Source: Arthrobacter sp. EpRS71 (GTDB lineage Bacteria; Actinomycetota; Actinomycetes; Actinomycetales; Micrococcaceae). From it: 64,000 nucleotides of DNA. Positions within the stretch are counted from its first letter, which is position 1. Each line of letters begins with the position of its first letter. Where the stretch lies: positions 354,015 through 418,014 of the forward strand of contig NZ_LNUV01000001.1 in the NCBI RefSeq assembly GCF_001512285.1. Reading direction: 5' to 3'. The translations under genes were made by a program, and so were the position numbers. Shown one piece after another: positions 1 to 64,000 of this stretch. The notes below the pieces were generated by a model, which worked only from the letters and a program-made list of their open reading frames with translations, was not told the origin of the DNA and made no database searches.

Positions 1-690
1 CAGCACGCACTTCTTCAAGGCACGTCCAGCCTGCTCGGCAACGATCGCACCCACCTGCTCTGAGCCCGTGAGTGAGACGCCCTGTGTACGATCGTCGGCA
101 ATGATGGTGGAGATCTGCTGGTGTGTGGCGAACAGGTTGACATAGGCCCCCTCGGGGAAGCCTGCGTCGCGGAAAAGTTCCTCAAGCGCCAGGGCGGACT
201 CCGGGCACTGACTTGCATGGCGGACAATCACAGTGTTGCCCAGAATAATGTTGGGGATCGCGAAGCGTGCCACCTGGTAGTAAGGGTAGTTCCAGGGCAT
301 GATACCGAGGATCACGCCAAGGCCCTGGTACCGGAAGAAACTGCGGAGCCCGTCGGCTACGTCGAGTTGCTCATCGGCCAGCCATTCTTCGGCGTGCTCG
401 GCGAAAGCAGCTGCGATGGAACCGGAGAACTCGGCCTCGCCCACTGCCTGCTGCAGCGGTTTGCCCATTTCCCGGTTGATGATGGCGGCCAACTTGTCCT
501 TGCGCTCCACAAACAAGTCAGCAAGGCGCTTGGCCAAGGCCGCCCGTTCGGCGACCGTCGTGGCGCGGGACCACTCCTGGTAGGTCTTCTGCGCTGCGCT
601 GAGCCCGGCTTCCACCTCGGCATCAGTGGCTGCGGGGTATTCGGCGTGGATGGTGCCGGTAGCCGGATCAGTAACGGCAAATGCGCTCAT
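1..690 (-). CDS. Aldehyde dehydrogenase, succinate-semialdehyde dehydrogenase-like (3' end outside window)
   Basis: NAD(P)-dependent aldehyde oxidation at the end of the catabolic cluster. The first 230 codons are present and the frame runs off the left edge. The start is the ATG at 690. The translation begins MSAFAVTDPATG and contains the family-typical IMPWNYPYYQVAR and a VSLTGSEQVG segment of the cofactor-binding region. The catalytic Cys and general-base Glu lie beyond the window, so substrate specificity cannot be judged. It follows the IolD-like gene after 93 bp holding a strong hairpin, so it may be transcribed by read-through or from its own promoter. The GabD/SSADH subfamily is the best resemblance; a malonate- or glutarate-semialdehyde role is also possible. 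Confidence 0.85.
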   Translation of the reverse strand, partial: MSAFAVTDPATGTIHAEYPAATDAEVEAGLSAAQKTYQEWSRATTVAERAALAKRLADLFVERKDKLAAIINREMGKPLQQAVGEAEFSGSIAAAFAEHAEEWLADEQLDVADGLRSFFRYQGLGVILGIMPWNYPYYQVARFAIPNIILGNTVIVRHASQCPESALALEELFRDAGFPEGAYVNLFATHQQISTIIADDRTQGVSLTGSEQVGAIVAEQAGRALKKCVL

Positions 691-746
691 GATGAATGCT
701 CCTTTGTTACGAAAATTGGAAAGTACGGTTGAGCCCGTAAGGCGAC

Positions 747-776
747 GGGCGGGACCGCTGCGTAGCGGTCCCGCCC
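747..776 (-). terminator. Hairpin after iolD-like gene
   Basis: A perfect 13-bp inverted repeat (GGGCGGGACCGCT at 747-759, mirrored at 764-776) with a 4-base loop starts 8 bases beyond the iolD-like stop. No T-run follows on the minus strand, so it may be an attenuating or RNA-stabilising hairpin instead of a full intrinsic terminator. Confidence 0.6.
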
Positions 777-783
777 GGTGCGC

Positions 784-2745
784 TTAGCGCGTTGCAGGTG
801 CGGTGGTGGCAGCGTAGAAGCGCTGGCGCTCACGGCCTTTGAGGTGCTTGGCAGCACCCTCCAGGGTGGCGGGTCGCTCCGAAGTCATGGGAGCTCCAAC
901 GTCCCAGAAGGCGCCATTGCCGGAAAGGTAGCGCCACGGCTCAACACGGGCCACGATCACGGCAGGACCTTCGGCTTCCTGCGCCTCGGTGAGGGCAGCC
1001 GAAAACTCTTCTATCGTCGTCGTGGACCACGCAGCACAGCCCATGCTGGCTGCGTTGGCTGCGATGTCGAAGTCGAGGATCGCCCCGTCCAGTCGACCTG
1101 ACTCTTTGCTGCGTTCCCGGTACTGTGTGCCGAATTCGCGGCCAGGACCACCCTTGGCGACTTGGAGGGGCCAGATGCACTGGTGTCCGCGGTTGTCGAT
1201 AACGATAGTGATGATCTTCTTGCGTTCCTGGACTGCCGTGACCAGTTCGGTGGGCTGCATGAAGTAGGTACCGTCACCGATCAGGACATATACCTCGCCC
1301 GGCGCATCGGGACGGGCCAAACGGTAGCCGAGGCCCGCCGGGATCTCATGGCCCATGCAGGAGTTGGCGTATTCAAAGTGAATTTCAGTGCCGTTCGAGG
1401 GATCCCACGCCTTATGGATGCCTTCCACCACGCCGCCGGAGCCCAAAATCAGGGCGTCGTCACGTGTGGTGCGCTTGTTGAGTACCTCGATCACCTGGGC
1501 CTGGCTCATCAGTTCGCCGGCGAAATCCTGGAGGTCGTGCTTGCGCACCTCCTGAGTGGCCTTGCGGGCATCCGCGATGTCGCTGCGGAACTCGTCCGAC
1601 GTCGAATACCCAACGGCCGCCAGGCGCTCCCGCAGAGCAGCCAGCGACAACCTTGCATCGCCGATGACCGGGAATGAGCCCATCTTGTGGGCATCGAAGG
1701 AGCCCACATTGAGGTTGACGAATTTAACATCCGGGTTCTGGAACAGCGAATGCGAGGCCGTGATGAAGTCTTGGAGTCGCGAGCCGACAGTGATGACCAC
1801 ATCTGCGCCGTCTGCGATCTCGTTGGCTCCCACCGTGCCCGTCACACCGAGGGCGCCCAGGTTGAGGTCGCTGAGCGGGCCGCTGCCCTTGCCAGCGTAG
1901 GTCTCCGTCACCGGAATGCCGAAGTCGTCACTAAAGCGTGCCAGCTCCTCTTGTGCTGCGGAGTAACGGACACCGCCGCCTGCGATCAGCAGAGGCCGCT
2001 TGGCGTTGCCGATAATTTCTGCTGCATCCCTGTACTCATCTTCCACTGCCGGGCGACGGCGAATGTGCCATACGCGCGGCGTGAAGAAGGATTCCGGGAA
2101 GTCAAACTCCGCGCCCTGAATGTCCTGGGGCAGGCAAACAACCACGGCCCCGGTTTCAACGGGATCGGTGAGTACCCGCATGGCTTCAGGGAGTGTGGAC
2201 AGCAACTGTGCCGGGTGGGTGATCCGATCAAAGTAGCGGCTGACCGGGCGGAAACAATCGTTGGCCGACACATCACGTTCCACCGGGTGCTCGATCTGCT
2301 GGAGCACCGGATCACCGAAACGGTTGTTGATGATGTCCGCAGGGAAAAGAAGCACCGGGAGGCGGTTGGTGGTTGCCGTGGCGGCGCCGGATACCATGTT
2401 GGTCGATCCCGGGCCGGCTGAGGCCGTGCACGCAAGTGTTGCGGCGCGGTTGGAAGCCTTGGCAAAGCCAATGGCCGCATGGACCATGGACTGCTCGTTT
2501 TTGCCCTGATAGTGCGGGAAGTCCACACCATATTCGTCGATTCCCTGCGCCAAGCCAACGGAGTTGCCGTGGCCAAAGATGCCGTACATTCCGGGAACGA
2601 GGCGCCTGCGTTCACCGTCCATTTCGCTGTACTGGACCTGAAGGTATTCAACGATTGCTTGTGCGACTGTGCGGCGGCGGACGGCCTTTGTGTCGCCTGC
2701 GGTGTTGACCACGGTGCCGATGTCAGCAGCGGCTGTGCTAGTCAT
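784..2745 (-). CDS. IolD-like thiamine-diphosphate-dependent acylhydrolase
   Basis: Resembles 3D-(3,5/4)-trihydroxycyclohexane-1,2-dione hydrolase (IolD), which opens a six-membered cyclitol dione ring with TPP. The 653-residue protein has the full three-domain TPP-enzyme layout. It has an N-terminal Pyr domain with YGIFGHGN and the active-site region HYQGKNEQ, a central Rossmann domain with LLIAGGGVRYS, and a C-terminal PP domain with GDGTYFM followed by VIDNRG, the GDG-x(26)-N cofactor motif. The ATG at 2745 is chosen because AGGAG stands just upstream; the longer frame to 2784 has no ribosome site. The usual iol neighbours (iolB, iolC, iolE, iolG set) are absent apart from a generic Gfo/Idh enzyme, so it may act on a different cyclic diketone. 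Its role in this cluster is inferred. Confidence 0.85.
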   Translation of the reverse strand: MTSTAAADIGTVVNTAGDTKAVRRRTVAQAIVEYLQVQYSEMDGERRRLVPGMYGIFGHGNSVGLAQGIDEYGVDFPHYQGKNEQSMVHAAIGFAKASNRAATLACTASAGPGSTNMVSGAATATTNRLPVLLFPADIINNRFGDPVLQQIEHPVERDVSANDCFRPVSRYFDRITHPAQLLSTLPEAMRVLTDPVETGAVVVCLPQDIQGAEFDFPESFFTPRVWHIRRRPAVEDEYRDAAEIIGNAKRPLLIAGGGVRYSAAQEELARFSDDFGIPVTETYAGKGSGPLSDLNLGALGVTGTVGANEIADGADVVITVGSRLQDFITASHSLFQNPDVKFVNLNVGSFDAHKMGSFPVIGDARLSLAALRERLAAVGYSTSDEFRSDIADARKATQEVRKHDLQDFAGELMSQAQVIEVLNKRTTRDDALILGSGGVVEGIHKAWDPSNGTEIHFEYANSCMGHEIPAGLGYRLARPDAPGEVYVLIGDGTYFMQPTELVTAVQERKKIITIVIDNRGHQCIWPLQVAKGGPGREFGTQYRERSKESGRLDGAILDFDIAANAASMGCAAWSTTTIEEFSAALTEAQEAEGPAVIVARVEPWRYLSGNGAFWDVGAPMTSERPATLEGAAKHLKGRERQRFYAATTAPATR

Positions 2746-2870
2746 GCGATCTCCTAAATTCGAAGGTGCGTCGGCATTTTCCACACCGATTCGCCCGAAC
2801 TTCAGGTTTTCACCGCGCGAAGGCGCCGGTGTGTCCCAGTTTGATACGCGGCCCGGCCATGGAAGACAAA

Positions 2871-2912
2871 CAGCAGCCGACGGCGGAACTCGAGTCCCGC
2901 CGTCGGCTGCTG
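2871..2912 (-). terminator. Intrinsic terminator after Gfo/Idh/MocA gene
   Basis: A perfect 16-bp inverted repeat (CAGCAGCCGACGGCGG at 2871-2886, mirrored at 2897-2912) has a 10-base loop. On the minus strand it is followed by TTTGTCTTCC. It lies 18 bases after the oxidoreductase stop and in front of the iolD-like gene, splitting the operon into at least two transcripts. Confidence 0.8.
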
Positions 2913-2929
2913 TTGTGGCTGTTGTCCTT

Positions 2930-4063
2930 CTAGTCGAAGCGGTACGGCTCCTGCGGCCCTACCGAAGGCAACGGCCGGGGCCGCTCGCACGTGCTTTCGA
3001 TTTCGATGTGCTTGCCCTGCTCAGAGGACGCCTCGAATGCGAGGAGGACTTCCAGGACGTGGTAGGCGAAGTCGCCGCCGGTCCGGGGTTCCACGCCGTT
3101 GCGGATGGCGTAACCGAATTCGGCCAGGCCGATGCCGCGGTAGGCGTCGTCCCGGTGGGTGATGGGCGTTTCGCGCCAATCTCCGCCACCGGGAGGTGTC
3201 ATGTCCAGCGCAAGGTCGCCAGGCTCGCCGCGGCGCAGCACGGGAGCGCCGGAGAAGTGGTCCGGGTTCGGAGCGGCCAGCGAACCGCCCGTGCCGTAGA
3301 TTTCCAGGTGCGGCAGGTTGTGGTTCCAAATGTCCCAGCTGACGATCACCGTAGCTGTAGCGCCAGACTCGAAGTCGAGGGTGCCCGTGACGTGCGTGGG
3401 GGTCTGGATCTGGATGACTTCGCTCTCTTTGCCCGGGCGGGGACGGGTCTCGGAGGAACGCGGCGTTGTCGCGGATACCCGCTTCACCGGGCCGAAGAAG
3501 TTCACCAGATTGGTGATCAGGTACGGGCCGATGTCCAGCATTGGGCCAGCCCCGGGACTGTAGAAGGGGTCCACGTTCGGATGCCAGTGCTCATAGCCCC
3601 GGCACGCGAACGATGCGAAGGCCGCCACCGGCTCGCCGATCCAGCCGTCGTCGATGAGTTTGCGGCTGGTCTGCATGCCGGAACCCAGGAACGTGGTGGG
3701 CGCGGAGCCGACTTTGACGCCGGCTGCCCTTGCTGCGTCCAGGATCTGCTTGGCTTCCTCAAGGGAGGTTGCGAAGGGCTTCTCCGAAAGGACATGTTTG
3801 CCGGCCGCGATCGCCTGTAGGGTGACCGGTGCATGGAGCTTGGGCGGCGTGAGGTTGAGGACCAACTCCACGTCTTCATCTGCGAGCAACTCGTCCGGAG
3901 TGAGGGCCTTGGGAACGTCGTACTCGGCAGCACGCTTCCGCACTGCCTCGGGGTTCACATCCGCGAGCGCAACGATGTTGACGTCGGGGTGGACGCCGAT
4001 CTTGTCCAGGTATTGGTTAAGGACATTTCCGACGCCGATGATGCCGACTCGAATGGGTTCCAT
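2930..4063 (-). CDS. Gfo/Idh/MocA family NAD(P)-dependent oxidoreductase
   Basis: Dehydrogenase of the glucose-fructose oxidoreductase / inositol 2-dehydrogenase family, 377 residues. The N-terminal Rossmann fold begins RVGIIGVGNVLNQYL, and the conserved EKPFATSLEEAK supplies the family catalytic lysine. The C-terminal GFO_IDH_MocA alpha/beta domain follows, with GPMLDIGPYLITNLVNFFG. The ATG at 4063 is used because GGAG lies 8 bases upstream; the frame is open 10 codons further without a site. It stands 83 bp after hyuB, with a hairpin in the gap, and is followed by a strong terminator. Together with the IolD-like protein it suggests oxidation of a polyol, cyclitol or amino sugar, but substrate residues cannot be read from the sequence. 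Confidence 0.88.
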   Translation of the reverse strand: MEPIRVGIIGVGNVLNQYLDKIGVHPDVNIVALADVNPEAVRKRAAEYDVPKALTPDELLADEDVELVLNLTPPKLHAPVTLQAIAAGKHVLSEKPFATSLEEAKQILDAARAAGVKVGSAPTTFLGSGMQTSRKLIDDGWIGEPVAAFASFACRGYEHWHPNVDPFYSPGAGPMLDIGPYLITNLVNFFGPVKRVSATTPRSSETRPRPGKESEVIQIQTPTHVTGTLDFESGATATVIVSWDIWNHNLPHLEIYGTGGSLAAPNPDHFSGAPVLRRGEPGDLALDMTPPGGGDWRETPITHRDDAYRGIGLAEFGYAIRNGVEPRTGGDFAYHVLEVLLAFEASSEQGKHIEIESTCERPRPLPSVGPQEPYRFD

Positions 4064-4092
4064 GTGAATCTCCGTAAATGTTTGATGGAACA

Positions 4093-4124
4093 TCCCGAGG
4101 CGAGGAATATACCCCGCCTCGGGA
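4093..4124 (-). terminator. Hairpin between hyuB and Gfo/Idh gene
   Basis: A 10-bp inverted repeat, TCCCGAGGCG at 4093-4102 mirrored at 4115-4124, starts 22 bases beyond the hyuB stop. A short TGTTCC stretch follows on the minus strand. It is probably a weak or partial terminator. Confidence 0.5.
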
Positions 4125-4146
4125 TCAGTTGCTATGGCTGGAACTG

Positions 4147-5907
4147 CTAGCTGGCCAGACGAGCTTCGCGTGCCTGGGCCGTGGCGGCCTCGTCGACGAC
4201 GCCGTCCGAAATCACCACGCCGTAATCAGCGGCCGCCGCCTCCACGGAGACGCGTGATTCGCGATAGTCATCAAGGACTGCCAAGACATCGCGTTCCAGC
4301 GGATTTCCGTATCCGCCACCTCCGGGGGTGATGGAGACGACCTTCTCGCCCGACTGCAGGTCATAGCGGCCCACCACGGGAATCTCGCGGCGTTCGCCGG
4401 TCTTGAGATCCTCAACCCACGCTGACGGCTCCGCACCGTCGTGGCCGCCGCGGACACCCTTGGGTGGGTTGATCTTGCCTTCGATGCCATACGTGAGAGT
4501 TACGCTCTCACCCCGTGGTTCCATGGTGACCCTCGTCGCAAGTCCGCCGCGCTGGCGTCCCGCCCCGCCGGAATCAGCCACCAAGGTGCGTTCGTGGACA
4601 AGAATTGGGTAGCGCTGCTCATCGACTTCCACGCTGTCGTGATAAAGAAGAGCTCCGCAAACGGGACGCTGGTATGTGGGCCAGCCGTCAACGTAGGGAG
4701 TAGCCGGCCCACCAACCCCGCCCACCAGGATCTGGTTGACGTAGGCGTTGCCGTTGCGCTCGTCGATACCCGAGATCACCGACTTTGCCGGTGCCTGCCC
4801 GGCGGCGCCCTCAGCGGTGCCATAGCCGTCGTCGATCTGCGAGAAAGCGGCCTGAACAATGTTGACCACCCGGTCGGCCAGGTTGGTAGTACCCGACGAG
4901 CAGGAGTACGGATGTTTCGGCACCCCTACGGCGCAGCCGTCGCGAAGCAGCACCTCCACCCGGCGGAAGGTTCCCGCGTTGCTGGGAAGGTTCTCCGGGA
5001 TGCCGGAAAGGATTCCTGCCAGTGCCGCGCCAGTGGCTGTGGCCTTGGTCAGGTTCAGGCCATTGGGGAGGTTGTCAGGGTTATCCCGCAGGTCAATGAT
5101 GATCTTGCCCTGCTTGGGCTTTACCTCAAGGGTTGCCTGCAGGTGCACGCCTTCCGGGCCGGTACCCGGGAAGGGATCGTGGTCAGAGGATCCGTGGAGG
5201 ACGTATTCGGGCAATGTTTCGATCGCGCTCGCGGTGAGGCGCTCGGAGTAGTCGAACCAGGCGTCCACAAAGTCTTCAAGGTCTTCCACCCCGAACTTTT
5301 CGGCGAGCTCGTGGATGCGGCGCTCGGCGATGCGCGAAGCCCCGACCGACGCGAGGTAGTCGCCGTACCATTGATCGGGGACGCGGATGCGGGACCTGCA
5401 CATGCGGATGATGTCGTCGATGTCTGTGTAGTCGCGCTGGATCCGGACGCAGGGGAAGATCAGCGCGCCTTCCTCATACACGTCCCGCGCTGTGGCGAAG
5501 AACGTGGTGGGAAGCGAGTTGCCGCAGTCGGCCTGGTGGGCTTTGGTGACGGCGGTGAACAGGTGGCGTCCGTGGACGAAAATGGGAACCAGGATCACAT
5601 GGTCTGCGGCGTGCGAGTTTCCCATGTAGGGGTCGTTATGGAGAAACGCGTCGCCTTCCCGGATGTCTTTGTGCAGTTCCACCATGTCTTCGCCCAAGGG
5701 GCCGGCACCAAAGACGTGCACTGGCACACCTTCGGCTGCGGCGAGCAACTGGTTGTCCGCTGTAAGCACGGCACAGGAGAAGTCGCGGGCTGTGTTGATG
5801 ACGGACGAGCGGGCGGAGCGGAGCAGGCCGCTGGTCATCTCGCGGACAATGCCGTCGAATGCGTTGGCAAGGACCGAGAGCTTTACGGGATCGAATTCGC
5901 GGGTCAC
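4147..5907 (-). CDS. hyuB: Hydantoinase B / oxoprolinase family protein
   Basis: Beta component of an ATP-dependent hydantoinase, 5-oxoprolinase or N-methylhydantoinase type complex, 586 residues, a usual family length. Typical stretches are DFSCAVLTADNQLLA near residue 45, AFLHNDPYMGNSHAADH near 90-105 (the conserved HNDPY loop with metal-binding candidates), and glycine-rich SITPGGGGYGNPLERD near the C terminus. Translation starts at a GTG at 5907, only 2 bp after the hyuA stop, with a strong AGGAGG inside the hyuA end, so the two are coupled. The substrate could be a hydantoin, an oxoproline-like lactam or another cyclic amide. Acetone carboxylase-type subunits also share this fold, but their extra gamma subunit is missing here. 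Confidence 0.9.
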   Translation of the reverse strand: MTREFDPVKLSVLANAFDGIVREMTSGLLRSARSSVINTARDFSCAVLTADNQLLAAAEGVPVHVFGAGPLGEDMVELHKDIREGDAFLHNDPYMGNSHAADHVILVPIFVHGRHLFTAVTKAHQADCGNSLPTTFFATARDVYEEGALIFPCVRIQRDYTDIDDIIRMCRSRIRVPDQWYGDYLASVGASRIAERRIHELAEKFGVEDLEDFVDAWFDYSERLTASAIETLPEYVLHGSSDHDPFPGTGPEGVHLQATLEVKPKQGKIIIDLRDNPDNLPNGLNLTKATATGAALAGILSGIPENLPSNAGTFRRVEVLLRDGCAVGVPKHPYSCSSGTTNLADRVVNIVQAAFSQIDDGYGTAEGAAGQAPAKSVISGIDERNGNAYVNQILVGGVGGPATPYVDGWPTYQRPVCGALLYHDSVEVDEQRYPILVHERTLVADSGGAGRQRGGLATRVTMEPRGESVTLTYGIEGKINPPKGVRGGHDGAEPSAWVEDLKTGERREIPVVGRYDLQSGEKVVSITPGGGGYGNPLERDVLAVLDDYRESRVSVEAAAADYGVVISDGVVDEAATAQAREARLAS

Positions 5908-5909
5908 GG

Positions 5910-8000
5910 TTACGCCTCCTTACGGGTGAGGTAGATGTTGGATCGTTCATCGAGCGTCGCGTCCCATTCCGGCGGTACGACGATGGTGGTGGTGGGCTGG
6001 TCGATGACGGCCGGTCCCACGATCTTGTCGCGGGGCGCGAGCGTCACGCCCCGGTAGCGCTGGGTACTGAAAGGTTCGCCGCCAAAGACGATGTCGTCAG
6101 TGCGGTGGATTTCCGCCGTGCGGCTGAGTTCGCTTTCTGACTTGGTGTGCTCCGGACGCGGGATCTCCACGCGGACGCCCCAGGTGATAATCTCCACGCG
6201 GCTGTCGGGGTCGTGGGTGCCGTTGCGGCGGTCGTGCTCTTCGTGGAAGGCGCGCTCGATGATGCCTGCCGCATCGCCGGAGGTGTCCGGGGCGGCGTCG
6301 AGGTAGACGCGGAGGTCCCAGGCCTGGCCGGGGTACCGGGCGTCCACGAAGTAGGTGACCTTGGGTGCCTCGCCCACGCCATCGAAGCGCTTCACGAAGA
6401 TCTCAGCCTTGGCTGTCAGGTCCTCCACAGCACGGGAGGCCGAACCGGCGTCGAAACTGCGGGTGTCGTTGTGCAGCGGGGAGAGGAACTCTGTGGCGAT
6501 CGGGGCGCGGTGGGCGCCGTAGGCGGCCAGGACGCCGGCGGTCGCCGGGACAAGGACGGTGTCGGCTTCCAGGAGCCTGCCGATGATCGCTGCGACCATG
6601 GCACCGGCGCCACCGCCGGCAACAATGAGCGCGCCCCGGGGATCAACGCCCTGTTCGAGGGCAGACTGTCGGATGGCGGTGGCCATGTGGTTGGCAGAGA
6701 CATCCAGGATGGCCTGGGCGGCCTGCAGGGTGTCCATCTTCAACGGCCCGGCGATGCGGGTGTCAATGGCCTTAATGGCAGCCTCGCGGTTCAGGGTGAA
6801 GCCTCCTTCAAAGCCGTCTGCATCGAGATAACCGAGCGCGACGCAAGCGTCCGTGACGGTAGGTTCTTCGCCGCCGCGGCCGTAGGCTGCCGGACCGGGG
6901 GTGCTGCGGGCACTCTGCGGGCCCACGCGAAGCAGCCCGCCGCCGTCGATCCAGGCGATGCTGCCGCCGCCGGCGCCAATGCTGGACACCGCGACGGAGG
7001 ACAAGCCGGTGAGGTGACCGACGAAGGGCTCCCCCAGCCACGCCTCACGGGTGTGACGGACCACGCCGTTCTCCACCAAGGACACATCGAAGGTGGTGCC
7101 GCCCATGTCGCAAACCACCACAGTGTCGTGGTCTGGAGCAGCAGCCGCGCCCACCAACGGTGCCATGGACGGGCCGGAGTTCAGAAGCAGGACGGGACGG
7201 TCAAGGACATCAGCGACGTCGAGGACGGCACCTTCGGAGGTGACCACCAAGAGGTCCCCCGCGAAACCGTACTCCTGGAGGTCCGAGCGGAGCTTGCCCA
7301 GGTGGTCGGCCATCAACGGCTTCAGGGAAGCGTCGATCGAGGCTGCCGAGGAACGGCGGTATTCGCGGATAGTCGGGTTGGCTTGGTTGGAGAGGGTGAA
7401 CGGAACACCCGGCAGAATCTCGTGGATGAGTTCCGCGACGCGCTTCTCGTGGGCATCGTTGATGATGGACCAGAGGAATGACACAGCAACGGCCTCTATG
7501 CCCTGTTCTTTGAACGAGCCCAGCACCGCGCGGACTTGGTCTTCATCCAGTGGCAACAGCACGTCGCCTTCAGAGGACATCCGCTGAGTGATCTCGAATG
7601 TCAGGTTGCGGGGAATGTAGGGCGGCGGGTAGGCGGCCTTTGAATCGAAGGCATCCCTGCGGCCACCTTCACGGAGCAGGAGGGTGTCGGCAAAACCGTC
7701 CGTGGTCAGCAGTGCCGTTTTGGCCACTTTGCCGGTGAGAACAGCGTTGGTGGCGTGGGTGGTGCCGTAGACAATGACATCTGCGTTCCGCAGGACGTCA
7801 TCGCCGCTCCAGCCGACAGATTCGGCAGCGCGGCGGACGGAGGCTTCGAAGCCGGTGAAGACGCGGTCGTAGGTGGTCAGGGCCTTGCCAACGGCCATGT
7901 CCCCTGTGTTTGATCCGACCACCACATCTGTGAACGTGCCACCGGTATCGACGGCGATGCGGTACCTCGCTTCACCCGGTTGTGTTTGTACTTCGCTCAT
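5910..8000 (-). CDS. hyuA: Hydantoinase A / oxoprolinase family protein
   Basis: Alpha, ATP-binding component of the hydantoinase/oxoprolinase complex, 696 residues. It has an N-terminal Hydant_A_N domain starting RIAVDTGGTFTDVVVG (phosphate-1 loop of the ASKHA ATPase fold). A central hydantoinase A domain follows with VVCDMGGTTFDVSLV and GAGGGSIAWIDGGG, and a C-terminal domain runs to residue 696. It partners HyuB, encoded 2 bp downstream. The start is the ATG at 8000; its ribosome site is weak (AGAAAGACAG). The gene stands 31 bp after the FAH-fold gene. ATP-driven ring opening of a five-membered cyclic amide is the family norm; the actual substrate is not evident. Confidence 0.92.
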   Translation of the reverse strand: MSEVQTQPGEARYRIAVDTGGTFTDVVVGSNTGDMAVGKALTTYDRVFTGFEASVRRAAESVGWSGDDVLRNADVIVYGTTHATNAVLTGKVAKTALLTTDGFADTLLLREGGRRDAFDSKAAYPPPYIPRNLTFEITQRMSSEGDVLLPLDEDQVRAVLGSFKEQGIEAVAVSFLWSIINDAHEKRVAELIHEILPGVPFTLSNQANPTIREYRRSSAASIDASLKPLMADHLGKLRSDLQEYGFAGDLLVVTSEGAVLDVADVLDRPVLLLNSGPSMAPLVGAAAAPDHDTVVVCDMGGTTFDVSLVENGVVRHTREAWLGEPFVGHLTGLSSVAVSSIGAGGGSIAWIDGGGLLRVGPQSARSTPGPAAYGRGGEEPTVTDACVALGYLDADGFEGGFTLNREAAIKAIDTRIAGPLKMDTLQAAQAILDVSANHMATAIRQSALEQGVDPRGALIVAGGGAGAMVAAIIGRLLEADTVLVPATAGVLAAYGAHRAPIATEFLSPLHNDTRSFDAGSASRAVEDLTAKAEIFVKRFDGVGEAPKVTYFVDARYPGQAWDLRVYLDAAPDTSGDAAGIIERAFHEEHDRRNGTHDPDSRVEIITWGVRVEIPRPEHTKSESELSRTAEIHRTDDIVFGGEPFSTQRYRGVTLAPRDKIVGPAVIDQPTTTIVVPPEWDATLDERSNIYLTRKEA

Positions 8001-8031
8001 GGGATTTCTGTCTTTCTAGGAGTTGAAGTGT

Positions 8032-8931
8032 TTATCGCTGGGGCTTGGCCACGCGGTTGCGGAGCAGCCCGACCTTTTCGATCTCGATTTCGACCGTGTC
8101 GCCCGGTTCGAGCCAGACGGGAGGGTTGCGCTTGGCGCCGATGCCTTGCGGTGTACCTGTGGCAATGACGTCTCCGGGTTCGAGGGTGAGGAAGCTCGAC
8201 AGGTATGAGACAACACGGGCGATGGAGAAGATCTGGTACTGCGTGTTGGAATGCTGGACTTCGATGCCGTTAACCCTTGTGGTGATGTCCAGTGCCTGCG
8301 GGTCCCCCACTTCGTCCAGCGTTACCAGAGCAGGACCCCAGGGGGTGGAACCGTCAACGGCCTTACCGGCCAGCCATTGGGTGCCGCGGTACTGAAGATC
8401 TCGTGCGGTGATGTCGTTCAGGGGCGCCAGTGCGGCAACATAGTCCAAGGCTTCGTCCTCGGACACTTCACTGGCACGGCGGCCAATCACCACAGCGAGT
8501 TCCCCCTCAAAGTCGAGGTTTTCACTGACCCGGGTTCCGCCGATTTCGTCCTGGGGGCCGATCATCGTTGACGCAAATTTTGCGAACACATCCGGGTATT
8601 CAGGGAACGCCCTTCCGGTTTCGGCCACATGGTCCTTGTAATTGAGGCCGATGCAGAGCACCTTGGACGGGTCCGCCACAGGCGTGGTCAAGGTAACCTC
8701 AGACAACGCGCCGACGCGGGCCACGGGATCCTCAGCTGCTACAGCAGCGATCCCCGCTGAGATCGCCGGGATCCGGTCGCCGTAGAGGTCCAGGAAACCT
8801 CGGACCGAGCTGGTGGCGCCGTGGACTGCGTCCGTGGATCCTTGGAGCAGCAGTTCGAGATCATAGACAGCGTCGTCGATCAGGACACCGCCGCGTACGC
8901 CGGATTCGTGCTTGTAGGAGACGATCTTCAT
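8032..8931 (-). CDS. Fumarylacetoacetate hydrolase family protein
   Basis: Divalent-metal-dependent C-C bond hydrolase or decarboxylase of the FAH fold, 299 residues. The N-terminal cap region is followed by the catalytic core from about residue 95 with VLCIGLNYKDHVAETG. The metal-binding acidic set is visible in DFEGELAVVIG and in the DITARDLQ stretch. The end shows GDVIATGTPQGIG, the usual oxyanion-side loop. Relatives include acylpyruvase, 2,4-diketo acid hydrolases and oxaloacetate decarboxylase. The ATG at 8931 has a GGGGAGAAG site upstream. It lies 2 bp after the aminotransferase stop, clearly in one operon, which suggests it acts on a keto acid produced by transamination. Confidence 0.88.
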   Translation of the reverse strand: MKIVSYKHESGVRGGVLIDDAVYDLELLLQGSTDAVHGATSSVRGFLDLYGDRIPAISAGIAAVAAEDPVARVGALSEVTLTTPVADPSKVLCIGLNYKDHVAETGRAFPEYPDVFAKFASTMIGPQDEIGGTRVSENLDFEGELAVVIGRRASEVSEDEALDYVAALAPLNDITARDLQYRGTQWLAGKAVDGSTPWGPALVTLDEVGDPQALDITTRVNGIEVQHSNTQYQIFSIARVVSYLSSFLTLEPGDVIATGTPQGIGAKRNPPVWLEPGDTVEIEIEKVGLLRNRVAKPQR

Positions 8932-8933
8932 GG

Positions 8934-10220
8934 TTACTTCTCCCCTTTCATGGCTGTGCCATCTGCCACGGCGAGCACGGCATCGGTCAGTCGAGCTGCG
9001 ATGTCCTCCGCGACCTTTTCGTCCATGGGCGTGGACAAGGACAGCAGGTTGGCTGGCGAGCCGAGCAAACCCCGCTCATAGGACGCCCACCACAGTTCAT
9101 GCTGGGTGCGCTCGCCCACTTTCTCCACGCCTGCGGGAACAGCCCGCAGCAGCGAACCCCGCCCACGGATTTCCCAGCCGGCGTCTGCGATCCGCGCGTT
9201 CACGGCGTCCCGTGTAGTGTCGCCGAGGTGATTCAGTCTCTTGACTTCTTCTTGGGTGAAAAGACGTAAGGCAACTGCTCCGGCTGCCATGCTGACCGGG
9301 TTCCCCGAGAACGTGCCGCCGTGTGGCAAGCTGCCGGGGCGGGTCGGATCCACTTCGGCCATCAGCTCAGCACGACCAGCCACTGCTCCCACGGGGAACC
9401 CTCCGCCAATCAACTTTCCTGTGGTGAGCAAGTCCGGAGAAACACCGTACTCTCCACTGAAGCCGTTGAAACCAAGCCGGAGGCTGATGACCTCGTCAAT
9501 GATCAGAACGATCCCGTACCGCGTGGCCAACTCACGGGCCGTGTGGACGAAGTCCTCGGAGATCCGGAGCAAGCCGGCACGGTTTGGCAGCAGGTCAAGG
9601 ATGATCGCAGCATAGGATTCCGGTGCTGCCTCCACCTCCTGGCGCAGGGTCTCGACGTCGTTGAGCGGCACCGCTGTGACGTCATTAATGACACCCTGGG
9701 TGACTCCCCGCTGGTAGGAGGGGCCGCCTGGAACCAGAGCGACCTCGGATGTGCCGTGGTAGCCGCCCTTGGTGACTATGACGCGTTCCCGCCCGGTGCT
9801 GGCCCGCGCAATGCGAATCGCGGACATCACCGCTTCCGTGCCGGAGTTGGCAAACCGCACCTGATCGAGGTCGGGTAGACGGGACAACAGCAGGTCGGCA
9901 AGGTCCCACTCGTAGAGATTGGGGATCCCCCAGCTGGCACCGGCTGTGAGCGCCTTGGTGGCGGCCTCCGTGATCTCAGGGTGGGCGTTGCCGTGTATCA
10001 GGGACGTGAAATTGTTGTTTGCATCGATCAGTTCGTGGCCGCGGTCATCCCAGACACGGTACCCCTCGCCCCGGATGGCGTAAGGGCTCGGGGCACCTGT
10101 GTAGTACGTCGATCGGCCATAGCCGCCGGGCAGCAACGGGAAGCCGCGGGGTCCCCTGCGCAGATGTGGATCCTCTGCGGGGTGGTTCTGCGTGATGGCG
10201 TTCTTTTGCTCTGTTCCCAC
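8934..10220 (-). CDS. Class III PLP-dependent aminotransferase (glutamate-1-semialdehyde aminomutase-like)
   Basis: PLP enzyme of 428 residues. Visible landmarks are the phosphate-binding NSGTEAVMSAIRIAR near residues 125-139, the PLP-ring aspartate in LIIDEVISLR (Asp242), and the Schiff-base lysine in TTGKLIGGGFPVG (Lys269). The protein begins at a GTG (10220) with GGAGAG upstream. The closest resemblance is to HemL-like members, but the location in a catabolic operon between hydroxyacid dehydrogenase and FAH-fold genes argues against a haem function. A transamination or aminomutase step on an amino acid, amino sugar or cyclitol intermediate is likelier. Specificity is unknown. Confidence 0.88.
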   Translation of the reverse strand: MGTEQKNAITQNHPAEDPHLRRGPRGFPLLPGGYGRSTYYTGAPSPYAIRGEGYRVWDDRGHELIDANNNFTSLIHGNAHPEITEAATKALTAGASWGIPNLYEWDLADLLLSRLPDLDQVRFANSGTEAVMSAIRIARASTGRERVIVTKGGYHGTSEVALVPGGPSYQRGVTQGVINDVTAVPLNDVETLRQEVEAAPESYAAIILDLLPNRAGLLRISEDFVHTARELATRYGIVLIIDEVISLRLGFNGFSGEYGVSPDLLTTGKLIGGGFPVGAVAGRAELMAEVDPTRPGSLPHGGTFSGNPVSMAAGAVALRLFTQEEVKRLNHLGDTTRDAVNARIADAGWEIRGRGSLLRAVPAGVEKVGERTQHELWWASYERGLLGSPANLLSLSTPMDEKVAEDIAARLTDAVLAVADGTAMKGEK

Positions 10221-10238
10221 TTGGTTCTCTCCAGTCTT

Positions 10239-11186
10239 TCAGTTCACGAGGTCGATCAGCGGCTGCCCCGTCAAGGCCAGGCGGACCCTCTCCACGGCAC
10301 CCTCCTGCAGAGCACCCGTGGAGCGGTTGGAACGCCACGCAATGTGGGGCGTCAGGATGGTGTTGGGCGCTGAACGAAGCGGATGTTCAGCACCGAGTGG
10401 CTCTTCGGCGAAGGTGTCGATGCCGGCGCCGGCAATGTGCCCGGAGGTAAGCGCCTCGGCGAGGGCTGATTCCTCGATGAGGCCACCACGAGACACGTTG
10501 ACGACCACCGCCCCCTTGCGCATACGGTCCAGAACATCCTTGGAAATGAGGTTGGCCGTATCCGCTGTCAGCGGCAGGTGCAGTGAGACGACGTCGGAAT
10601 TCTCCAGGATGTCTTCCAAAGCGGTCAGTTCCACAAAGCTCTCCGTGACGAATGGGTCGTAAGCCCGGACCTGTGCCCCAACAGCTTGATACATGCGGGC
10701 AACGTGCTGGCCAATGCGGCCCATTCCCAAAACGCCGACCTCGAGTTCGGACAGAACCGGGGTGTCGTAGCCGATGGTCCCGGCCCAGCCGAGGTCCCGG
10801 ATGGACGCATTACCCGCAGGCAACCTGCGCGCCAAGGCCAGGCCCATGGCAAAGGCATGCGAGGCAACTTCTTCCGACGCAGTTCCAGGGACAATGGACA
10901 CCGGAATGCCGGCCTCGGTAGCTGCGGCAACATCAATGTTGTCGTAGCCGATTCCATACCTGATGACAGCCTTGCAGTTGGACATCACCGGGAAGTCCAC
11001 AGCCGTGAGTTTCGCGTACGGAGTGATCATCACGATGTCGGCGTCGGGAAGTCCTTCGCGGAAGGAATCGGCGTCGGCAGCCGGATTGAGTGTGTAACCG
11101 AACTCCTTGGCAAGCGCGTGCTCGCGGTCCAGGTTCGGAAAGTGATGTGGGGCCACAAGAATGGTTCCGTGGGCATCGCGGGTCAT
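10239..11186 (-). CDS. D-isomer-specific 2-hydroxyacid dehydrogenase
   Basis: NAD-dependent oxidoreductase interconverting D-2-hydroxyacids and 2-keto acids, 315 residues, the normal family length. The Rossmann motif is LGMGRIGQHVARMYQ. The catalytic Arg-Glu-His set appears as NVSRGGLIEESAL, GIDTFAEEPLG and ILTPHIAW. The ATG at 11186 is preferred over the open frame to 11360: AGGACG stands upstream and homology begins here. It is the first gene of the operon, preceded by 220 bp holding the regulator's terminator and the TGGGACACTGTCCCA palindrome. Phosphoglycerate, glyoxylate or hydroxypyruvate dehydrogenase-like activity cannot be told apart from sequence alone. Confidence 0.9.
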   Translation of the reverse strand: MTRDAHGTILVAPHHFPNLDREHALAKEFGYTLNPAADADSFREGLPDADIVMITPYAKLTAVDFPVMSNCKAVIRYGIGYDNIDVAAATEAGIPVSIVPGTASEEVASHAFAMGLALARRLPAGNASIRDLGWAGTIGYDTPVLSELEVGVLGMGRIGQHVARMYQAVGAQVRAYDPFVTESFVELTALEDILENSDVVSLHLPLTADTANLISKDVLDRMRKGAVVVNVSRGGLIEESALAEALTSGHIAGAGIDTFAEEPLGAEHPLRSAPNTILTPHIAWRSNRSTGALQEGAVERVRLALTGQPLIDLVN

Positions 11187-11316
11187 AGTCGTCGTCCTGT
11201 TCGTTTTTGTACCCTCTTGATCTGCCAAGCGCCCCGTGGAGGGTGCCGGTGTCCGGGTAGTTTCAAGTAGAACGCGGCTCCGCATGGCTGATCCGTACCA
11301 GATCGAGACACCTGGG

Positions 11317-11331
11317 TGGGACACTGTCCCA
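11317..11331. promoter_or_regulatory. Perfect 15-bp palindrome, candidate activator site of the hyu/iolD-like operon
   Basis: TGGGACACTGTCCCA is a perfect palindrome centred about 138 bp upstream of the first operon start (11186), downstream of the Fis-type regulator gene and its terminator. Symmetry, distance and neighbourhood fit an upstream activating site for that regulator. A matching half-site TGTCCCA appears near 2832, in the gap upstream of the iolD-like gene. Confidence 0.5.
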
Positions 11332-11363
11332 GCTTCGCCAAGCTGTTTGGCAGGCAGCAAAAA

Positions 11364-11392
11364 GCAGCCGGCCCTACGCGGTGGCCGGCTGC
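11364..11392 (-). terminator. Intrinsic terminator of the Fis-type regulator gene
   Basis: A 10-bp inverted repeat (GCAGCCGGCC at 11364-11373, mirrored at 11383-11392) is followed on the minus strand by TTTTTGC. It begins 14 bases after the regulator stop. Confidence 0.8.
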
Positions 11393-11406
11393 CTTAAGTC
11401 CCGGAA

Positions 11407-13209
11407 TTAGAGGTCGAATCCGCGGCTGCGGAAATAGTCCATCCTGCGGTAGAGGGTGGAACGGCCAATCTGCAAGGCCACTGCTGCCAGGCTGCGGTTG
11501 CCATCGGCTTCCTGGAGGGCCGTGCGGAGCTCACTGAGCTCGGCGTCCTCCAGCCTGGACAGCCGGCCCTTGGTAAGGACCCTGTGGTAGCCCTGCGGAA
11601 GATCGTCCACAGTCACTTCGGCCCCGGCGGCACGCTCCACAGCATTCGACACGACGGCCCGCAGTTGATCGATGTTCCTGGGCCAATCCGCGTGAGTCAG
11701 GGTGGTGAGGAGACGGCGGGACAGTTTCCGGTCGCCCATCTCTGCGGCGATGGCAGAAGCAAGCGGCGGGATGTCTTCCCTGCGATTACGCAAGGGCTCC
11801 ACCGAGATTTCCAGGACGTCGAATGCGTCCGAGAGCAGGAGAGTGGCATCCGTGGGGTGAGTGATGGTGAACGCCAGTTTGGTGGTGGTGTTGCCTCTCA
11901 GGTTATTGACCAGCTCGGCGGCTTCATTTTGGGAGAGTTCGTCGGCGTGTTCAACAACCAAAGTTGACGGAAGCTCCGTAGACACGCGATGAACCACGTC
12001 CCGAACTTGCGGATTCCTCAGCGCCCCACTCCTGGCATCTACCACCATCTGCTCACCACGCATCGACGCAATGGCGCCGGCCAACCTGCGCTTACCGCTG
12101 CCCAGTTCACCGATCACTACCACTGAGCGCTCTTGCTCTACAGCTTTGCGGGCCAGATTCAGGGCACGTTTGAAACCCATGCTTGTCCCGTCCAAATGCT
12201 TCATGAGCCGGTTCGTAGTGTCCGGCAATGATGGTCCCGGTCTATTAGGGTCGCTGACGGACTCGGAAATGCGCACCTTCACTGGCGCGTGGGGACGGAC
12301 AACCACGATGGCACCGACATTGGATGCAGAGAGCGTCACCGGAGAAACTTCAAGCGTGGAAAGCCCTGGTCCCTGAAGCGATACCTCATAGTTCATTTCC
12401 CGGCCGGAGGACATTACCGCTTTTGCGTACCCCGAAATGATGGAGAAGTCGCTGTCCTCCAAGCTAGCGGTTGCGGAGGCATTGAGAAGGGAGTTCTTGC
12501 CATCCAAGGCAATCACGGCTCGATTGCCCCTGCGGCGCGAGACCGTCAAGTATTCGCTGAGCAGCGCCCGTTCCCTGGATGACGTGCGGACCTCGATGTC
12601 GCGTTCAATTCGGGATGCAACCCCCTCAAGCATCAGCAGGGTCGATGACGGTTCCAGCGCGGAGACCCTGTTGGCCGGCAAGGTAAGACCGATAACAGCC
12701 CGGACGCGGTTGTGGAAGGGATCACGGACCAAGGAAGCGAAACACCAGTTGCCCCTCATGTCTTCGCGGAAGTGTTCCTCCGGTGCGAGCCAGACGCCCC
12801 GCCCTTCTTCCAGAGCGAGACCTTCTCCGTTGCTGCCGCAACTCTCTTCCAAGAGTGAATACCCTGCTGGAAAGCCGTCGTCGCGCAGGAAGTCTGCCTT
12901 GACGAGGACTCCGTTCGGTGCGGTGATGTTGACGTAACCTCCCATGTCAGCTGCGACTTCATCCAATTTCTGCAAGTGTGGGCCCGCAGCACTGATGGTG
13001 AACTCGTCCACCCGGCCTTCATCAAAGAATCCCCGGTCCGCCACAGCGTCGACGCCAGCCGCGCGGCTTCTGTACCAGGAGCGTGCCACGATCGGCCGGA
13101 TCCCGGTGAGGTCAGCGTGAGGCTGCATCAGGAAGAGTTCGCGCAGCCGGTCTGTTTGGCGCAGCGACTCATGGGGCAACCAAGGAGAAAGAACTTCAGC
13201 AGCGGCCAT
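11407..13209 (-). CDS. AcoR-like Fis-family transcriptional regulator with degenerate AAA+ domain
   Basis: Regulator of 600 residues. The N-terminal half (to about 310) holds a GAF-type sensory region with the family-typical ESCGSNGEGLALEEG. A AAA+ region begins at about 365, with Walker A as GELGSGKR instead of the usual GESGTGKE and Walker B as LVVEHADEL. A C-terminal Fis helix-turn-helix ends the protein (NRSLAAVALQIGRSTLYRRM). No GAFTGA loop is visible, consistent with actinobacteria lacking sigma-54, so it must work with another holoenzyme. The ATG at 13209 is chosen; a GTG three codons upstream is an alternative. The gene lies just upstream of the catabolic operon on the same strand and probably activates it in response to the pathway substrate. 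Confidence 0.88.
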   Translation of the reverse strand: MAAAEVLSPWLPHESLRQTDRLRELFLMQPHADLTGIRPIVARSWYRSRAAGVDAVADRGFFDEGRVDEFTISAAGPHLQKLDEVAADMGGYVNITAPNGVLVKADFLRDDGFPAGYSLLEESCGSNGEGLALEEGRGVWLAPEEHFREDMRGNWCFASLVRDPFHNRVRAVIGLTLPANRVSALEPSSTLLMLEGVASRIERDIEVRTSSRERALLSEYLTVSRRRGNRAVIALDGKNSLLNASATASLEDSDFSIISGYAKAVMSSGREMNYEVSLQGPGLSTLEVSPVTLSASNVGAIVVVRPHAPVKVRISESVSDPNRPGPSLPDTTNRLMKHLDGTSMGFKRALNLARKAVEQERSVVVIGELGSGKRRLAGAIASMRGEQMVVDARSGALRNPQVRDVVHRVSTELPSTLVVEHADELSQNEAAELVNNLRGNTTTKLAFTITHPTDATLLLSDAFDVLEISVEPLRNRREDIPPLASAIAAEMGDRKLSRRLLTTLTHADWPRNIDQLRAVVSNAVERAAGAEVTVDDLPQGYHRVLTKGRLSRLEDAELSELRTALQEADGNRSLAAVALQIGRSTLYRRMDYFRSRGFDL

Positions 13210-13241
13210 GTCAATCACGTTCCTTCGTGGAGTGGAGGTTG

Positions 13242-13463
13242 TCAGGAGACGGCGGCGGTGCCGCCACGGCGCGAAGCCAGCCACTTGCTTCCCCAGCCTC
13301 GACCCCTAGGACGGAAGGCCTGTTGCGCGCGCCAGTTTGGGTCGTGGGCGGCGTCGTCTTCCAGCGCCCGGGCGCTGATGTACGCGGCCACCATGCCAGA
13401 GAGGCCACTGCCCAAACTGATGGTGCTTTCTTTGGCCCCCCGGCTCGAATCCTCGATATCCAT
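13242..13463 (-). CDS. Small hypothetical protein, 73 residues
   Basis: No family recognised. The ATG at 13463 has a good AAGGA site 8 bases upstream, which supports translation. The product starts MDIEDSSRGAKESTISLGSG and has a short alanine/glycine-rich middle with an Arg/Trp-rich C terminus (RPRGRGWGSKWLASRRGG). The stop lies 32 bp before the regulator start, so the two may form one transcript. It is divergent from the TetR gene, and a candidate TetR operator lies in the gap. Opposite frames are also open here, so a chance ORF remains possible. Confidence 0.5.
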   Translation of the reverse strand: MDIEDSSRGAKESTISLGSGLSGMVAAYISARALEDDAAHDPNWRAQQAFRPRGRGWGSKWLASRRGGTAAVS

Positions 13464-13535
13464 GACTCGTTCCTTCCGCTAAGGCGTTCAGACGGCGGAG
13501 CCAGCGGGTGCTGCTTTGCGCCACTTTCAGAGTAC

Positions 13536-13553
13536 CTAACTAATGGTCGTTAG
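13536..13553. promoter_or_regulatory. Candidate TetR operator
   Basis: CTAACTAATGGTCGTTAG has 5-bp inverted arms CTAAC/GTTAG. It lies between the divergent small ORF (start 13463) and the TetR gene (start 13645), the usual position for an autoregulatory TetR-family operator. Confidence 0.4.
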
Positions 13554-13644
13554 CCAAGAGTTTCTGTAGAGTTGGACTGAACTTCGACCGCCCTTTGCGT
13601 CACGATCAATGAGGCAACGTCCACCCGACTGTTAGGGTCACATC

Positions 13645-14292
13645 ATGAGCAGCACGTCCTACAAGTCCGCCCGCGACACGTTCGCGCACCGTCTGGAGGA
13701 ATGGGATTGGGCTGGCCAAGGAGCATCAAGGCGGCACATCCTTGAAGCCTTTCTGGAGTTGGCCATTGCCAACGGATTCAACTCCGTATCGATGCGCACC
13801 ATCGCCAATGCCGTCAACATCAAGCCGCCCAGCCTCTACTCGCATTTCCCGGGCGGACGGGACGAGATCGTCGCCGAATCGCTGCGCTGGCATTTCCACC
13901 GCTTCGGCCAAGCACTGCTGGAAGCCGTGGACCACGCGCAATCGGCCTCCGAATTTTGGGATTGCATGGTCCGGCTCCACTTCACCCGCCAGGTGAGACT
14001 CCCCGAAAGCAACCTCTGGGACCTTCTGGTTGCGACCGACAGGATGGCCAACATTCTCCCCAGCGAGCTGCGTTCCCAGGTAGACGATTGGGTGGACCTC
14101 CACCAAAACATGTACGTCGCCGCCGCCGTCGACATGGGCTTTCCACAGGCTGAAGAACGGGTCAAAGTCGTCGTGACGCTCCTCGAAGGAGCCACACGCT
14201 GGGCATCACCGGAATGCAACGATGCCGAGCTTGCTGAACTCACCGACCGGGCTGTCGTCTTGTCCCGAACGATTCTTGCGGCGGATTTCTAG
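13645..14292 (+). CDS. TetR/AcrR family transcriptional regulator
   Basis: DNA-binding repressor-type protein of 215 residues. The N-terminal helix-turn-helix spans about residues 30-75 with ILEAFLELAIANGFNSVSMR, TIANAVNIKPPSLYSHFPG and DEIVAESL, matching the TetR_N layout. The remainder is an all-helical ligand domain of unknown specificity. It is divergently placed from the catabolic cluster, with an inverted repeat in the gap, so it may control itself and the neighbouring small ORF and regulator genes. The ATG at 13645 is the natural start. No effector can be predicted. Confidence 0.9.
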   Translation: MSSTSYKSARDTFAHRLEEWDWAGQGASRRHILEAFLELAIANGFNSVSMRTIANAVNIKPPSLYSHFPGGRDEIVAESLRWHFHRFGQALLEAVDHAQSASEFWDCMVRLHFTRQVRLPESNLWDLLVATDRMANILPSELRSQVDDWVDLHQNMYVAAAVDMGFPQAEERVKVVVTLLEGATRWASPECNDAELAELTDRAVVLSRTILAADF

Positions 14293-14487
14293 CAGGACGG
14301 TCAGCTGCGGCGGGATGGCCGGATAGCTGTTCAGCAGGTCGCCGGTATGGCACGCGCTGACGCCCTCGGTAGCCGTGTTGAGAAGGTCCGGGTCCTTGGC
14401 GAACTCTTCGAGTTGACGCGCTGGACCGGGATTAGGCTCGGCGTGCGTTGCACCATCGGCCGTCCGGCGTCGTCCGCTGTTTTCGGA

Positions 14488-14916
14488 CTACTTCGTGAGC
14501 GCCTTCTCCAACCAGGACCTCAACACCGGCGCGGGAGCCGCGCCGGCTTGTCTCGCGACGATCTTGCCGTCAACTATGACCATCAACGTCGGCACTGCCT
14601 GTATTGCGAACCTGGTCGAAAGCTGCGGCGAATGGTCTACATCGACCTTCACAAGTTTGATCTGCCCGGCTCGTTCGTGTGCCAACGTGTCCAGCACGGG
14701 GCTCACCACCCGGCACGGCCCACACCACACCGCCCAAAAGTCCACCAATACCGGAATGCCGGGCCGTTCGGCGATCGCACTGAAGTCGTCGTCGTCCGCT
14801 TCGACGATCCAAGGGAGGTCGTGGCGGCAGTTCCCGCACCGCGGCCGACCTTCGGCGGCGGCTGGAACGCGGTTCGACTTGCCGCAATGAGGACATGTGA
14901 TGACGGCTTTGTTCAT
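14488..14916 (-). CDS. trxC: Thioredoxin 2-type protein with N-terminal zinc ribbon
   Basis: Cytoplasmic disulfide reductase of 142 residues. An N-terminal zinc ribbon (CPHC with Cys8/Cys11, then CGNC with Cys27/Cys30) precedes a thioredoxin fold with active site WCGPC (Cys65, Cys68) and the cis-proline segment AVPTLMV. This is the TrxC arrangement, which in other bacteria is linked to oxidative stress. The ATG at 14916 has GGAGG 9 bases upstream. The gene is a single unit between the TetR gene (convergent) and xfp. In the same frame beyond the TAG stop the reading stays open for over 60 codons, which is probably chance in GC-rich DNA or the remnant of a lost gene. Confidence 0.92.
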   Translation of the reverse strand: MNKAVITCPHCGKSNRVPAAAEGRPRCGNCRHDLPWIVEADDDDFSAIAERPGIPVLVDFWAVWCGPCRVVSPVLDTLAHERAGQIKLVKVDVDHSPQLSTRFAIQAVPTLMVIVDGKIVARQAGAAPAPVLRSWLEKALTK

Positions 14917-15158
14917 GTGATTACGGCCTCCGTAAGCTCCATTGTGCTTTATTCAGCCACTGAAAACGAGGACCTGTCCAAGCCCTCTGATCTGTGGGTC
15001 GGGGCCTGGGAAGTCGCGGCATCGCAAACCGTCGCAATGCTTACTTTCCCAACGGCACCTCGATCGCCTCCTCGCTTTCGGGACGAATAACCCTCGACGC
15101 GACCACCATGACCAGGACGAATGATCCAACAGAACACTGGACCGGCGTTTGAACCCTA

Positions 15159-17570
15159 CTACTGCTCCGCCCACACCCAGTCCCTGATTTCGGGAAGGTC
15201 TTCGAAGTGCTCGCGGATGTAATGGGCGTGGGCATTGAGCTGAGACCTGCAGTGCTCCAGGAGTTGGTCCGCCCCCGCAAATTCGCCCCGGGCCCGACGT
15301 AATGCTTCCATGACCAGGTGGTAGCGGCTGACCTTGTTCAGGACCACCATGTCGAACGGTGTGGTGGTGGTGCCTTGCTCGTTGTAGCCACGGACATGGA
15401 ATCGCTCGGGATGTGGGCGGCCGTGCAGGAGTTGATGCAGTGCCCTCGCGTATCCGTGCCACGCCATCACCACGTCCACCTCAGCGGTGAAGAGTTCCTC
15501 GAATTTATCATCAGCCAACCCATGTGGATGGACCTCTGGAGGTGGCAAGACCATGGCATCCATGACGTTGACCACTCGGATGGATAAGTCCGGGACGTGC
15601 TTCTTCAGGAGCCATGCAGCCGCCAAAGTCTCCTGAGTAGGTACATCTCCGGCACTTGCAAGGACAATGTCCGGCCCCTGGCCGGCCGGGGTTCCGGGCG
15701 TCTCGTTGCCGGCCCAATCCCAGGTGGATGCGCCCACAGCTGCATGCTCCCGTGCCTCGTCGAGCGTCAGGTACTGCGGATGTTCCTGTTTGTCGATTAC
15801 CACCAGATTGACGTAGTCCTTGCTTTGGAGCATGTGTTCCGCGGTGACGAGCAAGGTGTTTGCGTCCGGAGGGAAGTAGACGCGGATGACCGTGCTGGAG
15901 AGGGACAGAACCGTGTCGATAAGACCAGGGCCCTGATGGCTGAAACCGTTGTGGTCGTTCCGCCAGCAGGTGGAGGTCAGCAGGATGTTCAGACTGGGAA
16001 CGGGCTGCCGCCACGTCAGCTCCCGTGAATGCTGCAGCCATTTGGCGTGTTGGATGGTCATGGAAGCGCTCACCATCGCAAACGCCTCATAGCTCGCGAA
16101 CAAGCCGTGGCGGCCCGTCAGCACGTATCCTTCCAGCCACCCTTGGCACAAGTGTTCGGATAGGACTTCCATCACGCGTCCGCTGGCGGAAACATGATCG
16201 TCGGCGAGCGCGGCTCCTGTGGTCGCGGCCGATTCGAGGAGGCATCTGTCGGTGGCTTCAAAGACTGCACCGAGTCTGTTGCTGTTGGTTTCGTCGGGGC
16301 AGAAGAGGCGGAACCTGGGGTCATCGGCAGTGTCGATGTAGATATCGCGCAGCATCTCCCCTAATGGCCTGGTGCTCCCGTGCATCACGCCTCCGCGGGG
16401 AACAGCTTCGAGGGCGTATCGATCGAGCGATGGTATTGCCAGGTCGCGGCTTCCCCTTCCGCGGCTGGCGGGCAGTGCGCCCATGCGTAAATCGCCGTCC
16501 GGGGCGAGCTGTGCGAGTTCTGGGATAAGGCGCCCGTCGGTGTCGAAGAGTTCTTCCGGCCGGTAGGAACGCATCCACGTTTCAAGTTGTTTCAGATGTT
16601 CTGGGTTTTCCTTGACTCCGGCCAGCGGGACTTGGTGGGAGCGGTGGGTTCCTTCTACGGGCTTTCCGTCCACCGTCACGGGTCCTGTCCATCCTTTGGG
16701 GGTTCGCAGGATGATGGCGGGCCATCGTGCTGGTCCGGTGACTCCCTCTGTGCGGGCGTGGGACTGGATGGCGCGGATGGATGCGTAGGCTGAGTCCAGC
16801 GCTGAGGCGAGGGCGGGGTGGACGATGGCTGGGTCGTCATCGGAGACGATGATGGGATCCCATCCGTGCGCCACCAGCAGTGATGCTACCTCCAGGTTCG
16901 GGCGACGGCCCAGCACGGTGGGACCGGAGATCTTGTACCCGTTGAGGTGGAGTATTGGGAGCACTGCACCATCCCTGAGCGGATTGATGAACGAGGGTGC
17001 CTTCCAAGAGCCTTCGAGCGGACCGGTTTCGGCTTCCCCATCACCGACGACGCAGGCAACGATCAGGTCCGGATTGTCCATGGCGGCTCCGGTGGCATGC
17101 ATGAGGGAGTAGCCCAGTTCGCCGCCCTCATGAATGGAGCCGGGCGTGGCCGGGCCGACGTGGCTGGCGATGCCTCCCGGCGTCGAAAACTGTCGGACGA
17201 GTCTCCGGAGACCCTTCACGTCTTTGCCAACAGCCGGATAAACCTCCGAGTAGCTGCCCTCCAGATAGGTATTGGCGACGACGGCGGGGCCTCCGTGGCC
17301 GGGACCGGCGACGAACAGGACTTCCGCACTCGTGCGACGGATCAGGCGGTTGAGGTGTGCGTAGATCAGTGACATGCCCGGGCTCGTACCCCAGTGACCC
17401 AAGAGCCTGGGTTTGATGTGCTCTCCTTGCAGCGGTTCCCGGAGCAGGGGGTTCTCCTGCAGATAGATCTGTGCCACGGTCAGGTAGTTGGCTGCGGACC
17501 AGTACCGGTGCAGGAGGTCAAAGTTCTCAGCGTCCGGCAGGGTGCCGGTGGCGTTCTCGTCCAGGCTCAT
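15159..17570 (-). CDS. xfp: Phosphoketolase (xylulose-5-phosphate / fructose-6-phosphate)
   Basis: TPP enzyme splitting xylulose-5-P or fructose-6-P with phosphate into acetyl-phosphate plus a sugar phosphate; 803 residues, a normal length. Signatures are GHWGTSPGMSLIYAHLNRLI near the N terminus, GPGHGGPAVVANTYLEG, and the TPP motif VVGDGEAETGPLEGSW. The ATG at 17570 lies 7 bp after the ackA stop, so acetyl-phosphate passes to acetate kinase encoded in the same operon. This pair yields ATP without respiration, in keeping with the neighbouring hypoxia-type genes. Upstream open sequence to 17645 is rejected because it overlaps ackA and lacks homology. Confidence 0.95.
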   Translation of the reverse strand: MSLDENATGTLPDAENFDLLHRYWSAANYLTVAQIYLQENPLLREPLQGEHIKPRLLGHWGTSPGMSLIYAHLNRLIRRTSAEVLFVAGPGHGGPAVVANTYLEGSYSEVYPAVGKDVKGLRRLVRQFSTPGGIASHVGPATPGSIHEGGELGYSLMHATGAAMDNPDLIVACVVGDGEAETGPLEGSWKAPSFINPLRDGAVLPILHLNGYKISGPTVLGRRPNLEVASLLVAHGWDPIIVSDDDPAIVHPALASALDSAYASIRAIQSHARTEGVTGPARWPAIILRTPKGWTGPVTVDGKPVEGTHRSHQVPLAGVKENPEHLKQLETWMRSYRPEELFDTDGRLIPELAQLAPDGDLRMGALPASRGRGSRDLAIPSLDRYALEAVPRGGVMHGSTRPLGEMLRDIYIDTADDPRFRLFCPDETNSNRLGAVFEATDRCLLESAATTGAALADDHVSASGRVMEVLSEHLCQGWLEGYVLTGRHGLFASYEAFAMVSASMTIQHAKWLQHSRELTWRQPVPSLNILLTSTCWRNDHNGFSHQGPGLIDTVLSLSSTVIRVYFPPDANTLLVTAEHMLQSKDYVNLVVIDKQEHPQYLTLDEAREHAAVGASTWDWAGNETPGTPAGQGPDIVLASAGDVPTQETLAAAWLLKKHVPDLSIRVVNVMDAMVLPPPEVHPHGLADDKFEELFTAEVDVVMAWHGYARALHQLLHGRPHPERFHVRGYNEQGTTTTPFDMVVLNKVSRYHLVMEALRRARGEFAGADQLLEHCRSQLNAHAHYIREHFEDLPEIRDWVWAEQ

Positions 17571-17577
17571 GTCGGGA

Positions 17578-18726
17578 TCAACCTTCCATAGGGGGCGTGG
17601 CGAGCAGCGCCGCCGTCGATTCTGCAATGGCGCGTTCTTCGTCACTGGGTACTACGAGCACCGGGAATGCCGAGTCCATGGTGCTGATCTGGCGGATGCC
17701 TTCCCGGACGGCCGAATTCAGGCGCTCATCAAGGGCAAGGTTAAGTGGACCCAGCCAGGCGACCACCTTGTCCCTGAAGAGCGTAGAGTTCTCACCCACG
17801 CCGCCGGTGAACACCAGAGCGTCAGGCCGGCCGACCACCATGGAGTAGGCCGCGATGTACTTGGCGAGACGGTAGGCGGCCATGTCCACAGCGAGGATCG
17901 CACCAGGTTCTCCGTCTCGGGCAGCGGCGCCAACTTCACGCATGTCAGCGGTTCCTGCCAGAGCTAACAGGCCAGAGCGGTGGTTCAGAAGCTGGTCGAC
18001 TTCGTTCGCAGTTGCACCACCGTGCTGCATCAACAGGACGATGGAAGGATCCAGGTCTCCCGACCGCGTCCCCATGACCAGTCCCTCCAAGGGGGTCATT
18101 CCCATGGAGGTGTCCACGCTGAGCCCGTTCCTGACGGCGGTGACGGACGCGCCGTTGCCAACATGGGCCACTATCGCATTCAAAGGCGCCGCGGCGAGAT
18201 ACTCTGCTGTGTCACGGCAGGCCATCTCCACCGAGATGCCGTGAAAGCCGTAGCGCTTCACTGGATGGGCCCGGTAGGCGTCCTCCGGAATGGCATATCG
18301 GGCGGCGAAGTCTGGAATGGTGCGATGGAACGCCGTGTCAAAGACGGCCACCTGTGGGAGGGCGGGCCACCGTTCGCCGGCGGCGTCAATGCAGGCAACA
18401 CTGGCTGGGTTGTGGAGCGGCGCCAAGGGACTTAGCCCTTCGATGGCCGCCATCACGTCCGCGGTGACACGGACCGGGGTGCTGAACCGCACGCCGCCGT
18501 GGACTACGCGATGTCCAATAGCCTCCGGATGCGTGGGACCTAGGCGCTTCACGGTGTCATTCAGCTCTTCAAAGGCAGCGTGCAGGCGGATCGTGCTGGA
18601 ACGCTCGTCCGGTGGCCAGTCAACCTGTCCGGACGCAAGAATGCCAGCAGCCGGGCTGGTAGCTGCTGTGTCACGCAGGTGGTACTTCAGCGATGAAGAA
18701 CCGGGATTCAGCACAAGAACACGCAT
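17578..18726 (-). CDS. ackA: Acetate kinase
   Basis: Converts acetyl-phosphate and ADP to acetate and ATP. The 382-residue protein starts MRVLVLNPGSSSLKYHL, the classic acetate kinase opening. It carries HRVVHGG, DTAFHRTIPDFAARYAIP and the second signature GFHGISVEMAC, and GGVGENS near the C terminus. AGAGGAG stands directly before the ATG at 18726. It is first in the ackA-xfp operon, and phosphotransacetylase is not nearby, which fits acetyl-phosphate supply by phosphoketolase. A DosR-like box (18806-18820) lies in the divergent promoter shared with a universal stress gene. Confidence 0.96.
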   Translation of the reverse strand: MRVLVLNPGSSSLKYHLRDTAATSPAAGILASGQVDWPPDERSSTIRLHAAFEELNDTVKRLGPTHPEAIGHRVVHGGVRFSTPVRVTADVMAAIEGLSPLAPLHNPASVACIDAAGERWPALPQVAVFDTAFHRTIPDFAARYAIPEDAYRAHPVKRYGFHGISVEMACRDTAEYLAAAPLNAIVAHVGNGASVTAVRNGLSVDTSMGMTPLEGLVMGTRSGDLDPSIVLLMQHGGATANEVDQLLNHRSGLLALAGTADMREVGAAARDGEPGAILAVDMAAYRLAKYIAAYSMVVGRPDALVFTGGVGENSTLFRDKVVAWLGPLNLALDERLNSAVREGIRQISTMDSAFPVLVVPSDEERAIAESTAALLATPPMEG

Positions 18727-18805
18727 GATCTCCTCTCACTTCCACGGGCAAGCTAGGATCGATGGCTCTGCTGTGGACCCTAACGCACTGCGCCGCTCAG
18801 CGGGA

Positions 18806-18820
18806 GGGTCTTCCGGCCCT
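18806..18820. promoter_or_regulatory. DosR-like box 1 (ackA-xfp / USP divergent promoter)
   Basis: GGGTCTTCCGGCCCT matches the window-wide motif GGGACTTTNGGCCC. It lies 80 bp from the ackA start and 70 bp from the USP start. Confidence 0.55.
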
Positions 18821-18889
18821 TGCGACGGCGGAGAGTCCCGCCGATAGTGGAGACCACCACCGTTGGCAATCCGAAGGGAACGTCGGTTC

Positions 18890-19690
18890 GTGAAGATGCA
18901 GATTCTGGTTGCCCTTGACGGCTCACGGGCGGGCTCACCTGTGGCTGACTGGGCTGCGGCCCGCGCGGATTCATTTGATCTTGGCCTCGCCCTGGTCCAC
19001 GTGGTCCCCGGACAGTGGGCTTACCCCCGGGAGAACGACCATCAACTGGCCCTATGCCGCGCTGAGGACCTGCTCACCAGCGAAGCGCAACGGCTCGCGT
19101 CAGCCTTCCCAACGCTGCGCATTGCCACGAAACGGCTGTCCGGCGAACCTGCCGCAACGATTGCTTCGTTGTCTCCGGCCTACTCGATGGTGGTGGTGGG
19201 CATGGACCGCAGACCCGGCACGGAAGGGCAGGGATACGGTTCGGTCAGTTTCCAAGTGGCTGTGACCAGCAAGTGCGATGTCGCCGTTGTCCCAGGGCCG
19301 GCGCCTCAACAGCGTTCCGGAGTAGTGGTTGGCGTTGACGGCTCCGCTGAGTCACTCGATGCCCTGGATCAAGGGGCCAGAGAGGCCGAACGTTTGAATG
19401 ATGTATTGATAGTTGTTCACGCAACGGGGCCCGGGGTTGGGCTTGCCGAAGGTGGGAAGGTCCTTGGCGCGGCTGTCCAACAGGTCACGCACGAGTTCCC
19501 GTCCGTCGTCGTAAAGCAAGTCCTGGATACCACTCGTAGCCCCGGAGATGCGCTGATAGCTGCTGCAAGGCAAGCGCAGTTGCTGGTCATGGGCTGCAAA
19601 GGGCGGGGAGGTGTGAGCGTGCTGCTGGGCTCCGTTGCCCAGCATGTGCTCCTGCAGGTGCAGTGCCCCACGATCCTGACCCGACCCTAG
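18890..19690 (+). CDS. Universal stress protein, tandem UspA domains
   Basis: Two-domain USP of 266 residues. Domain 1 begins QILVALDGSRAG and domain 2 begins VVVGVDGSAESLD. The C-terminal domain keeps the ATP-binding pattern G-2x-G-9x-G(S/T) in MGCKGRGGVSVLLGS. The GTG at 18890 is preferred because GAAGGG stands 11 bases upstream; an ATG two codons later is possible. Tandem USPs are typical members of the mycobacterial DosR regulon. The gene is divergent from ackA-xfp with a shared DosR-like box, and its end overlaps the convergent PPOX gene by 4 bp. Confidence 0.9.
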   Translation: MKMQILVALDGSRAGSPVADWAAARADSFDLGLALVHVVPGQWAYPRENDHQLALCRAEDLLTSEAQRLASAFPTLRIATKRLSGEPAATIASLSPAYSMVVVGMDRRPGTEGQGYGSVSFQVAVTSKCDVAVVPGPAPQQRSGVVVGVDGSAESLDALDQGAREAERLNDVLIVVHATGPGVGLAEGGKVLGAAVQQVTHEFPSVVVKQVLDTTRSPGDALIAAARQAQLLVMGCKGRGGVSVLLGSVAQHVLLQVQCPTILTRP

Positions 19691-20193
19691 CCAGCGGTGC
19701 CGGGCGGGACCTCCTGAGTTTCGCCGTCGTGAACGTCAGAGGCGGCCGGATCCAGCGGAGGCCACCACTTCGACGGCGGGCTGATGACGAACCGGCGACC
19801 GCTGACCTCCGAGGGCGTAACCCTGACCAAGACGTCCTTGGCGCCGGGCTGCCAAGGCGACAGGCCGGCATCGACTGCCTCCTGAATGTCTTCGGGCTGC
19901 GTCACGAACTCCGGGCTTCCTTTGAGGATGACACTCCAAGCGACTGTCCCGTAACGGTTGAACCCATCGGCTTCCAGAGCAATCACCGCCCCTTCCCGAA
20001 GGGCGTCGAGTTTGGTCCCCGGCCCTGTCCTGAAAAGAACAGTCCCGTAGTTTGGAACAAAGTTCACCGGAAAGATCTCCGGCTCTTCACCGTTGATGAG
20101 GGCGATCCTGCCGATGGACACCGATTGAAGGTACTTCCAGCAGTCGTGGACACTGAGCTCTTTAACGTCTTGGTCCGTCGATGTGTTCTCCAT
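19687..20193 (-). CDS. PPOX-fold FMN-binding protein (pyridoxamine 5'-phosphate oxidase-like), copy 1
   Basis: Split-barrel flavin-binding protein of 168 residues (Pyridox_ox_2-like). It has the shared core VSIGRIALINGEEPEIFPVN, LFRTGPGTKL and VAWSVILKGSPEF, and a C-terminal RVTPSEVSGRRFVI. It is clearly paralogous to the proteins at 20362, 23374 and 29296. The family binds FMN or F420; no enzymatic role is certain. It is divergent from copy 2 with two DosR-like boxes in the gap, and the end overlaps the convergent USP by 4 bp. In mycobacterial DosR regulons flavin nitroreductases hold a comparable position, but this is a different fold. Confidence 0.85.
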   Translation of the reverse strand: MENTSTDQDVKELSVHDCWKYLQSVSIGRIALINGEEPEIFPVNFVPNYGTVLFRTGPGTKLDALREGAVIALEADGFNRYGTVAWSVILKGSPEFVTQPEDIQEAVDAGLSPWQPGAKDVLVRVTPSEVSGRRFVISPPSKWWPPLDPAASDVHDGETQEVPPGTAG

Positions 20194-20229
20194 GGGGCCG
20201 AGCCTATCCCTTCCGGCAACGCACCTATA

Positions 20230-20243
20230 GGGCAGAAAGTCCC
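20230..20243. promoter_or_regulatory. DosR-like box 2
   Basis: GGGCAGAAAGTCCC; its reverse complement GGGACTTTCTGCCC is close to the island motif. It is 37 bp from the start of PPOX copy 1. Confidence 0.6.
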
Positions 20244-20252
20244 TCCCTCCGC

Positions 20253-20267
20253 AGGACCTTAGCCCCT
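20253..20267. promoter_or_regulatory. DosR-like box 3
   Basis: AGGACCTTAGCCCCT, a second motif copy spaced 9 bp from box 2 in the same divergent PPOX promoter. Paired boxes are common in DosR-controlled promoters. Confidence 0.5.
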
Positions 20268-20361
20268 GTTTGGGAGTACCTTCGCATCCGTAGGATCACG
20301 AGTATCAGATACCAGGGGACCGTGCTCCGTGCAGTCCCACCTCACGCAGGAGACAAAGACC

Positions 20362-20784
20362 ATGGAAACCGACGAACGCCCCGGAACCGTCCTCTCCGAA
20401 GCCGACTCATGGAAGGTCTTGGAACGTAACCAGCATGGTCGTTTGGCTGTCAGCGTTCTGGGCGAGCCGGACATCTACCCACTGAATTTCATCGCTCACA
20501 ACCAGCGTCTGCTGCTGAGGACAAATCCGGGGACGAAGCTCGCTGAGCTGACCGTCAATGAGAAGGTTGCTTTCGAAGTGGAGGAGATCGTCGACGCCGA
20601 AGCCTGGAGTGTTGTCCTTAAGGGGACTGCCAGGGTGATCGAGTCGCAATCGGAGATCGACGAGGCAGACAAGCTGCCCTTGAAGCCGTGGATCCCGACC
20701 CGAAAATACACCTACGTTGAGATCACTCCCACCCGGGTCCACGGCCGCCACTTTGAACTCGGTGATGAACCGGAGCGGTATTGA
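20362..20784 (+). CDS. PPOX-fold FMN-binding protein, copy 2
   Basis: Split-barrel protein of 140 residues with NQHGRLAVSVLGEPDIYPLN, LLRTNPGTKLAEL, EAWSVVLKGTARVI and a final VEITPTRVHGRHFEL. The ATG at 20362 is selected for the GGAGA site 9 bases upstream. The last 62 bases overlap the 3' end of the convergent P-type ATPase gene, an unusually long tail overlap. It is a paralogue of copies 1, 3 and 4. Lacking the long C-terminal tail of copies 1 and 3, it is the compact version. Confidence 0.85.
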   Translation: METDERPGTVLSEADSWKVLERNQHGRLAVSVLGEPDIYPLNFIAHNQRLLLRTNPGTKLAELTVNEKVAFEVEEIVDAEAWSVVLKGTARVIESQSEIDEADKLPLKPWIPTRKYTYVEITPTRVHGRHFELGDEPERY

Positions 20785-22657
20785 CCCCACGGGCCTCCAC
20801 TGACTGCGCTGACGCACCAGACCGTCCAGGACCCAAGGCCCTGAGGGCATTGAGAATGGTGGCAAGATCCACCAGCTCCTGCAGCAGCGCCCCGGCGACG
20901 GCCGGAATCATGCCAAGCGAGGCCATCACCATCAGCCCGAGGCTCAGCAGTATCCCTGTCCAAATGCTGGTCCGTGCGATGCGAAGGGTACGCTGCCCGA
21001 TACCAACCGCGACCGCAGCCTTGGACAGGTCATCGACCATGATCACCACGTCCGCCGACTCGCTGGCCGCAGTGGCACCTTTGGCACCCATGGCGATGCC
21101 GACGTCGGCCGCTGCCAGTACCGGAGCGTCGTTGACGCCGTCGCCAACCATCATCACGGGCCTCAGCGGGAGCGCGGCTACGGCAGTAACTTTGTCAGCG
21201 GGCAGGCATTCGGCCATGACGTTGCTGATGCCGGCCTCCACGGCGATGTGGTGGGCCGTCGTTGCAGCGTCTCCGGTCAGGAGCATCGTCTCCACCACCC
21301 CGAGCCTCCGAAGTTCCGTCAGGGTGTCCTTCGCATTTGGGCGCAATGGATCGCTCATGACCAGAGTGCCGGCAAACCGGCCATCCACTCCTACGTAAAT
21401 CCCGAGATGGCCTCCGGGCAGTGTCGTCATGTCGAAACCGCTCACCAGGGAACTGACGTAAGCAGGTTTTCCGACCACTACGTGGTGGTCTCCGCAGTCG
21501 GCCGTGACACCGTTGGTTGCATGTTCACTAGCGCTCGTTGCCGGTACCAGAGCCAGGCCGCGCGCTCGGGCTGCTGCGATGACTGAAGCCGCCAAAACGT
21601 GGGTGGAATACTGCTCAGCAGAGGCGGCCAACTGCAGCAGGGCGTTTTCGGACAGATTCGATGCCGGGGCCACCCGGATTCCGGCCATGGCGGGGTTGCC
21701 TTGGGTGAGGGTCCCTGTCTTGTCGAAGACGGCGGTCCTGACTCTGCTGAGTTGCTCCAACGTCCCGGCGTTCTTGATAATGATGCCGGCATGTGCGGCC
21801 CTGCTGGTCCCCGCAAGGAACGCGACAGGTGCAGCTATCAACAATGGGCATGGTGTGGCTACCACCAGAACCTCAGCGAACCGTCCCGGATCCTGGCTGA
21901 AGAACCACGCCGCGCCCGCCAGCACCAAAGCGACCAGAGTGAACGGCACCGCATACTTGTCGGCAAGCCGTACCGTCGGCGCGCGGCTTGCCGCAGCTTC
22001 CTGAACCAAGGCAACTATTTGGCTGTACTGGGAATCCCCTGCGGTGGCCGTGGCCTTCATACGCACGGCATCGGCGCCGTTGATCGAACCGCTGAGCAGC
22101 AGTTCGCCCTTGGTTCGCTCAGCAGGCAGGCTTTCGCCCGTCAGCGCTGACTCGTCAAAGGTTCCGACGTCGGACAGCAAGGTGCCGTCCACCGGAACCA
22201 ACTCTGACGGCCTGACCAGCAGCACGTCCCCCGGAACCACGGCATCCACCAAAATATCTTCCACGGGCAGGCCGGGCCGTTCCCGGTGCGCATTCCGTGG
22301 GGACCGATCCAAGAGTGCACGGAGCTCCTTGGTGGCGCGGCCTTGGGCAAACTGTTCCAGCGCTTCGCCGCCTGTCAGCATCAGCACCACGATCAGGGAT
22401 GCCAGGTATTCCCCCACCGCAACAGTTGAGCAAATGGCCATCACGGCCAGAAGGTCAATGCCCCAGCGCCCGTGCAGGAGCCCTTTGATCATGGTGACGG
22501 CCCGGTAGAGGGCAACACTAAGGGCAAAAATGCTCGCCAGCCCTTGGGCTGCTGGTATTAGTCCGATGACTGTCAGGACCACGACGGTGACGAGCACCAC
22601 CACGGTTGCTGTCACTAATGGAAAGCGCAAGGCCGAGTGCAGCAGACGGTGTGTCAT
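20723..22657 (-). CDS. Heavy-metal (P1B-type) translocating P-type ATPase
   Basis: Membrane cation pump of 644 residues with no N-terminal metal-binding domain. Two helices near residues 13-55 lead to GEYLASLIVVLMLTGGEALE. The actuator loop has DESALTGES (168-176), the metal-site helix has TPCP (268-271), phosphorylation is at Asp312 in FDKTGTLTQG, and the hinge is GDGVNDAP (505-512). Instead of the usual His-Pro dipeptide a STHVLAASV segment is seen. The metal cannot be settled. A comparable role is held by cation ATPase CtpF in the M. tuberculosis DosR regulon, though CtpF is a different P-type class. It starts 9 bp after the truncated alcohol dehydrogenase, and its 3' end overlaps PPOX copy 2. 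Confidence 0.92.
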   Translation of the reverse strand: MTHRLLHSALRFPLVTATVVVLVTVVVLTVIGLIPAAQGLASIFALSVALYRAVTMIKGLLHGRWGIDLLAVMAICSTVAVGEYLASLIVVLMLTGGEALEQFAQGRATKELRALLDRSPRNAHRERPGLPVEDILVDAVVPGDVLLVRPSELVPVDGTLLSDVGTFDESALTGESLPAERTKGELLLSGSINGADAVRMKATATAGDSQYSQIVALVQEAAASRAPTVRLADKYAVPFTLVALVLAGAAWFFSQDPGRFAEVLVVATPCPLLIAAPVAFLAGTSRAAHAGIIIKNAGTLEQLSRVRTAVFDKTGTLTQGNPAMAGIRVAPASNLSENALLQLAASAEQYSTHVLAASVIAAARARGLALVPATSASEHATNGVTADCGDHHVVVGKPAYVSSLVSGFDMTTLPGGHLGIYVGVDGRFAGTLVMSDPLRPNAKDTLTELRRLGVVETMLLTGDAATTAHHIAVEAGISNVMAECLPADKVTAVAALPLRPVMMVGDGVNDAPVLAAADVGIAMGAKGATAASESADVVIMVDDLSKAAVAVGIGQRTLRIARTSIWTGILLSLGLMVMASLGMIPAVAGALLQELVDLATILNALRALGPGRSGASAQSVEARGVNTAPVHHRVQSGGRGPGWE

Positions 22658-22666
22658 GTCCGCTGG

Positions 22667-23278
22667 TCAGTCATGAGGGTTTCGGCAGATCTCCGGAACA
22701 CCAACGGCTTCCATGGCCGCAAGGCCAATGGATCCCGCCCCCACGATGCCCACGACGTCTTCCGGGGCCACGTGCCCGGCCTGGACTCCGATTTCGAAGG
22801 CCGTGGGCAGTATGTCGGAGAGCATCACGGCTTCGTCGTCGGTCACGCCGGGGGGCAGTTTGTGCAGGGAGTTCTCGGCATAGGGAACCCGAACGAATTC
22901 GGCCTGGGTACCGTCGATGAGGTGGCCGAAGATCCAGCCGGTTCCAGATTGTCCTTCGTCACCGAGACAGTGCGAAAACATGCCCTTCCTGCAATTGCCG
23001 CAATGCCCACATGACTTGATACAGGAGATGACCACCCTGTCACCCCGGCGGAGTGAACCGACCGAGCTCCCCACATCGGTGACGGTCCCCACCCCCTCGT
23101 GCCCGAGGATGCGCCCCGCCTGAACCGCAGGGACGTCTCCCTTGAGAATGTGCAGATCCGTACCGCAAATGGTGGTGGTGTCGATGCGCACGATTGCGTC
23201 GGTGGGGTGCAGAATGACGGGGTCCGAAACGTCTGTCCAAGACTTTTCGCCAGGGCCACCGTAGAAGAGTGCCTTCAT
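22667..23278 (-). pseudogene. Truncated zinc-dependent alcohol dehydrogenase
   Basis: The reading frame gives 203 residues against about 345 for the family. The catalytic GroES-like domain looks complete: TTTICGTDLHILKGD with catalytic Cys, LGHEGVGTV, and the structural-zinc four-cysteine loop CGHCGNCRKGMFSHC. The Rossmann domain stops after VVGIVGAGSIGLAAM and is replaced by an unrelated tail ending ICRNPHD. NAD binding should therefore be lost. AAGGACG lies before the ATG at 23278, so the fragment may still be translated. An internal deletion next to the P-type ATPase gene is the simplest explanation. It may keep a structural role, but catalysis is unlikely. Confidence 0.8.
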
Positions 23279-23373
23279 GGTGTTGTTCCGTCCTTAATAT
23301 GCCTGGCTGAAACACCGGGCGTCCCGGCATTCGTCCGGTGCCAGACGTTCGACGTCGGCACTTGGCCTTGTGT

Positions 23374-23844
23374 TCATTCCGAACCCGCCCTGGTGGCGTC
23401 GTCGAGCGGACTCCACCACGTCAGCGGTGGGGTTACTTTGAAGCGGCGCCCGGTCAACGAGGTGGGAACGATCCGGACAAAATGGTCCTTCCGCCCGGCC
23501 TGCCACGGGAAGAGCAGCAGACCGACAGTGTCCAGTACTTCCTGGGTCAGCTTGATGCTCTCTGCTTTGCCCTTGACCACCACACTCCACGCGACTCCCG
23601 ATTGTGGGTCTACCCCGTCAGTTTCCAGCGCCACCGGTGTGGAACTGAGGGCGGCGTGGAGCTTACTCCCCTCGCCGGTGCGGAAGACCAGCGTGCCGTG
23701 GTCTGCCTTGTAGTTAATGGGAAAGATGTCGGGATGGTCCTGCGCCCAAACTGCGAGTCGGCCCACCGAGACGCTGCGCAGCAGTTCCCAACACTGCTTG
23801 TTGTCCAGGATCTCAGCTTCCGGGACCGTGGGTTTGTTCGTCAT
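23374..23844 (-). CDS. PPOX-fold FMN-binding protein, copy 3
   Basis: Split-barrel protein of 156 residues, closest in layout to copy 1: RSVSVGRLAVWAQDHPDIFP, LVFRTGEGSKLHA, VAWSVVVKGKAESI, then RIVPTSLTGRRFKVTPP and the shared ending TWWSPLDDA (copy 1: KWWPPLDPA). The ATG at 23844 is used because homology begins there. It is divergent from the sensor kinase gene with DosR-like box 4 between them. This arrangement ties the PPOX family directly to the sensor, but the bound flavin and any substrate are unknown. Confidence 0.85.
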   Translation of the reverse strand: MTNKPTVPEAEILDNKQCWELLRSVSVGRLAVWAQDHPDIFPINYKADHGTLVFRTGEGSKLHAALSSTPVALETDGVDPQSGVAWSVVVKGKAESIKLTQEVLDTVGLLLFPWQAGRKDHFVRIVPTSLTGRRFKVTPPLTWWSPLDDATRAGSE

Positions 23845-23879
23845 GGTTTGACCGTAGGTCCGGCTGGGCGGGGACAACA

Positions 23880-23893
23880 GGGCACAAAGGCCC
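23880..23893. promoter_or_regulatory. DosR-like box 4 (PPOX copy 3 / sensor kinase)
   Basis: GGGCACAAAGGCCC, reverse complement GGGCCTTTGTGCCC, lies 36 bp from the PPOX start and 104 bp upstream of the kinase start. It suggests that the sensor gene itself is in the regulon. Confidence 0.55.
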
Positions 23894-23996
23894 ACTCACG
23901 CAGCGTTTCGTAGCTGGTCGGCAAGCGCCAGAGTAGTCTGGCATCAGGACGCCGTTCGGTCCCCACAGGAATTTCGGCATTCTTCGAAAGGAACTG

Positions 23997-25706
23997 GTGA
24001 ACGACTCAGAAGCACCTGAGCCCCAACCCAACGTTGTGCCGCGGATCCGGATTGAGGACCTCCTGAAGGACTTCGTAGGCCGCGCCGGCGAGCTTCTCCT
24101 GGCGCAGGAAAGAACACGGGGCTTACTCGAAGCCGTTGTGGCAGTGGCAGAAGACCTGAGCCTGGAAGCGGTGCTGGACCGCGTGGTCACCTCTGCATGT
24201 AGCCTGCTTCAGGCGCGCTATGGTGCCTTGGGAGTCATCGGGGAGGACAACGCTCTCAGTCATTTCATTACGGTAGGTATAGACGGCGAGCTCGCCCAAC
24301 GCATCGGCCCACTCCCTACTGGACACGGTGTCCTCGGACTGCTCATCACAGAGCCGGAACCGCTGCGCCTCCACGACCTCGGCCACCATCCGAAAGCCTA
24401 CGGATTCCCGCAACACCACCCTCCCATGAAGTCGTTCCTGGGAGTCCCGGTGCGGGTAAGGGATGTGGTGTTCGGGAATCTCTACCTGACCGAAAAAGAA
24501 GGCGGCGGAGATTTTACGCCGGAGGATGAGGACTTGGCCGTGGCGTTGGCTGCGGCGGCCGGCGTGGCGATCGAGAATGCCCGGCTCTACGAGGATGCCC
24601 GCCGCCGCGCCTCTTGGCTTGAGGCCTGCATGGACGTTACTGGAAGAATGCTCGGCGCCGACCAGCTGGGGAAAGCAGAAGACTCGGCATTGGACCTGAT
24701 AGCGGCGAGAGCCCTCAGGGAGTCGGGTTCCCATCTGGCCTTGATCCTGGTTCCGTCTCCTCATAAGCCCTATGTAGTGGCGGGCACGGCTGGTGCCCGT
24801 GGCGCTGAATTCGCTGGCGCGTCTTTGGCGATGAAAGCCGCGGAAGTGCAGGGCGTCGCAAGCACCGGAAAGGCCACTCGCCTTGATGACTCCAAGGATC
24901 TGCTCGGTCTCGCCAACGAAGGGGCGTCGGCCCGGCTGCTGATCATCGACCTCAGCGCCCAAGGAGCCCATCATGGCCTGTTGGTCCTTGCCCGCGATCC
25001 CGGTACAGGTAATTTTTCAAAGACCGATGTGGAGATGGGGGCGGTCTTCGGTTCCCACGTGGCACTCGCGCTGGCGCTGGAACGGATTCACCGGCTCCGG
25101 GAACAAGTGGTGGTGTTCTCCGACAGGGACAGAATCGCACGGGATCTCCATGACCTGGTCATACAACGGCTGTTTGCAGCTGGCCTGAGCGTCCAAAGCC
25201 TCCGGCGTTTCACAACTGGCGAGGCTGCCTTGAGCAAGATCGACTCAGTGACCGAAGAGCTGGACACGAGTATCCGCGATCTCCGCAACACCATCTATTC
25301 GCTGCAGGCCAGTACCCGTGAGCGGGAGTCGTTGAGCGGCCGCATCCTGCAGTCGATCCAGGCCGGCGCCAAGTCCCTGCCGTACGCGCCACATCTGACG
25401 CTGGCTGGTGCCGTTGACTCGGTAGATGACGAAGCCATCATCAAACACTTGCTTGCTGTCGTATCTGAAGGCCTCAGCAATGCCGTGCGCCACTCAGGAG
25501 CTCAATCCATCAACGTTTCAGTGTCAGTGGCCGAAGGACGGCTGACCTTGGAAATGATGGATGACGGATGTGGGTTTGTCGATCCTGCCCCGGGAAACGG
25601 TCTGGCCAACATAGCTCTGCGCGCAAAGGAGATGAACGGCACCAGTACCATCACCAGTGCGCCTGGAAACGGGACATCGATGACATGGTCTGTGCCGCTG
25701 AGCTGA
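23997..25706 (+). CDS. DevS/DosT-like GAF-GAF sensor histidine kinase
   Basis: Cytoplasmic two-component sensor of 569 residues. GAF-A spans about 55-200 and contains GFPQHHPPMKSFLGVPVRVR, where His140/His141 are candidates for the haem ligand by resemblance to mycobacterial DevS. GAF-B spans about 205-365. The HisKA_3 dimerisation helix carries the phosphoacceptor in DRIARDLHDLVIQRLF (His385). HATPase_c follows with EGLSNAVRHSGA, DDGCGF and GNGLANI. Translation begins at a GTG with AAAGGA upstream. It converges on the regulator gene, with only 4 bp between the stops. By analogy it senses O2, NO, CO or redox state; haem binding is inferred and not proved. Confidence 0.92.
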   Translation: MNDSEAPEPQPNVVPRIRIEDLLKDFVGRAGELLLAQERTRGLLEAVVAVAEDLSLEAVLDRVVTSACSLLQARYGALGVIGEDNALSHFITVGIDGELAQRIGPLPTGHGVLGLLITEPEPLRLHDLGHHPKAYGFPQHHPPMKSFLGVPVRVRDVVFGNLYLTEKEGGGDFTPEDEDLAVALAAAAGVAIENARLYEDARRRASWLEACMDVTGRMLGADQLGKAEDSALDLIAARALRESGSHLALILVPSPHKPYVVAGTAGARGAEFAGASLAMKAAEVQGVASTGKATRLDDSKDLLGLANEGASARLLIIDLSAQGAHHGLLVLARDPGTGNFSKTDVEMGAVFGSHVALALALERIHRLREQVVVFSDRDRIARDLHDLVIQRLFAAGLSVQSLRRFTTGEAALSKIDSVTEELDTSIRDLRNTIYSLQASTRERESLSGRILQSIQAGAKSLPYAPHLTLAGAVDSVDDEAIIKHLLAVVSEGLSNAVRHSGAQSINVSVSVAEGRLTLEMMDDGCGFVDPAPGNGLANIALRAKEMNGTSTITSAPGNGTSMTWSVPLS

Positions 25707-25710
25707 TCCT

Positions 25711-26409
25711 TTAGCGCAGGGAACCGGCATCCTCTTCAGGTGCTTGAGCCATGAACACCGCCGCCTGGGTTCGGCGTTCAAACCCTAGCTTGGCCAGCAG
25801 GGACGAGACGTAGTTCTTCACCGTCTTCTCGGCCAGGAGCATCTCCTCGCCGATCTGGCGATTGGTCATGCCTTGACCAACATACTCAAGGACACGGCGC
25901 TCTTGCGGCGTGAGGGAAGCTGTCCTGGGATCCTGTCTCTTCGGCGTCGTGAGGCCCTGCACGATTCTCGTCTTGACGGCGTCGTCGAACAACGACTCGC
26001 CGTGGGCAGCTTTGCGTAAGGCACCCAGCAGGTCTGTGCCCCCGATTTCCTTCAGGACGTAGCCTGCAGCCCCGGCAAGAACAGCGGCGCGGAGGGCTTG
26101 TTCGTCGTCGTAACTAGTCAAGATCAGGCAATTCAGTCCAGGGTCCACGGAGCGAACGTCCCGGCACACCGCGATTCCGGTGCCGTCGGGCAACCGTGCG
26201 TCCAGAACAGCGACATCGGGACGCAATGCCGGAATCCGGCGCGTCGCTTCTTCCGCCGAACCAGACATGCCGACAACCACGAAACCTTCGTCTTCCAAGA
26301 GTTCCTGGAGGCCTCTGCGAACCAGCTCATGGTCGTCGAGGATGAAAACGCGGATTGGCTCTCCGGGGGAAACGCCGGTGGCTTCACCGGCTGTTTCTGG
26401 GCGATCCAT
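25711..26409 (-). CDS. DevR/NarL-family response regulator
   Basis: Response regulator of 232 residues. The receiver domain has acidic pair ILDDHE, phosphoacceptor Asp70 in VLDARLPDG, switch residue in LILTSYDD, and lysine in YVLKEIGG. The LuxR-type helix-turn-helix covers about 165-225 with LTPQERRVLEYVGQGMTNRQ and EKTVKNYVSSLLAKLGFERR, closely like DosR. The ATG at 26409 has AGGAG 5 bases upstream. It is tail-to-tail with the DevS-like kinase, its likely partner, and two DosR-like boxes stand upstream of it, consistent with autoregulation. Confidence 0.92.
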   Translation of the reverse strand: MDRPETAGEATGVSPGEPIRVFILDDHELVRRGLQELLEDEGFVVVGMSGSAEEATRRIPALRPDVAVLDARLPDGTGIAVCRDVRSVDPGLNCLILTSYDDEQALRAAVLAGAAGYVLKEIGGTDLLGALRKAAHGESLFDDAVKTRIVQGLTTPKRQDPRTASLTPQERRVLEYVGQGMTNRQIGEEMLLAEKTVKNYVSSLLAKLGFERRTQAAVFMAQAPEEDAGSLR

Positions 26410-26502
26410 GATTCTCCTGTCCGGCGGCCGATGGCCGCAATATCGAGAGCTTTGTGTAGGCGGCTCTGCCAAATTCTTGCCGACTGCCGGCCCTGCCCAC
26501 AA

Positions 26503-26516
26503 GGGCCCAAGGACCC
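26503..26516. promoter_or_regulatory. DosR-like box 5 (regulator upstream region)
   Basis: GGGCCCAAGGACCC, reverse complement GGGTCCTTGGGCCC, lies 94 bp upstream of the response regulator start. Together with box 6 it sits in the divergent gap to the 43-residue gene. Confidence 0.55.
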
Positions 26517-26527
26517 TGCCGGCGCGT

Positions 26528-26542
26528 GTGACTTTAGGCCCT
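26528..26542. promoter_or_regulatory. DosR-like box 6
   Basis: GTGACTTTAGGCCCT, nearly identical to box 8 (GTGACTTTCGGCCCT). It lies 108 bp upstream of the small SPW-like gene and 119 bp from the regulator start. Confidence 0.6.
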
Positions 26543-26649
26543 GTTGAGAACGCGCCGTTTTACCGACGCTGGAAGAACGGGAGACCCGAAACCGCTCGCA
26601 GAAGATGGGCGGCCCCGGTATCGGACAAAATGAAGGAGTATCGATCCCC

Positions 26650-26781
26650 ATGAAGAAATGGACGCGTTGGCAGGACTACACCGTGATCGCGGCCGGCGCA
26701 GCGTGGAGTGCCTGGATCCCAGGCGCGGTGGCCTTGGTGGTGACCGCTCTGGCGATCAAGCCAAGCACTGACAAGCACTGA
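26650..26781 (+). CDS. Small membrane protein, SPW-repeat-like, 43 residues
   Basis: The product begins MKKWTRWQDYTVIAAG and continues with one hydrophobic segment (about residues 11-37) to IKPSTDKH. The W-Q-D opening recalls SPW-repeat membrane proteins, but only one short segment remains, so it could be a trimmed member. GGAG stands about 11 bases before the ATG at 26650. The gene is divergent from the response regulator and preceded by DosR-like boxes 5 and 6, suggesting stress control. A GC-rich hairpin follows at 26836. Confidence 0.6.
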   Translation: MKKWTRWQDYTVIAAGAAWSAWIPGAVALVVTALAIKPSTDKH

Positions 26782-26835
26782 GGAATACAGGCACCACCAT
26801 GTGGCGTCTACGCCATAACCACCAAATCACCCATC

Positions 26836-26859
26836 GGCGCCGCGTCACCGCGCGGCGCC
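26836..26859 (+). terminator. Hairpin after the 43-residue gene
   Basis: A perfect 9-bp inverted repeat GGCGCCGCG/CGCGGCGCC with a 6-base loop lies 54 bp after the stop. There is no T-tract, so termination strength is uncertain. Confidence 0.4.
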
Positions 26860-26948
26860 CATGGCTTCATTGCAGTGAGCAACCCTCAATGGCCCGGCCT
26901 TGGTTCACCCCGTGGAGCCGTACCCTGCCTTAAGGATGGAGCATCGTC

Positions 26949-28265
26949 ATGGCCACCAAAAACCCCGCAACGCTGCGCTTTCTGGGCGCCACGGATACCG
27001 TCACTGGCTCCCGCTACCTTGTGGACTTCCACGGGACACGAATCCTGGTCGACTGTGGGCTGTTCCAAGGCTACAAACGCCTCCGCTTACGGAACAGGCA
27101 GCCTTTTCCTGTCTCCCCTGCATCCATCGACGCTGTCTTGCTGACGCATGCCCACTTGGACCACACCGGGTACGTTCCCAGGCTCGTGAGGGATGGTTTC
27201 AGAGGTCCCGTCCATGCCACACACGGGACCACCGAACTGTGCAAACTCCTGCTGCCAGACAGCGGACACCTGCAGGAAGAAGAGGCCAGGTACGCCGACC
27301 ACCGTGGATCGTCCATCCACACTCCTGCCGTGCCCCTGTATACGGCGGCAGATGCAGTGAAGTCGCTCAATAGTTTCCGCCCCGTTGAGTTCGACAAGGC
27401 CCTTGACCTCGGCAGCGGCGTCGAGGCCACTTTCGTGCCAGCCGGTCACATCCTGGGAGCGGCGCAGCTACAGATCCGAGTGGGCGGCAACTCCCTTCAT
27501 TTCACCGGCGACCTGGGCCGCGACGACGACCCGCTCATGTATCCTCCCCGGGAGCTTGAGGCCGTCGACGTGTTGGTAACGGAGTCCACCTACGGCAACA
27601 GGACCCACCCAGCCGGTAGCTCTGAGGTGGAACTCGGCGAGGTGGTTTCCCGGGTGGCGAAGCGCAGCGGAGTCATACTGATCGCGGCATTTGCCGTTGG
27701 CAGGGCGGAGACACTCATGCTTCAGTTGGCGCGGCTTCGCCGAAAAGGCCTCATTCCGGATATTCCCGTGTATCTCAACAGCCCCATGGCCATCGATGCT
27801 TCCTATATGTATCAGCAGCATCCGGACGAACACCGCCTTCACCCGGATGAATTCAAGGACATGTACCGGGTGGCCACTATGACCCGGTCGGCAGACGGCT
27901 CCAAGCTCCTTAACCTCAGGGGTGGTCCCATGATCATCATCTCCGCCAGCGGAATGCTGACCGGAGGACGAATATTGCATCACATCGAGGCGTACGGCAA
28001 TGACCCCAACAACGCGATCGTCCTGAGCGGATACCAGGCCGCCGGCACCAGGGGTGCAGCTCTGGAGGCCGGGTCACGTGAGCTGAGGGTCTACGGGCAA
28101 GACGTCCAAATCCGGGCAGAGGTGGTTCGACTCGAAGGATTCAGCGCCCACGCCGACTCGGACGCCATCATCCGGTGGATGCATTCAGCCCCGCAAGCAC
28201 CACGAATGACGTACATCACCAGACCATCGCCATCGCCACACCGGAATAAGGACTTCCGGCCCTAA
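26949..28265 (+). CDS. MBL-fold beta-CASP RNA exonuclease-like protein
   Basis: Metallo-beta-lactamase/beta-CASP protein of 438 residues, of the family that includes CPSF-like and RNase-type nucleases. The metal motif is LLTHAHLDHTG (near residue 65), with AGHILGAAQL and FTGDLGRDDDP following. The beta-CASP part has VTESTYGNRTHP, YLNSPMAIDASYMY, IIISASGMLTGGRILHHI and GFSAHADSD. Near the end the expected histidine-containing T-H-G-E-P segment is replaced by YITRPSPSPHRNKDFRP, so the last metal-ligand motif seems lost. GGAG lies 9 bases before the ATG at 26949. A stress-linked RNA turnover role is inferred from position only; activity is uncertain because of the altered C terminus. Confidence 0.85.
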   Translation: MATKNPATLRFLGATDTVTGSRYLVDFHGTRILVDCGLFQGYKRLRLRNRQPFPVSPASIDAVLLTHAHLDHTGYVPRLVRDGFRGPVHATHGTTELCKLLLPDSGHLQEEEARYADHRGSSIHTPAVPLYTAADAVKSLNSFRPVEFDKALDLGSGVEATFVPAGHILGAAQLQIRVGGNSLHFTGDLGRDDDPLMYPPRELEAVDVLVTESTYGNRTHPAGSSEVELGEVVSRVAKRSGVILIAAFAVGRAETLMLQLARLRRKGLIPDIPVYLNSPMAIDASYMYQQHPDEHRLHPDEFKDMYRVATMTRSADGSKLLNLRGGPMIIISASGMLTGGRILHHIEAYGNDPNNAIVLSGYQAAGTRGAALEAGSRELRVYGQDVQIRAEVVRLEGFSAHADSDAIIRWMHSAPQAPRMTYITRPSPSPHRNKDFRP

Positions 28266-28290
28266 CCGGCACTAAGAACACGGTACAAAC

Positions 28291-28304
28291 TGGCAACAAG
28301 GCCC
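28291..28304. promoter_or_regulatory. Weak DosR-like site upstream of USP gene
   Basis: TGGCAACAAGGCCC agrees with box 4 (GGGCACAAAGGCCC) at 11 of 14 positions. It lies 44 bp upstream of the USP start at 28349. It is a low-quality match. Confidence 0.25.
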
Positions 28305-28348
28305 CGGCCGACGTCCGGGGAACCCATCAACGAAGAACGGGCCCAGCC

Positions 28349-29212
28349 ATGAATGAAGCAATTGTCGTCGGTGTCAACGATTCACCCAGCAGCGAGGCTG
28401 CCATGGGATGGGCCATGCATAGAGCCGCCACTTTGAAGCTGCCGGTACAGCTTGTCCATGCCGTGGATGACCGCTGGGCGTACGATTCTGTGGGCTATAA
28501 CGAGTGGATCCGGGAATCCGGCATCAACTTTCTTGCCGCTGCGAAGGACCGGGCCGCCAAGATGGAACCCACCGTCAATGTCACCACGGACCTCGTCTCT
28601 GGTGGGGCCGGCTACGCTTTGGGCAAGAGGTCCAAAAAGGCCGCCATGGTGGTCATTGGTTCCGGCCATGGTTGGGCTGGCGGTTCCCTGACAGATCGCG
28701 CTTTACAGGTTGCCGCCGTTGCGCGTTGTCCCGTAGCAGTTATCGGTGAGCACGACATGACACACCGCAAAGGGATTGTAGTTGGCGTGGATGGTTCTGA
28801 AGAGGCCACACAGGCCGTCGCATTTGCCGCAGCAGAGGCCGACCGCCAGGGCCAAGAGCTGACTGTCCTCCATGCCTTCCTCACACCAGAACCATGGGTA
28901 ACCCGCGGCGTACCCCACACCAACTACTTCGAGGTCATCACGGAAGAGGAGCGCGTGGTCTTGGCCGAGACTGTCGCCGGATTGGCAGACAAGTACCCTG
29001 ATCTGGTGGTGCACCAGGTCCTCGACACCCACACACGGCCCGCCGAAGCATTGCTCGCGGCAGGGGCCACTGCGCAGTTGCTGGTGGTCGGTAGCCGTGG
29101 ACGAGGCAGCTTCAAACGCCTCTTGTTGGGTTCCACAGCGCACGCAGTTCTCACCAAATTGCCGTGTCCCACAATTATCGCGCGGATCAGCCCGGTCAAA
29201 CACTCCGACTGA
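28349..29212 (+). CDS. Universal stress protein, tandem UspA domains
   Basis: Two-domain USP of 287 residues. Domain 1 opens AIVVGVNDSPSSEAAM, and domain 2 opens GIVVGVDGSEEATQ. The second domain holds the ATP-binding pattern in VVGSRGRGSFKRLLLGSTA, while the first has the weaker VIGSGHGWAGGSLTD. It resembles the tandem USPs (Rv2623-like) of DosR regulons. It is the last gene before a strong bidirectional terminator, 83 bp after the MBL gene, so co-transcription is possible. The ATG at 28349 is the clear start. Confidence 0.92.
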   Translation: MNEAIVVGVNDSPSSEAAMGWAMHRAATLKLPVQLVHAVDDRWAYDSVGYNEWIRESGINFLAAAKDRAAKMEPTVNVTTDLVSGGAGYALGKRSKKAAMVVIGSGHGWAGGSLTDRALQVAAVARCPVAVIGEHDMTHRKGIVVGVDGSEEATQAVAFAAAEADRQGQELTVLHAFLTPEPWVTRGVPHTNYFEVITEEERVVLAETVAGLADKYPDLVVHQVLDTHTRPAEALLAAGATAQLLVVGSRGRGSFKRLLLGSTAHAVLTKLPCPTIIARISPVKHSD

Positions 29213-29245
29213 AAGCAACAGTGCACCCCAAACCCGGGGTCACTT

Positions 29246-29285
29246 AAAGTGCGGGCTTGCCGGTCCCCGGGCAAGCCCGCACTTT
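29246..29285. terminator. Bidirectional terminator between convergent USP and PPOX genes
   Basis: A perfect 16-bp inverted repeat (AAAGTGCGGGCTTGCC at 29246-29261, mirrored at 29270-29285) with an 8-base loop is flanked by A and T runs on either strand. It serves the USP gene (+) and the PPOX gene (-). Confidence 0.88.
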
Positions 29286-29295
29286 CGCGTTTCAG

Positions 29296-29739
29296 CTAGG
29301 CGAGATATACGTGCTTCCCTGTCATGATGGCGGGCTGGATACAGATGAAGAGGGCTCTGTCCCCACCAGCCCACGGTTCTGCCGTCATATTGCCCCAAAG
29401 CCGCGTGAGTAACTCCCGGTCAACTACATGGGACGAGGACCCGCTGACCAACACCGACCACCCTTCGCTTCGATCAGCCCTGGCATCGTCGATCTGGAAA
29501 GATGTCTGCATTCGGGCCACCGGCCCACCAATCAACCCTTCCAGCGAGGTGCGGAAGTAAATGGCGTGATCGTGAACCAGGTAGTTGACAGGCAAGATCA
29601 TTACCCTGCCGTGGTGGACGAAACCTATCCGCCCTGTGTCATGCGAACTAAGCCTCGCCCAGCACTGCACCTCACTAAGGTCTTCGCTGACGTGACGGGC
29701 ACCATCGATGCGTACAGGTTCTTGGCTGGGCACACTCAT
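29296..29739 (-). CDS. PPOX-fold FMN-binding protein, copy 4
   Basis: Split-barrel protein of 147 residues with HDTGRIGFVHHGRVMILPVN, IYFRTSLEGLIG, EGWSVLVSGSSSHV and final CIQPAIMTGKHV. It is the most divergent of the four paralogues, ending soon after the core. The ATG at 29739 lies 1 bp after the stop of the upstream USP gene, so the two are translated from one mRNA. The promoter would be the region with DosR-like boxes 7 and 8. Function beyond flavin binding is unknown. Confidence 0.82.
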   Translation of the reverse strand: MSVPSQEPVRIDGARHVSEDLSEVQCWARLSSHDTGRIGFVHHGRVMILPVNYLVHDHAIYFRTSLEGLIGGPVARMQTSFQIDDARADRSEGWSVLVSGSSSHVVDRELLTRLWGNMTAEPWAGGDRALFICIQPAIMTGKHVYLA

Positions 29740-29740
29740 T

Positions 29741-30187
29741 TCATGCTTCCTTTTCGGGCGTGTGCACTACAAGAACCGGGCAACGTGCGTGGGCGACGCA
29801 GGCCGAACTGACCGATCCCATCAGGAGGCCGCCGAATCCGCCATGGCCGCGCCTGCCCACGACCACCATCTCCGCTCCGCGGCTTGCTTTGATCAGTCCT
29901 TGCCGGGGATGGCCCTGTTCCAGATGCGAAATGACGTTGTCCGGCACGTCAAGGCCGAATGCCTTTTCGACTGACACCTTCAGGACTTGCCCGGCAGCCT
30001 CCTGAAATCCCGTGATCCCCACAGCCACATAGCCCTCATAGACCGGCGGAAAATCCCAGTACGCAACAGCCTCCACTGTTGCCCCCAAGGCGACTGCCAA
30101 ACGTTGGGCTTCGCGGAGCGCCTCGATGGACGGCTCCGAACCATCCACCCCTACAACAATCTTCCCTGGTGATCCGTCCTTGCTCAT
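29741..30187 (-). CDS. Universal stress protein, single UspA domain
   Basis: Single-domain USP of 148 residues starting MSKDGSPGKIVVGVDGSE. The ATP-binding pattern is intact in VVGRRGHGGFGGLLMGSVSS. The ATG at 30187 is chosen for the AGGAGG six bases upstream. It is followed by PPOX copy 4 after 1 bp. It is strongly similar to the USP at 31216, which shares the VGRRGHGGFGGLL and SSACVAHA stretches, so the pair probably arose by local duplication on either side of the promoter. DosR-like box 7 lies 67 bp upstream. Confidence 0.93.
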   Translation of the reverse strand: MSKDGSPGKIVVGVDGSEPSIEALREAQRLAVALGATVEAVAYWDFPPVYEGYVAVGITGFQEAAGQVLKVSVEKAFGLDVPDNVISHLEQGHPRQGLIKASRGAEMVVVGRRGHGGFGGLLMGSVSSACVAHARCPVLVVHTPEKEA

Positions 30188-30253
30188 CTTTATCCTCCTG
30201 GCGCTTGTGACTTTTCTTCCTGCCAGAATGCCGTCAACAGACAGCATCGAACA

Positions 30254-30267
30254 GGGCCGAAGGTCAT
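30254..30267. promoter_or_regulatory. DosR-like box 7 (USP-PPOX operon)
   Basis: GGGCCGAAGGTCAT, reverse complement ATGACCTTCGGCCC, lies 67 bp upstream of the USP start at 30187. Confidence 0.55.
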
Positions 30268-30355
30268 GGCAGCGCAGGCCTCAGCTAGCACCCTCAGTGG
30301 ATCGGAGTTCTTCGATGGGCCGCTGAGACTTCATGGCGCTGCGCCGGGTCCGGCT

Positions 30356-30370
30356 GTGACTTTCGGCCCT
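30356..30370. promoter_or_regulatory. DosR-like box 8 (DUF3040 operon)
   Basis: GTGACTTTCGGCCCT differs from box 6 at one base. It lies 53 bp upstream of the DUF3040 gene start, a typical activator distance. Confidence 0.6.
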
Positions 30371-30422
30371 GTTTCCTGCCTCCGGCACCACCCATGCTGG
30401 GAGTGAAGGCAGGAGGCACACC

Positions 30423-30752
30423 ATGGCGCTTTCGGAGTTCGAACGGCTCGAACTGGAGAAAATTTCAGAGGCTCTTCGGGAGGATGACCCCAAGCTGGCA
30501 GCACTGATGAGCTTGGACGACCTGAGTCGGCGCCGCTGGAAGGGCATCAAGCGAGGCGGCCTCGCTGCCCTCGGCGGGCTCGGATTGCTGCTGGTGAGTT
30601 TCCCCCTCGGCAGTCTGGCACTGGGCGTGCTGGGTTTCCTCGCCATGGGTGCAGGAACGTACTGGGCAACCATTTTCATAGGTGACCGCCCTCTGTCCGG
30701 GAAGCCACGCGGCCGGACAAACGCTCACGAGAAGAACAGGGAACAGTCATGA
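30423..30752 (+). CDS. DUF3040 membrane protein
   Basis: Small actinobacterial protein of 109 residues. The N terminus MALSEFERLELEKISEALRE matches the DUF3040 opening (LSE-x-E-x3-LE-x-IE), followed by DDPKLAALM. Two hydrophobic segments cover about residues 45-60 and 63-85, and the tail is basic. AGGAGG lies just before the ATG at 30423. The stop overlaps the flavodoxin start (ATGA), making this the first gene of a four-gene operon under DosR-like box 8. The family has no assigned function. Confidence 0.82.
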   Translation: MALSEFERLELEKISEALREDDPKLAALMSLDDLSRRRWKGIKRGGLAALGGLGLLLVSFPLGSLALGVLGFLAMGAGTYWATIFIGDRPLSGKPRGRTNAHEKNREQS

Positions 30753-31216
30753 AAGCACTCGTCATTTACGATTCCGGCTTTGGCAACACGAAGTCGATCG
30801 CTGAGGCCATTGCAACGGGCCTCAGCTCACTCAACGCGAAAGTGTTGCCCGTCGGGCAGCTCCGACCCGAAGATATCTCCTCCGGCGACCTATTAGTAGT
30901 GGGAAGCCCCATCAACGGATGGCGTCCCACCCAGAAGACGATGGAGGCTCTGTCCCGACTTGGTAGCCGTGGGCTCGCAGGGGTGGTTGCGGCCGGCTTT
31001 GATACGCGGGTGAAGTTGTTCATCCACGGTGATGCAGCCCGGAAAATCACCAAGACCCTCAAAGAGGCCGGAGCCAGCACTATTTCCAAACCCATGGCCT
31101 TCTACGTCAAGGGAACTGAGGGGCCCTTGCTTGACGGAGAGATGTCCCGCGCAACTGCGTGGGGTGAAGAACTCCTGTCCATTGCCACAGCAGATGGAAT
31201 CCAGAGGAGTGCGTGA
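30749..31216 (+). CDS. Flavodoxin-domain protein
   Basis: Flavodoxin-like protein of 155 residues that probably binds FMN. It starts MKALVIYDSGFGNTKSIAEA, with the phosphate-binding YDSGFGNTK loop (T-x-T-G-N-T-type), and continues with LLVVGSPINGWRPTQ. It lacks the extra domains of long-chain flavodoxins and has no obvious partner reductase nearby. It is translationally coupled to DUF3040 upstream (ATGA) and to the USP gene downstream (TGATG). A role in low-potential electron transfer during oxygen limitation is inferred from context. Confidence 0.88.
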   Translation: MKALVIYDSGFGNTKSIAEAIATGLSSLNAKVLPVGQLRPEDISSGDLLVVGSPINGWRPTQKTMEALSRLGSRGLAGVVAAGFDTRVKLFIHGDAARKITKTLKEAGASTISKPMAFYVKGTEGPLLDGEMSRATAWGEELLSIATADGIQRSA

Positions 31217-31665
31217 TGGCAGGCTGGCTTGACCCGAGCAAGATCATTGTTGGCGTCGACGGCTCCGAGGCATCGGTGGCAGCACTACGCCACGGACAAC
31301 GCATTGCGCTGGCGCTCGATGCACCGCTTGAAGCGTGGGGGTGCTGGGAGATGCCGCTGGGATACGAGGGATATCTGGCCATGGGCGTAGATGGCTTTGC
31401 CCATGATGCCGAGGCACGACTCGACAAGGCGGTGGCAGAGGCTTTCGGTACTGAGAAGCCCAGGAACGTCAGTTCCCGCCTTGTTCAACGTTCACCCCGT
31501 GCGGGGCTCGTTGAAGGCAGCAAACATGCGTCACTTCTGGTGGTAGGCCGGCGCGGTCACGGTGGTTTTGGTGGACTCCTCCTGGGTTCGGTCAGTTCGG
31601 CCTGCGTTGCGCACGCGCACTGCCCCGTCTTGGTGGTCCATTCCGCGGGCAACAGCGACTTCTGA
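31216..31665 (+). CDS. Universal stress protein, single UspA domain
   Basis: Single-domain USP of 149 residues, starting MAGWLDPSKIIVGVDGSEAS and retaining the ATP-binding pattern VVGRRGHGGFGGLLLGSVSS. The ATG at 31216 overlaps the flavodoxin stop and has GGAG six bases upstream. It is a close paralogue of the USP at 29741-30187; both share a central Y-E-G-Y stretch and an HCPVLVVH or RCPVLVVH ending. It is third gene in the DUF3040 operon. Confidence 0.93.
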   Translation: MAGWLDPSKIIVGVDGSEASVAALRHGQRIALALDAPLEAWGCWEMPLGYEGYLAMGVDGFAHDAEARLDKAVAEAFGTEKPRNVSSRLVQRSPRAGLVEGSKHASLLVVGRRGHGGFGGLLLGSVSSACVAHAHCPVLVVHSAGNSDF

Positions 31666-31681
31666 TCGAAGAACTCCAGAT

Positions 31682-33154
31682 ATGAAAAAGCCTGGTCACA
31701 TCGTCCTCCTCATTGTCGGCATTGTTCTTTCTTTGCTCGGCTTTACATTGTCAGCGGCAGGTGCGGCAGCGGCTTGGCTCGCTTCTTCCCAAGACGATGG
31801 AGCCTTCTTCGCCTCCCCAACAGAGCGGTACACGGTATCGTCCCGTGCACTGGTCTCCCCCCAACTCGATGCCGTAGGCGAGGGCACCCCCGAAAGGCTT
31901 CCCTTCGACGTCGGAACCCTCAGGCTCCGGGCCACTGCAACGGAGACCGCCCGTGAACTGTTCATCGGCATTGCACCCCAAAACGAGGTCGACAGGTACC
32001 TCGCAGGCGTACACCACACCGAATTGCGCGAAGTGAAGTTCCAACCCTTCCGGCCGGTTTACAGGGACGTTCCAGGATCATCCACCCCCGCAGCGCCCGG
32101 TGCCCAGCACTTCTGGGCAGCATCAGCCTCCGGCCCTGGTGAGCAGCAGCTCACCTGGAATATCGCTCCCGGCAATTGGACGGTGGTGGTGATGAACGCT
32201 GACGCCAGCGGCCGGGTTTCCGCAGATCTGCAAGCCGGCTTCCGTTCGGAACTCATCAAGCCCGCCGCCATGGGCCTGCTGTTCGCCGGCATGCTGGCCA
32301 TCCTTGTCGGCGTGCCTCTGTTGGTGTTGGGCGCCGTAGGTCTGGGCCGTGGCGGAGGATCGCCGGGGCAGCCTCCTTCGAAATCCGCGGCAGCGCAAGG
32401 CTCCACACCGGCAGGCACCATGAGCTCACCGCTCCATTTCACCGGCCAGTTGGACCCTGCCCTGTCGCCCTGGATGTGGCTGGTGAAATGGTTCCTCGCC
32501 ATCCCCCATTTCTTCGTGCTGTTTTTTCTCTGGTTCGCGTTCGCTGTCACCAGCATCATTGCCTGGTTCGCCATCCTTTTCACGGGCCGCTACCCGCTGT
32601 CTCTCTTTCATTTCAATGTAGGCGTCCTCCGATGGAACTGGCGCGTGGCTTTCTATGCCTACGCCGCAGGCGGGACCGATCACTATCCGCCGTTCAGCCT
32701 CTCCCGGACCGACTACCCGGCGAACGTGGAGGTGGATTATCCGGCCCGCCTGTCCCGGGGCCTGGTTCTTGTAAAGTCCTGGTTGCTGCTCATACCGCAA
32801 CTGCTGATCGTGGGGGCGTTCACGGGAACGGCGACATGGGCCTGGCGAACCGAGGACGGACCCGCCGGCGTGGTCAACGATCGCGGCGGCGGACTGTCCT
32901 TACTGGGTCTACTGGTCCTCATCGCCTTGGTAATCCTGTTGTTTACCGGCAGCTATCCGCGCCCCCTGTTCGCCTTCATCATGGGCATCAATCGCTGGGT
33001 CTACCGTGTGCTCATCTACGGAGCCCTGATACGCGACGAATATCCGCCGTTCCGCCTTGACCAGGGTGCCTTCGATCCCGAGCCACTGCGGCCCACGAAC
33101 ACTGACGGAAGGGCCGGCCCGCCGTCAACGACGGCCCTTCCGCGCCCGCGGTAG
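31682..33154 (+). CDS. DUF4389 membrane protein
   Basis: Integral membrane protein of 490 residues. A first helix is at about 7-33, and an extracytoplasmic region of about 160 residues follows. A helix near 200-225 leads to a proline/serine linker. The C-terminal DUF4389 part then repeats the same unit twice: a pair of helices followed by an aromatic YPPF motif (HYPPFSLSR and EYPPFRLDQ). The ATG at 31682 is chosen because the longer frame overlaps the USP gene. It is the last gene of the box 8 operon, 16 bp after the USP stop, and a hairpin follows at 33175. Function unknown. Confidence 0.82.
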   Translation: MKKPGHIVLLIVGIVLSLLGFTLSAAGAAAAWLASSQDDGAFFASPTERYTVSSRALVSPQLDAVGEGTPERLPFDVGTLRLRATATETARELFIGIAPQNEVDRYLAGVHHTELREVKFQPFRPVYRDVPGSSTPAAPGAQHFWAASASGPGEQQLTWNIAPGNWTVVVMNADASGRVSADLQAGFRSELIKPAAMGLLFAGMLAILVGVPLLVLGAVGLGRGGGSPGQPPSKSAAAQGSTPAGTMSSPLHFTGQLDPALSPWMWLVKWFLAIPHFFVLFFLWFAFAVTSIIAWFAILFTGRYPLSLFHFNVGVLRWNWRVAFYAYAAGGTDHYPPFSLSRTDYPANVEVDYPARLSRGLVLVKSWLLLIPQLLIVGAFTGTATWAWRTEDGPAGVVNDRGGGLSLLGLLVLIALVILLFTGSYPRPLFAFIMGINRWVYRVLIYGALIRDEYPPFRLDQGAFDPEPLRPTNTDGRAGPPSTTALPRPR

Positions 33155-33174
33155 CACCGGCGTCGCGAAGAAAC

Positions 33175-33202
33175 CCACGACGGCGAGTGGTCGCCGTCGT
33201 GG
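33175..33202 (+). terminator. Terminator of the DUF3040-DUF4389 operon
   Basis: A perfect 12-bp inverted repeat CCACGACGGCGA/TCGCCGTCGTGG with a 4-base loop, followed by TTTGAC, lies 20 bp after the stop. Confidence 0.7.
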
Positions 33203-33361
33203 TTTGACAGCCATGGTGCTCGCCGTAGGGCTGAAACTGTTGATCGCAGCGGAGCCGCAGGGAGCTCGAGGAACGCTAAACGACGACGTAGGCATGTCGG
33301 TGTCGTTGCTTCCGTCGCGGTAGCCGCGGACAACGTGTTCGACACACCACCATTCGTCCAC

Positions 33362-33787
33362 ATGGCATTGATTCCGTTCAGTGCGCTGAGGTGGCCCATT
33401 GCGAATCTCACGGATTTCTTCGGCCGTTCCTTCGGGCAGTCATGGCCGCTACGCAGTCGCAGAATGCCAGCCCTACCGGCCCGCCGTTCGCCATGTACCG
33501 CGGGATGCCAACCGACACCGTCGACGTAGAGGCGAGCCTTCCCGTGACGCCTGGTTTTCCGCTTCGGGGGAGGTTATCAGCAGCCTGCTTCCGGCGCCGG
33601 ACGCCCTCCAAACTGTGCACAAGGGACCTTACGACACTCTGGAACGCACCTTCGCGCTCATCCTTGAGCGAATGAGCGCAGAGGGAATGACGCCTTCAGA
33701 CACCATGTGGGGGTTCTCTTTGAGCGACCCGGAAAAGCGCCGGACCCGGCCATGTGGAAGACCTGGTTGTTTGGGCCCGTCATCTGA
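33362..33787 (+). pseudogene. GyrI-like (AraC effector-binding) domain protein, multiply frameshifted
   Basis: Homology moves between frames. An opening LTDFFGRSFG in one frame passes to PTGPPFAMYRGMPTDTVDVE in another. It then moves to TVHKGPYDTLERTFALILER and MTPSDTMWGFSLSDPE, and finally to APDPAMWKTWLFGPV with a stop at 33785. Together these reproduce the GyrI-like small-molecule-binding domain order. At least three shifts (near 33438, 33550 and 33736) are needed, so no intact protein is made. The remaining sequence between the terminator at 33202 and this gene, and from 33788 to 34011, shows no other gene. Several clustered shifts favour true decay over sequencing error. Confidence 0.7.
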
Positions 33788-33823
33788 GCAGCGCGGGCTT
33801 CCCTCGCTGGAAAGAAGATTTGA

Positions 33824-33842
33824 GTGTGGACAATATCCACAC
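33824..33842. repeat. Palindromic element a (GTGTGGA arms)
   Basis: GTGTGGACAATATCCACAC has 7-bp inverted arms and is followed by CCCC. A sister element lies at 34312. Both are preceded by TGGAAAG-type sequence. Confidence 0.5.
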
Positions 33843-34011
33843 CCCCCTTTGGCTTGACAAAGCATCCACCAGCCAAGGCCTCATCATTCCAAAAAGGCGC
33901 CAGGCCAAGATCTTCGACGCAAGTTCCCCAAGACATGTCGCGCTCAGTGCTCAGTGCTCCCACCCATGAAGGGGTGTAGGACAACGCGGACCTGGCGAAC
34001 GAACCAGGAGA

Positions 34012-34210
34012 GGAACACATAACCCCAGCTCAGAGCACGCGGAGGGCCAACCCGCCACGACTCTGAACCCGCTCCCTCACAACCAAACAGGTGACCCGCG
34101 GCGCCAGGCACACCCCGCGGCCAGTGTCAGAGGGACCTGGCCAACCGGAATGTACACACATTAAAGCAAAAACCCCCTCTGACGAGGGGGTCTGCCTGTG
34201 CCCGAGGTGG
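34012..34210. repeat. Direct repeat copy A (tRNA-Leu 3' end, terminator and downstream flank)
   Basis: About 199 bp match 36282-36479 in the same orientation at roughly nine of ten positions. The copy ends with the first 11 bases of the tRNA-Leu 3' part (GCCCGAGGTGG) plus a few more similar bases, then diverges. It contains the tRNA terminator hairpin at 34172-34191. It bounds the left side of the toxin-antitoxin and lipoprotein islet. Confidence 0.85.
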
Positions 34211-34311
34211 AACTCGAACGGGATCCTTGGCCGTGGAAACACTGGAATCCCGCAAAGACCTGCGGAATCCGGGCCAGTCCGGCGGCTGTACGAGCCGGTC
34301 CGAGGTGGAAA

Positions 34312-34330
34312 GTGTGGACATCGTCCACAC
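34312..34330. terminator. Palindromic element b, hairpin after doc
   Basis: GTGTGGACATCGTCCACAC has 8-bp arms and lies 23 bp after the doc stop, so it may end that transcript. Because a similar element exists at 33824 it could instead be a mobile-element trace. Confidence 0.45.
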
Positions 34331-34353
34331 CCCATTTCGGATGCGACGGAGGA

Positions 34354-34722
34354 CTAACGGGGCACCAGATGCCTGGAAATCTCGGCGGCAGCGTGCGGCA
34401 GGTCGATAGTAACCGCAGCGACTCCGACGACGAGGTCGAAGCCTTCATCCGTCGTGAAGTCATGCCGGTAACCGTTGATCCACAGCAGCAGCACCATGAG
34501 CGTCCACGCCGTCCCCTTGTTGCCATCAATGAGTGAATGAAACCTGGCGACCGACTCCAACAAGGCTGCAGCCTTCACCGCGAGATGCGGATAGGTCTCC
34601 GCGCCCATGACAGTCGTAGCCGGCCTGGCCAATGCCGAAGCCAACAACCCGACATCACGGATATGAAAGCCGTACCGATCAACTACCTGAAGGGCATCCT
34701 CAATGTCCAGGTACGCTGTCAC
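34354..34722 (-). CDS. doc: Doc-type Fic-fold toxin
   Basis: Death-on-curing family kinase/AMPylator-fold toxin of 122 residues, the usual Doc length. It begins MTAYLDIEDALQVVDRYGF and carries the Fic motif as FHSLIDGNKGTAW (His62, Asp66, Gly67, Asn68, Lys69). The usual Arg after Lys is Gly70 here, so activity could be altered. In well-known Doc proteins this motif phosphorylates EF-Tu. The start overlaps the antitoxin stop by 4 bp (ATGA), a classic antitoxin-first pair. The gene lies in an islet bracketed by tRNA-Leu-derived repeats. Confidence 0.85.
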   Translation of the reverse strand: MTAYLDIEDALQVVDRYGFHIRDVGLLASALARPATTVMGAETYPHLAVKAAALLESVARFHSLIDGNKGTAWTLMVLLLWINGYRHDFTTDEGFDLVVGVAAVTIDLPHAAAEISRHLVPR

Positions 34723-34925
34723 GCGTCTTCAAGGCGCTTCAGCAGATCAGCGTCATGACTCATAACAAAATCAAGGCCCCCGCCAATTTCACGCCGGCGC
34801 GCGTGGCGCTGCAGAACCAATTCGGCCCCCTGCAATAGGAGTGCGGACTTGGACGTGTGTTCCTCGGCAGCCAACTTCTCCAACCGTCGATCAAGGTCCT
34901 CAGGGACACGGAGATTCATAGCCAT
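34719..34925 (-). CDS. Ribbon-helix-helix antitoxin of Doc
   Basis: Small protein of 68 residues starting MAMNLRVPEDLDRRLEKLAA, a CopG/Arc-like ribbon-helix-helix opening, then HTSKSALLLQGAELVLQRHA. The C-terminal part SHDADLLKRLEDA should bind and neutralise Doc. ATG 34925 is preferred, with GGGG five bases upstream; ATGs at 34934 and 34919 are alternatives. The GGTACC inverted repeat directly upstream is a candidate autoregulatory operator. Confidence 0.8.
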   Translation of the reverse strand: MAMNLRVPEDLDRRLEKLAAEEHTSKSALLLQGAELVLQRHARRREIGGGLDFVMSHDADLLKRLEDA

Positions 34926-34934
34926 GAGCCCCAT

Positions 34935-34951
34935 GGTACCAAACCGGTACC
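34935..34951. promoter_or_regulatory. Candidate operator of the doc antitoxin operon
   Basis: GGTACCAAACCGGTACC is an inverted repeat (GGTACC arms, 5-base spacer) starting 10 bp upstream of the antitoxin start. An AAACCGGTA element recurs near 34990. Ribbon-helix-helix antitoxins commonly bind such repeats. Confidence 0.45.
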
Positions 34952-35198
34952 CAAGCGGGCCGGAACGAACACATTCTCCACCGAGGGAAGTAAAACCGGT
35001 AACGGCGCACATGTCAGGTCTGAAAGCAGTCCCCCTCTTTTGGCCCGCTGCCGCTCTGCTGTTCACAGACCGAAGTTCTGGCCTAGTTTCTCACTTTCGT
35101 ATCCCAAGGGTTCCGACACAGTGAGGCTATGTGACGTCGGTGGGTTCAGAGAAGGAGTCGGTGCCTCGCGGGGCGGGATCGCCCATCGGATCAGGTGG

Positions 35199-35987
35199 TC
35201 ATTTGAAGGACTTAAACACGATTGAGTCGAAGACAGTGCGCGCCTCTCTCATCAGCTCCGGATTGATCGATTCGTCGATATAGCCCATCGCGACGACAGC
35301 CCGCCGGCCCGCCACGTCGACCACCCGGTAGGTCTCGCGTTCATTCTGAGTCGAGTACCAGTGTGTGCAGTGGTACATCATTTCTGAGTGGATGCAGAAC
35401 TTGCCGGTGTTGCAGGCCGTGGTGTCCACATCGCCCTCGACAGAGTGGTCGAACTCAAAGCCTGGGTAGTCGCCCACCCTGACCTTGACAGCAGGAGTGC
35501 TTGCCGTTGACGACTGCGCCGCCATAGCCCTAATGAAGGCCTCGGCCGCAGGGCCGACATCGGCAAGGGCTCCCCTCCAGTTACAAGCGTCCTGCGACAC
35601 ATAGAACGCGGGCCCAAGAGTCAGGGAGACGGCCCATTCAGCCGGGTGATCCGGGTCATCTTTGCCCAAGCTATTGCCGTCGAGAGCAGACCAGCCGCCT
35701 GGGACGGTGATCTCGAAAGGCTCCTTGTAGCCGGCGACGGGGACCAGGTAGGTGCCGGCGTCGATATCACCGCTCTCGGGCAGCGGGTAGACCTTGCGAC
35801 TGTCGCGACTCTCCGGCAGCGGTGAGACCGTGGGAGCCTCCGAAGCCGGAGAACTGGGAGACGGGAGGGAGGCGTCGTCCGACTCATACTCACACCCGCC
35901 GAGACACCCAATCAGTGCGATCGTCACCAAGGGCAAGAGACGGCGCAACCGCTGAGTGGGCTTTGCGAGGGGTGTCACAAAAGTCAT
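35199..35987 (-). CDS. Putative lipoprotein of unknown function
   Basis: Product of 262 residues. The N terminus has basic residues, a hydrophobic stretch LLPLVTIALIGCLGGCEYES and a lipobox cysteine (Cys28 or Cys32), so it is probably lipid-anchored outside the membrane. A Ser/Pro-rich linker contains a small internal repeat (PLPESRD and PLPESGD). The body from about residue 80 has four cysteines after the lipobox, perhaps paired, and no recognised domain. The ATG at 35987 has GGTGG upstream. It lies inside the repeat-bracketed islet; surface or exported function is inferred. Confidence 0.75.
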   Translation of the reverse strand: MTFVTPLAKPTQRLRRLLPLVTIALIGCLGGCEYESDDASLPSPSSPASEAPTVSPLPESRDSRKVYPLPESGDIDAGTYLVPVAGYKEPFEITVPGGWSALDGNSLGKDDPDHPAEWAVSLTLGPAFYVSQDACNWRGALADVGPAAEAFIRAMAAQSSTASTPAVKVRVGDYPGFEFDHSVEGDVDTTACNTGKFCIHSEMMYHCTHWYSTQNERETYRVVDVAGRRAVVAMGYIDESINPELMREARTVFDSIVFKSFK

Positions 35988-36281
35988 TGATCCACCAGGC
36001 CGCTACAAGGCACTGTGAGGCCCCGCAGCCTGCTGGCCTCGCGGGCGGCGCATTGGACGCCGTCGAATCAAGTCTCCTCCGGTAGAGAACCCGTGACAAT
36101 GAAGACTTGGACGGAACTGTGCCGAAAGTCATCCCCGTGACAGCACACTGTTGCTTCCGACGCCCGTTGTGGCGCACGGACCGTAGTCCTGCAAACGGTT
36201 TTTGTCACGAGCTGAGTAATGCTCGGAGAAGCGGGCCTGTTGCAGGCCTGCGGCGTCACTGGGAGTACGCAAGCAAGAAGG

Positions 36282-36479
36282 GAACACATAGCCCCAGTTC
36301 ACAGCAAGCGGAGGGACAACCAGCCACGACCCTGAACCCGCTCCCTCACAACCAAACAGGCGACCCGCGGCGCCAGGCACATCCCGCGGCCAGTGTCAGA
36401 GGGACCTGACCAACCAGAATGTACACACGTTAAAGCAAAAACCCCCTCTGACGAGGGGGTCTTCCTGTGCCCGAGGTGG
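36282..36479. repeat. Direct repeat copy B (adjacent to intact tRNA-Leu)
   Basis: The parent copy of the repeat at 34012-34210. It includes the tRNA 3' end (36469-36479), its terminator and about 160 bp of downstream flank. From 35988 to 36281 no gene or structure could be supported. Confidence 0.85.
36441..36460 (-). terminator. Terminator of tRNA-Leu
   Basis: The hairpin ACCCCCTC/GAGGGGGT with loop TGAC is followed on the minus strand by TTTTTGC. It starts 8 bases past the tRNA 3' end. An identical copy is at 34172-34191. Confidence 0.88.
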
Positions 36480-36549
36480 GACTCGAACCCACACACCTTT
36501 CGATACTGCATTTTGAGTGCAGCGCGTCTGCCAATTCCGCCACTCGGGC
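36469..36549 (-). tRNA. tRNA-Leu (anticodon CAA)
   Basis: An 81-nt gene without encoded CCA. Acceptor arms are GCCCGAG/CTCGGGC, the anticodon stem is CTGCA/TGCAG with loop CTCAAAA giving anticodon CAA, a 13-nt variable region follows, and the T-arm is GTGGG-TTCGAGT-CCCAC. This is class II leucine tRNA form. It is followed by a strong terminator, and its 3' end is duplicated 2.27 kb away at 34200, as expected of an integration site. Confidence 0.93.
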
Positions 36550-36737
36550 GCGGATCACCGGGAACTCAGCGGCTCCCATTTCTGTGAGCAACGCGATCCG
36601 TTCCCAGCACGCGGAATTACTCTACATGGAGATAGGCTATTTCAAAGAATCGGGCGCGCTGGTGCAACAGAAACACGCAACGCAACCGTCCACACTAAGA
36701 TGGACATGAACCCGCCGAACCTTTTCAAGGAGATCCC

Positions 36738-37343
36738 GTGACCGAACAGACGGAGTCCACGTCCACAGCCCAGCCGGCCCGACGCGTTGTCGTTGCCGAG
36801 GATGAGACCCTCATCCGCCTGGACATTATCGAGATTTTGAAGGGCGAGGGGTACGACGTCGTCGGCGAGGCAGACAACGGCGAGAAAGCTGTGCAGCTGG
36901 CCGAGGAACTCAAGCCTGACCTTGTCCTCATGGACGTCAAGATGCCTGTCATGGACGGTATCTCGGCTGCTGAGAAGATCGTCAAGGCGCGCATTGCACC
37001 TGTTGTCCTGCTGACTGCTTTCAGCCAGAAGGAACTGGTGGAGCGCGCACGCGACGCCGGTGCCATGGCGTACGTCGTCAAGCCGTTCTCCCCCGCGGAC
37101 CTGATCCCGGCCATCGAGATCGCACTGTCCCGCCATGAGGAGATCAAGGCACTCGAGAACGAGGTTTCCGACCTCCAGGAGCAGTTCGCTACGCGCAAGC
37201 TTGTAGAGCGCGCCAAGAGCCTTCTGACCACCAAGATGGGCCTGACGGAGCCGGAAGCTTTCCGCTGGATCCAGAAGACCTCCATGGACCGCCGCCTCAG
37301 CATGCGTGAGGTTGCCGAAACCATCATCAACCAGGTCAACTAA
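36738..37343 (+). CDS. pdtaR: ANTAR-domain response regulator, PdtaR-like
   Basis: RNA-binding response regulator of 201 residues, like Rv1626 of mycobacteria. The receiver domain has Glu21-Asp22 (VVAEDET), phosphoacceptor Asp66 in LVLMDVKMP, Thr in LLTAFSQ and Lys in AYVVKPFSP. The C-terminal ANTAR domain (about 140-200) includes KSLLTTKMGLTEPEAFRWIQ. It starts at a GTG with AAGGAG upstream. The cognate sensor kinase PdtaS is not in the window. Genes of this type usually sit beside pyk in Micrococcaceae, here convergently. Confidence 0.93.
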   Translation: MTEQTESTSTAQPARRVVVAEDETLIRLDIIEILKGEGYDVVGEADNGEKAVQLAEELKPDLVLMDVKMPVMDGISAAEKIVKARIAPVVLLTAFSQKELVERARDAGAMAYVVKPFSPADLIPAIEIALSRHEEIKALENEVSDLQEQFATRKLVERAKSLLTTKMGLTEPEAFRWIQKTSMDRRLSMREVAETIINQVN

Positions 37344-37356
37344 CACAAAGCAACGC

Positions 37357-37402
37357 ACGACGGCGGCCGCTCACCTCACACGAGGTGCGCGGCCGCCGTC
37401 GT
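37357..37402 (+). terminator. Terminator of pdtaR
   Basis: A perfect 14-bp inverted repeat (ACGACGGCGGCCGC at 37357-37370, mirrored at 37389-37402) with an 18-base loop lies 13 bp after the stop. Confidence 0.7.
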
Positions 37403-37458
37403 ACTCGCCACAAACAGCGCTACTCACCGCATGCAGCGGCACTCACCACGAACAAACG

Positions 37459-37494
37459 AAAAGCGGGCCCCGCCGGAAGGCGGGACCCGCTTTT
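37459..37494. terminator. Terminator of pyk, probably bidirectional
   Basis: The arms AAAAGCGGGCCCCGCC and GGCGGGACCCGCTTTT (one mismatch) enclose a GGAA loop, with T-runs on both strands. It lies 13 bp past the pyk stop. Confidence 0.88.
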
Positions 37495-37507
37495 CGCAAC
37501 CTCAGAA

Positions 37508-38998
37508 CTAAGCCTTGGTCTTGGACTTCTTTTCAGGCCACGGGCCAACAGGCTCCTTGCGCGACGAGTCCACTGTGGACGAGTCGGCGAGGTCGCCTAC
37601 CTTGTGCACCTTCAGCGAGTTGGTGGATCCGGCCTGTCCTGGAGGGGAACCGGCTGCGATGACCACCAGGTCACCTTCGTCCACGAGCTGCATGTCCAGA
37701 AGGCTGCGGTCAACCTGTGCGGTCATTTCGTCGGTGTGGCCCACGGTGGGGACCAGTACCGGCTGGATGCCCCAGGTGAGGGCGAGCTGGTTCCAGACGT
37801 GCTCCACCGGGGTGAAGGCGAAGACGGGCTTGACGGGGCGCAGACGCGAGAGGCGTCGTGCCGAGTCACCGGACTGGGTGAAAGTACAGATGTACTTCGC
37901 GTCCAGCTGGTCGGCGATTTCGACGGCGGCGCGGGTGATGGCGCCACCACGGGTCTTGGGCTTGGTGCCCAGCGGGGGTACGCGCTCAAGGCCGTGTACT
38001 TCGGTGGATTCGATGATCCGGGCCATGACTTTGACGGTCTCGATGGGGTACTGGCCCACGGAGGTTTCACCGGAGAGCATCACTGCGTCGGCGCCGTCGA
38101 GAACTGCGTTGGCGCAGTCGGAAGCCTCGGCGCGCGTCGGACGCGGGTTGTCGATCATGGATTCGAGGACCTGGGTGGCCACGATGACCGGCTTGGCCCA
38201 ACGGCGTGCCAGTTCGATGGCACGCTTCTGGACGATCGGCACCTCTTCGAGCGGCAGTTCCACACCGAGGTCGCCACGGGCAACCATGATGGCATCGAAG
38301 GCGTCGATGATTTCGTGGAGCTGCTCCACTGCCTGCGGCTTTTCGATCTTGGCGATCACCGGCACGCGGCGACCTTCTTCGTCCATGATCTCGTGGACGC
38401 GCTTGATGTCCGAAGCATCGCGGACGAACGAGAGGGCGATCAGGTCAGCCCCACGCTTGAGGGCCCAACGGAGATCGTCCTCGTCCTTTTCGCTCAAGGC
38501 GGGGACGTTGACGGCAACACCGGGAAGGTTGATGCCCTTGTTGTTGGAGACCTTGCCGCCAACAGTCACCGTGGCTACAACTTTGACGTCGTCAACCTCG
38601 ATGGCGCGAAGGGCAACCTTGCCGTCGTCAATGAGCAGGGCATCGCCAACGTTGACGTCCTCGGTGAGGCTCTTGAGCGTGGTGGAGCAGATGTCCTTGG
38701 TGCCGGGGACGTCTTCGGTGGTGATGGTGAAGGTGTCGCCGACAGCCAACTCGTGGGGTCCGTCAACAAAACGGCCAAGACGGATTTTGGGTCCCTGGAG
38801 GTCGGCCATGATGGCCACAGGCTTGCCGAGCTGGGCGGCTGCCTTGCGGACGTTTTCGTAGGTGATGTCATGCACGGAGTAGTCGCCGTGGCTCATGTTC
38901 ATGCGAGCAACGTCGACGCCGGCCTCCAACACCGCGAGGGTGTTCTCGAAGCTGGAGATAGCCGGGCCGAAAGTTGCCACAATTTTCGCGCGTCTCAT
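37508..38998 (-). CDS. pyk: Pyruvate kinase
   Basis: Converts phosphoenolpyruvate and ADP to pyruvate and ATP; 496 residues, normal length. It starts MRRAKIVATFGPA and includes ARMNMSHGDYS, ADLQGPKIRLG, the active-site lysine signature VIAKIEKPQAVEQ, GDLGVELP, and PTRAEASDCANAVLDGADAV. The C-terminal domain is complete with a short Lys-rich extension. Its upstream neighbour gltD is transcribed in the same direction after 54 bp, so an overlapping transcript is possible. Confidence 0.97.
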   Translation of the reverse strand: MRRAKIVATFGPAISSFENTLAVLEAGVDVARMNMSHGDYSVHDITYENVRKAAAQLGKPVAIMADLQGPKIRLGRFVDGPHELAVGDTFTITTEDVPGTKDICSTTLKSLTEDVNVGDALLIDDGKVALRAIEVDDVKVVATVTVGGKVSNNKGINLPGVAVNVPALSEKDEDDLRWALKRGADLIALSFVRDASDIKRVHEIMDEEGRRVPVIAKIEKPQAVEQLHEIIDAFDAIMVARGDLGVELPLEEVPIVQKRAIELARRWAKPVIVATQVLESMIDNPRPTRAEASDCANAVLDGADAVMLSGETSVGQYPIETVKVMARIIESTEVHGLERVPPLGTKPKTRGGAITRAAVEIADQLDAKYICTFTQSGDSARRLSRLRPVKPVFAFTPVEHVWNQLALTWGIQPVLVPTVGHTDEMTAQVDRSLLDMQLVDEGDLVVIAAGSPPGQAGSTNSLKVHKVGDLADSSTVDSSRKEPVGPWPEKKSKTKA

Positions 38999-39052
38999 AT
39001 ACCTACCCTAAGTAGTCATGCTGATTGAGTAAAAGAAGTGTTCCTGCCGGCG

Positions 39053-40510
39053 CTATAAGACCGCTATCGCCCGGTCGGTGGGGGCGACCGGTGCCGGGAG
39101 GATGGTGCTTCCCATCAGGAACCTGTCCACTGCAGCCGCGCACGCACGGCCTTCCGCAATGGCCCACACAATCAGTGACTGGCCACGTCCGGCATCACCG
39201 GCAACGAACACTCCCTCAGTGTTCGTCATGTAGTAGCCGTCGCGGGCAACGTTGCCCCGACCGTCGAATTCTGCACTGACCTGCTCTGTGATACCTGCCG
39301 GCTCAGCACCGGTAAAGCCAAGGCTCAAGAACACAAGGTCAGCTGGAATGATTCGTTCTGTACCGGCCTTGGGCAGGCGTTTGCCGTCCACGAACTCGGT
39401 TTCAGCAACTTTGACGCCGGTGAGCTTGCCGTTTTCTCCAACGAACTCAACGGTTGATGCAAGGTAGGTACGCTCGCCGCCTTCTTCGTGGGCGCTGGCG
39501 ACCTCGAACAGGGTGGGGAACGTGGGCCACGGCTGGTGGGTGGCACGCTCGGCGGGCGGCTGCTTGCCGATCGCGAGAGTGGTCACCGACGCAGCCTGGT
39601 GGCGGTGGGCGGTGCCGATGCAATCGGCACCGGTGTCGCCACCACCGAGGATGACAACGTGCTTGCCGCGGGCATCGATGTGGTTTTCGGGGTTCTCCCC
39701 CGCCACCATACGGTTCGAAGGAACCAGGTAATCCATGGCGAAGTGGACACCCTCAAGGTCACGGCCCGGAATGGGCAGGTCACGCGGCACGGTGGCGCCC
39801 GTGGCCACAACAACGGCGTCGTAACGGCGGCGCAGCTGCTCCCACGTGACATCCGTACCCACAGCGACGCCGGTCCGGAAGCGGGTGCCTTCGGCCTTCA
39901 TCTGCTCCAGGCGGCGGTCAACTTGTTCCTTCTCCATTTTAAAGTCGGGGATGCCGTAGCGGAGAAGGCCGCCGATCTTGTCGTCTCGCTCGTACACGGC
40001 AACAGTGTGGCCCACACGGGTCAGCTGTTGTGCCACGGCAAGGCCTGCGGGACCGGAACCGACCACAGCCACCGTCTTGCCGGTGAGGCGCGTCGGCGGA
40101 AGGGGCTGGACCCAGTCGTTGTCGAAGGCCTGATCGATGATCGAAACCTCAACCTGCTTGATGGTCACCGCAGGCTGGTTGATGCCCAGCACACAGGACG
40201 CTTCGCAGGGAGCAGGGCACAGGCGGCCGGTGAACTCCGGGAAGTTGTTCGTAGCGTGAAGGCGCTCAATCGCTTCTTCACCCTTGTCCCGCCACACGAG
40301 GTCGTTCCACTCGGGAATGAGGTTGCCCAGCGGGCAGCCCTGGTGGCAGAACGGAACACCGCAGTCCATGCAGCGGCCGGCCTGGCTCTTCAGGACGCCC
40401 TTTTCCTGGGCTTCGTACACTTCTTTCCAGTCCATGATGCGGACGGGAACGGGACGGCGTGGCTGCGTTTCGCGCTGCCGGACTTTCAGAAATCCGCGTG
40501 GATCAGCCAC
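39053..40510 (-). CDS. gltD: Glutamate synthase [NADPH] small subunit
   Basis: Beta subunit of glutamate synthase, passing electrons from NADPH via FAD and iron-sulfur clusters; 485 residues. Cysteines for two 4Fe-4S clusters lie in [16 protein letters not shown] and [15 protein letters not shown]- and NADPH-binding glycine loops are [15 protein letters not shown] and [12 protein letters not shown]. The protein starts at a GTG (40510) that overlaps the gltB stop by 8 bp, with GGAGG upstream, so translation is coupled. Confidence 0.97.
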
Positions 40511-43500
40511 CGGTTACCTCCAGGATTCGAGACCATACTTCTTCGCCATCGGGGTCAAGGCCCTCTTCGATGGCGTCGAGACGGGTTTGCAGGACTGCGG
40601 CGTAATCGCGCGGCAGCACTTTGGTGATGCGGGCGGCGGTGTCGTCGAAGTTCTCGAGCAGACGGCCCGCCAGGACGGATTCGGTTTCCTCAACATGCTT
40701 GGTGAGCAGGCCGTGAACAATGTCGCGGTCCTCGGCGTGGAGCTCCAGGAGCTGGAGTTCACCGGTATCAAGGGCCATCTTGTTGACGCGCTCAGGCTGC
40801 AGGTCCAGCACGTATGCGGTTCCACCGGACATGCCGGCACCGAAGTTGCGGCCGGTGCGGCCGATGATCAGCGTCTGGCCACCGGTCATGTACTCGCACC
40901 CGTGATCGCCAATACCTTCGACGACGGCGGTGGCACCGGAGTTGCGCACCAGGAACCGTTCGCCAACTTGTCCACGAAGGAACATTTCACCGCTGGTGGC
41001 GCCGTAACCAATGACGTTGCCGGCAATGACGTTGCGTTCCGCCTGGAACACGTTGGTGCGGTCCGGGCGGACGATGATGCGACCACCGGACAAACCCTTA
41101 CCGACGTAGTCGTTGGAGTCGCCAAACATGCGCAGCGTGATGCCGGCAGGCAGGAACGCGCCGAGGGACTGGCCCGCGGTGCCATTGAGCGTGACGTCGA
41201 TCGTGTCAGTGGCCAGGACATCAATGCCGAACGTTTTGGTCACCACGTGGCCCAGCATGGTACCCACGGAACGGTCCGTGTTGATGACGTCCAGGGTGAT
41301 CTTGACCGGCATGCGGTCGCTGAGCGCTTCCTGGGCCATGGTGATCAGCCGCTGGTCAAAGTGCTTGTCCAGCTCGTGGTTCTGGCCGGTCATGTTGCGC
41401 AGCGGCACGTCGTCGTCGAACTCCAGCCCGTGCAGGATGGGGTCCAGATCCAGGCCTTCGGCCTTCCAGTGGTTGATCGCTTCGCGGGTGTCCAGAACCT
41501 CGGCGTGGCCGATTGCCTCTTCCAGGCTGCGGAAACCGAGCTCGGCGAGGATTTCCCGGACTTCTTCTGCGAGGAACTCGAAGAAGTTGACCACGAACTC
41601 GGGCTTGCCGTTGAACCGGGAGCGAAGCTCTGGGTTTTGCGTGGCAACACCGACGGGGCAGGTGTCAAGGTGGCAGACGCGCATCATGATGCAGCCGGAG
41701 ACAACCAGCGGAGCAGTCGCGAAGCCGTACTCTTCGCCACCCAAAAGGGCGGCAATGACAACGTCGCGGCCGGTCTTGAGCTGGCCATCCACCTGAACCA
41801 CCACACGGTCACGGAGACCGTTGAGCATCAGGGTCTGCTGGGTCTCGGCGAGGCCAAGTTCCCACGGCACACCCGCGTGCTTGAGCGAGTTCAGCGGCGA
41901 GGCGCCGGTACCGCCGTCGTGACCTGAAACAAGTACGACGTCGGCCTTCGCCTTGGTGACGCCGGACGCCACCGTGCCGATCCCGACTTCCGAAACCAGC
42001 TTTACGTGGACTCGTGCCGAAGGGTTGGCGCGCTTGGCATCGTAGATGAGTTGCGCGAGGTCTTCGATCGAGTAGATGTCGTGGTGCGGGGGCGGGGAAA
42101 TGAGTCCGACGCCCGGTGTTGAGTGACGCGTCCGGGCTACCCAGGGGTAGACCTTCTGGGCCATCAGCTGGCCGCCTTCGCCGGGCTTGGCACCCTGGGC
42201 CATCTTGATCTGGATGTCATCGGCGTTGGTCAGGTACAAGCTGGTGACACCGAAGCGGCCGGAAGCGATCTGCTTGATGGCAGAACGGCGCTCCGGATCC
42301 AGCAGGCGGTCAACGTCCTCGCCACCCTCACCGGTGTTGGACTTGGCGCCCAAACGGTTCATGGCGATCGCGAGGGTCTCGTGGGCTTCCTTGGAAATGG
42401 AGCCGTAACTCATGGCGCCCGTGGAGAAACGCTTGACGATGCTGGAAACGGGTTCCACTTCTTCGAGCGGAACGGCCGGACGGACACCGTCCTTGAACTT
42501 GAGGAGCCCACGCAGGGTCATCAGGTTCTCGGACTGATCGTCAATGCCCTTGGTGTAGGACTTGAAGATGTCGTACCGGCGTTCGCGGGTGGCGTGCTGA
42601 AGGCGGAAAACCGTCTCCGGGTTGAAGAGGTGCGGTTCGCCGTCGCGGCGCCACTGGTACTCGCCGCCGCCAAGCAGCGGCTGGTGCGGGTGCTCGATGC
42701 CGCCTTCCGGGTACGCCATCTGGTGACGTGCCGAAACTTCGGCTGCGATGACGTCCAGGCCGACGCCGCCCAGCTGGGAGTGCGTGCCGGAGAAGAATTC
42801 ATCCACGAGTTCCTGGGACAGGCCCAGGGCTTCGAAGGTCTGGGCGCCTGTGTAGGAAGCCACAGTGGAGATGCCCATCTTGGACATGATCTTCAGGACA
42901 CCCTTGCCGAGGCCCTTGATGAGGTTGTAGACGCCGTCTTCGGCAGTGACGCCTGTGACGTCTCCGTTGGAGATCAGCTGTTCCACCGATTCCATGGCCA
43001 GGTACGGGTTGACTGCAGATGCACCGTAACCGATGAGTACCGCCACGTGGTGCGTCTCGCGGACATCGCCGGCCTCAACCACCAGGGCGGTCTTGGTCCG
43101 GTTGGCACTGCGGAGCAGATGGTGGTGAACGGCGCTGACCAGCAGGAGCGAAGGAATCGGAGCCCACTGCGCGTTGGAGTCACGGTCGGACAGCACAACG
43201 TACTGCACACCGCGGTTGATCGCACCGGAGACCTGCTCGCAGATCTCCGTCAGCCGTGCACGAAGTGCGGCTTCCCCACCCTCGGGGCGGTAAAGGCCGC
43301 GGACCTTCATGGCGATGCGATCGCCGTCGGGGGTTTCGATGTTCGCGATCTTGGCGAGCTGATCGTTGTTGATCACCGGGAACGGCAGGGAGATCTGCGG
43401 CTGGCGGACCTGCTTGCCATCCAACAGGTTGCCGTTGGGACCAATGGCGCACTTCAGCGAGGTAACCAACTCTTCGCGGATGGCGTCCAGCGGCGGGTTG

Positions 43501-45116
43501 GTGACCTGGGCGAAAGACTGCACAAAGTAGTCGAACAACAAGCGCGGTCGCTTGGACAGCACTGCAACCGGAGTGTCTGAACCCATGGCACCCAAAGGCT
43601 CTGCACCGGTACGGGACATCGGCCCAAGCAGGATCTTCAGTTCTTCGGTGGTGTAGCCGAAGGTCCGCTGACGAATGTTCACCGATGCTGCGGTGTGAAC
43701 CACATGCTCGCGCTCGGGCAGCTCATTGATGTCGATCAGGTTGTCCTTGAGCCATTCGGCCCAGGGGTTGGCAGCAGCCACCTCGGCCTTGACCTCGGCG
43801 TCGTCAATGATGCGGCCCGCTTCGGTGTCCACCAGGAACATCTTGCCCGGGGCAACGCGGCCTTTCTTGACCACGTTGGAAGGCTCAACCTCGATCACGC
43901 CAACTTCGGAGGCGAAGATGATGAGGCCGTCTTCGGTGATCCAGTAACGTCCCGGCCGCAGGCCATTGCGGTCCAGGGTGGCGCCAACGAGGCTGCCGTC
44001 GGTGAAGGAGACAGCCGCAGGCCCATCCCACGGCTCCATGAGCAGGGAGTGGTACTCGTAGAACGCACGGCGTGCGGGATCCATGGTGGCGTGGTTCTCC
44101 CACGCTTCCGGGATCATCATCATGATGGAGTGCGTGATGGGGCGGCCGGACAGCCAGAGGAGCTCGGCTACTTCGTCGAAGGACGCCGAGTCCGAGGCAC
44201 CGGGGGTACAGATCGGGTACAGCTCCTCGGGGACTGAGCCCAGCAGCGGGCTGGCCAGCTGCGACTGGCGGGCACGCATCCAGTTGCGGTTGCCCTTGAC
44301 CGTGTTGATCTCACCGTTGTGGGCGATGGTGCGGAAAGGCTGTGCCAACGGCCACGACGGGAACGTGTTGGTGGAGAAGCGCGAGTGGACGATTGCGAGC
44401 TTCGTCTTGAAGCGCTTGTCCGAGAGGTCCGGGTAAAACGGCTCCAACTGGGCGGTGGTCAGCATGCCCTTGTACACAATGGTGCGCGAGGACAGCGACG
44501 GGAAGTACACGCCGAACTTGTTCTGGGCACGCTTGCGGATACGCCATGCACGGGAGTCCAGCTCGTTGGACTCCAGCTGCTCACCGCTGGCGGAGGCGAA
44601 GAACGGCTGGGAGAAGTACGGCATGCAGGCCCGCGCCATGGCACCTACGAGGTCTGCGACCACGGGAACTTCACGCCAGCCGAGAACCGTCAGGCCCTCG
44701 TCAGCTGCAAGCGCTTCAATGCCGGCCTTTGCCGTCTCGGCTTCGCGGGATTCAGCGGGAAGGAAGGCAGTGCCCACCACATACTGGCCCGGGGCAGGCA
44801 GTTCGAATTCAGTGACGGCCCGGAAGAACTCGTCCGGAACCTGCATGAGCAGGCCCGCACCGTCGCCGGTACCTTCATCGGCGCCCACGGCGCCGCGGTG
44901 TTCGAGATTGCGGAGAGCAGTCAGAGCCGCTTCCACGATGTCGTATCCCGGTTCCCCGCGAAGCGTGGCAATAATAGCCAGGCCGCAGGCGTCCTTCTCC
45001 TTGTCAGGGTTGTAAAGACCCTGAGCCTCCGGGAGCGCGGCAAAGCGCTTGAACGGAGACATGGCACCCTGAGGTTCGATATTTTCGGACCAACCGGGGT
45101 TATGAAGATGGGTCAT
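40503..45116 (-). CDS. gltB: Glutamate synthase [NADPH] large subunit
   Basis: Alpha subunit of 1537 residues making glutamate from glutamine and 2-oxoglutarate. The class II glutamine amidotransferase domain begins after a short propeptide at [11 protein letters not shown], whose Cys is the nucleophile. A central domain is followed by the FMN-binding synthase domain with the 3Fe-4S cysteines in [15 protein letters not shown] and a C-terminal beta-helix (GXGXG) domain. ATG 45116 is selected because GAAGGA lies 9 bases upstream. It forms an operon with gltD for ammonium assimilation. Confidence 0.97.
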
Positions 45117-45375
45117 GGGAGACGTCCTTCCTCGAGATCGTGCGTATGGAAGGGACAACGTTGGCCCCACCTTGCCTGCCCTGTGACGGGCACAACAAAG
45201 CGCTAGTACTTGGAATTGTAGGCCAGCCGATCCAGCGCAACGAACAGTTACGCAGACCTCTGGCCCCGGCTTGACCAGTGAACATCGGTATGCTGCGATC
45301 CGGTTTCCGGGGTGCCACGACGCTGTGGACTGGGCCCTACGAGCGGTGACTCTGTTGCCCCTTTACCGAACGCGA

Positions 45376-46530
45376 CTACTTGGTGTCGTCTGCCTTCGGT
45401 GTGGATTCGGGGGCCTTCCTTGCGGCAGGTTCGGCAGATGTGGAATCCGTAGATGACACGCTGTCCTTCTCCGGCTTCCCTGCTGTTACCCGCGGCTCGT
45501 CAACGTGGCCCGAATCGCTTTGGTTATCAGGGAGATTACCACGCGAACCAGCATCTGAGACAGATGCGTCCACATCATGACTGGTGACGCTGGTCACCGA
45601 AGCAGGCACTTTTTCCTTGGTTTCCTCCGGCTCGCGCCCCGCCAAATAAGGGGTGTCAGGGACCGGGCGACCCTTCATGCCAAGGAGGAAGAAGACAACC
45701 AGCGCGGCAATGAAGACAAAGATGCTGGTCCACACATTGAGCCTGGTGGTGATGCCAAACAGGTTGATCTGTTCGGCATCATCGATGCGCAGGGCCTCAA
45801 TCCATACACGGCCCAAGGTGTAGTACACGGCGTAGAGCCAGAAGAGCCGGCCCCAGCGGAAGTTGAACTTCTTGTCCAGCAGCAAGAGGATGGCCACGCC
45901 TGCAAGGTTCCACAGCATTTCGTAGAGGAACGTGGGGTGGAAGAGAGTGCCAGCAGCCATGTCCGGCGGGAAGTTCGCGTTGGCAGGATCAATCTCCAGC
46001 CCCCATGGCAGGGTGGTGGGCGCGCCAAACAGTTCCTGGTTGAACCAGTTCCCCAGACGGCCGATTGCCTGGGCCAGCAGGAGCCCGGGGGCAGCTGCGT
46101 CCAGGAAGGCTGTCAGCTTCAAGCCGGCACGGCGGCAACCGATCCACGCGCCCACAGCGCCGAGGATCACCGCACCCCAGATGCCAAGCCCACCTCGCTG
46201 GATCTGCGGAATCAGCGAGAGGTCCCCTGTGCCGTCAAAACCCGGACCGAAGTACGCATCCGGAGAAGAGAACACGTGGTAGAGACGGCCACCGATGATG
46301 CCGAAGGGAATCGCCCAAATGGCAATATCCCACAGGCTGCCTTCAGGCGCGCCGCGGCGCTTCCAACGTGCCGAGGTCAGCCACAGGCCAACAATGATGC
46401 CCGCCAGGATGCAGAGGGCGTAGGCATGAATGCGTAACGTCCCCCACGGCAGCGGAATGTCGAAACCGGACCACGACGGGCTCGGGATACTCAAGGGGAC
46501 CATTGCCGCAGCGTGGAGGACGGTCTGCAT
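45376..46530 (-). CDS. lgt: Prolipoprotein diacylglyceryl transferase
   Basis: Membrane enzyme that attaches diacylglycerol to the lipobox cysteine of prolipoproteins; 384 residues. Seven or so hydrophobic helices and the signature AIGRLGNWFNQELFG are present, as are the N-terminal WGTLRIHAYALCIL and GGRLYHVF. A hydrophilic Ser/Asp/Pro-rich tail of about 85 residues, unusual outside actinobacteria, follows the last helix. The start at 46530 is preferred over ATG 46503. It lies 21 bp after trpA as the last gene of the trp cluster. Confidence 0.95.
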   Translation of the reverse strand: MQTVLHAAAMVPLSIPSPSWSGFDIPLPWGTLRIHAYALCILAGIIVGLWLTSARWKRRGAPEGSLWDIAIWAIPFGIIGGRLYHVFSSPDAYFGPGFDGTGDLSLIPQIQRGGLGIWGAVILGAVGAWIGCRRAGLKLTAFLDAAAPGLLLAQAIGRLGNWFNQELFGAPTTLPWGLEIDPANANFPPDMAAGTLFHPTFLYEMLWNLAGVAILLLLDKKFNFRWGRLFWLYAVYYTLGRVWIEALRIDDAEQINLFGITTRLNVWTSIFVFIAALVVFFLLGMKGRPVPDTPYLAGREPEETKEKVPASVTSVTSHDVDASVSDAGSRGNLPDNQSDSGHVDEPRVTAGKPEKDSVSSTDSTSAEPAARKAPESTPKADDTK

Positions 46531-46551
46531 TCGCTTCGCTGTTTCCTTTTC

Positions 46552-47364
46552 CTAGGCTTCTGCAGCTGCGCGGCCCAGGCCGGCGCTGAGGTTCTTGGTG
46601 AGCTGTCCGACGGCGTCCACGCCGCCATCGCGGAGGGCCGCCACCAAAGCGGTGCCGACGATCACCCCGTCCGCATAGGCAGCGATTTCACGCACGTGAT
46701 CCGGGTTGGAGACGCCCAATCCGACACAAACGCGCTCGGCGCCGGCCGCATGGGCGCGGGCCACCACGCTTTCTGCACTACTGCTGACGGAGGTACGTGT
46801 TCCGGTGACACCCATGATGGAGACAGCGTAGACGAATCCACGGCTTGCCTTGACCGTCATGTCCAGCCGCTCCGGGGTGGACGACGGTGCCACAAGGAAC
46901 ACCCGGTCCAAGCCGTACTTGTTGGAGGCTTCGATCCACTCATGAGCCTCGTCAGGAACCAAGTCAGGGGTAATAAGCCCTGCTCCCCCGGCCTCGGCCA
47001 GGCGGCGGGAAAACTCATCCACGCCCATGCGCATGACCGGGTTCCAGTACGTCATGACCAGAACCGCAGCATCCGTAACGGCCGTGATTCCTGCAACCAC
47101 GTCAAAGACGTTGGCAACGCGGAAGCCGTTGGAAATCGCTTCGGTGGTGGCGGCCTGAATGACGGGGCCGTCCATCACGGGATCGGAGTACGGGATGCCG
47201 ATTTCGATCAAGTCAGCGCCATTGCGGGCCAAGGCTATGCCGGCCTCAATGCTCTCCTGGACCGTGGGGTAGCCCGCGGGAAGGTAGCCCACCAGGGCGG
47301 CGCGACCTTCTGCTTTTGCGCGATCAATGGCGGCTGCGGATTTGCTGGCGAATTCTTCAGTCAT
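46552..47364 (-). CDS. trpA: Tryptophan synthase alpha chain
   Basis: Cleaves indole-3-glycerol phosphate to indole within the TrpAB complex; 270 residues. Signatures are LVGYLPAGYPTVQESIE, LIEIGIPYSDPVMDGPVIQ (catalytic Glu and Asp), and VCVGLGVSNPDHVREIA. The start overlaps the trpB stop (ATGA), so both are made in balanced amount. It is the penultimate gene of the cluster, followed by lgt. Confidence 0.97.
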   Translation of the reverse strand: MTEEFASKSAAAIDRAKAEGRAALVGYLPAGYPTVQESIEAGIALARNGADLIEIGIPYSDPVMDGPVIQAATTEAISNGFRVANVFDVVAGITAVTDAAVLVMTYWNPVMRMGVDEFSRRLAEAGGAGLITPDLVPDEAHEWIEASNKYGLDRVFLVAPSSTPERLDMTVKASRGFVYAVSIMGVTGTRTSVSSSAESVVARAHAAGAERVCVGLGVSNPDHVREIAAYADGVIVGTALVAALRDGGVDAVGQLTKNLSAGLGRAAAEA

Positions 47365-48740
47365 CAGTTCTGGTCCTCGTTGACATCCACGGCTGCTTCG
47401 TTGGTGCGCTCCGTTGGGCCCTTGGGCTTCCGCGTGGACAGCGTGGTGCCCTTGACGTGCCCTTCCTCGTCCAACATGTTGAACCAGGCAGCGGCGGTCT
47501 CCACGTCCTTGTCTCCACGCCCGGACAGGTTGACGATCACCGTGACGTCCGAGGGGTTCTCCTTGCCCTGCGTGAGCCGGTGACCAATCTTGATGGCACC
47601 TGCCAGAGCATGGGAGGACTCGATGGCCGGGATGATGCCCTCGGTCCGGCAGAGGAGGCTGAACGCATCCATGGCCTCGGTGTCGGTGACGGCCTCATAC
47701 GTGACGCGCCCAATGTCAGCCAGGTAGGAGTGCTCCGGACCAACACTGGGGTAGTCCAAGCCGGCGGAGATAGAGTGCGACTCAATGGTCTGGCCGTCTT
47801 CGTCCTGCATCAGGTACGAACGGGCCCCGTGAAGTACGCCAGGGCGGCCCAAGGAGATGGCTGCTGCGTGGCGGCCCGTCTCCACGCCTTCGCCTCCGGC
47901 TTCGAAGCCGTAGATCTTCACTGATGCGTCATCAAGGAACGCGTGGAAGAGGCCGATTGCATTGGAGCCTCCACCGATACAAGCCGCAATGGCGTCGGGA
48001 AGCTTACCGGTTTGCTCAAGGATCTGGCTGCGGGCTTCCTCGCCGATCACTTCGTGGAAGTAGCGCACCATCGCAGGGAACGGATGTGCGCCGGCAGCGG
48101 TACCCAGCAGGTAGTGGGTGTGCTCCACATTGGAGACCCAATCCCGAAGGGCATCGTTGATGGCGTCCTTAAGTGTCTGCGAGCCGTTGGTCACCGGAAC
48201 CACCGTTGCGCCCAGCAGCTGCATACGGGCCACGTTCAAGGCCTGTCGCCGGCAATCCTCGGCACCCATGTAGACCACACACTCGAGGCCCAGGAGGGCT
48301 GCGGCCGTGGCGCTGGCTACGCCATGCTGGCCGGCACCTGTCTCAGCGATGACGCGGGTCTTGCCCATGCGCTTGGCGAGGAGTGCTTGGCCCAGGACGT
48401 TGTTGATCTTGTGGGAGCCAGTGTGGTTGAGGTCCTCGCGCTTGAGGAAGATGCGTGCCCCACCGGCATGCTCGGAGAAGCGCTTGGCTTCGGTCAGCAG
48501 CGAAGGCCTGCCGGAATAGTTCTTGTTGAGATCCTTGAGCTGCGCGATGAAATCGGGATCAGCTTTGGCTTTCTCAAAGGTGTCCTGGACTTCGTCCAAG
48601 GCGGCGACGAGCGACTCGGGCATCCAGCGTCCGCCATAGCTGCCAAAGTAGGGCCCCGATGCATTCCGCAGCGAAGGGCCACCTTGGAGGAATGCGTCCG
48701 CCGCATTCTCTTCTGAGCCGGCTGTTGGCGCGTCGACCAT
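47364..48740 (-). CDS. trpB: Tryptophan synthase beta chain
   Basis: PLP enzyme joining indole and serine; 458 residues. The PLP lysine is in [20 protein letters not shown]. Also seen are [19 protein letters not shown] and the phosphate loop [18 protein letters not shown] 48740 is preferred over a GTG three codons earlier, which touches the AGGACG site too closely. A 30-residue N-terminal extension precedes the conserved [13 protein letters not shown]. It is coupled to trpA by a 4-bp overlap. Confidence 0.97.
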
Positions 48741-48791
48741 CAGTCTCACCGTCCTGTTCCAGTTAGTTCATTGGGTAGTTCCACGTGCCAC

Positions 48792-48824
48792 AAGGCAGCC
48801 GCAGGCTAATGCCCGGGCTGCCTT
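48792..48824 (-). terminator. Hairpin between trpC and trpB
   Basis: A 9-bp inverted repeat AAGGCAGCC/GGCTGCCTT with a 15-base loop starts 30 bp after the trpC stop. It may attenuate or process the trp mRNA; no T-run follows. Confidence 0.4.
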
Positions 48825-48854
48825 GCAACTAATCGCCGTGATTCAGTGTCTGCC

Positions 48855-49673
48855 TCAGTTCCTGACGGCAATGGCGGCAGCTCCGGCTGCCTTGAATTCG
48901 GTAATGCGTTCGCGCGGCGTGGAGTCGCTGACCAGCGCCTCCCCCACCAGGATGGCGTTGGCGCCGCCTTCAGCGTAATGCGCAACGTCCGCGGGACCCC
49001 TGACCCCGGATTCGGCCACGATCACGGACTCAGCCGGAATCAAACCGGCCAATGATCCGAAAACGGAACGATCGACGTCGAGCGTTTTGAGGTTGCGGAC
49101 ATTGATGCCAATGATCTTCGCCTGCGCTGCCACTGCGCGTTCAATTTCTTCTTCGGTATGCGTTTCCACCAGGACGTTCATGCCGAGCTCGTGGCTCAGA
49201 GCACTGAAGTCAGCGAGCTCCGAGTCGGAGAGCGCCGCGACAATCAGCAGGATGAGGTCAGCACCATGGGCACGGGCTTCCCAGATCTGGTACTCGTCAA
49301 CAGTGAAGTCCTTGCGCAGCAACGGCGTTTCGACGGCGGCGCGCACGGCGTCGAGGTCCGCCAGAGAACCGCCGAAGCGGCGCTGTTCGGTGAGGACGCT
49401 GATCACGGAAGCCCCGCCGTCGGAATACTGCACAGCAAGCGACGCGGGATCGGCGATGGACGCGAGATCACCCTTGGAAGGGCTGCGACGCTTGATTTCG
49501 GCGATGACTTTGAGGTCGTTGCGGATGGATGACGGACCGCCCAAGGCTGCCCATGCATCACGGGCCGGAGCAGCGTTAGCGGCGCGCTCCTTCAGCTCCG
49601 CGAGGGACACGAGGCCGCGTCGGGCCTCCATGTCCTCCTTGACGCCAACAATAATGTCATCAAGAACGGTCAC
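48855..49673 (-). CDS. trpC: Indole-3-glycerol phosphate synthase
   Basis: Fourth step of tryptophan synthesis; 272 residues, TIM barrel. It starts VTVLDDIIVGVKEDMEAR, with catalytic IAEIKRRSPSKGD, VLTEQRRFGGS, LLRKDFTVDEYQI, GINVRNLKTLDVD and VAESGVRGPADV in order. The GTG at 49673 is chosen because it lies 2 bp after the HGxxPAAW stop; a longer open frame to 49859 lies over that gene and lacks homology. Confidence 0.96.
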   Translation of the reverse strand: MTVLDDIIVGVKEDMEARRGLVSLAELKERAANAAPARDAWAALGGPSSIRNDLKVIAEIKRRSPSKGDLASIADPASLAVQYSDGGASVISVLTEQRRFGGSLADLDAVRAAVETPLLRKDFTVDEYQIWEARAHGADLILLIVAALSDSELADFSALSHELGMNVLVETHTEEEIERAVAAQAKIIGINVRNLKTLDVDRSVFGSLAGLIPAESVIVAESGVRGPADVAHYAEGGANAILVGEALVSDSTPRERITEFKAAGAAAIAVRN

Positions 49674-49675
49674 GA

Positions 49676-49948
49676 TTAGTGACCGTTGTTCTGCAGCTTG
49701 CTGCCGCCAACTCCGTAGCCTGCCTTGCGCATGACGAAGCCCACGATCAGGCCGATAACCATGACCACCAGTCCGCCGACGAAGATCGGGGTGCTGGCGA
49801 TGACAAACGCGATGGAGGAAATCAGGGCGCCGACCAGCATCACAAGTACGCAGGTCCAAGCAGCCGGGCTGTTTCCGTGGCCGATGGCGTCAGCGTGGCT
49901 GGCCATGGTGGATTCAGCTTGGTTTGCGGACACTGTGGTTTTGCTCAT
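49676..49948 (-). CDS. HGxxPAAW-motif small membrane protein
   Basis: Actinobacterial small protein of 90 residues located inside trp operons. The signature HGNSPAAW at about 24-31 is followed by two hydrophobic helices (about 32-52 and 55-73), then a short basic tail. GAGGAG stands before the ATG at 49948. Function is unknown; the steady neighbourhood with trp genes suggests a link to tryptophan metabolism or indole handling. Confidence 0.88.
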   Translation of the reverse strand: MSKTTVSANQAESTMASHADAIGHGNSPAAWTCVLVMLVGALISSIAFVIASTPIFVGGLVVMVIGLIVGFVMRKAGYGVGGSKLQNNGH

Positions 49949-50023
49949 GTGAAATCTCCTCAGGATGAATACTGCTTACATTCTGCCATTTATTGACGAC
50001 GGCCGGGACATCGCCGGACGTCG

Positions 50024-50038
50024 GGACACGTGGTGTCC
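50024..50038. promoter_or_regulatory. Palindrome upstream of the HGxxPAAW-trpCBA unit
   Basis: GGACACGTGGTGTCC is a near-perfect inverted repeat (GGACAC/GTGTCC) about 76 bp upstream of the start at 49948, in a 133-bp gap after the preceding membrane-protein gene. It could be an operator or part of a terminator. Confidence 0.35.
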
Positions 50039-50081
50039 GGCTTTGTTGCGCCGGGCCCACTCGAAAGTCCGATGTGTCTGC

Positions 50082-50687
50082 CTACGTGGGGTCTTCCCCG
50101 CGCGAAAGGCTGTCCCAGCTGTCGATCTCGTCAACTGGTTCGTTGCTGCTCTTCTTGCCCCGGGTCCCGGCGTCATACTTGGTTCGCGAGGTCCAGTGGC
50201 GCCCCGCCACCGGCAAAACCACAGCACAGACCGCCAGGAGTGACCCGGCAATGATGGCAAGCACCGGGAACACCGTTACTGCAGCATCGGCCTGCCCGCC
50301 GGAGACTCCCGTGGCGGCGGCGATGGAACCTTGTGCGGCTCCCAGCGGATCAAGTATCACGGTGAATGCCGCGAGGATAATCCCCGCAGCGGACAACACA
50401 ATGAGGACTGCAATGATCCAGCGCGCTATCTTTCCGGCGATGGATGCAGCCAAGCCGCCCGCCAGAGCGACGACGGCCAATGCTGTCACCGCGGTGGCCG
50501 CTTTGCTTCCCTGGACATGGAGGTCACTGTTGGAGGCACCAGTGGGGTCCAGCCGGACCTCAATCCAGGTCTGGGTAGTGGCTCCAAAAACTGCCAGGGC
50601 GAGGATGGTGGTGGCAAGAACAAGAGTGGACTTTCGCGCCCAACGCGGCGACTGCCTCGCGGAAGGCGCCGCAGATGCCGTGCTCAT
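50082..50687 (-). CDS. Trp biosynthesis-associated membrane protein (TIGR02234-type)
   Basis: Membrane protein of 201 residues from the actinobacterial trp-linked family. It has four hydrophobic segments at about 20-40, 64-82, 88-110 and 140-165, with an early WIEVRLDPTG extracytoplasmic loop containing the family TW-x-E-type pattern. The start overlaps the trpE stop by 4 bp. Its exact role is unknown; location ties it to tryptophan synthesis. Confidence 0.88.
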   Translation of the reverse strand: MSTASAAPSARQSPRWARKSTLVLATTILALAVFGATTQTWIEVRLDPTGASNSDLHVQGSKAATAVTALAVVALAGGLAASIAGKIARWIIAVLIVLSAAGIILAAFTVILDPLGAAQGSIAAATGVSGGQADAAVTVFPVLAIIAGSLLAVCAVVLPVAGRHWTSRTKYDAGTRGKKSSNEPVDEIDSWDSLSRGEDPT

Positions 50688-52267
50688 GAGGCCGGGGTCC
50701 CGTCGTCGGACACGTCCACGTTCGGCACGGTGTTCGCGGAAATGTTCTGCAGCGAACCGGCTGTGTGCACGGCCCGAAGGGGCGCGGCTGCCTTGTTCAC
50801 CGTCTCGAGAGCTTCCGAGGGCTTATGGGAATCGGCCACAATGCCACCGCCGGCCTGAACATACGCGCGGCCTTCACGGAGAAGTGCGGACCGGATGGCG
50901 ATGGCCATGTCCATGTCTCCGGCGAAGTCCAGGTAGCCAACCACGCCACCGTAGATGCCACGGCGGTGAGGTTCGAGTTCGTCGAGCAGCCTCAGTGCAC
51001 GCGGCTTGGGCGCTCCGGAGAGAGTGCCTGCCGGGAACGTGGCCTTGAGGACGTCGTAGGCCTTGGCATGGGGTGCCAGCTCGCCAACCACGGTGGACAC
51101 CAGGTGCATGATGTGGCTGAACCGCTCCACTTCCATGAACTGTGTAACGTCCACGGTTCCGGCCACGCAGACCTTGGAGAGATCGTTGCGTGAGAGATCC
51201 ACCAGCATCAGGTGCTCAGCGCGCTCTTTCTGGTCGGCCAGCAGTTCGGTTGCCAACGCCTTGTCCGCCTCGACGGTCTTGCCGCGGGGCCGCGAACCGG
51301 CGATGGGGTGGGTGATGACTTCCTCACCAGTGACGGTGACCAAAGCTTCAGGCGAGGAGCCTACGATCGAGTACTCGCGGCCGTCCGCGTCCTCCAGGCT
51401 GAAGAGGTACATGTACGGGCTGGGGTTGGTGTTGCGCAGGACGCGGTAAACATCCAACGGGTCCGCGGCGCACTCCATCTCGAAACGCCGGGAGATCACT
51501 ACCTGGAAAACTTCGCCGTCAACAATGGCTTCCTTGCCGCGGTCGATCGCTTCCAAGTACTTCGATTCATCCCAGCGTTCCTGGACGCTGGAGGCGAAGT
51601 CCAACGCGGCGGTTTCAAGAACGGAGACGGGCTGGGCAACCGGCGTGCTGATGTGTTCCAGCATCCCCTTCACCCGGGCGACGGCGTCGTGCCAGGCATC
51701 GTCCACTCGCTCGGTGCTGTCATCAAAGTTGATCGCATTGGCAATCAGGAGGACGGTACCATCCACATTGTCGTGCACCGCCATATCGGTGACCAGGTTC
51801 AGTGCCATCTCCGGCAGCTGGAGGTCGTCCTCGGGCGGAGACGTCAGACGCTCCCAGTGGCGCACCGCTTCCCAGCCCAGGAAACCAACCAGGCCGGAGG
51901 TAAACGGCGGCAAGCCTTCAAAGCGATCCGTCTGCAGCGCGTCAATGGTCTCGCGTACGGCGTCAACCGGGTTTCCGGAGACCGGCACGCCCACAGGCGG
52001 CTGTCCGATCCAGTGAGCTTCGCCGTCCTTGGTGGTCAGCGTTGCGCGTGACTTCGAACCAATGAAGGAGTAGCGGGACCAAGCGCCGCCAACCGCCGCT
52101 GATTCCAACAGGAAGGTGCCCGGTTGTCCTTTGGCCAGCTTCCGGTACAGGCCGATGGGGGTCTCGGCGTCCGCCAAAACCTTGAGTCGGACAGGAATGA
52201 CACGGCTGTGGACGGCGAGTTCGCGGAACTCTTCCAGGCCCGGGCTGATGCTTCCAAGGTCCTGCAT
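50684..52267 (-). CDS. trpE: Anthranilate synthase component I
   Basis: Converts chorismate to anthranilate with a glutamine amidotransferase partner; 527 residues. The C-terminal chorismate-binding domain has VSRRFEMECAADPL, GSSPEALVTVTGEEVITHPI, LSRNDLSKVCVAGTV and TFPAGTLSGAPKPRALRLL. The N-terminal domain includes the LLESA type tryptophan-feedback element (FLLESAAVGG). The partner trpG is not in the window. Start ATG 52267 has GGAG upstream. It lies 58 bp after hisI. Confidence 0.97.
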   Translation of the reverse strand: MQDLGSISPGLEEFRELAVHSRVIPVRLKVLADAETPIGLYRKLAKGQPGTFLLESAAVGGAWSRYSFIGSKSRATLTTKDGEAHWIGQPPVGVPVSGNPVDAVRETIDALQTDRFEGLPPFTSGLVGFLGWEAVRHWERLTSPPEDDLQLPEMALNLVTDMAVHDNVDGTVLLIANAINFDDSTERVDDAWHDAVARVKGMLEHISTPVAQPVSVLETAALDFASSVQERWDESKYLEAIDRGKEAIVDGEVFQVVISRRFEMECAADPLDVYRVLRNTNPSPYMYLFSLEDADGREYSIVGSSPEALVTVTGEEVITHPIAGSRPRGKTVEADKALATELLADQKERAEHLMLVDLSRNDLSKVCVAGTVDVTQFMEVERFSHIMHLVSTVVGELAPHAKAYDVLKATFPAGTLSGAPKPRALRLLDELEPHRRGIYGGVVGYLDFAGDMDMAIAIRSALLREGRAYVQAGGGIVADSHKPSEALETVNKAAAPLRAVHTAGSLQNISANTVPNVDVSDDGTPAS

Positions 52268-52325
52268 GGCTATGTTCTCCGCCTTATTGTCTGAGGTGGT
52301 GCGTCAGTGGAAAGTGGTGGGTGCC

Positions 52326-52742
52326 TTATTCGCGGTGGCCCGTTACGACGGTGAAGTCGCGACCATCGAAGCAGGTCCGGGTTCCGGTGTGGCAGGCTGC
52401 GCCAATCTGGTCCACACGGATCAAAAGGGCATCGCCGTCGCAGTCAAGGGCAACAGACTTCACGAACTGTACGTGTCCGGAGGTGTCGCCCTTGCGCCAG
52501 TACTCCTGACGGGAGCGGGAGTAGAACGTGACCCTCCCGGACGTCATGGTGCGGTGGAGTGCTTCGTCATCCATCCAGCCGAGCATCAGGACCTCGTTGG
52601 TGTCGTGTTGTTGCACGATAGCTGCCACAAGACCGGAAGAATCCCGTTTCAGGGCGCTGGCGATCTCCTGCGGCAAAGGGCTCGCGGGCTCGCTTGAGGA
52701 CTCCGCGGCAGGAGTTGGGCTGGGGGCGGACTGCTCTGACAT
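52326..52742 (-). CDS. hisI: Phosphoribosyl-AMP cyclohydrolase
   Basis: Third step of histidine synthesis; 138 residues. Motifs include [32 protein letters not shown] and the zinc/magnesium segment [20 protein letters not shown] with conserved cysteines. The ATG at 52742 is chosen for family length; a Ser/Pro-rich N-terminal extension of about 25 residues remains. It is separate from hisE here, as usual in actinobacteria, and is upstream of trpE. Confidence 0.95.
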
Positions 52743-52831
52743 CAGATCAAGTCTAGTGCCTTTGACGGGAGCCGGATTCTGCGGCGGTTCCACTGCGCAA
52801 GAGCGCTCCGATCGTGCTAGTTTCACAAGTG

Positions 52832-53476
52832 ATGCATTTCGTCGAACCTTCCCGAGAAGTACTGGCCGAAACCCTGCTGGCGGCCGGGCCTGACTCCCCC
52901 ACGCTCTGCGAAGGGTGGTTGACCCGGGATCTTGCCGCGCACTTATACCTGCGGGAGCGGAAGATCGCCGTGGGCTTGGGGCTCCTGATTCCCAGCTTGG
53001 GCAAGGCTTCCGAAAAGGCCACCTCCAAGCTGGCAGAGAAGCTGAAAAGCTCAGATGCCTATGCGGAGCTCGTCAAAACCTTCCGAGCCGGCCCACCAGC
53101 GCTCTCCCCGTTGAAGATCAAAGCCCTCGATGAGACGTCAAACCTCATTGAGTACTTTGTGCACACTGAGGACATTCGACGTGCAGGTGACCGGTGGGCG
53201 CCCCGCGCCCTGGATGAGGCCTATTCGGATGCCCTTTGGGACGAACTCATCAAACGGGCTGCTTTCCTCTACCGCGGCGTGGACCTCGGCATTGTGCTGG
53301 TTCGGCCCACCGGCCCCCGGCACGTAGCCAAACGTGCTCCCGTCTCAGTTGCAATCGTTGGCGAGCCCGGCGAGCTGCTCATGCATGCGCATGGGCGCAC
53401 CAGCCAGGCCCTGGTCACCTTCGAAGGCCAGCCGGACGCCGTCGCGCTGTTGCAGTCCGCGGACATCGGCCTTTAA
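52832..53476 (+). CDS. TIGR03085-family protein (MDMPI/DinB-like)
   Basis: Protein of 214 residues of the actinobacterial TIGR03085 group, related to the mycothiol-dependent maleylpyruvate isomerase/DinB superfamily. It starts [20 protein letters not shown] and has [20 protein letters not shown], whose histidine would be one metal ligand, and the second conserved [18 protein letters not shown] 52832 is preferred over upstream GTGs; its ribosome site is poor. It is divergent from hisI. Function unknown, with mycothiol-linked chemistry a possibility. Confidence 0.85.
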
Positions 53477-53481
53477 GTAGC

Positions 53482-53542
53482 AACGCGGGGTCACTTCTGG
53501 CCCTTCCCGAGGGAAATAAGGGGCCAGAAGTGACCCCGCGTT
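53482..53542. terminator. Very long inverted repeat between convergent genes
   Basis: Perfect 22-bp arms (53482-53503 beginning AACGCGGGGTCACTTCTGGC and 53521-53542) enclose 17 bases. It lies just after the TIGR03085 stop and before hisF's stop, so it can end both transcripts. The arm length is unusual for a simple terminator. Confidence 0.75.
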
Positions 53543-53552
53543 ACTTTAAGGC

Positions 53553-54329
53553 TCAGCGAACCTCGAAGCCCGCCTCACGGATCGCGGTCTTGACTTGGGC
53601 GATCATGTCATCCGGCCCAAAGTGGAACACCGACGCCGCCAGTACTGCGTCAGCGCCTGCCTCTACGGCGGGCGGGAAATGCGCAGGCACCCCGGCCCCG
53701 CCTGAAGCGATGATCGGAATGTTCACGGCGGCACGAACCAGACGGATCAGTTCGAGGTCGAAACCATCCTTGGTGCCGTCGGCGTCGATGGAGTTGAGCA
53801 GGATTTCTCCCACACCCCGGTCGGCTGCTTCTTTGGCCCAGGCGATGGCGTCGATTCCAGTACCGGTTCGGCCACCGTGGGTGGTTACTTCAAAACCCGA
53901 CGACGTCGGCTGGTCACCGTCGCGGGTACGGCGCGCGTCCACGGAGAGAACCAGCACCTGCGAGCCAAAGTGACGGGTGATCTCGTCAATGACGTCGGGC
54001 CGGGCAACGGCAGCTGTGTTGATGGACGCCTTGTCCGCACCAAAGCGCAGGAGCTTGTCCACCTCTGCCACACCGCGGACGCCTCCGCCCACGGTCAGCG
54101 GTATGAACACTTCCTCGGCGGTGCGGCGTACGACATCGAACGTGGTTTCCCGGTTACCGGAGGACGCCGTGACGTCCAGGAACGTCAGTTCGTCAGCCCC
54201 GCCATTGTCGTACCGGTGCGCGAGTTCCACCGGATCACCGGCGTCGCGAAGGCCTTCGAAGTTGACGCCCTTGACGACGCGGCCTGCATCGACATCCAGG
54301 CAAGGGATGACGCGTACGGCTACGGCCAT
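53553..54329 (-). CDS. hisF: Imidazole glycerol phosphate synthase subunit HisF
   Basis: Cyclase subunit making imidazole glycerol phosphate and AICAR in concert with HisH; 258 residues. It begins [20 protein letters not shown] with the catalytic Asp, followed by [26 protein letters not shown], a second Asp in [11 protein letters not shown], and [10 protein letters not shown]. It follows hisG after 64 bp. HisH is not in the window. Confidence 0.97.
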
Positions 54330-54393
54330 GTGCTGCTCCTAATCAATTCTGAACTCTGCACGTTGATGCGCGTTGTGATGATGCTGCGCCGGA

Positions 54394-55254
54394 TCAGATC
54401 CGGCAGGCGTGGATGCTGCTGACCAGGATGGCACGCGCGCCGAGGTCGTACAGTTCGTCCATGATGCGGTTGGTTTCCTTCTTGGGAACCATGGACCGCA
54501 CGGCAACCCACTCGGAATCCCGCAACGGCGACACCGTGGGTGATTCCAGACCCGGGGTCAGGGCCGCTGCGGCTTCCACCAGGTCCTTCCGGATGTCGTA
54601 GTCCATCAGCACGTACTGGCGTGCCACGAGTACACCCTGCAGGCGCCGGATGAGGATTTCGATTTCCTTGGCGGTGCCATTGGCCGCACCACCCGAACCG
54701 GAGCGGCGGATCAGCACGGCTTCGGATTTCAGGATGGGATCGCCAAAGATTTCCATGCCGGCGGCTTTGAGGGTGTTCCCGGTTTCAACGACGTCGGCAA
54801 TAGCATCCGCGACGCCCAGACGTACGGAGGATTCCACGGCACCGTCAAGGCGGACAACCTTGGCATTGACGCCGCGCTCAGCGAGGTAATCCCGCAGGAG
54901 GGCGTCGTAGCTGGTGGCGAGGCGCTTGCCTTCAAGCTGTTCGACGCCGGCAAAGTCGCCAACGGGACCCGCGAAACGGAAAGTTGACGGGGCAAAGCCC
55001 AGCGGAAGTATTTCCTCGGCTTCCACCTTCGCGTCGAGCAGGAGGTCCCTGCCGGTGATGCCGACGTCCAGGGTTCCCTGACCGACGTACACGGCGATGT
55101 CGCGGGGGCGGAGGAAGAAGAATTCAATGTCATTGTCCGGGTCAACCATGACCAGTTCGCGGGTATCGCGGCGCTGGCGGTAACCGGCCTCGGACAACAT
55201 TGCCGAGGCGGCTTCGGACAGGGATCCCTTGTTGGGGACTGCTACACGGAGCAT
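54394..55254 (-). CDS. hisG: ATP phosphoribosyltransferase (long form)
   Basis: First, feedback-regulated step of histidine synthesis; 286 residues. The two catalytic lobes carry LRVAVPNKGSLSEAASAML, DIAVYVGQGTLDVGITGRDL and the PRPP loop DAIADVVETGNTLKAAGM. The C-terminal regulatory HisG_C domain ends SVVSIHAC-like (VSSIHACRI). As a long form it does not need HisZ. It is separated from hisE by 84 bp. Confidence 0.97.
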   Translation of the reverse strand: MLRVAVPNKGSLSEAASAMLSEAGYRQRRDTRELVMVDPDNDIEFFFLRPRDIAVYVGQGTLDVGITGRDLLLDAKVEAEEILPLGFAPSTFRFAGPVGDFAGVEQLEGKRLATSYDALLRDYLAERGVNAKVVRLDGAVESSVRLGVADAIADVVETGNTLKAAGMEIFGDPILKSEAVLIRRSGSGGAANGTAKEIEILIRRLQGVLVARQYVLMDYDIRKDLVEAAAALTPGLESPTVSPLRDSEWVAVRSMVPKKETNRIMDELYDLGARAILVSSIHACRI

Positions 55255-55338
55255 TGGGGGACTTTCTTGTTGGAATGGAGGTTTTCAGGCACCTTGGCCA
55301 CGCAGGGGGCTCCGCAACAGGCAAGCGGAGTGGCGTGG

Positions 55339-55602
55339 CTATAGATGCTTGTAAACGTCTTCCAGGCTGAGGCCCTTGGCGAGCATGAGGACCTGCAGGT
55401 GGTACAGCAACTGGGAAATCTCCTCAGCGGCGGCTTCGTCCGATTCGTACTCTGCGGCCATCCAGACTTCGGCGGCCTCTTCGACCACCTTCTTGCCAAT
55501 GCCATGGATTCCGGAGTCCAGTTCGGCAACCGTGCGCGAACCTGCCGGGCGGGTCGCTGCTTTCTCACTCAGTTCTGCGAACAGCGTCTCGAAATTCTTC
55601 AC
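55339..55602 (-). CDS. hisE: Phosphoribosyl-ATP pyrophosphatase
   Basis: Second step of histidine synthesis; 87 residues, the typical length for free HisE. It shows [14 protein letters not shown], the metal-binding [18 protein letters not shown], and [20 protein letters not shown]. The GTG at 55602 is chosen since homology starts there; GGAGG is close at 2 bases. A longer frame to 55695 covers the upstream terminator and is rejected. Confidence 0.93.
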
Positions 55603-55660
55603 GCCCTCCAGACTACTTGCTCCGGGGCAACCACCGCTTGTTGGGGCGTTGCATGACGAA

Positions 55661-55692
55661 GGGGATGTGAGTGAAGACACACTCACATCCCC
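55661..55692 (-). terminator. Terminator of the rib operon
   Basis: A perfect 13-bp inverted repeat GGGGATGTGAGTG/CACTCACATCCCC with a 6-base loop lies 17 bp after the ribH stop and upstream of hisE. Confidence 0.8.
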
Positions 55693-55709
55693 CACAACAG
55701 CAAGCGCTT

Positions 55710-56195
55710 CTAGCTGAACTGCTTCAGTGTCACAGCCGTGGCGAGGGCAGCGGTTACTGCTTCGTGGCCCTTGTCTTCCTTGGAGCCCGGAAGGCCCGCC
55801 CGGTCGATGCCCTGCTGTTCGGTGTCGCAGGTGAGGACGCCGAAACCAACCGGCACTCCTGTGCGAACGCTGACGTCGGTGAGTCCCGACGTCGCGGCCT
55901 GGCAGACGTAGTCGAAGTGCGGCGTTCCGCCGCGGATAACCACACCGAGGGCTACGACGGCGTCGAAGTGCGGCGCGAGCCTGGCCGCGGCAACCGGAAG
56001 CTCAAAGCTTCCCGGAACCCGGAGCAGCGTTGGTTCGGCGATGCCGGCTTCCTTGGCTGCGCGAAGGGCACCGTCAACCAGTCCGTCCATGATCTGTGTG
56101 TGCCAGCTCGCGGCCACAATGGCGAGCTTCAGTTGGGAAGTTTCTTCCGGGTTAAGGGTGGTGAGGTCAATAGTGGGCGCGCCGTGTCCGCTCAT
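55710..56195 (-). CDS. ribH: 6,7-dimethyl-8-ribityllumazine synthase
   Basis: Condenses 5-amino-6-ribitylaminouracil with dihydroxybutanone phosphate; 161 residues. Signatures are [28 protein letters not shown] and [18 protein letters not shown] with the catalytic His. It is the last gene of the operon, 2 bp after ribA. Confidence 0.96.
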
Positions 56196-56197
56196 GT

Positions 56198-56917
56198 TTA
56201 CTGGGAATCCGTTCGGTCTTGGTTGTTGTCAAAGGGGTGGGGTGCCGACGTCTTGCCGTTGGTGACGGGCTCGACGTCGAGGGCAAGCCTGTGGTCCATC
56301 CGGTCTTTCTTGGTCTGCAGATAGCGGAGGTTTTGTTCGCGGGAAGGCACCTCGGTGGGCACCATCTCCACAACCGTGACTCCGGCTTGGGCAAGGCGGT
56401 TTTGCTTGTCGGGGTTGTTGCTCAGCAACCGGACCTCGTGGAGTCCCATTTCCGCCAGAATCTGGCCTGCCGCCGTGTAGGAACGCGCGTCAACTGGCAA
56501 ACCGAGCTGCTCGTTGGCCTCCACGGTGTCAAAGCCGGCTTCCTGCAGCGCGTACGCCTTGATTTTGTTGGCCAGCCCGATGCCCCTGCCCTCTTGGCCG
56601 CGCAGGTAGAGCAGTGTCCCGCCCTCTGCGTGGATGAGCTCCAAGGCAAAGGCCAACTGCTCTCCGCAGTCACAGCGGTAAGAACCGAACACGTCACCGG
56701 TCAGGCATTCCGAATGCAGCCGTACCAGCGGCGCGCGGCCGTCCTTGGGCGGGTTGGGTGAACTCACGGCAAGGTGCTCATGGCCGGTCTCAAGGTCCGT
56801 CCACGCCTGTGCCACGAAATCCCCAAAAGCCGTAGGCAGTTGCACGATCGGTCCACCGCTGACTGGGTGCGGTCCGGGGCCAGTGTGGTCACTGCTGCGT
56901 GTGGTCGATGCGGTCAT
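56198..56917 (-). CDS. ribA: GTP cyclohydrolase II
   Basis: Opens GTP to start riboflavin synthesis; 239 residues. The zinc cysteines are in [18 protein letters not shown], the catalytic loop is [20 protein letters not shown], and [18 protein letters not shown] is present. It overlaps ribB by 4 bp; the two enzymes, often fused as RibBA elsewhere, are encoded separately here. Confidence 0.96.
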
Positions 56918-57609
56918 CGCTTCTCCTCGTCCTCCTGTGAAACATGTGCCGCCCGGGACTCTACCGCCTCAACATATGACACCAGGTCCTCGATGGAGAT
57001 GAGGGGGCATCCATGGTCAGCGGCGAAGTCGCGCAGGCTGTCCAGCCGCATCATTTCACCGTCATCATGTACCAACTCTGCGATCACACCCACCGGAGCC
57101 AGCCCGGCGAGACGACACAGGTCCACGGCAGCCTCCGTGTGACCTGGGCGTTCACGCACTCCCCCCTTAACCGCCCGCAACGGGAAAATATGCCCGGGGC
57201 GGGTGATCGAGGCCGGAGTGCTGCTTGGATCCGCGAGGATCCGGGCCGTCAATGCACGGTCAGTGGCCGAGATTCCGGTGCTGACACCGATCGCTGCATC
57301 GCAGGAAACAGTGTAGGCGGTGCCTTTGGCGTCCTCGTTGATCTCCACCATGGGCGGCAGAATGAGGGCGTCCGCCCGCTCTCCCTCCAAGGGAACGCAG
57401 ATGACGCCGGATGAATAGCGGATGGTCCATCCCATCAGCGCCGGCGTTGCGTGTTCGGCAGCGAAGATGATGTCGCCTTCGTTCTCACGATCCTCGTTGT
57501 CCACCACGATCACGGCTTGGCCTGCGGCCATGGCAGCGATGGCCGATTCAACAGGATCGAGCCCGGTTCGTCCCGCGCCGGCCGGAGTTGTCTTGGCAGG
57601 AGCGCTCAT
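56914..57609 (-). CDS. ribB: 3,4-dihydroxy-2-butanone-4-phosphate synthase
   Basis: Makes the four-carbon unit of riboflavin from ribulose-5-phosphate; 231 residues. Metal and substrate residues are in [36 protein letters not shown] and [20 protein letters not shown]. It overlaps ribE by 1 bp and ribA by 4 bp. Confidence 0.96.
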
Positions 57610-58235
57610 CAGTTGCCCCCCTGCCGGGGCGCGAAGGACAGAAGGCGTTCGGTGTACTTGGCCAGCACATCAACTTCGATGTTCACCCGGCCTCCCACCG
57701 CTTTGGCACCCAGGCCTGTTTCTTCCAGCGTGGTGGGAATCAGCCCCACTTCAAACCACGGTGCCGCTTCGGCGGCAGGACTGACAGCGGTCACGGTCAG
57801 TGAGACACCGTCGACGGCGATCGAACCCTTCTCGGCGATGTAGCGCGCCAACGTGACTGGCACACCGAACCGGAGCCGGTCCCAGTTTCCCAGCGGCTCA
57901 CGTTCCAGCAACTCACCAACACCGTCCACATGGCCCTGGACGACATGCCCGTCCAGCCGTCCGCCGGCGGGTACGCAGCGTTCCAGGTTGACAGCGTCGC
58001 CCGCCGCCAGCCCACCGATGGTGGTCCGGACCAAGGTTTCGCCCATGACATCCACGCTGAAGTCCTGGCCGTCGATCTCAGTGGCTGTGAGGCACACCCC
58101 GTTGACGGCGATGGAACCACCCAGAGGCAATCCTTCCGCCGTGGTGGGGGCTTTGAGACGCAGTGTTGCGCTGGTATCGCCGTCATGTTCAATGCCCAGC
58201 ACAGTGCCTTGCTCAGCAATGATTCCCGTAAACAT
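57609..58235 (-). CDS. ribE: Riboflavin synthase alpha chain
   Basis: Dismutates two lumazines to riboflavin; 208 residues with two tandem lumazine-binding domains. The first opens [19 protein letters not shown], with [16 protein letters not shown], and the second has [15 protein letters not shown] and [22 protein letters not shown] stands before ATG 58235, which overlaps the ribD stop by 1 bp. Confidence 0.96.
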
Positions 58236-59371
58236 CAGTTTCCTCCTGTGAGATGGTCCGCAGCTTCACTGTGAGAAACCACATTCTGCGAAACCGAATT
58301 CGTGATGGTGCTGGCGGCACGCCGCGGGGAACGCAGGTGCAGCCGAAGGTCGTTACCGAGAACCCGGACAGCGCCGCCACCGGCGTCGTCCCAAGACCAG
58401 CGCTGGGCCTCTGCCAGCGTGGTGATACCGAGGTCGTTGAGGGCCGGAGTTCCGGATCCAAGCAATGTGGGTGCCAGATAGACGATCAGTTCGTCCACCA
58501 GGTCCGCTGCAAGGAACGTACTCAGAATCGAGGAGCCGCCTTCCACCATGAGGTGCCGGACTCCCTGTTCGAACAGGGAGTCCAAGGCTTCCGCAGGATC
58601 GCGGGTTGGCAGGTGGACGAAACGCCCGTCCGTTCCGCGGACTGCAGCATCCGCGGGGACTTCCCGAAGGCCCATGACCACGCGGAGGGGCTGGTGGGCG
58701 GCAAGCCCGCCGTCGGGTGCCCGGGCCGTCAGGCGCGGGTTGTCGATCAGCACTGTGCCGGTGCCCACGAGGATTGCGTCGATGAGTCCCCGCAGTCCGT
58801 GATTGTCGGCAAGTGACTCCGGACAGGAGATCCACTGGCTCGTGCCGTCCACAGCAGCAATTCTGCTGTCCAGGGTCTGGGCGATATGCAAGGTAACGAA
58901 GGGACGCTTTGCTGCAACGGCGTCGAACCAGTCACGGTTCAGGTCCAGCGCCTTCCCGCGTTCCAGCCCGGAGCTGACCTCAACACCGGCGGCGGTGAGA
59001 GTCCGCGCACCGCCCGCGGCGGGGTCATGGGGATCGTCGACGGCGTAAATCACCCTCGCGATTCCCGCGTCAATGATGGCTTGGGCGCAGGGCCCGGTTC
59101 GACCCACGTGGTTGCAGGGCTCCAGAGTGACAACCATGGTGGTCCCGGCGGTGTCGATGCCCTTCTTCCGGGCTTCGGAAATAGCATCGGCTTCAGCATG
59201 GGCCGTTCCCGCGCCTCGGTGATAACCGGTGGCCAGCTGCTCGCCCTGCGGACTGAGGATGACCGCCCCTACCAACGGGTTGGCTCCCCGGGGACCGGCA
59301 AGGGCAGCCTTCAGGGCGGCCTCCATGGCCGTAGTTTCCGCTGCGGTGTAGGGCGAGTTGGTGAAGCTCAC
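58235..59371 (-). CDS. ribD: Bifunctional pyrimidine deaminase/reductase
   Basis: Second and third steps of riboflavin synthesis; 378 residues. The N-terminal deaminase has zinc motif TAHAEADAI and EPCNHVGRTGPCAQAI. The C-terminal reductase has RPFVTLHIAQTLDSRIA and the ending VEGGSSILSTFL. The GTG at 59371 overlaps the ribM stop (GTGA), with GGGAG upstream; an upstream frame to 59452 is rejected. Confidence 0.95.
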   Translation of the reverse strand: MSFTNSPYTAAETTAMEAALKAALAGPRGANPLVGAVILSPQGEQLATGYHRGAGTAHAEADAISEARKKGIDTAGTTMVVTLEPCNHVGRTGPCAQAIIDAGIARVIYAVDDPHDPAAGGARTLTAAGVEVSSGLERGKALDLNRDWFDAVAAKRPFVTLHIAQTLDSRIAAVDGTSQWISCPESLADNHGLRGLIDAILVGTGTVLIDNPRLTARAPDGGLAAHQPLRVVMGLREVPADAAVRGTDGRFVHLPTRDPAEALDSLFEQGVRHLMVEGGSSILSTFLAADLVDELIVYLAPTLLGSGTPALNDLGITTLAEAQRWSWDDAGGGAVRVLGNDLRLHLRSPRRAASTITNSVSQNVVSHSEAADHLTGGN

Positions 59372-60072
59372 TGGACAGCTCCCGCGGAGACGGTTGCCAC
59401 TGGCGGCCCGGCATCGGGGCCGGTGCGTTCGCGCTTTTCGGCCCGCCACCACACAAAGAACCCGGTCAGGGTGAAGAAGCCGTAGAACAAGTACATCACT
59501 GCGCTGGCGTAGTAGCCCGCACTGAACAGCAGCGGCACGCCCACAATGTCAACGGCCACCCAGATCAGCCAGAATTCGGTCCACCCACGTGCCATGCCAT
59601 ATGTTGCCAGCAGCGATCCCATAAAGGTCCAGGCGTCGGCCCAGACGGGCGGGTAGGAACCCAGCGAGTCGAACAGGGGCGTCAAGGCCGCTGTGCCGGC
59701 CACCATGGCGCCAATCAGCGCTATCCGGACCTTGGTGCTGGCCCAGCCTGGGACGATTGCCCGCCCTTGGGCGCTCGATTGCCGGCCCTGCTGCCAGCGG
59801 TACCAGCCATAGACGGCCACAGCGATGAACATGATCTGGCGCGCGGCCTGTCCCCACAGCGTGGCCGGCGCTGCTGCGCCAAAGACGTTGCCCAGGAATA
59901 CCGTGAGCAGGAGGATGTTACCGACAATGCCGACTGGCCATGCCCAGACTTTACGGCGCATACCGCCGAGGGCGCTGAGTAGCCCAAAGATGTTTCCAAG
60001 CACTTCGCGTAAGACAAGAGCAGATCCTCCAACGGGGATCTGTGCTTCGAAGAGCCATCGCAGTAAGTCCAT
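59368..60072 (-). CDS. ribM: PnuC-family riboflavin transporter
   Basis: Membrane importer of 234 residues in the PnuC family, called RibM or PnuX in actinobacterial riboflavin loci. Seven or so hydrophobic helices lie between residues 10 and 215. WAWPVGIVGNILLLTVFLGN and WAWP/WVAVDIVGVPLLF stretches are typical. ATG 60072 has AAGGA upstream. It stands between the FMN riboswitch and ribD, so uptake and synthesis share the same control. Substrate is inferred from that context. Confidence 0.88.
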   Translation of the reverse strand: MDLLRWLFEAQIPVGGSALVLREVLGNIFGLLSALGGMRRKVWAWPVGIVGNILLLTVFLGNVFGAAAPATLWGQAARQIMFIAVAVYGWYRWQQGRQSSAQGRAIVPGWASTKVRIALIGAMVAGTAALTPLFDSLGSYPPVWADAWTFMGSLLATYGMARGWTEFWLIWVAVDIVGVPLLFSAGYYASAVMYLFYGFFTLTGFFVWWRAEKRERTGPDAGPPVATVSAGAVQ

Positions 60073-60128
60073 GCCGTTCCTTCCCAGTAAGCCGCGATGA
60101 CTCCGGGGGTGTACGACAGCGCAATGCC

Positions 60129-60150
60129 GGGCGTCGCAAAAGCGTCGCCC
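60129..60150 (-). promoter_or_regulatory. Possible riboswitch expression-platform hairpin
   Basis: GGGCGACGC and GCGACGCCC (one mismatch) pair around TTTT on the minus strand, between the aptamer and ribM. This could be an alternative structure for termination or ribosome-site sequestration. Confidence 0.4.
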
Positions 60151-60164
60151 AAGGCATGACTGTA

Positions 60165-60314
60165 CGTGCTTCTCCCATCCAGACTTTAACTGTCGGTACC
60201 GGAATTTCACCAGTTCAACCGTCTGCCACCGAACATCCAATTTCTTGGAAGCCAGTGGCTCGCGGGTCGCGGACTATAACCGCCGGTTCGGACTTACACC
60301 GACCCCGGAGCACG
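60165..60314 (-). promoter_or_regulatory. FMN riboswitch (RFN element)
   Basis: On the minus strand the closing stem CGTGCTCC/GGGAGAAGCACG encloses the conserved RFN segments GGGGTCGGTGTAAGTCCG, ACCGGCGGTTATAGTCCGCG, CTGGTGAAATTCCGGTACCG and CAGTTAAAGTCTGGATGG. It is about 150 nt, upstream of ribM-ribDEBAH, and should shut expression when FMN is abundant. Confidence 0.95.
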
Positions 60315-60347
60315 TATGTGTGTTGTTATTCTGCCACAACTACAAAG

Positions 60348-60371
60348 ATGGCCCGGCTATTCCCGGGCCAT
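60348..60371 (-). terminator. Terminator of rpe
   Basis: A 9-bp inverted repeat ATGGCCCGG/CCGGGCCAT with a 6-base loop is followed by CTTTGTAG on the minus strand and lies 24 bp after the rpe stop. Confidence 0.75.
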
Positions 60372-60395
60372 TTTCGTAACATGTGGTGACGGCGT

Positions 60396-61070
60396 TCAGG
60401 AGTTTGTGCGAGCAGCGGCCTGACCCGCTGCACGGAGCCGATCGATCGCCGCTGCGGGATCCTGATGCCCGTAAACTGCCGAGCCCGCCACGAAGACGTT
60501 CGCTCCGGCTTCAGCCGCCCGCACGATGGTTTCCTCAGTGATGCCACCGTCCACCTGGATGGCGACGCCAATGCCCGAGCCCTCGATAGCTGCCCGCGCA
60601 CGCCGGATCTTGGGCAAGGTGATGTCCAAGAATGACTGTCCCCCGAATCCGGGCTCCACCGTCATGATCAAGAGCATGTCCAGTTCGCTGAGCATGTCCA
60701 GGTAAGGCTCAACGGGCGTGGCCGGACGCAGGGCCATACCGGCTTTGGAGCCCCTGGCGCGCAGTTCGCGCGCCAGCTTCACCGGCGCCATGGCAGCTTC
60801 GGCGTGGAACGTCACCGAAGCGACGCCGGCGTCCGCGTAGGCAGGTGCCCAGCGGTCGGCGTCGGAAATCATCAAATGCGCGTCCAGCGGAACCGGGCTG
60901 ACTGCTTGAATCCTTTGCACCACTGGCAGGCCCAGCGTCAGGTTAGGGACAAAATGGTTGTCCATGACGTCCACGTGGACGGCATCCGCATTGCTGATCC
61001 GCTGCAGTTCCGCCTCAAGGTTGACGAAATCCGCTGACAGAATGCTCGGGTTGATACAGCACTGAGACAA
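60396..61070 (-). CDS. rpe: Ribulose-phosphate 3-epimerase
   Basis: Interconverts ribulose-5-P and xylulose-5-P in the pentose phosphate pathway, which also supplies phosphoketolase; 224 residues. It begins [20 protein letters not shown], then [29 protein letters not shown] and [13 protein letters not shown]. The chosen start is a TTG at 61070 with AAGGGG five bases upstream, because homology begins there; upstream frame sequence to 61202 overlaps the rsmB end and is not homologous. Confidence 0.95.
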
Positions 61071-61110
61071 AGCAGCCCCTTCGGGTCGGTGGTTGTTGTG
61101 GCCCTTGCGG

Positions 61111-62679
61111 CTACGGCTTCTTGCGGATGATTGCCATGAACATGGCATCCGTTTGGTGAACGTGCGGCCACAACTGGGCCGTGAGCTCGTGACCGGCGTC
61201 AAGAGTGTCGGTCAGGCTGACGTTGTCCAGCGCCTGCCCGGCATCGAGCAGTTCAAGGTCCGCACGTTTGGCCAGCACGTCAGTGACAACGGCTGTGGTT
61301 TCGGCCGGATGCGGCGAACACGTCACGTAGGCCACCACGCCGCCGGGCTTGACGGCATCAAGCGCGGACTTCAACAAGTCACGCTGCAAGGGGCCCAGGT
61401 CCCCGATGTCCTTGGGTGAGCGGCGCCACCGTGATTCCGGTCGCCTCCGCAAGGCACCAAGGCCACTGCACGGTACGTCCACCAGCACGCGGTCAAAAGT
61501 CTCAGGCTGCTCTGCACCCACTTCGCGGCCATCGCCGGTCCGCACAGTCCAAGCTTCGTCCGGCACAGCGGACAGTGCTTGCTGGACAAGTTTCGCCCGG
61601 TGCGGTGCCGGCTCGTTGGCCAGGAGTGTGGCGCCGTCGCGGTAGGCCAAGGCAGCCAGGAGCGCGGCCTTGCCACCTGGGCCAGCGCACAAATCCAACC
61701 ATCGCTCGCCCTGCGCAGGAGAGCCGCCCAGCTCGACTCCGGCCAAAGCACGGGCCACCAGTTGGGATCCCACGTCCTGGACGCGTGTGGTACCGCGCCG
61801 GACCGATTCAAAACGTCCGAGGTCCCCGCCGGCAGACAGAGCTGAATCCTCTACCAACTCACCGGCTGTGGCCCCATTCTCGAATGCCTCATCCAGGTTT
61901 CCCAGATCAGGCAACGCCACGAGGTTGACCACCGGGGCCGCGTTATCGGCCTCCAAGAGGGCGTCAATCTCGGTTTTGGGGCGCCCATGGTTCACCAAGG
62001 ATTGACGAAGTGCCCGGACAATCCATTCCGGGTGGGCGTGGCGCAGGGCAGCGATCTTGGTCTCGTCGGATTCGCCATCCAGCAGAATCTCCAGCCACTC
62101 CCCCATGCTGTGGGCCGTCACCTTGCGAAGTACTGCGTTGATGAGGGCGGAGGGGCCGGCTCCGATGACCGCGCGCGCCAAGCCGACAGTCTGGTCCAGC
62201 GCCGCATGTGCGGGAACGCGCATGGAAAGCAACTGGTGCGCGCCAATCCGCAAGGCATCCAGGATGGCAGGATCCAGTTGTTCCAAGGGACGGTCCACGC
62301 AACGGGCCAGGATGGCATCGTAGGTACCTTGGCCACGCAAGGCCCCGTAGCTCAACTCAGTGGCAAAGCCGGCATCCCGACGGTCCAGGCGGTGCTCCCG
62401 GATACGTGCCGGCAGCACAAGGTTTGCGTAAGCATCTTCCGAAGCAACGGCGCGGAGCACTTCGAAAGCCACGAGTCGGGCAGGATCAGCGCGGCGCGTA
62501 CGCTGCGACGGAGCGTTAGTGGTGAAGCCCCTCTGCGGTCCTCTGTTTCGCTCCCGGCCTTGGGCGTTGCGTTTGCTGTCGCCGCCGGCACCGCGATTGC
62601 CCTGTGAGCCTCGGTTTCCTGCCCCGCCGCCGTCCCGGCTCCCGCTGTTGTTGGGGCCTCGCCGGCCGGACTCGCTCAT
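61111..62679 (-). CDS. rsmB: 16S rRNA (cytosine-967-C5)-methyltransferase family protein
   Basis: RNA m5C methyltransferase of 522 residues. A Gly/Asn/Arg-rich disordered stretch of about 55 residues begins the protein. A NusB-like domain follows ([18 protein letters not shown]), then the SAM-binding core [16 protein letters not shown], the catalytic-cysteine region [18 protein letters not shown] and [10 protein letters not shown]. The start at 62679 overlaps the fmt stop (ATGA), marking an operon def-fmt-rsmB. Confidence 0.95.
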
Positions 62680-63596
62680 TCGAATACCACTCTCTCGGGT
62701 GTTGCCAAGCCGCGCGCCCAATCGGCAGACGACATCATTTTCTTACCGGCCGGTTGGATCCGGCCAAGCTCCACTGCATGGGATCCTGTGCCCACCAGGA
62801 CTGATTTGCCATCCACCCGGAGGTGTCCAGGGTGAACATCCTTGACGTCGGGCCGGAGCGCTACTGGCTCCAGTTTGATCCGCTGGCCCTCCAAGGTGGT
62901 CCAGGCTCCGGGTTCAGGGGTAACACCGCGCGCACGGCGGTTCAAGGCAAGGGCAGGCTGCTGCCAGTCCAGGCGTGCGTCATCGAGGGTCAGCTTGGGG
63001 GCAAGGGAGATCTCCCCCTCCTGCGGCTGAGGAGCAGCCTGGCCGGCGTCGATTGCCGACAGCGTCTGGCTCAGCAGTACAGCACCGCTGATGGACAGCC
63101 GCTCCAAGAGATCACCTGCGGTGTCCCCGGGGCGAACTGTCTCAGTAAGTGTCCCGAAAACGGGACCGGTATCCAAGCCTTCTTCGAGCTGGAAAGTAGC
63201 AGCCCCGGTGACGTCGTCGCCCGCGATGAGGGATCGCTGAACGGGCGCAGCACCGCGCCATGCGGGGAGGAGCGAAAAGTGCAGGTTGACCCAGCCGTGC
63301 TTTGGGACATCCAAGGCAGCCTTGGGAACGATGCCACCATAAGCAACGATTGCGGCGACGTCGGGTGCGAATTCCGCGATTTTGGCTGTGGTCCCGGCAT
63401 CAACCTTTGCTGCGCGAATGACCTCGATGCCGAGCTCCATGGCTCGTGCAGCCACCGGAGAAGGAGTCAGGACGCGTTTGCGACCCACCGGCGCATCCGG
63501 CCGGGTGAGGACAGCAACGATCTCGAAGCCCGCTCTAACCAGAGCATTCAACGACGGCACAGCCACAGCAGGGGTTCCTGCGAAAAGGACCCTCAC
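62676..63596 (-). CDS. fmt: Methionyl-tRNA formyltransferase
   Basis: Formylates initiator methionyl-tRNA; 306 residues, normal length. It starts MRVLFAGTPAVAVPSLNAL from a GTG, with folate-site motif NLHFSLLPAWRGAAPVQRSL and the C-terminal tRNA-binding domain. The GTG overlaps the def stop, so formylase and deformylase are coupled. Confidence 0.97.
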   Translation of the reverse strand: MRVLFAGTPAVAVPSLNALVRAGFEIVAVLTRPDAPVGRKRVLTPSPVAARAMELGIEVIRAAKVDAGTTAKIAEFAPDVAAIVAYGGIVPKAALDVPKHGWVNLHFSLLPAWRGAAPVQRSLIAGDDVTGAATFQLEEGLDTGPVFGTLTETVRPGDTAGDLLERLSISGAVLLSQTLSAIDAGQAAPQPQEGEISLAPKLTLDDARLDWQQPALALNRRARGVTPEPGAWTTLEGQRIKLEPVALRPDVKDVHPGHLRVDGKSVLVGTGSHAVELGRIQPAGKKMMSSADWARGLATPERVVFE

Positions 63597-64000
63597 TCGG
63601 GAACTCCGAAGCTGCCGCCCCCGAAGCTGGATCCCACGGAATGAGCGCGCTGGGAGGTGGTCTGCTCCGTAATAGCGTGGTAATTGGCGTTCCGGATGGC
63701 CCGGAGGGCGGCCTTACGGTCATCGCCTTCCAACCTGTCCGTGTAGAGGACCCCGTCAAGGTGATCTGTCTCGTGCTGGAAACAGCGGGCCAGCATGCCC
63801 TCTGCCTCCACCGACACCGGATCTCCGTTCAGGTCCACGCCGGTAACCTTGGTGGCTTTGAAGCGGCGCACCGGGAAGCCCAAACCGGGGATGGACAGGC
63901 AGCCCTCTACTTCGTCCGGCTGGAAATCTTCACTGTTCTCCAGGACCGGGTTGATGATGTGGCCTTCCACTCCCCCGATCCGGTAGGTAAACACCCGCTG
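63593..64000 (-). CDS. def: Peptide deformylase (5' end outside window)
   Basis: Removes the formyl group from new proteins. The C-terminal 135 or so codons are present; the frame continues past the right edge, so no start is visible. The metal-binding motifs EGCLSIPG and QHETDHLDG are intact. A 45-residue tail after the last helix ends SFGGGSFGVPE. It is translationally coupled to fmt. Confidence 0.95.
   Translation of the reverse strand, partial: QRVFTYRIGGVEGHIINPVLENSEDFQPDEVEGCLSIPGLGFPVRRFKATKVTGVDLNGDPVSVEAEGMLARCFQHETDHLDGVLYTDRLEGDDRKAALRAIRNANYHAITEQTTSQRAHSVGSSFGGGSFGVPE

Follow-up and report, generated by a model that had tools for sequence, protein, structure and literature searches.

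Results

Organization of the gene cluster

The window, i.e., the whole stretch of 64,000 nucleotides that was analyzed, holds only part of a cluster of about twenty genes spanning ~31 kb of an Arthrobacter/Paenarthrobacter-type genome. Pfam and NCBIfam scans of the window show that the eight core genes called in the original prediction are all real and all lie on the minus strand, as do the other features of the window located below. Read along this strand, they begin with a D-2-hydroxyacid dehydrogenase, 2HADH1 (10239..11186, with the start set by codon usage; the first possible start is 11360). Domain matches identify the next two as a class III aminotransferase resembling glutamate-semialdehyde aminomutases and omega-transaminases (8934..10220) and a fumarylacetoacetate hydrolase (FAH) family protein (8032..8931). 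The HyuA-type subunit of an ATP-dependent lactamase/hydantoinase (5910..8000) was assigned by profile match and motifs, its HyuB-type partner (4147..5907) by profile match and metal-site residues, and GFO1, a Gfo/Idh/MocA oxidoreductase (2930..4093), by its domain. The last two genes encode a paralogue of IolD, of the TPP-dependent cyclic 1,2-dione acylhydrolase family (784..2784 at most; start at 2745 by codon usage), and an SSADH-like aldehyde dehydrogenase (AldDH), whose N-terminal half occupies positions 1..690 and whose whole gene, C1:353352-354704, crosses the left window edge. The gaps from 2HADH1 to HyuB measure 18, 2, 31 and 2 bases; 53 bases separate HyuB from GFO1, and 145 or 184 bases, depending on the IolD start, separate GFO1 from the IolD paralogue.

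Leftward, the cluster continues with two inositol-type dehydrogenases (IolG-like and GFO2), an SDR, an IlvD/Edd dehydratase, a second 2-hydroxyacid dehydrogenase, an FAD/FeS oxidase, two amino-acid (APC) permeases and a ribose-type ABC importer. Since these transporters lie outside the window, the earlier remark that none is visible reflects a window-edge effect. An open reading frame antisense to GFO2, 'unk291', was rejected as a cluster gene.

Regulatory signals

A palindromic operator-like motif is found upstream of cluster genes; pattern matches lie before 2HADH1 (TGTCTCGATCTGGTACG, 11294..11310) and before the IolD paralogue (CGTATCAAACTGGGACA, 2832..2848). A relaxed form of the pattern hits the 4.85-Mb genome at 8 places, of which 7 lie within the cluster, but this enrichment is partly circular because six of the seven cluster sites served to write the pattern, and only C1:339105 is out of sample. 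The single place outside the cluster compares with 1+1 for the reversed control, and the sites of the strict pattern are those used to write it. A matching site precedes 2HADH1 in 13/13 loci examined, our own included. When three mismatches were allowed, only 3 sites each were found in Streptomyces, in Amycolatopsis and in the G665 genome.

Between GFO1 and the IolD paralogue lies a terminator- or attenuator-like hairpin (2870..2913) with a 20-bp perfect stem and a fold z of -4.5. Scans of positions 1-14000 gave 4 terminator sites against 10.2 in shuffled sequences and 2 promoter sites against 2.2; as a whole they are not above chance; what supports the hairpin is its length and fold. In a comparison that sought perfect stems only, a stem of at least 20 bp was seen in 2 of the 10 other loci that lack an inserted gene, and not in the closest relative (L016), i.e., the hairpin is not generally conserved. 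Because the interval between GFO1 and the IolD paralogue holds this hairpin as well as an operator-like site, transcription as one unit cannot be taken for granted. These features argue for several putatively co-regulated units; common regulation is indicated, but the single operon of the original claim is doubtful, given the hairpin and the separate operator-like sites.

Upstream of 2HADH1 is REG (11407..13284; start at 13218 by codon usage), a regulator with an AAA+ lid and a Fis-type HTH_8 domain, which is present in 10/10 other clusters mapped. REG lacks the marks of a sigma-54 enhancer-binding regulator, since the GAFTGA motif was not found in it and no sigma-54 DNA-binding domain (PF04552) was found in its own genome, as against 4 of 14 control genomes. 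It may be the factor that binds the operator-like sites.

Conservation and distribution

The order of the eight core genes is identical in 15/15 closely related loci, drawn from five families, and recurs in three further clusters. Of 206 genomes of the genus, counting that of the window itself, exactly the same 16 have HyuA and the IolD paralogue, the scoring having covered the best five first-look candidates per genome. The combination originally flagged as unusual, HyuAB with an IolD-like protein, FAH, an aminotransferase and two dehydrogenases, is present, conserved and co-inherited. A chance gathering of unrelated genes is rejected by the same synteny and co-inheritance. At E <= 1e-180, carriers amounted to 1/394 in a class-wide sample, namely the window's own genome, and to 4/396 in an order-wide sample that again included it. 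The cluster occurs in certain soil Arthrobacter and in a small number of other actinobacteria. Judged from names alone, some carriers (NtRoot, cupressi, endocoffeicus) may be plant-associated isolates.

Close copies (>60% identity) in the plasmid collection were limited to Arthrobacter StoSoilB13 (IolD in 1/159 records, HyuA in 1/25). In flanks of 12-14 kb, the Caballeronia plasmid shows HyuAB together with an aminotransferase and APC permeases, and the Thioclava plasmid shows it together with a 2-hydroxyacid dehydrogenase; no annotated IolD lies beside the plasmid HyuA of Rhizobium etli, Caballeronia or Thioclava within these flanks. One plasmid IolD neighbourhood, that of Rhizobium RCAM05350, was also examined over 12-14 kb flanks.

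The IolD paralogue and the inositol-type enzymes

With 754.5 bits, the IolD-like protein exceeds the curated TIGR04377 cut-off of 715 and would therefore be named iolD automatically. This match speaks for a standard myo-inositol (iol) operon; that reading, taken together with chance gathering, is nevertheless highly improbable. A separate, classical-looking iolC/iolD/iolA-type locus lies elsewhere in the genome, with matches above cut-off for IolC, IolD and methylmalonate-semialdehyde dehydrogenase, and this second IolD (L097) groups with other Paenarthrobacter IolD, not with the paralogue. In a tree built by a quick method with no bootstrap, 17 of the 78 rows cluster together (SH-aLRT 100, stem 1.16), 5 of 82 rows with an internal stop or short length having been dropped beforehand. 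That is, the cluster IolD is, in this tree, a separate clade on a long stem, apart from other IolD sequences. It keeps the conserved catalytic Glu and the GDG motif and carries 11 near-fixed differences from other IolD, including changes at positions 75, 448-455 and 479. At none of 65 other IolD loci was a match to HyuA or HyuB found. A canonical inositol operon is rejected on the separate locus, the distinct clade and these 65 loci, and synteny and co-inheritance also stand against it.

The IolG-like protein scores just below the IolG equivalog cut-off (350.1 vs 355 bits), and its nearest solved relative is the myo-inositol dehydrogenase 3euw. Scyllo-inositol dehydrogenase 5ya8 ranks fifth among the solved relatives of GFO2, while GFO1 gives 74.9 bits against the IolG model and has no close solved relative. 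Pfam and/or NCBIfam scans of every mapped gene between REG and the second APC permease, these two included, gave no match to IolE, IolB or IolC. AldDH, scanned as two halves only, scores far under the CoA-acylating methylmalonate-semialdehyde model in those scans in which the model turns up.

HyuAB

In NCBIfam, HyuA and HyuB match caprolactamase subunit models best, at 492.8 and 304.3 bits, although the equivalog cut-offs of 1000 are not reached; HyuA further matches caprolactamase CapA (372.5 bits) and N-methylhydantoinase (335.3). Its ATP phosphate motifs, DTGGTFTD and DMGGTTFD, are present in 11/11 clusters. The adenosine motif GxxPGP is found in 0/11 and reads RSTPGP, with Arg365 in place of the first Gly and PGP kept in all 11. 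By alignment, all 11 clusters also retain the HyuB metal site D42/H99/D102/H124, whose residues are as described for CapB in the accessible part of PMC8453981.

These matches bear on two alternatives. HyuAB might be an ATP-dependent carboxylase of the acetone/acetophenone carboxylase type that acts on a ring ketone, since the superfamily is the same and HyuA matches acetophenone carboxylase gamma (264.6 bits) and acetone carboxylase beta (162.8 bits, nearly full length). We consider this very unlikely: CapA and N-methylhydantoinase match HyuA better, no third carboxylase subunit is seen in the cluster, and the equivalent of CapA Asp302 is retained in the DMGGTTFD motif in 11/11, a position at which the acetophenone carboxylase alpha' subunit has Lys (PMC8453981, accessible part). 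Alternatively, an imported (poly)hydroxylated lactam would be degraded in a caprolactam-like order, HyuAB giving an omega-amino acid, the aminotransferase a semialdehyde and AldDH a dicarboxylate, with the dehydrogenases, IlvD, FAH and the IolD paralogue handling the hydroxylated parts or a second ring. The caprolactamase matches, albeit under cut-off, fit this scheme, as does the Pseudomonas jessenii caprolactam route, outlined in the available text of PMC6061476 as a two-subunit lactamase, then an omega-aminotransferase, then adipate. It is rather unlikely, however, as it leaves unexplained the full-length IolD paralogue in every cluster and the IolG-like and scyllo-inositol-dehydrogenase-like enzymes in most.

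Aminotransferase, FAH and IlvD

Loose motifs for the aminotransferase, FAH, IolD and IlvD gave incomplete counts (e.g., 8/11, 5/11, 9/10, 0/10), and alignment columns instead settle the residues of the aminotransferase, FAH, HyuB and IolD. The PLP lysine of the aminotransferase, Lys269 by alignment, is kept in 11/11 clusters. For the IlvD cysteine, one typed motif occurs in 0/10 and a candidate motif, CDK..P, in 10/10. The IlvD member passes the broad dihydroxy-acid dehydratase subfamily model (821 vs 539 bits) and falls below the L-arabinonate dehydratase equivalog cut-off (765.6 vs 882 bits); dihydroxyacid and L-arabinonate dehydratases are its nearest PDB relatives. The best NCBIfam match of FAH, 2,4-didehydro-3-deoxy-L-rhamnonate hydrolase, gives 211.6 bits, under a cut-off of 500.

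Discussion

We tentatively read the locus as a set of co-regulated catabolic genes whose substrate is a polyhydroxylated carbocycle bearing nitrogen; an aminocyclitol of the inosamine type, or something closely related to it, is the most likely candidate. This reading draws on the gene content, i.e., the families and their retained catalytic residues, on eight-gene synteny, on co-inheritance in 16/206 genomes, and on shared operator-like sites, 7/8 of them in the cluster. A cyclitol signal comes from the IolG-like protein, nearest 3euw, and from GFO2, related to 5ya8; a nitrogen signal comes from the class III aminotransferase, HyuAB and the amino-acid permeases. Among the substrates originally suggested, an aminated cyclitol best accounts for the wider gene set. 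Simple growth on hydantoin or 5-oxoproline is not supported, because neither compound would explain why an IolD paralogue, an IlvD dehydratase and inositol-type Gfo/Idh enzymes are present.

From sequence we infer the substrate, the step order and every reaction of the following route. The compound would enter via the APC permeases and the ribose-type ABC importer. The IolG-like, GFO2, GFO1 and SDR dehydrogenases would oxidize ring hydroxyls to a ring 1,2-dione, and the IolD paralogue would hydrolyze the C-C bond between the carbonyls to an open-chain oxo-acid. AldDH could then form the (di)acid; an amine gamma or delta to the carboxylate would close to a lactam, which HyuAB would reopen with ATP before the aminotransferase removes the nitrogen. 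The IlvD dehydratase, dehydrogenases and FAH may break the remaining deoxy-sugar-acid skeleton into pyruvate-like and 2-hydroxyacid fragments, to be finished by the 2-hydroxyacid dehydrogenases and the FAD/FeS oxidase. Possible, if doubtful, is the fuller proposal that actinobacteria have a pathway dedicated to aminocyclitols: a neofunctionalized IolD would cleave the nitrogen-bearing ring, the open-chain product would become a hydroxylated lactam reopened by the ATP-dependent lactamase, and a sigma-54-independent AAA+ regulator would read a cluster-specific operator.

Several points weigh against the aminocyclitol reading. The mapped cluster genes include no IolE-type dehydratase, which leaves the source of the 1,2-dione unexplained; an imported lactam would use HyuAB, the aminotransferase and AldDH with no cyclitol; and HyuA has the Arg substitution in GxxPGP in 11/11 clusters. 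Moreover, the folds of the Gfo/Idh, SDR and 2-hydroxyacid dehydrogenase enzymes are too widely used to pin down a substrate, and the operator pattern was derived from cluster sites.

The same gene logic, and the plant association suggested by some carrier names, would suit another nitrogenous ring natural product, such as a nortropane/indolizidine-type polyhydroxylated alkaloid, a mycosporine-like cyclohexenone or an aminoglycoside-derived cyclitol; with no gene pointing to any single one of these, we regard this as distinctly unlikely. The swainsonine route of Arthrobacter HW08 was rejected: the proteins named in that study are different ones, and none of five terms for the enzymes of this set occurs in the available portion of PMC4885060. 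The santhopine cluster of tobacco-root Arthrobacter was likewise rejected, the main text of PMC8262997 containing none of six terms for these enzymes. Full-text literature searches found no characterized pathway with this gene set, in agreement with the prediction of a non-standard pathway, and the catabolic route looks undescribed.

If the aminocyclitol reading is right, the cluster lets soil bacteria use nitrogenous cyclitols by coupling inositol-type ring cleavage to lactamase chemistry. It would also flag genes annotated as IolD that probably do not serve inositol catabolism, and would offer a defined gene set, operator-like sites and carrier strains (Arthrobacter sp. M2012083, NtRootA1, S39) for finding the substrate directly.

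Comparison with known systems

Myo-inositol catabolism (iol) shares with the cluster a full-length IolD homologue, an IolG-type dehydrogenase and a ribose-type ABC importer, whereas the cluster adds the aminotransferase, HyuAB, FAH and IlvD and has no IolC, IolB or IolE among its mapped genes. As in P. jessenii caprolactam degradation, a HyuAB-type lactamase adjoins an aminotransferase and an aldehyde dehydrogenase, but the CapA/CapB cut-offs are missed and cyclitol-type enzymes are present. Sugar-acid pathways of the L-rhamnonate/L-arabinonate type likewise have an IlvD dehydratase, an SDR and an FAH, the latter near the diketo-deoxyrhamnonate hydrolase group; here, in contrast, IlvD and FAH fall below the specific equivalog cut-offs and are embedded with amine and lactam chemistry. 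The rhizopine (scyllo-inosamine) moc set of Sinorhizobium is not known to include HyuAB or IolD. Its likeness to the cluster would lie in the aminocyclitol substrate that the two would share. They would also share a component such as MocB, given in the accessible text of PMC6668481 as the transporter substrate-binding protein of the moc set.

Gene content of the cluster

ORF listing together with Pfam and NCBIfam scans placed eight core genes on the minus strand, transcribed in the order 2HADH1 (a 2-hydroxyacid dehydrogenase), AT3 (a class III aminotransferase), FAH, HyuA, HyuB, GFO1 (a Gfo/Idh enzyme), an IolD-like gene and AldDH (an aldehyde dehydrogenase), the last truncated by the window edge. 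The catabolic genes named in the original prediction are thus all present. The IolD-like TPP enzyme scores 754.5 bits, against a cut-off of 715 for TIGR04377. Upstream of the core lies the regulator REG, which combines an AAA+ lid with a Fis-type helix-turn-helix.

The scans and gene map were extended 38 kb to the left of the window, which is C1:354015-418014 of the 4.85-Mb genome G000. This region encodes GFO2, a second Gfo/Idh enzyme, on the strand opposite to the core, along with an SDR, an IlvD/Edd dehydratase, a further 2-hydroxyacid dehydrogenase (2HADH2), an IolG-like dehydrogenase, a FAD/4Fe-4S oxidase and a TetR gene. That no transporter had been visible was an effect of the window edge: two APC amino-acid permeases and a ribose-type ABC importer of three genes also lie here. 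From REG to the second APC permease, the cluster spans C1:335831-367232, about 31 kb. The gene at C1:338109-338795 (L002:4095-4781) encodes a protein that has no NCBIfam match and a weak CT_C_D (carboxyltransferase) domain, a domain of the KipI/PxpB type; it may be a second tie to chemistry of the 5-oxoproline kind.

Among solved structures, the best relative of the IolG-like protein is the myo-inositol dehydrogenase 3euw (366.7 bits). For GFO2 the top relative is 6a3f (290.4 bits), listed as a 'putative dehydrogenase' (a levoglucosan dehydrogenase), followed by three unnamed oxidoreductases and then by 5ya8, a scyllo-inositol dehydrogenase with L-glucose dehydrogenase activity (207.3 bits). 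The matches of the IolG-like protein and of GFO2 are read as a sign of cyclitol chemistry. GFO1 has distant relatives only, at 77.5 bits at best. The IlvD member is closest to dihydroxyacid and L-arabinonate dehydratases, and the ABC binding protein to sugar- and ribose-binding proteins.

Elsewhere in the window, positions 15159-25706 bring together genes for a phosphoketolase, acetate kinase, a universal stress protein, a P-type ATPase and a GAF histidine kinase, a group resembling a hypoxia or stress module. An FMN riboswitch is found on the minus strand at 60162-60317 (95.4 bits).

Conservation and co-inheritance

From a scan of GTDB contigs, 80 IolD loci were kept. Fifteen of these (L016-L030) encode proteins 76-97% identical to the query IolD, the next best locus reaching 50%. 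They come from five families, with the genera Arthrobacter, Paenarthrobacter, Leucobacter, Brevibacterium, Streptomyces and Amycolatopsis, and with some redundancy: genome S39 contributes two loci, and Leucobacter a near-identical pair. The eight core genes stand in identical order in all fifteen, the first two of L025 being found in an extension of the fetched locus, and in the clusters of genomes G665 and G125 and of plasmid StoSoilB13-2. In StoSoilB13, HyuB and GFO2 are each in two pieces, as if frameshifted or misread (L116:16852-18607 and 32030-33213). The outer genes are mostly common to the other clusters, with rearrangements and some absences within the stretches examined.

The remaining 65 IolD loci (4.7 to 22 kb long) contain no match to HyuA, HyuB or FAH at E <= 1e-15, and the aminotransferase has a single match, at 28%, in one of them. 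Within the window's genus, the 16 of 206 genomes that carry HyuA (E <= 1e-250) are also the 16 that carry the IolD paralogue (E <= 1e-200); in 17/17 copies both genes lie on a single contig in the same orientation, and their left ends are separated by 5.1-5.25 kb. This distribution, patchy yet linked, suggests that gain or loss affects the block as a whole.

Some Arthrobacter carry an 8-10 kb block between AldDH and GFO2 (L021:13510-21971), at the same position in G125 and StoSoilB13 (L116). In L021 it contains an FMO-like monooxygenase, two SDR-like genes, a second AldDH-like gene, a REG-like regulator, a further APC-like permease and a perfect TGTCCCANNNTGGGACA site. On a Caballeronia grimmiae plasmid (L113), HyuAB adjoins an aspartate-aminotransferase-family gene, an SDR-type 'glucose 1-dehydrogenase' and APC permeases; no IolD is annotated in this neighbourhood, which possibly reflects a related lactam pathway.

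In a tree of 78 rows (quick method, no bootstrap), the 17 IolD rows above 70% identity fall into a single group with an SH-aLRT support of 100 and a stem of length 1.16, and these same 17 are the rows linked to HyuAB. The second IolD of the window's own genome (L097) groups in this tree with IolD of other Paenarthrobacter. The L097 locus has above-cut-off matches to IolC, IolD and methylmalonate-semialdehyde dehydrogenase; at the strict cut-off of 1e-90 its other genes gave no match to inositol models, those for IolB and IolE included. Eleven positions, including S75, G448, S449, V453, G455 and H479, differ between the clade and other IolD and are near-fixed in each set (at least 94% and at least 90%); the clade residues hold in 10/10 members. 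A further 122 positions are common to both sets. Because Glu97 and the GDG motif are among these while the eleven differ, the comparison argues for a paralogue that keeps TPP chemistry with a changed specificity. We infer that the differing residues line the pocket.

Operator-like sites and transcription units

The regions upstream of cluster genes have a 17-bp palindrome in common, with the pattern TGTNYCANNNTGRNACA. The strict pattern occurs at four places in the genome, all within the cluster. A relaxed pattern, written to fit six cluster sites, occurs at eight, seven in the cluster and one on C6; the only cluster site outside the design set, C1:339105, falls in the gap separating the FAD/FeS gene from the CT_C_D gene, some 310 bases upstream of the start listed for the CT_C_D gene. 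The cluster sites, such as C1:351976 between the divergent GFO2 and SDR, are intergenic, except for one before the second APC permease that overlaps the end of the TetR ORF. Allowing three mismatches, 13 cluster sequences gave 68 matches, where shuffled versions (five per sequence) had means summing to 21.4. On our count, 57 of the 68 fall in the 300 bases preceding a matched cluster gene, and 4 are inside genes. A site precedes 2HADH1 in 13/13 loci from Arthrobacter, Paenarthrobacter, Streptomyces and Amycolatopsis, and, in the 3-mismatch scan, in two Leucobacter clusters too.

Because REG is found in 10/10 other mapped clusters, it is the likely reader of these sites. It has no GAFTGA motif, and the sigma-54 DNA-binding domain was not found in the genome. 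In four Leucobacter and Brevibacterium clusters a shared additional gene separates GFO1 from IolD; both copies scanned encode a PucR-type regulator.

The cluster had been described as an operon. The GFO1-IolD gap contains a perfect stem of 20 bp whose tail includes T residues (fold z -4.5), and an operator-like site comes next. Visual inspection adds a GC-rich palindrome separating IolD from AldDH and, in the stretch from REG to 2HADH1, a stem carrying a T-run. Overall, the consensus scans gave no more than chance. With such elements between cluster genes, several co-regulated units are more likely in this genome than one transcript, although this is not proven. The GFO1-IolD gap is just 32 bases long in Streptomyces and 84 in Amycolatopsis. 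The hairpin arm CAGCAGCCGACGGCGG has 10 matches in G000 (at most one mismatch; reversed control, 2), two of them this hairpin; a second close inverted pair lies on C6 near 1158984-1159025.

Predicted pathway and comparison with known systems

The gene content, its conservation and the common sites are observed directly; the substrate, step order and reactions of the pathway are predictions made from them. The main gap in the proposed route is the absent IolE-type step. No description of the gene set was found in a full-text library with few subscription papers, in line with the suggestion of an undescribed pathway; the enzyme terms had no match in PMC8262997.

The HyuB metal site (D42/H99/D102/H124) and both phosphate motifs of HyuA are kept in 11/11 clusters, as described for caprolactamase (PMC8453981). 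In the adenosine motif of HyuA, GxxPGP, Arg replaces the first Gly in all 11. Since the motifs are kept and the caprolactamase equivalog cut-offs are not reached by HyuA or HyuB, we call the pair a predicted HyuAB-type ATP-dependent lactamase rather than a caprolactamase. In caprolactam catabolism (PMC6061476), such a lactamase is paired with an aminotransferase and the route ends at a dicarboxylate; the first rival reading, in which the cluster would act on an exogenous lactam, starts from this parallel.
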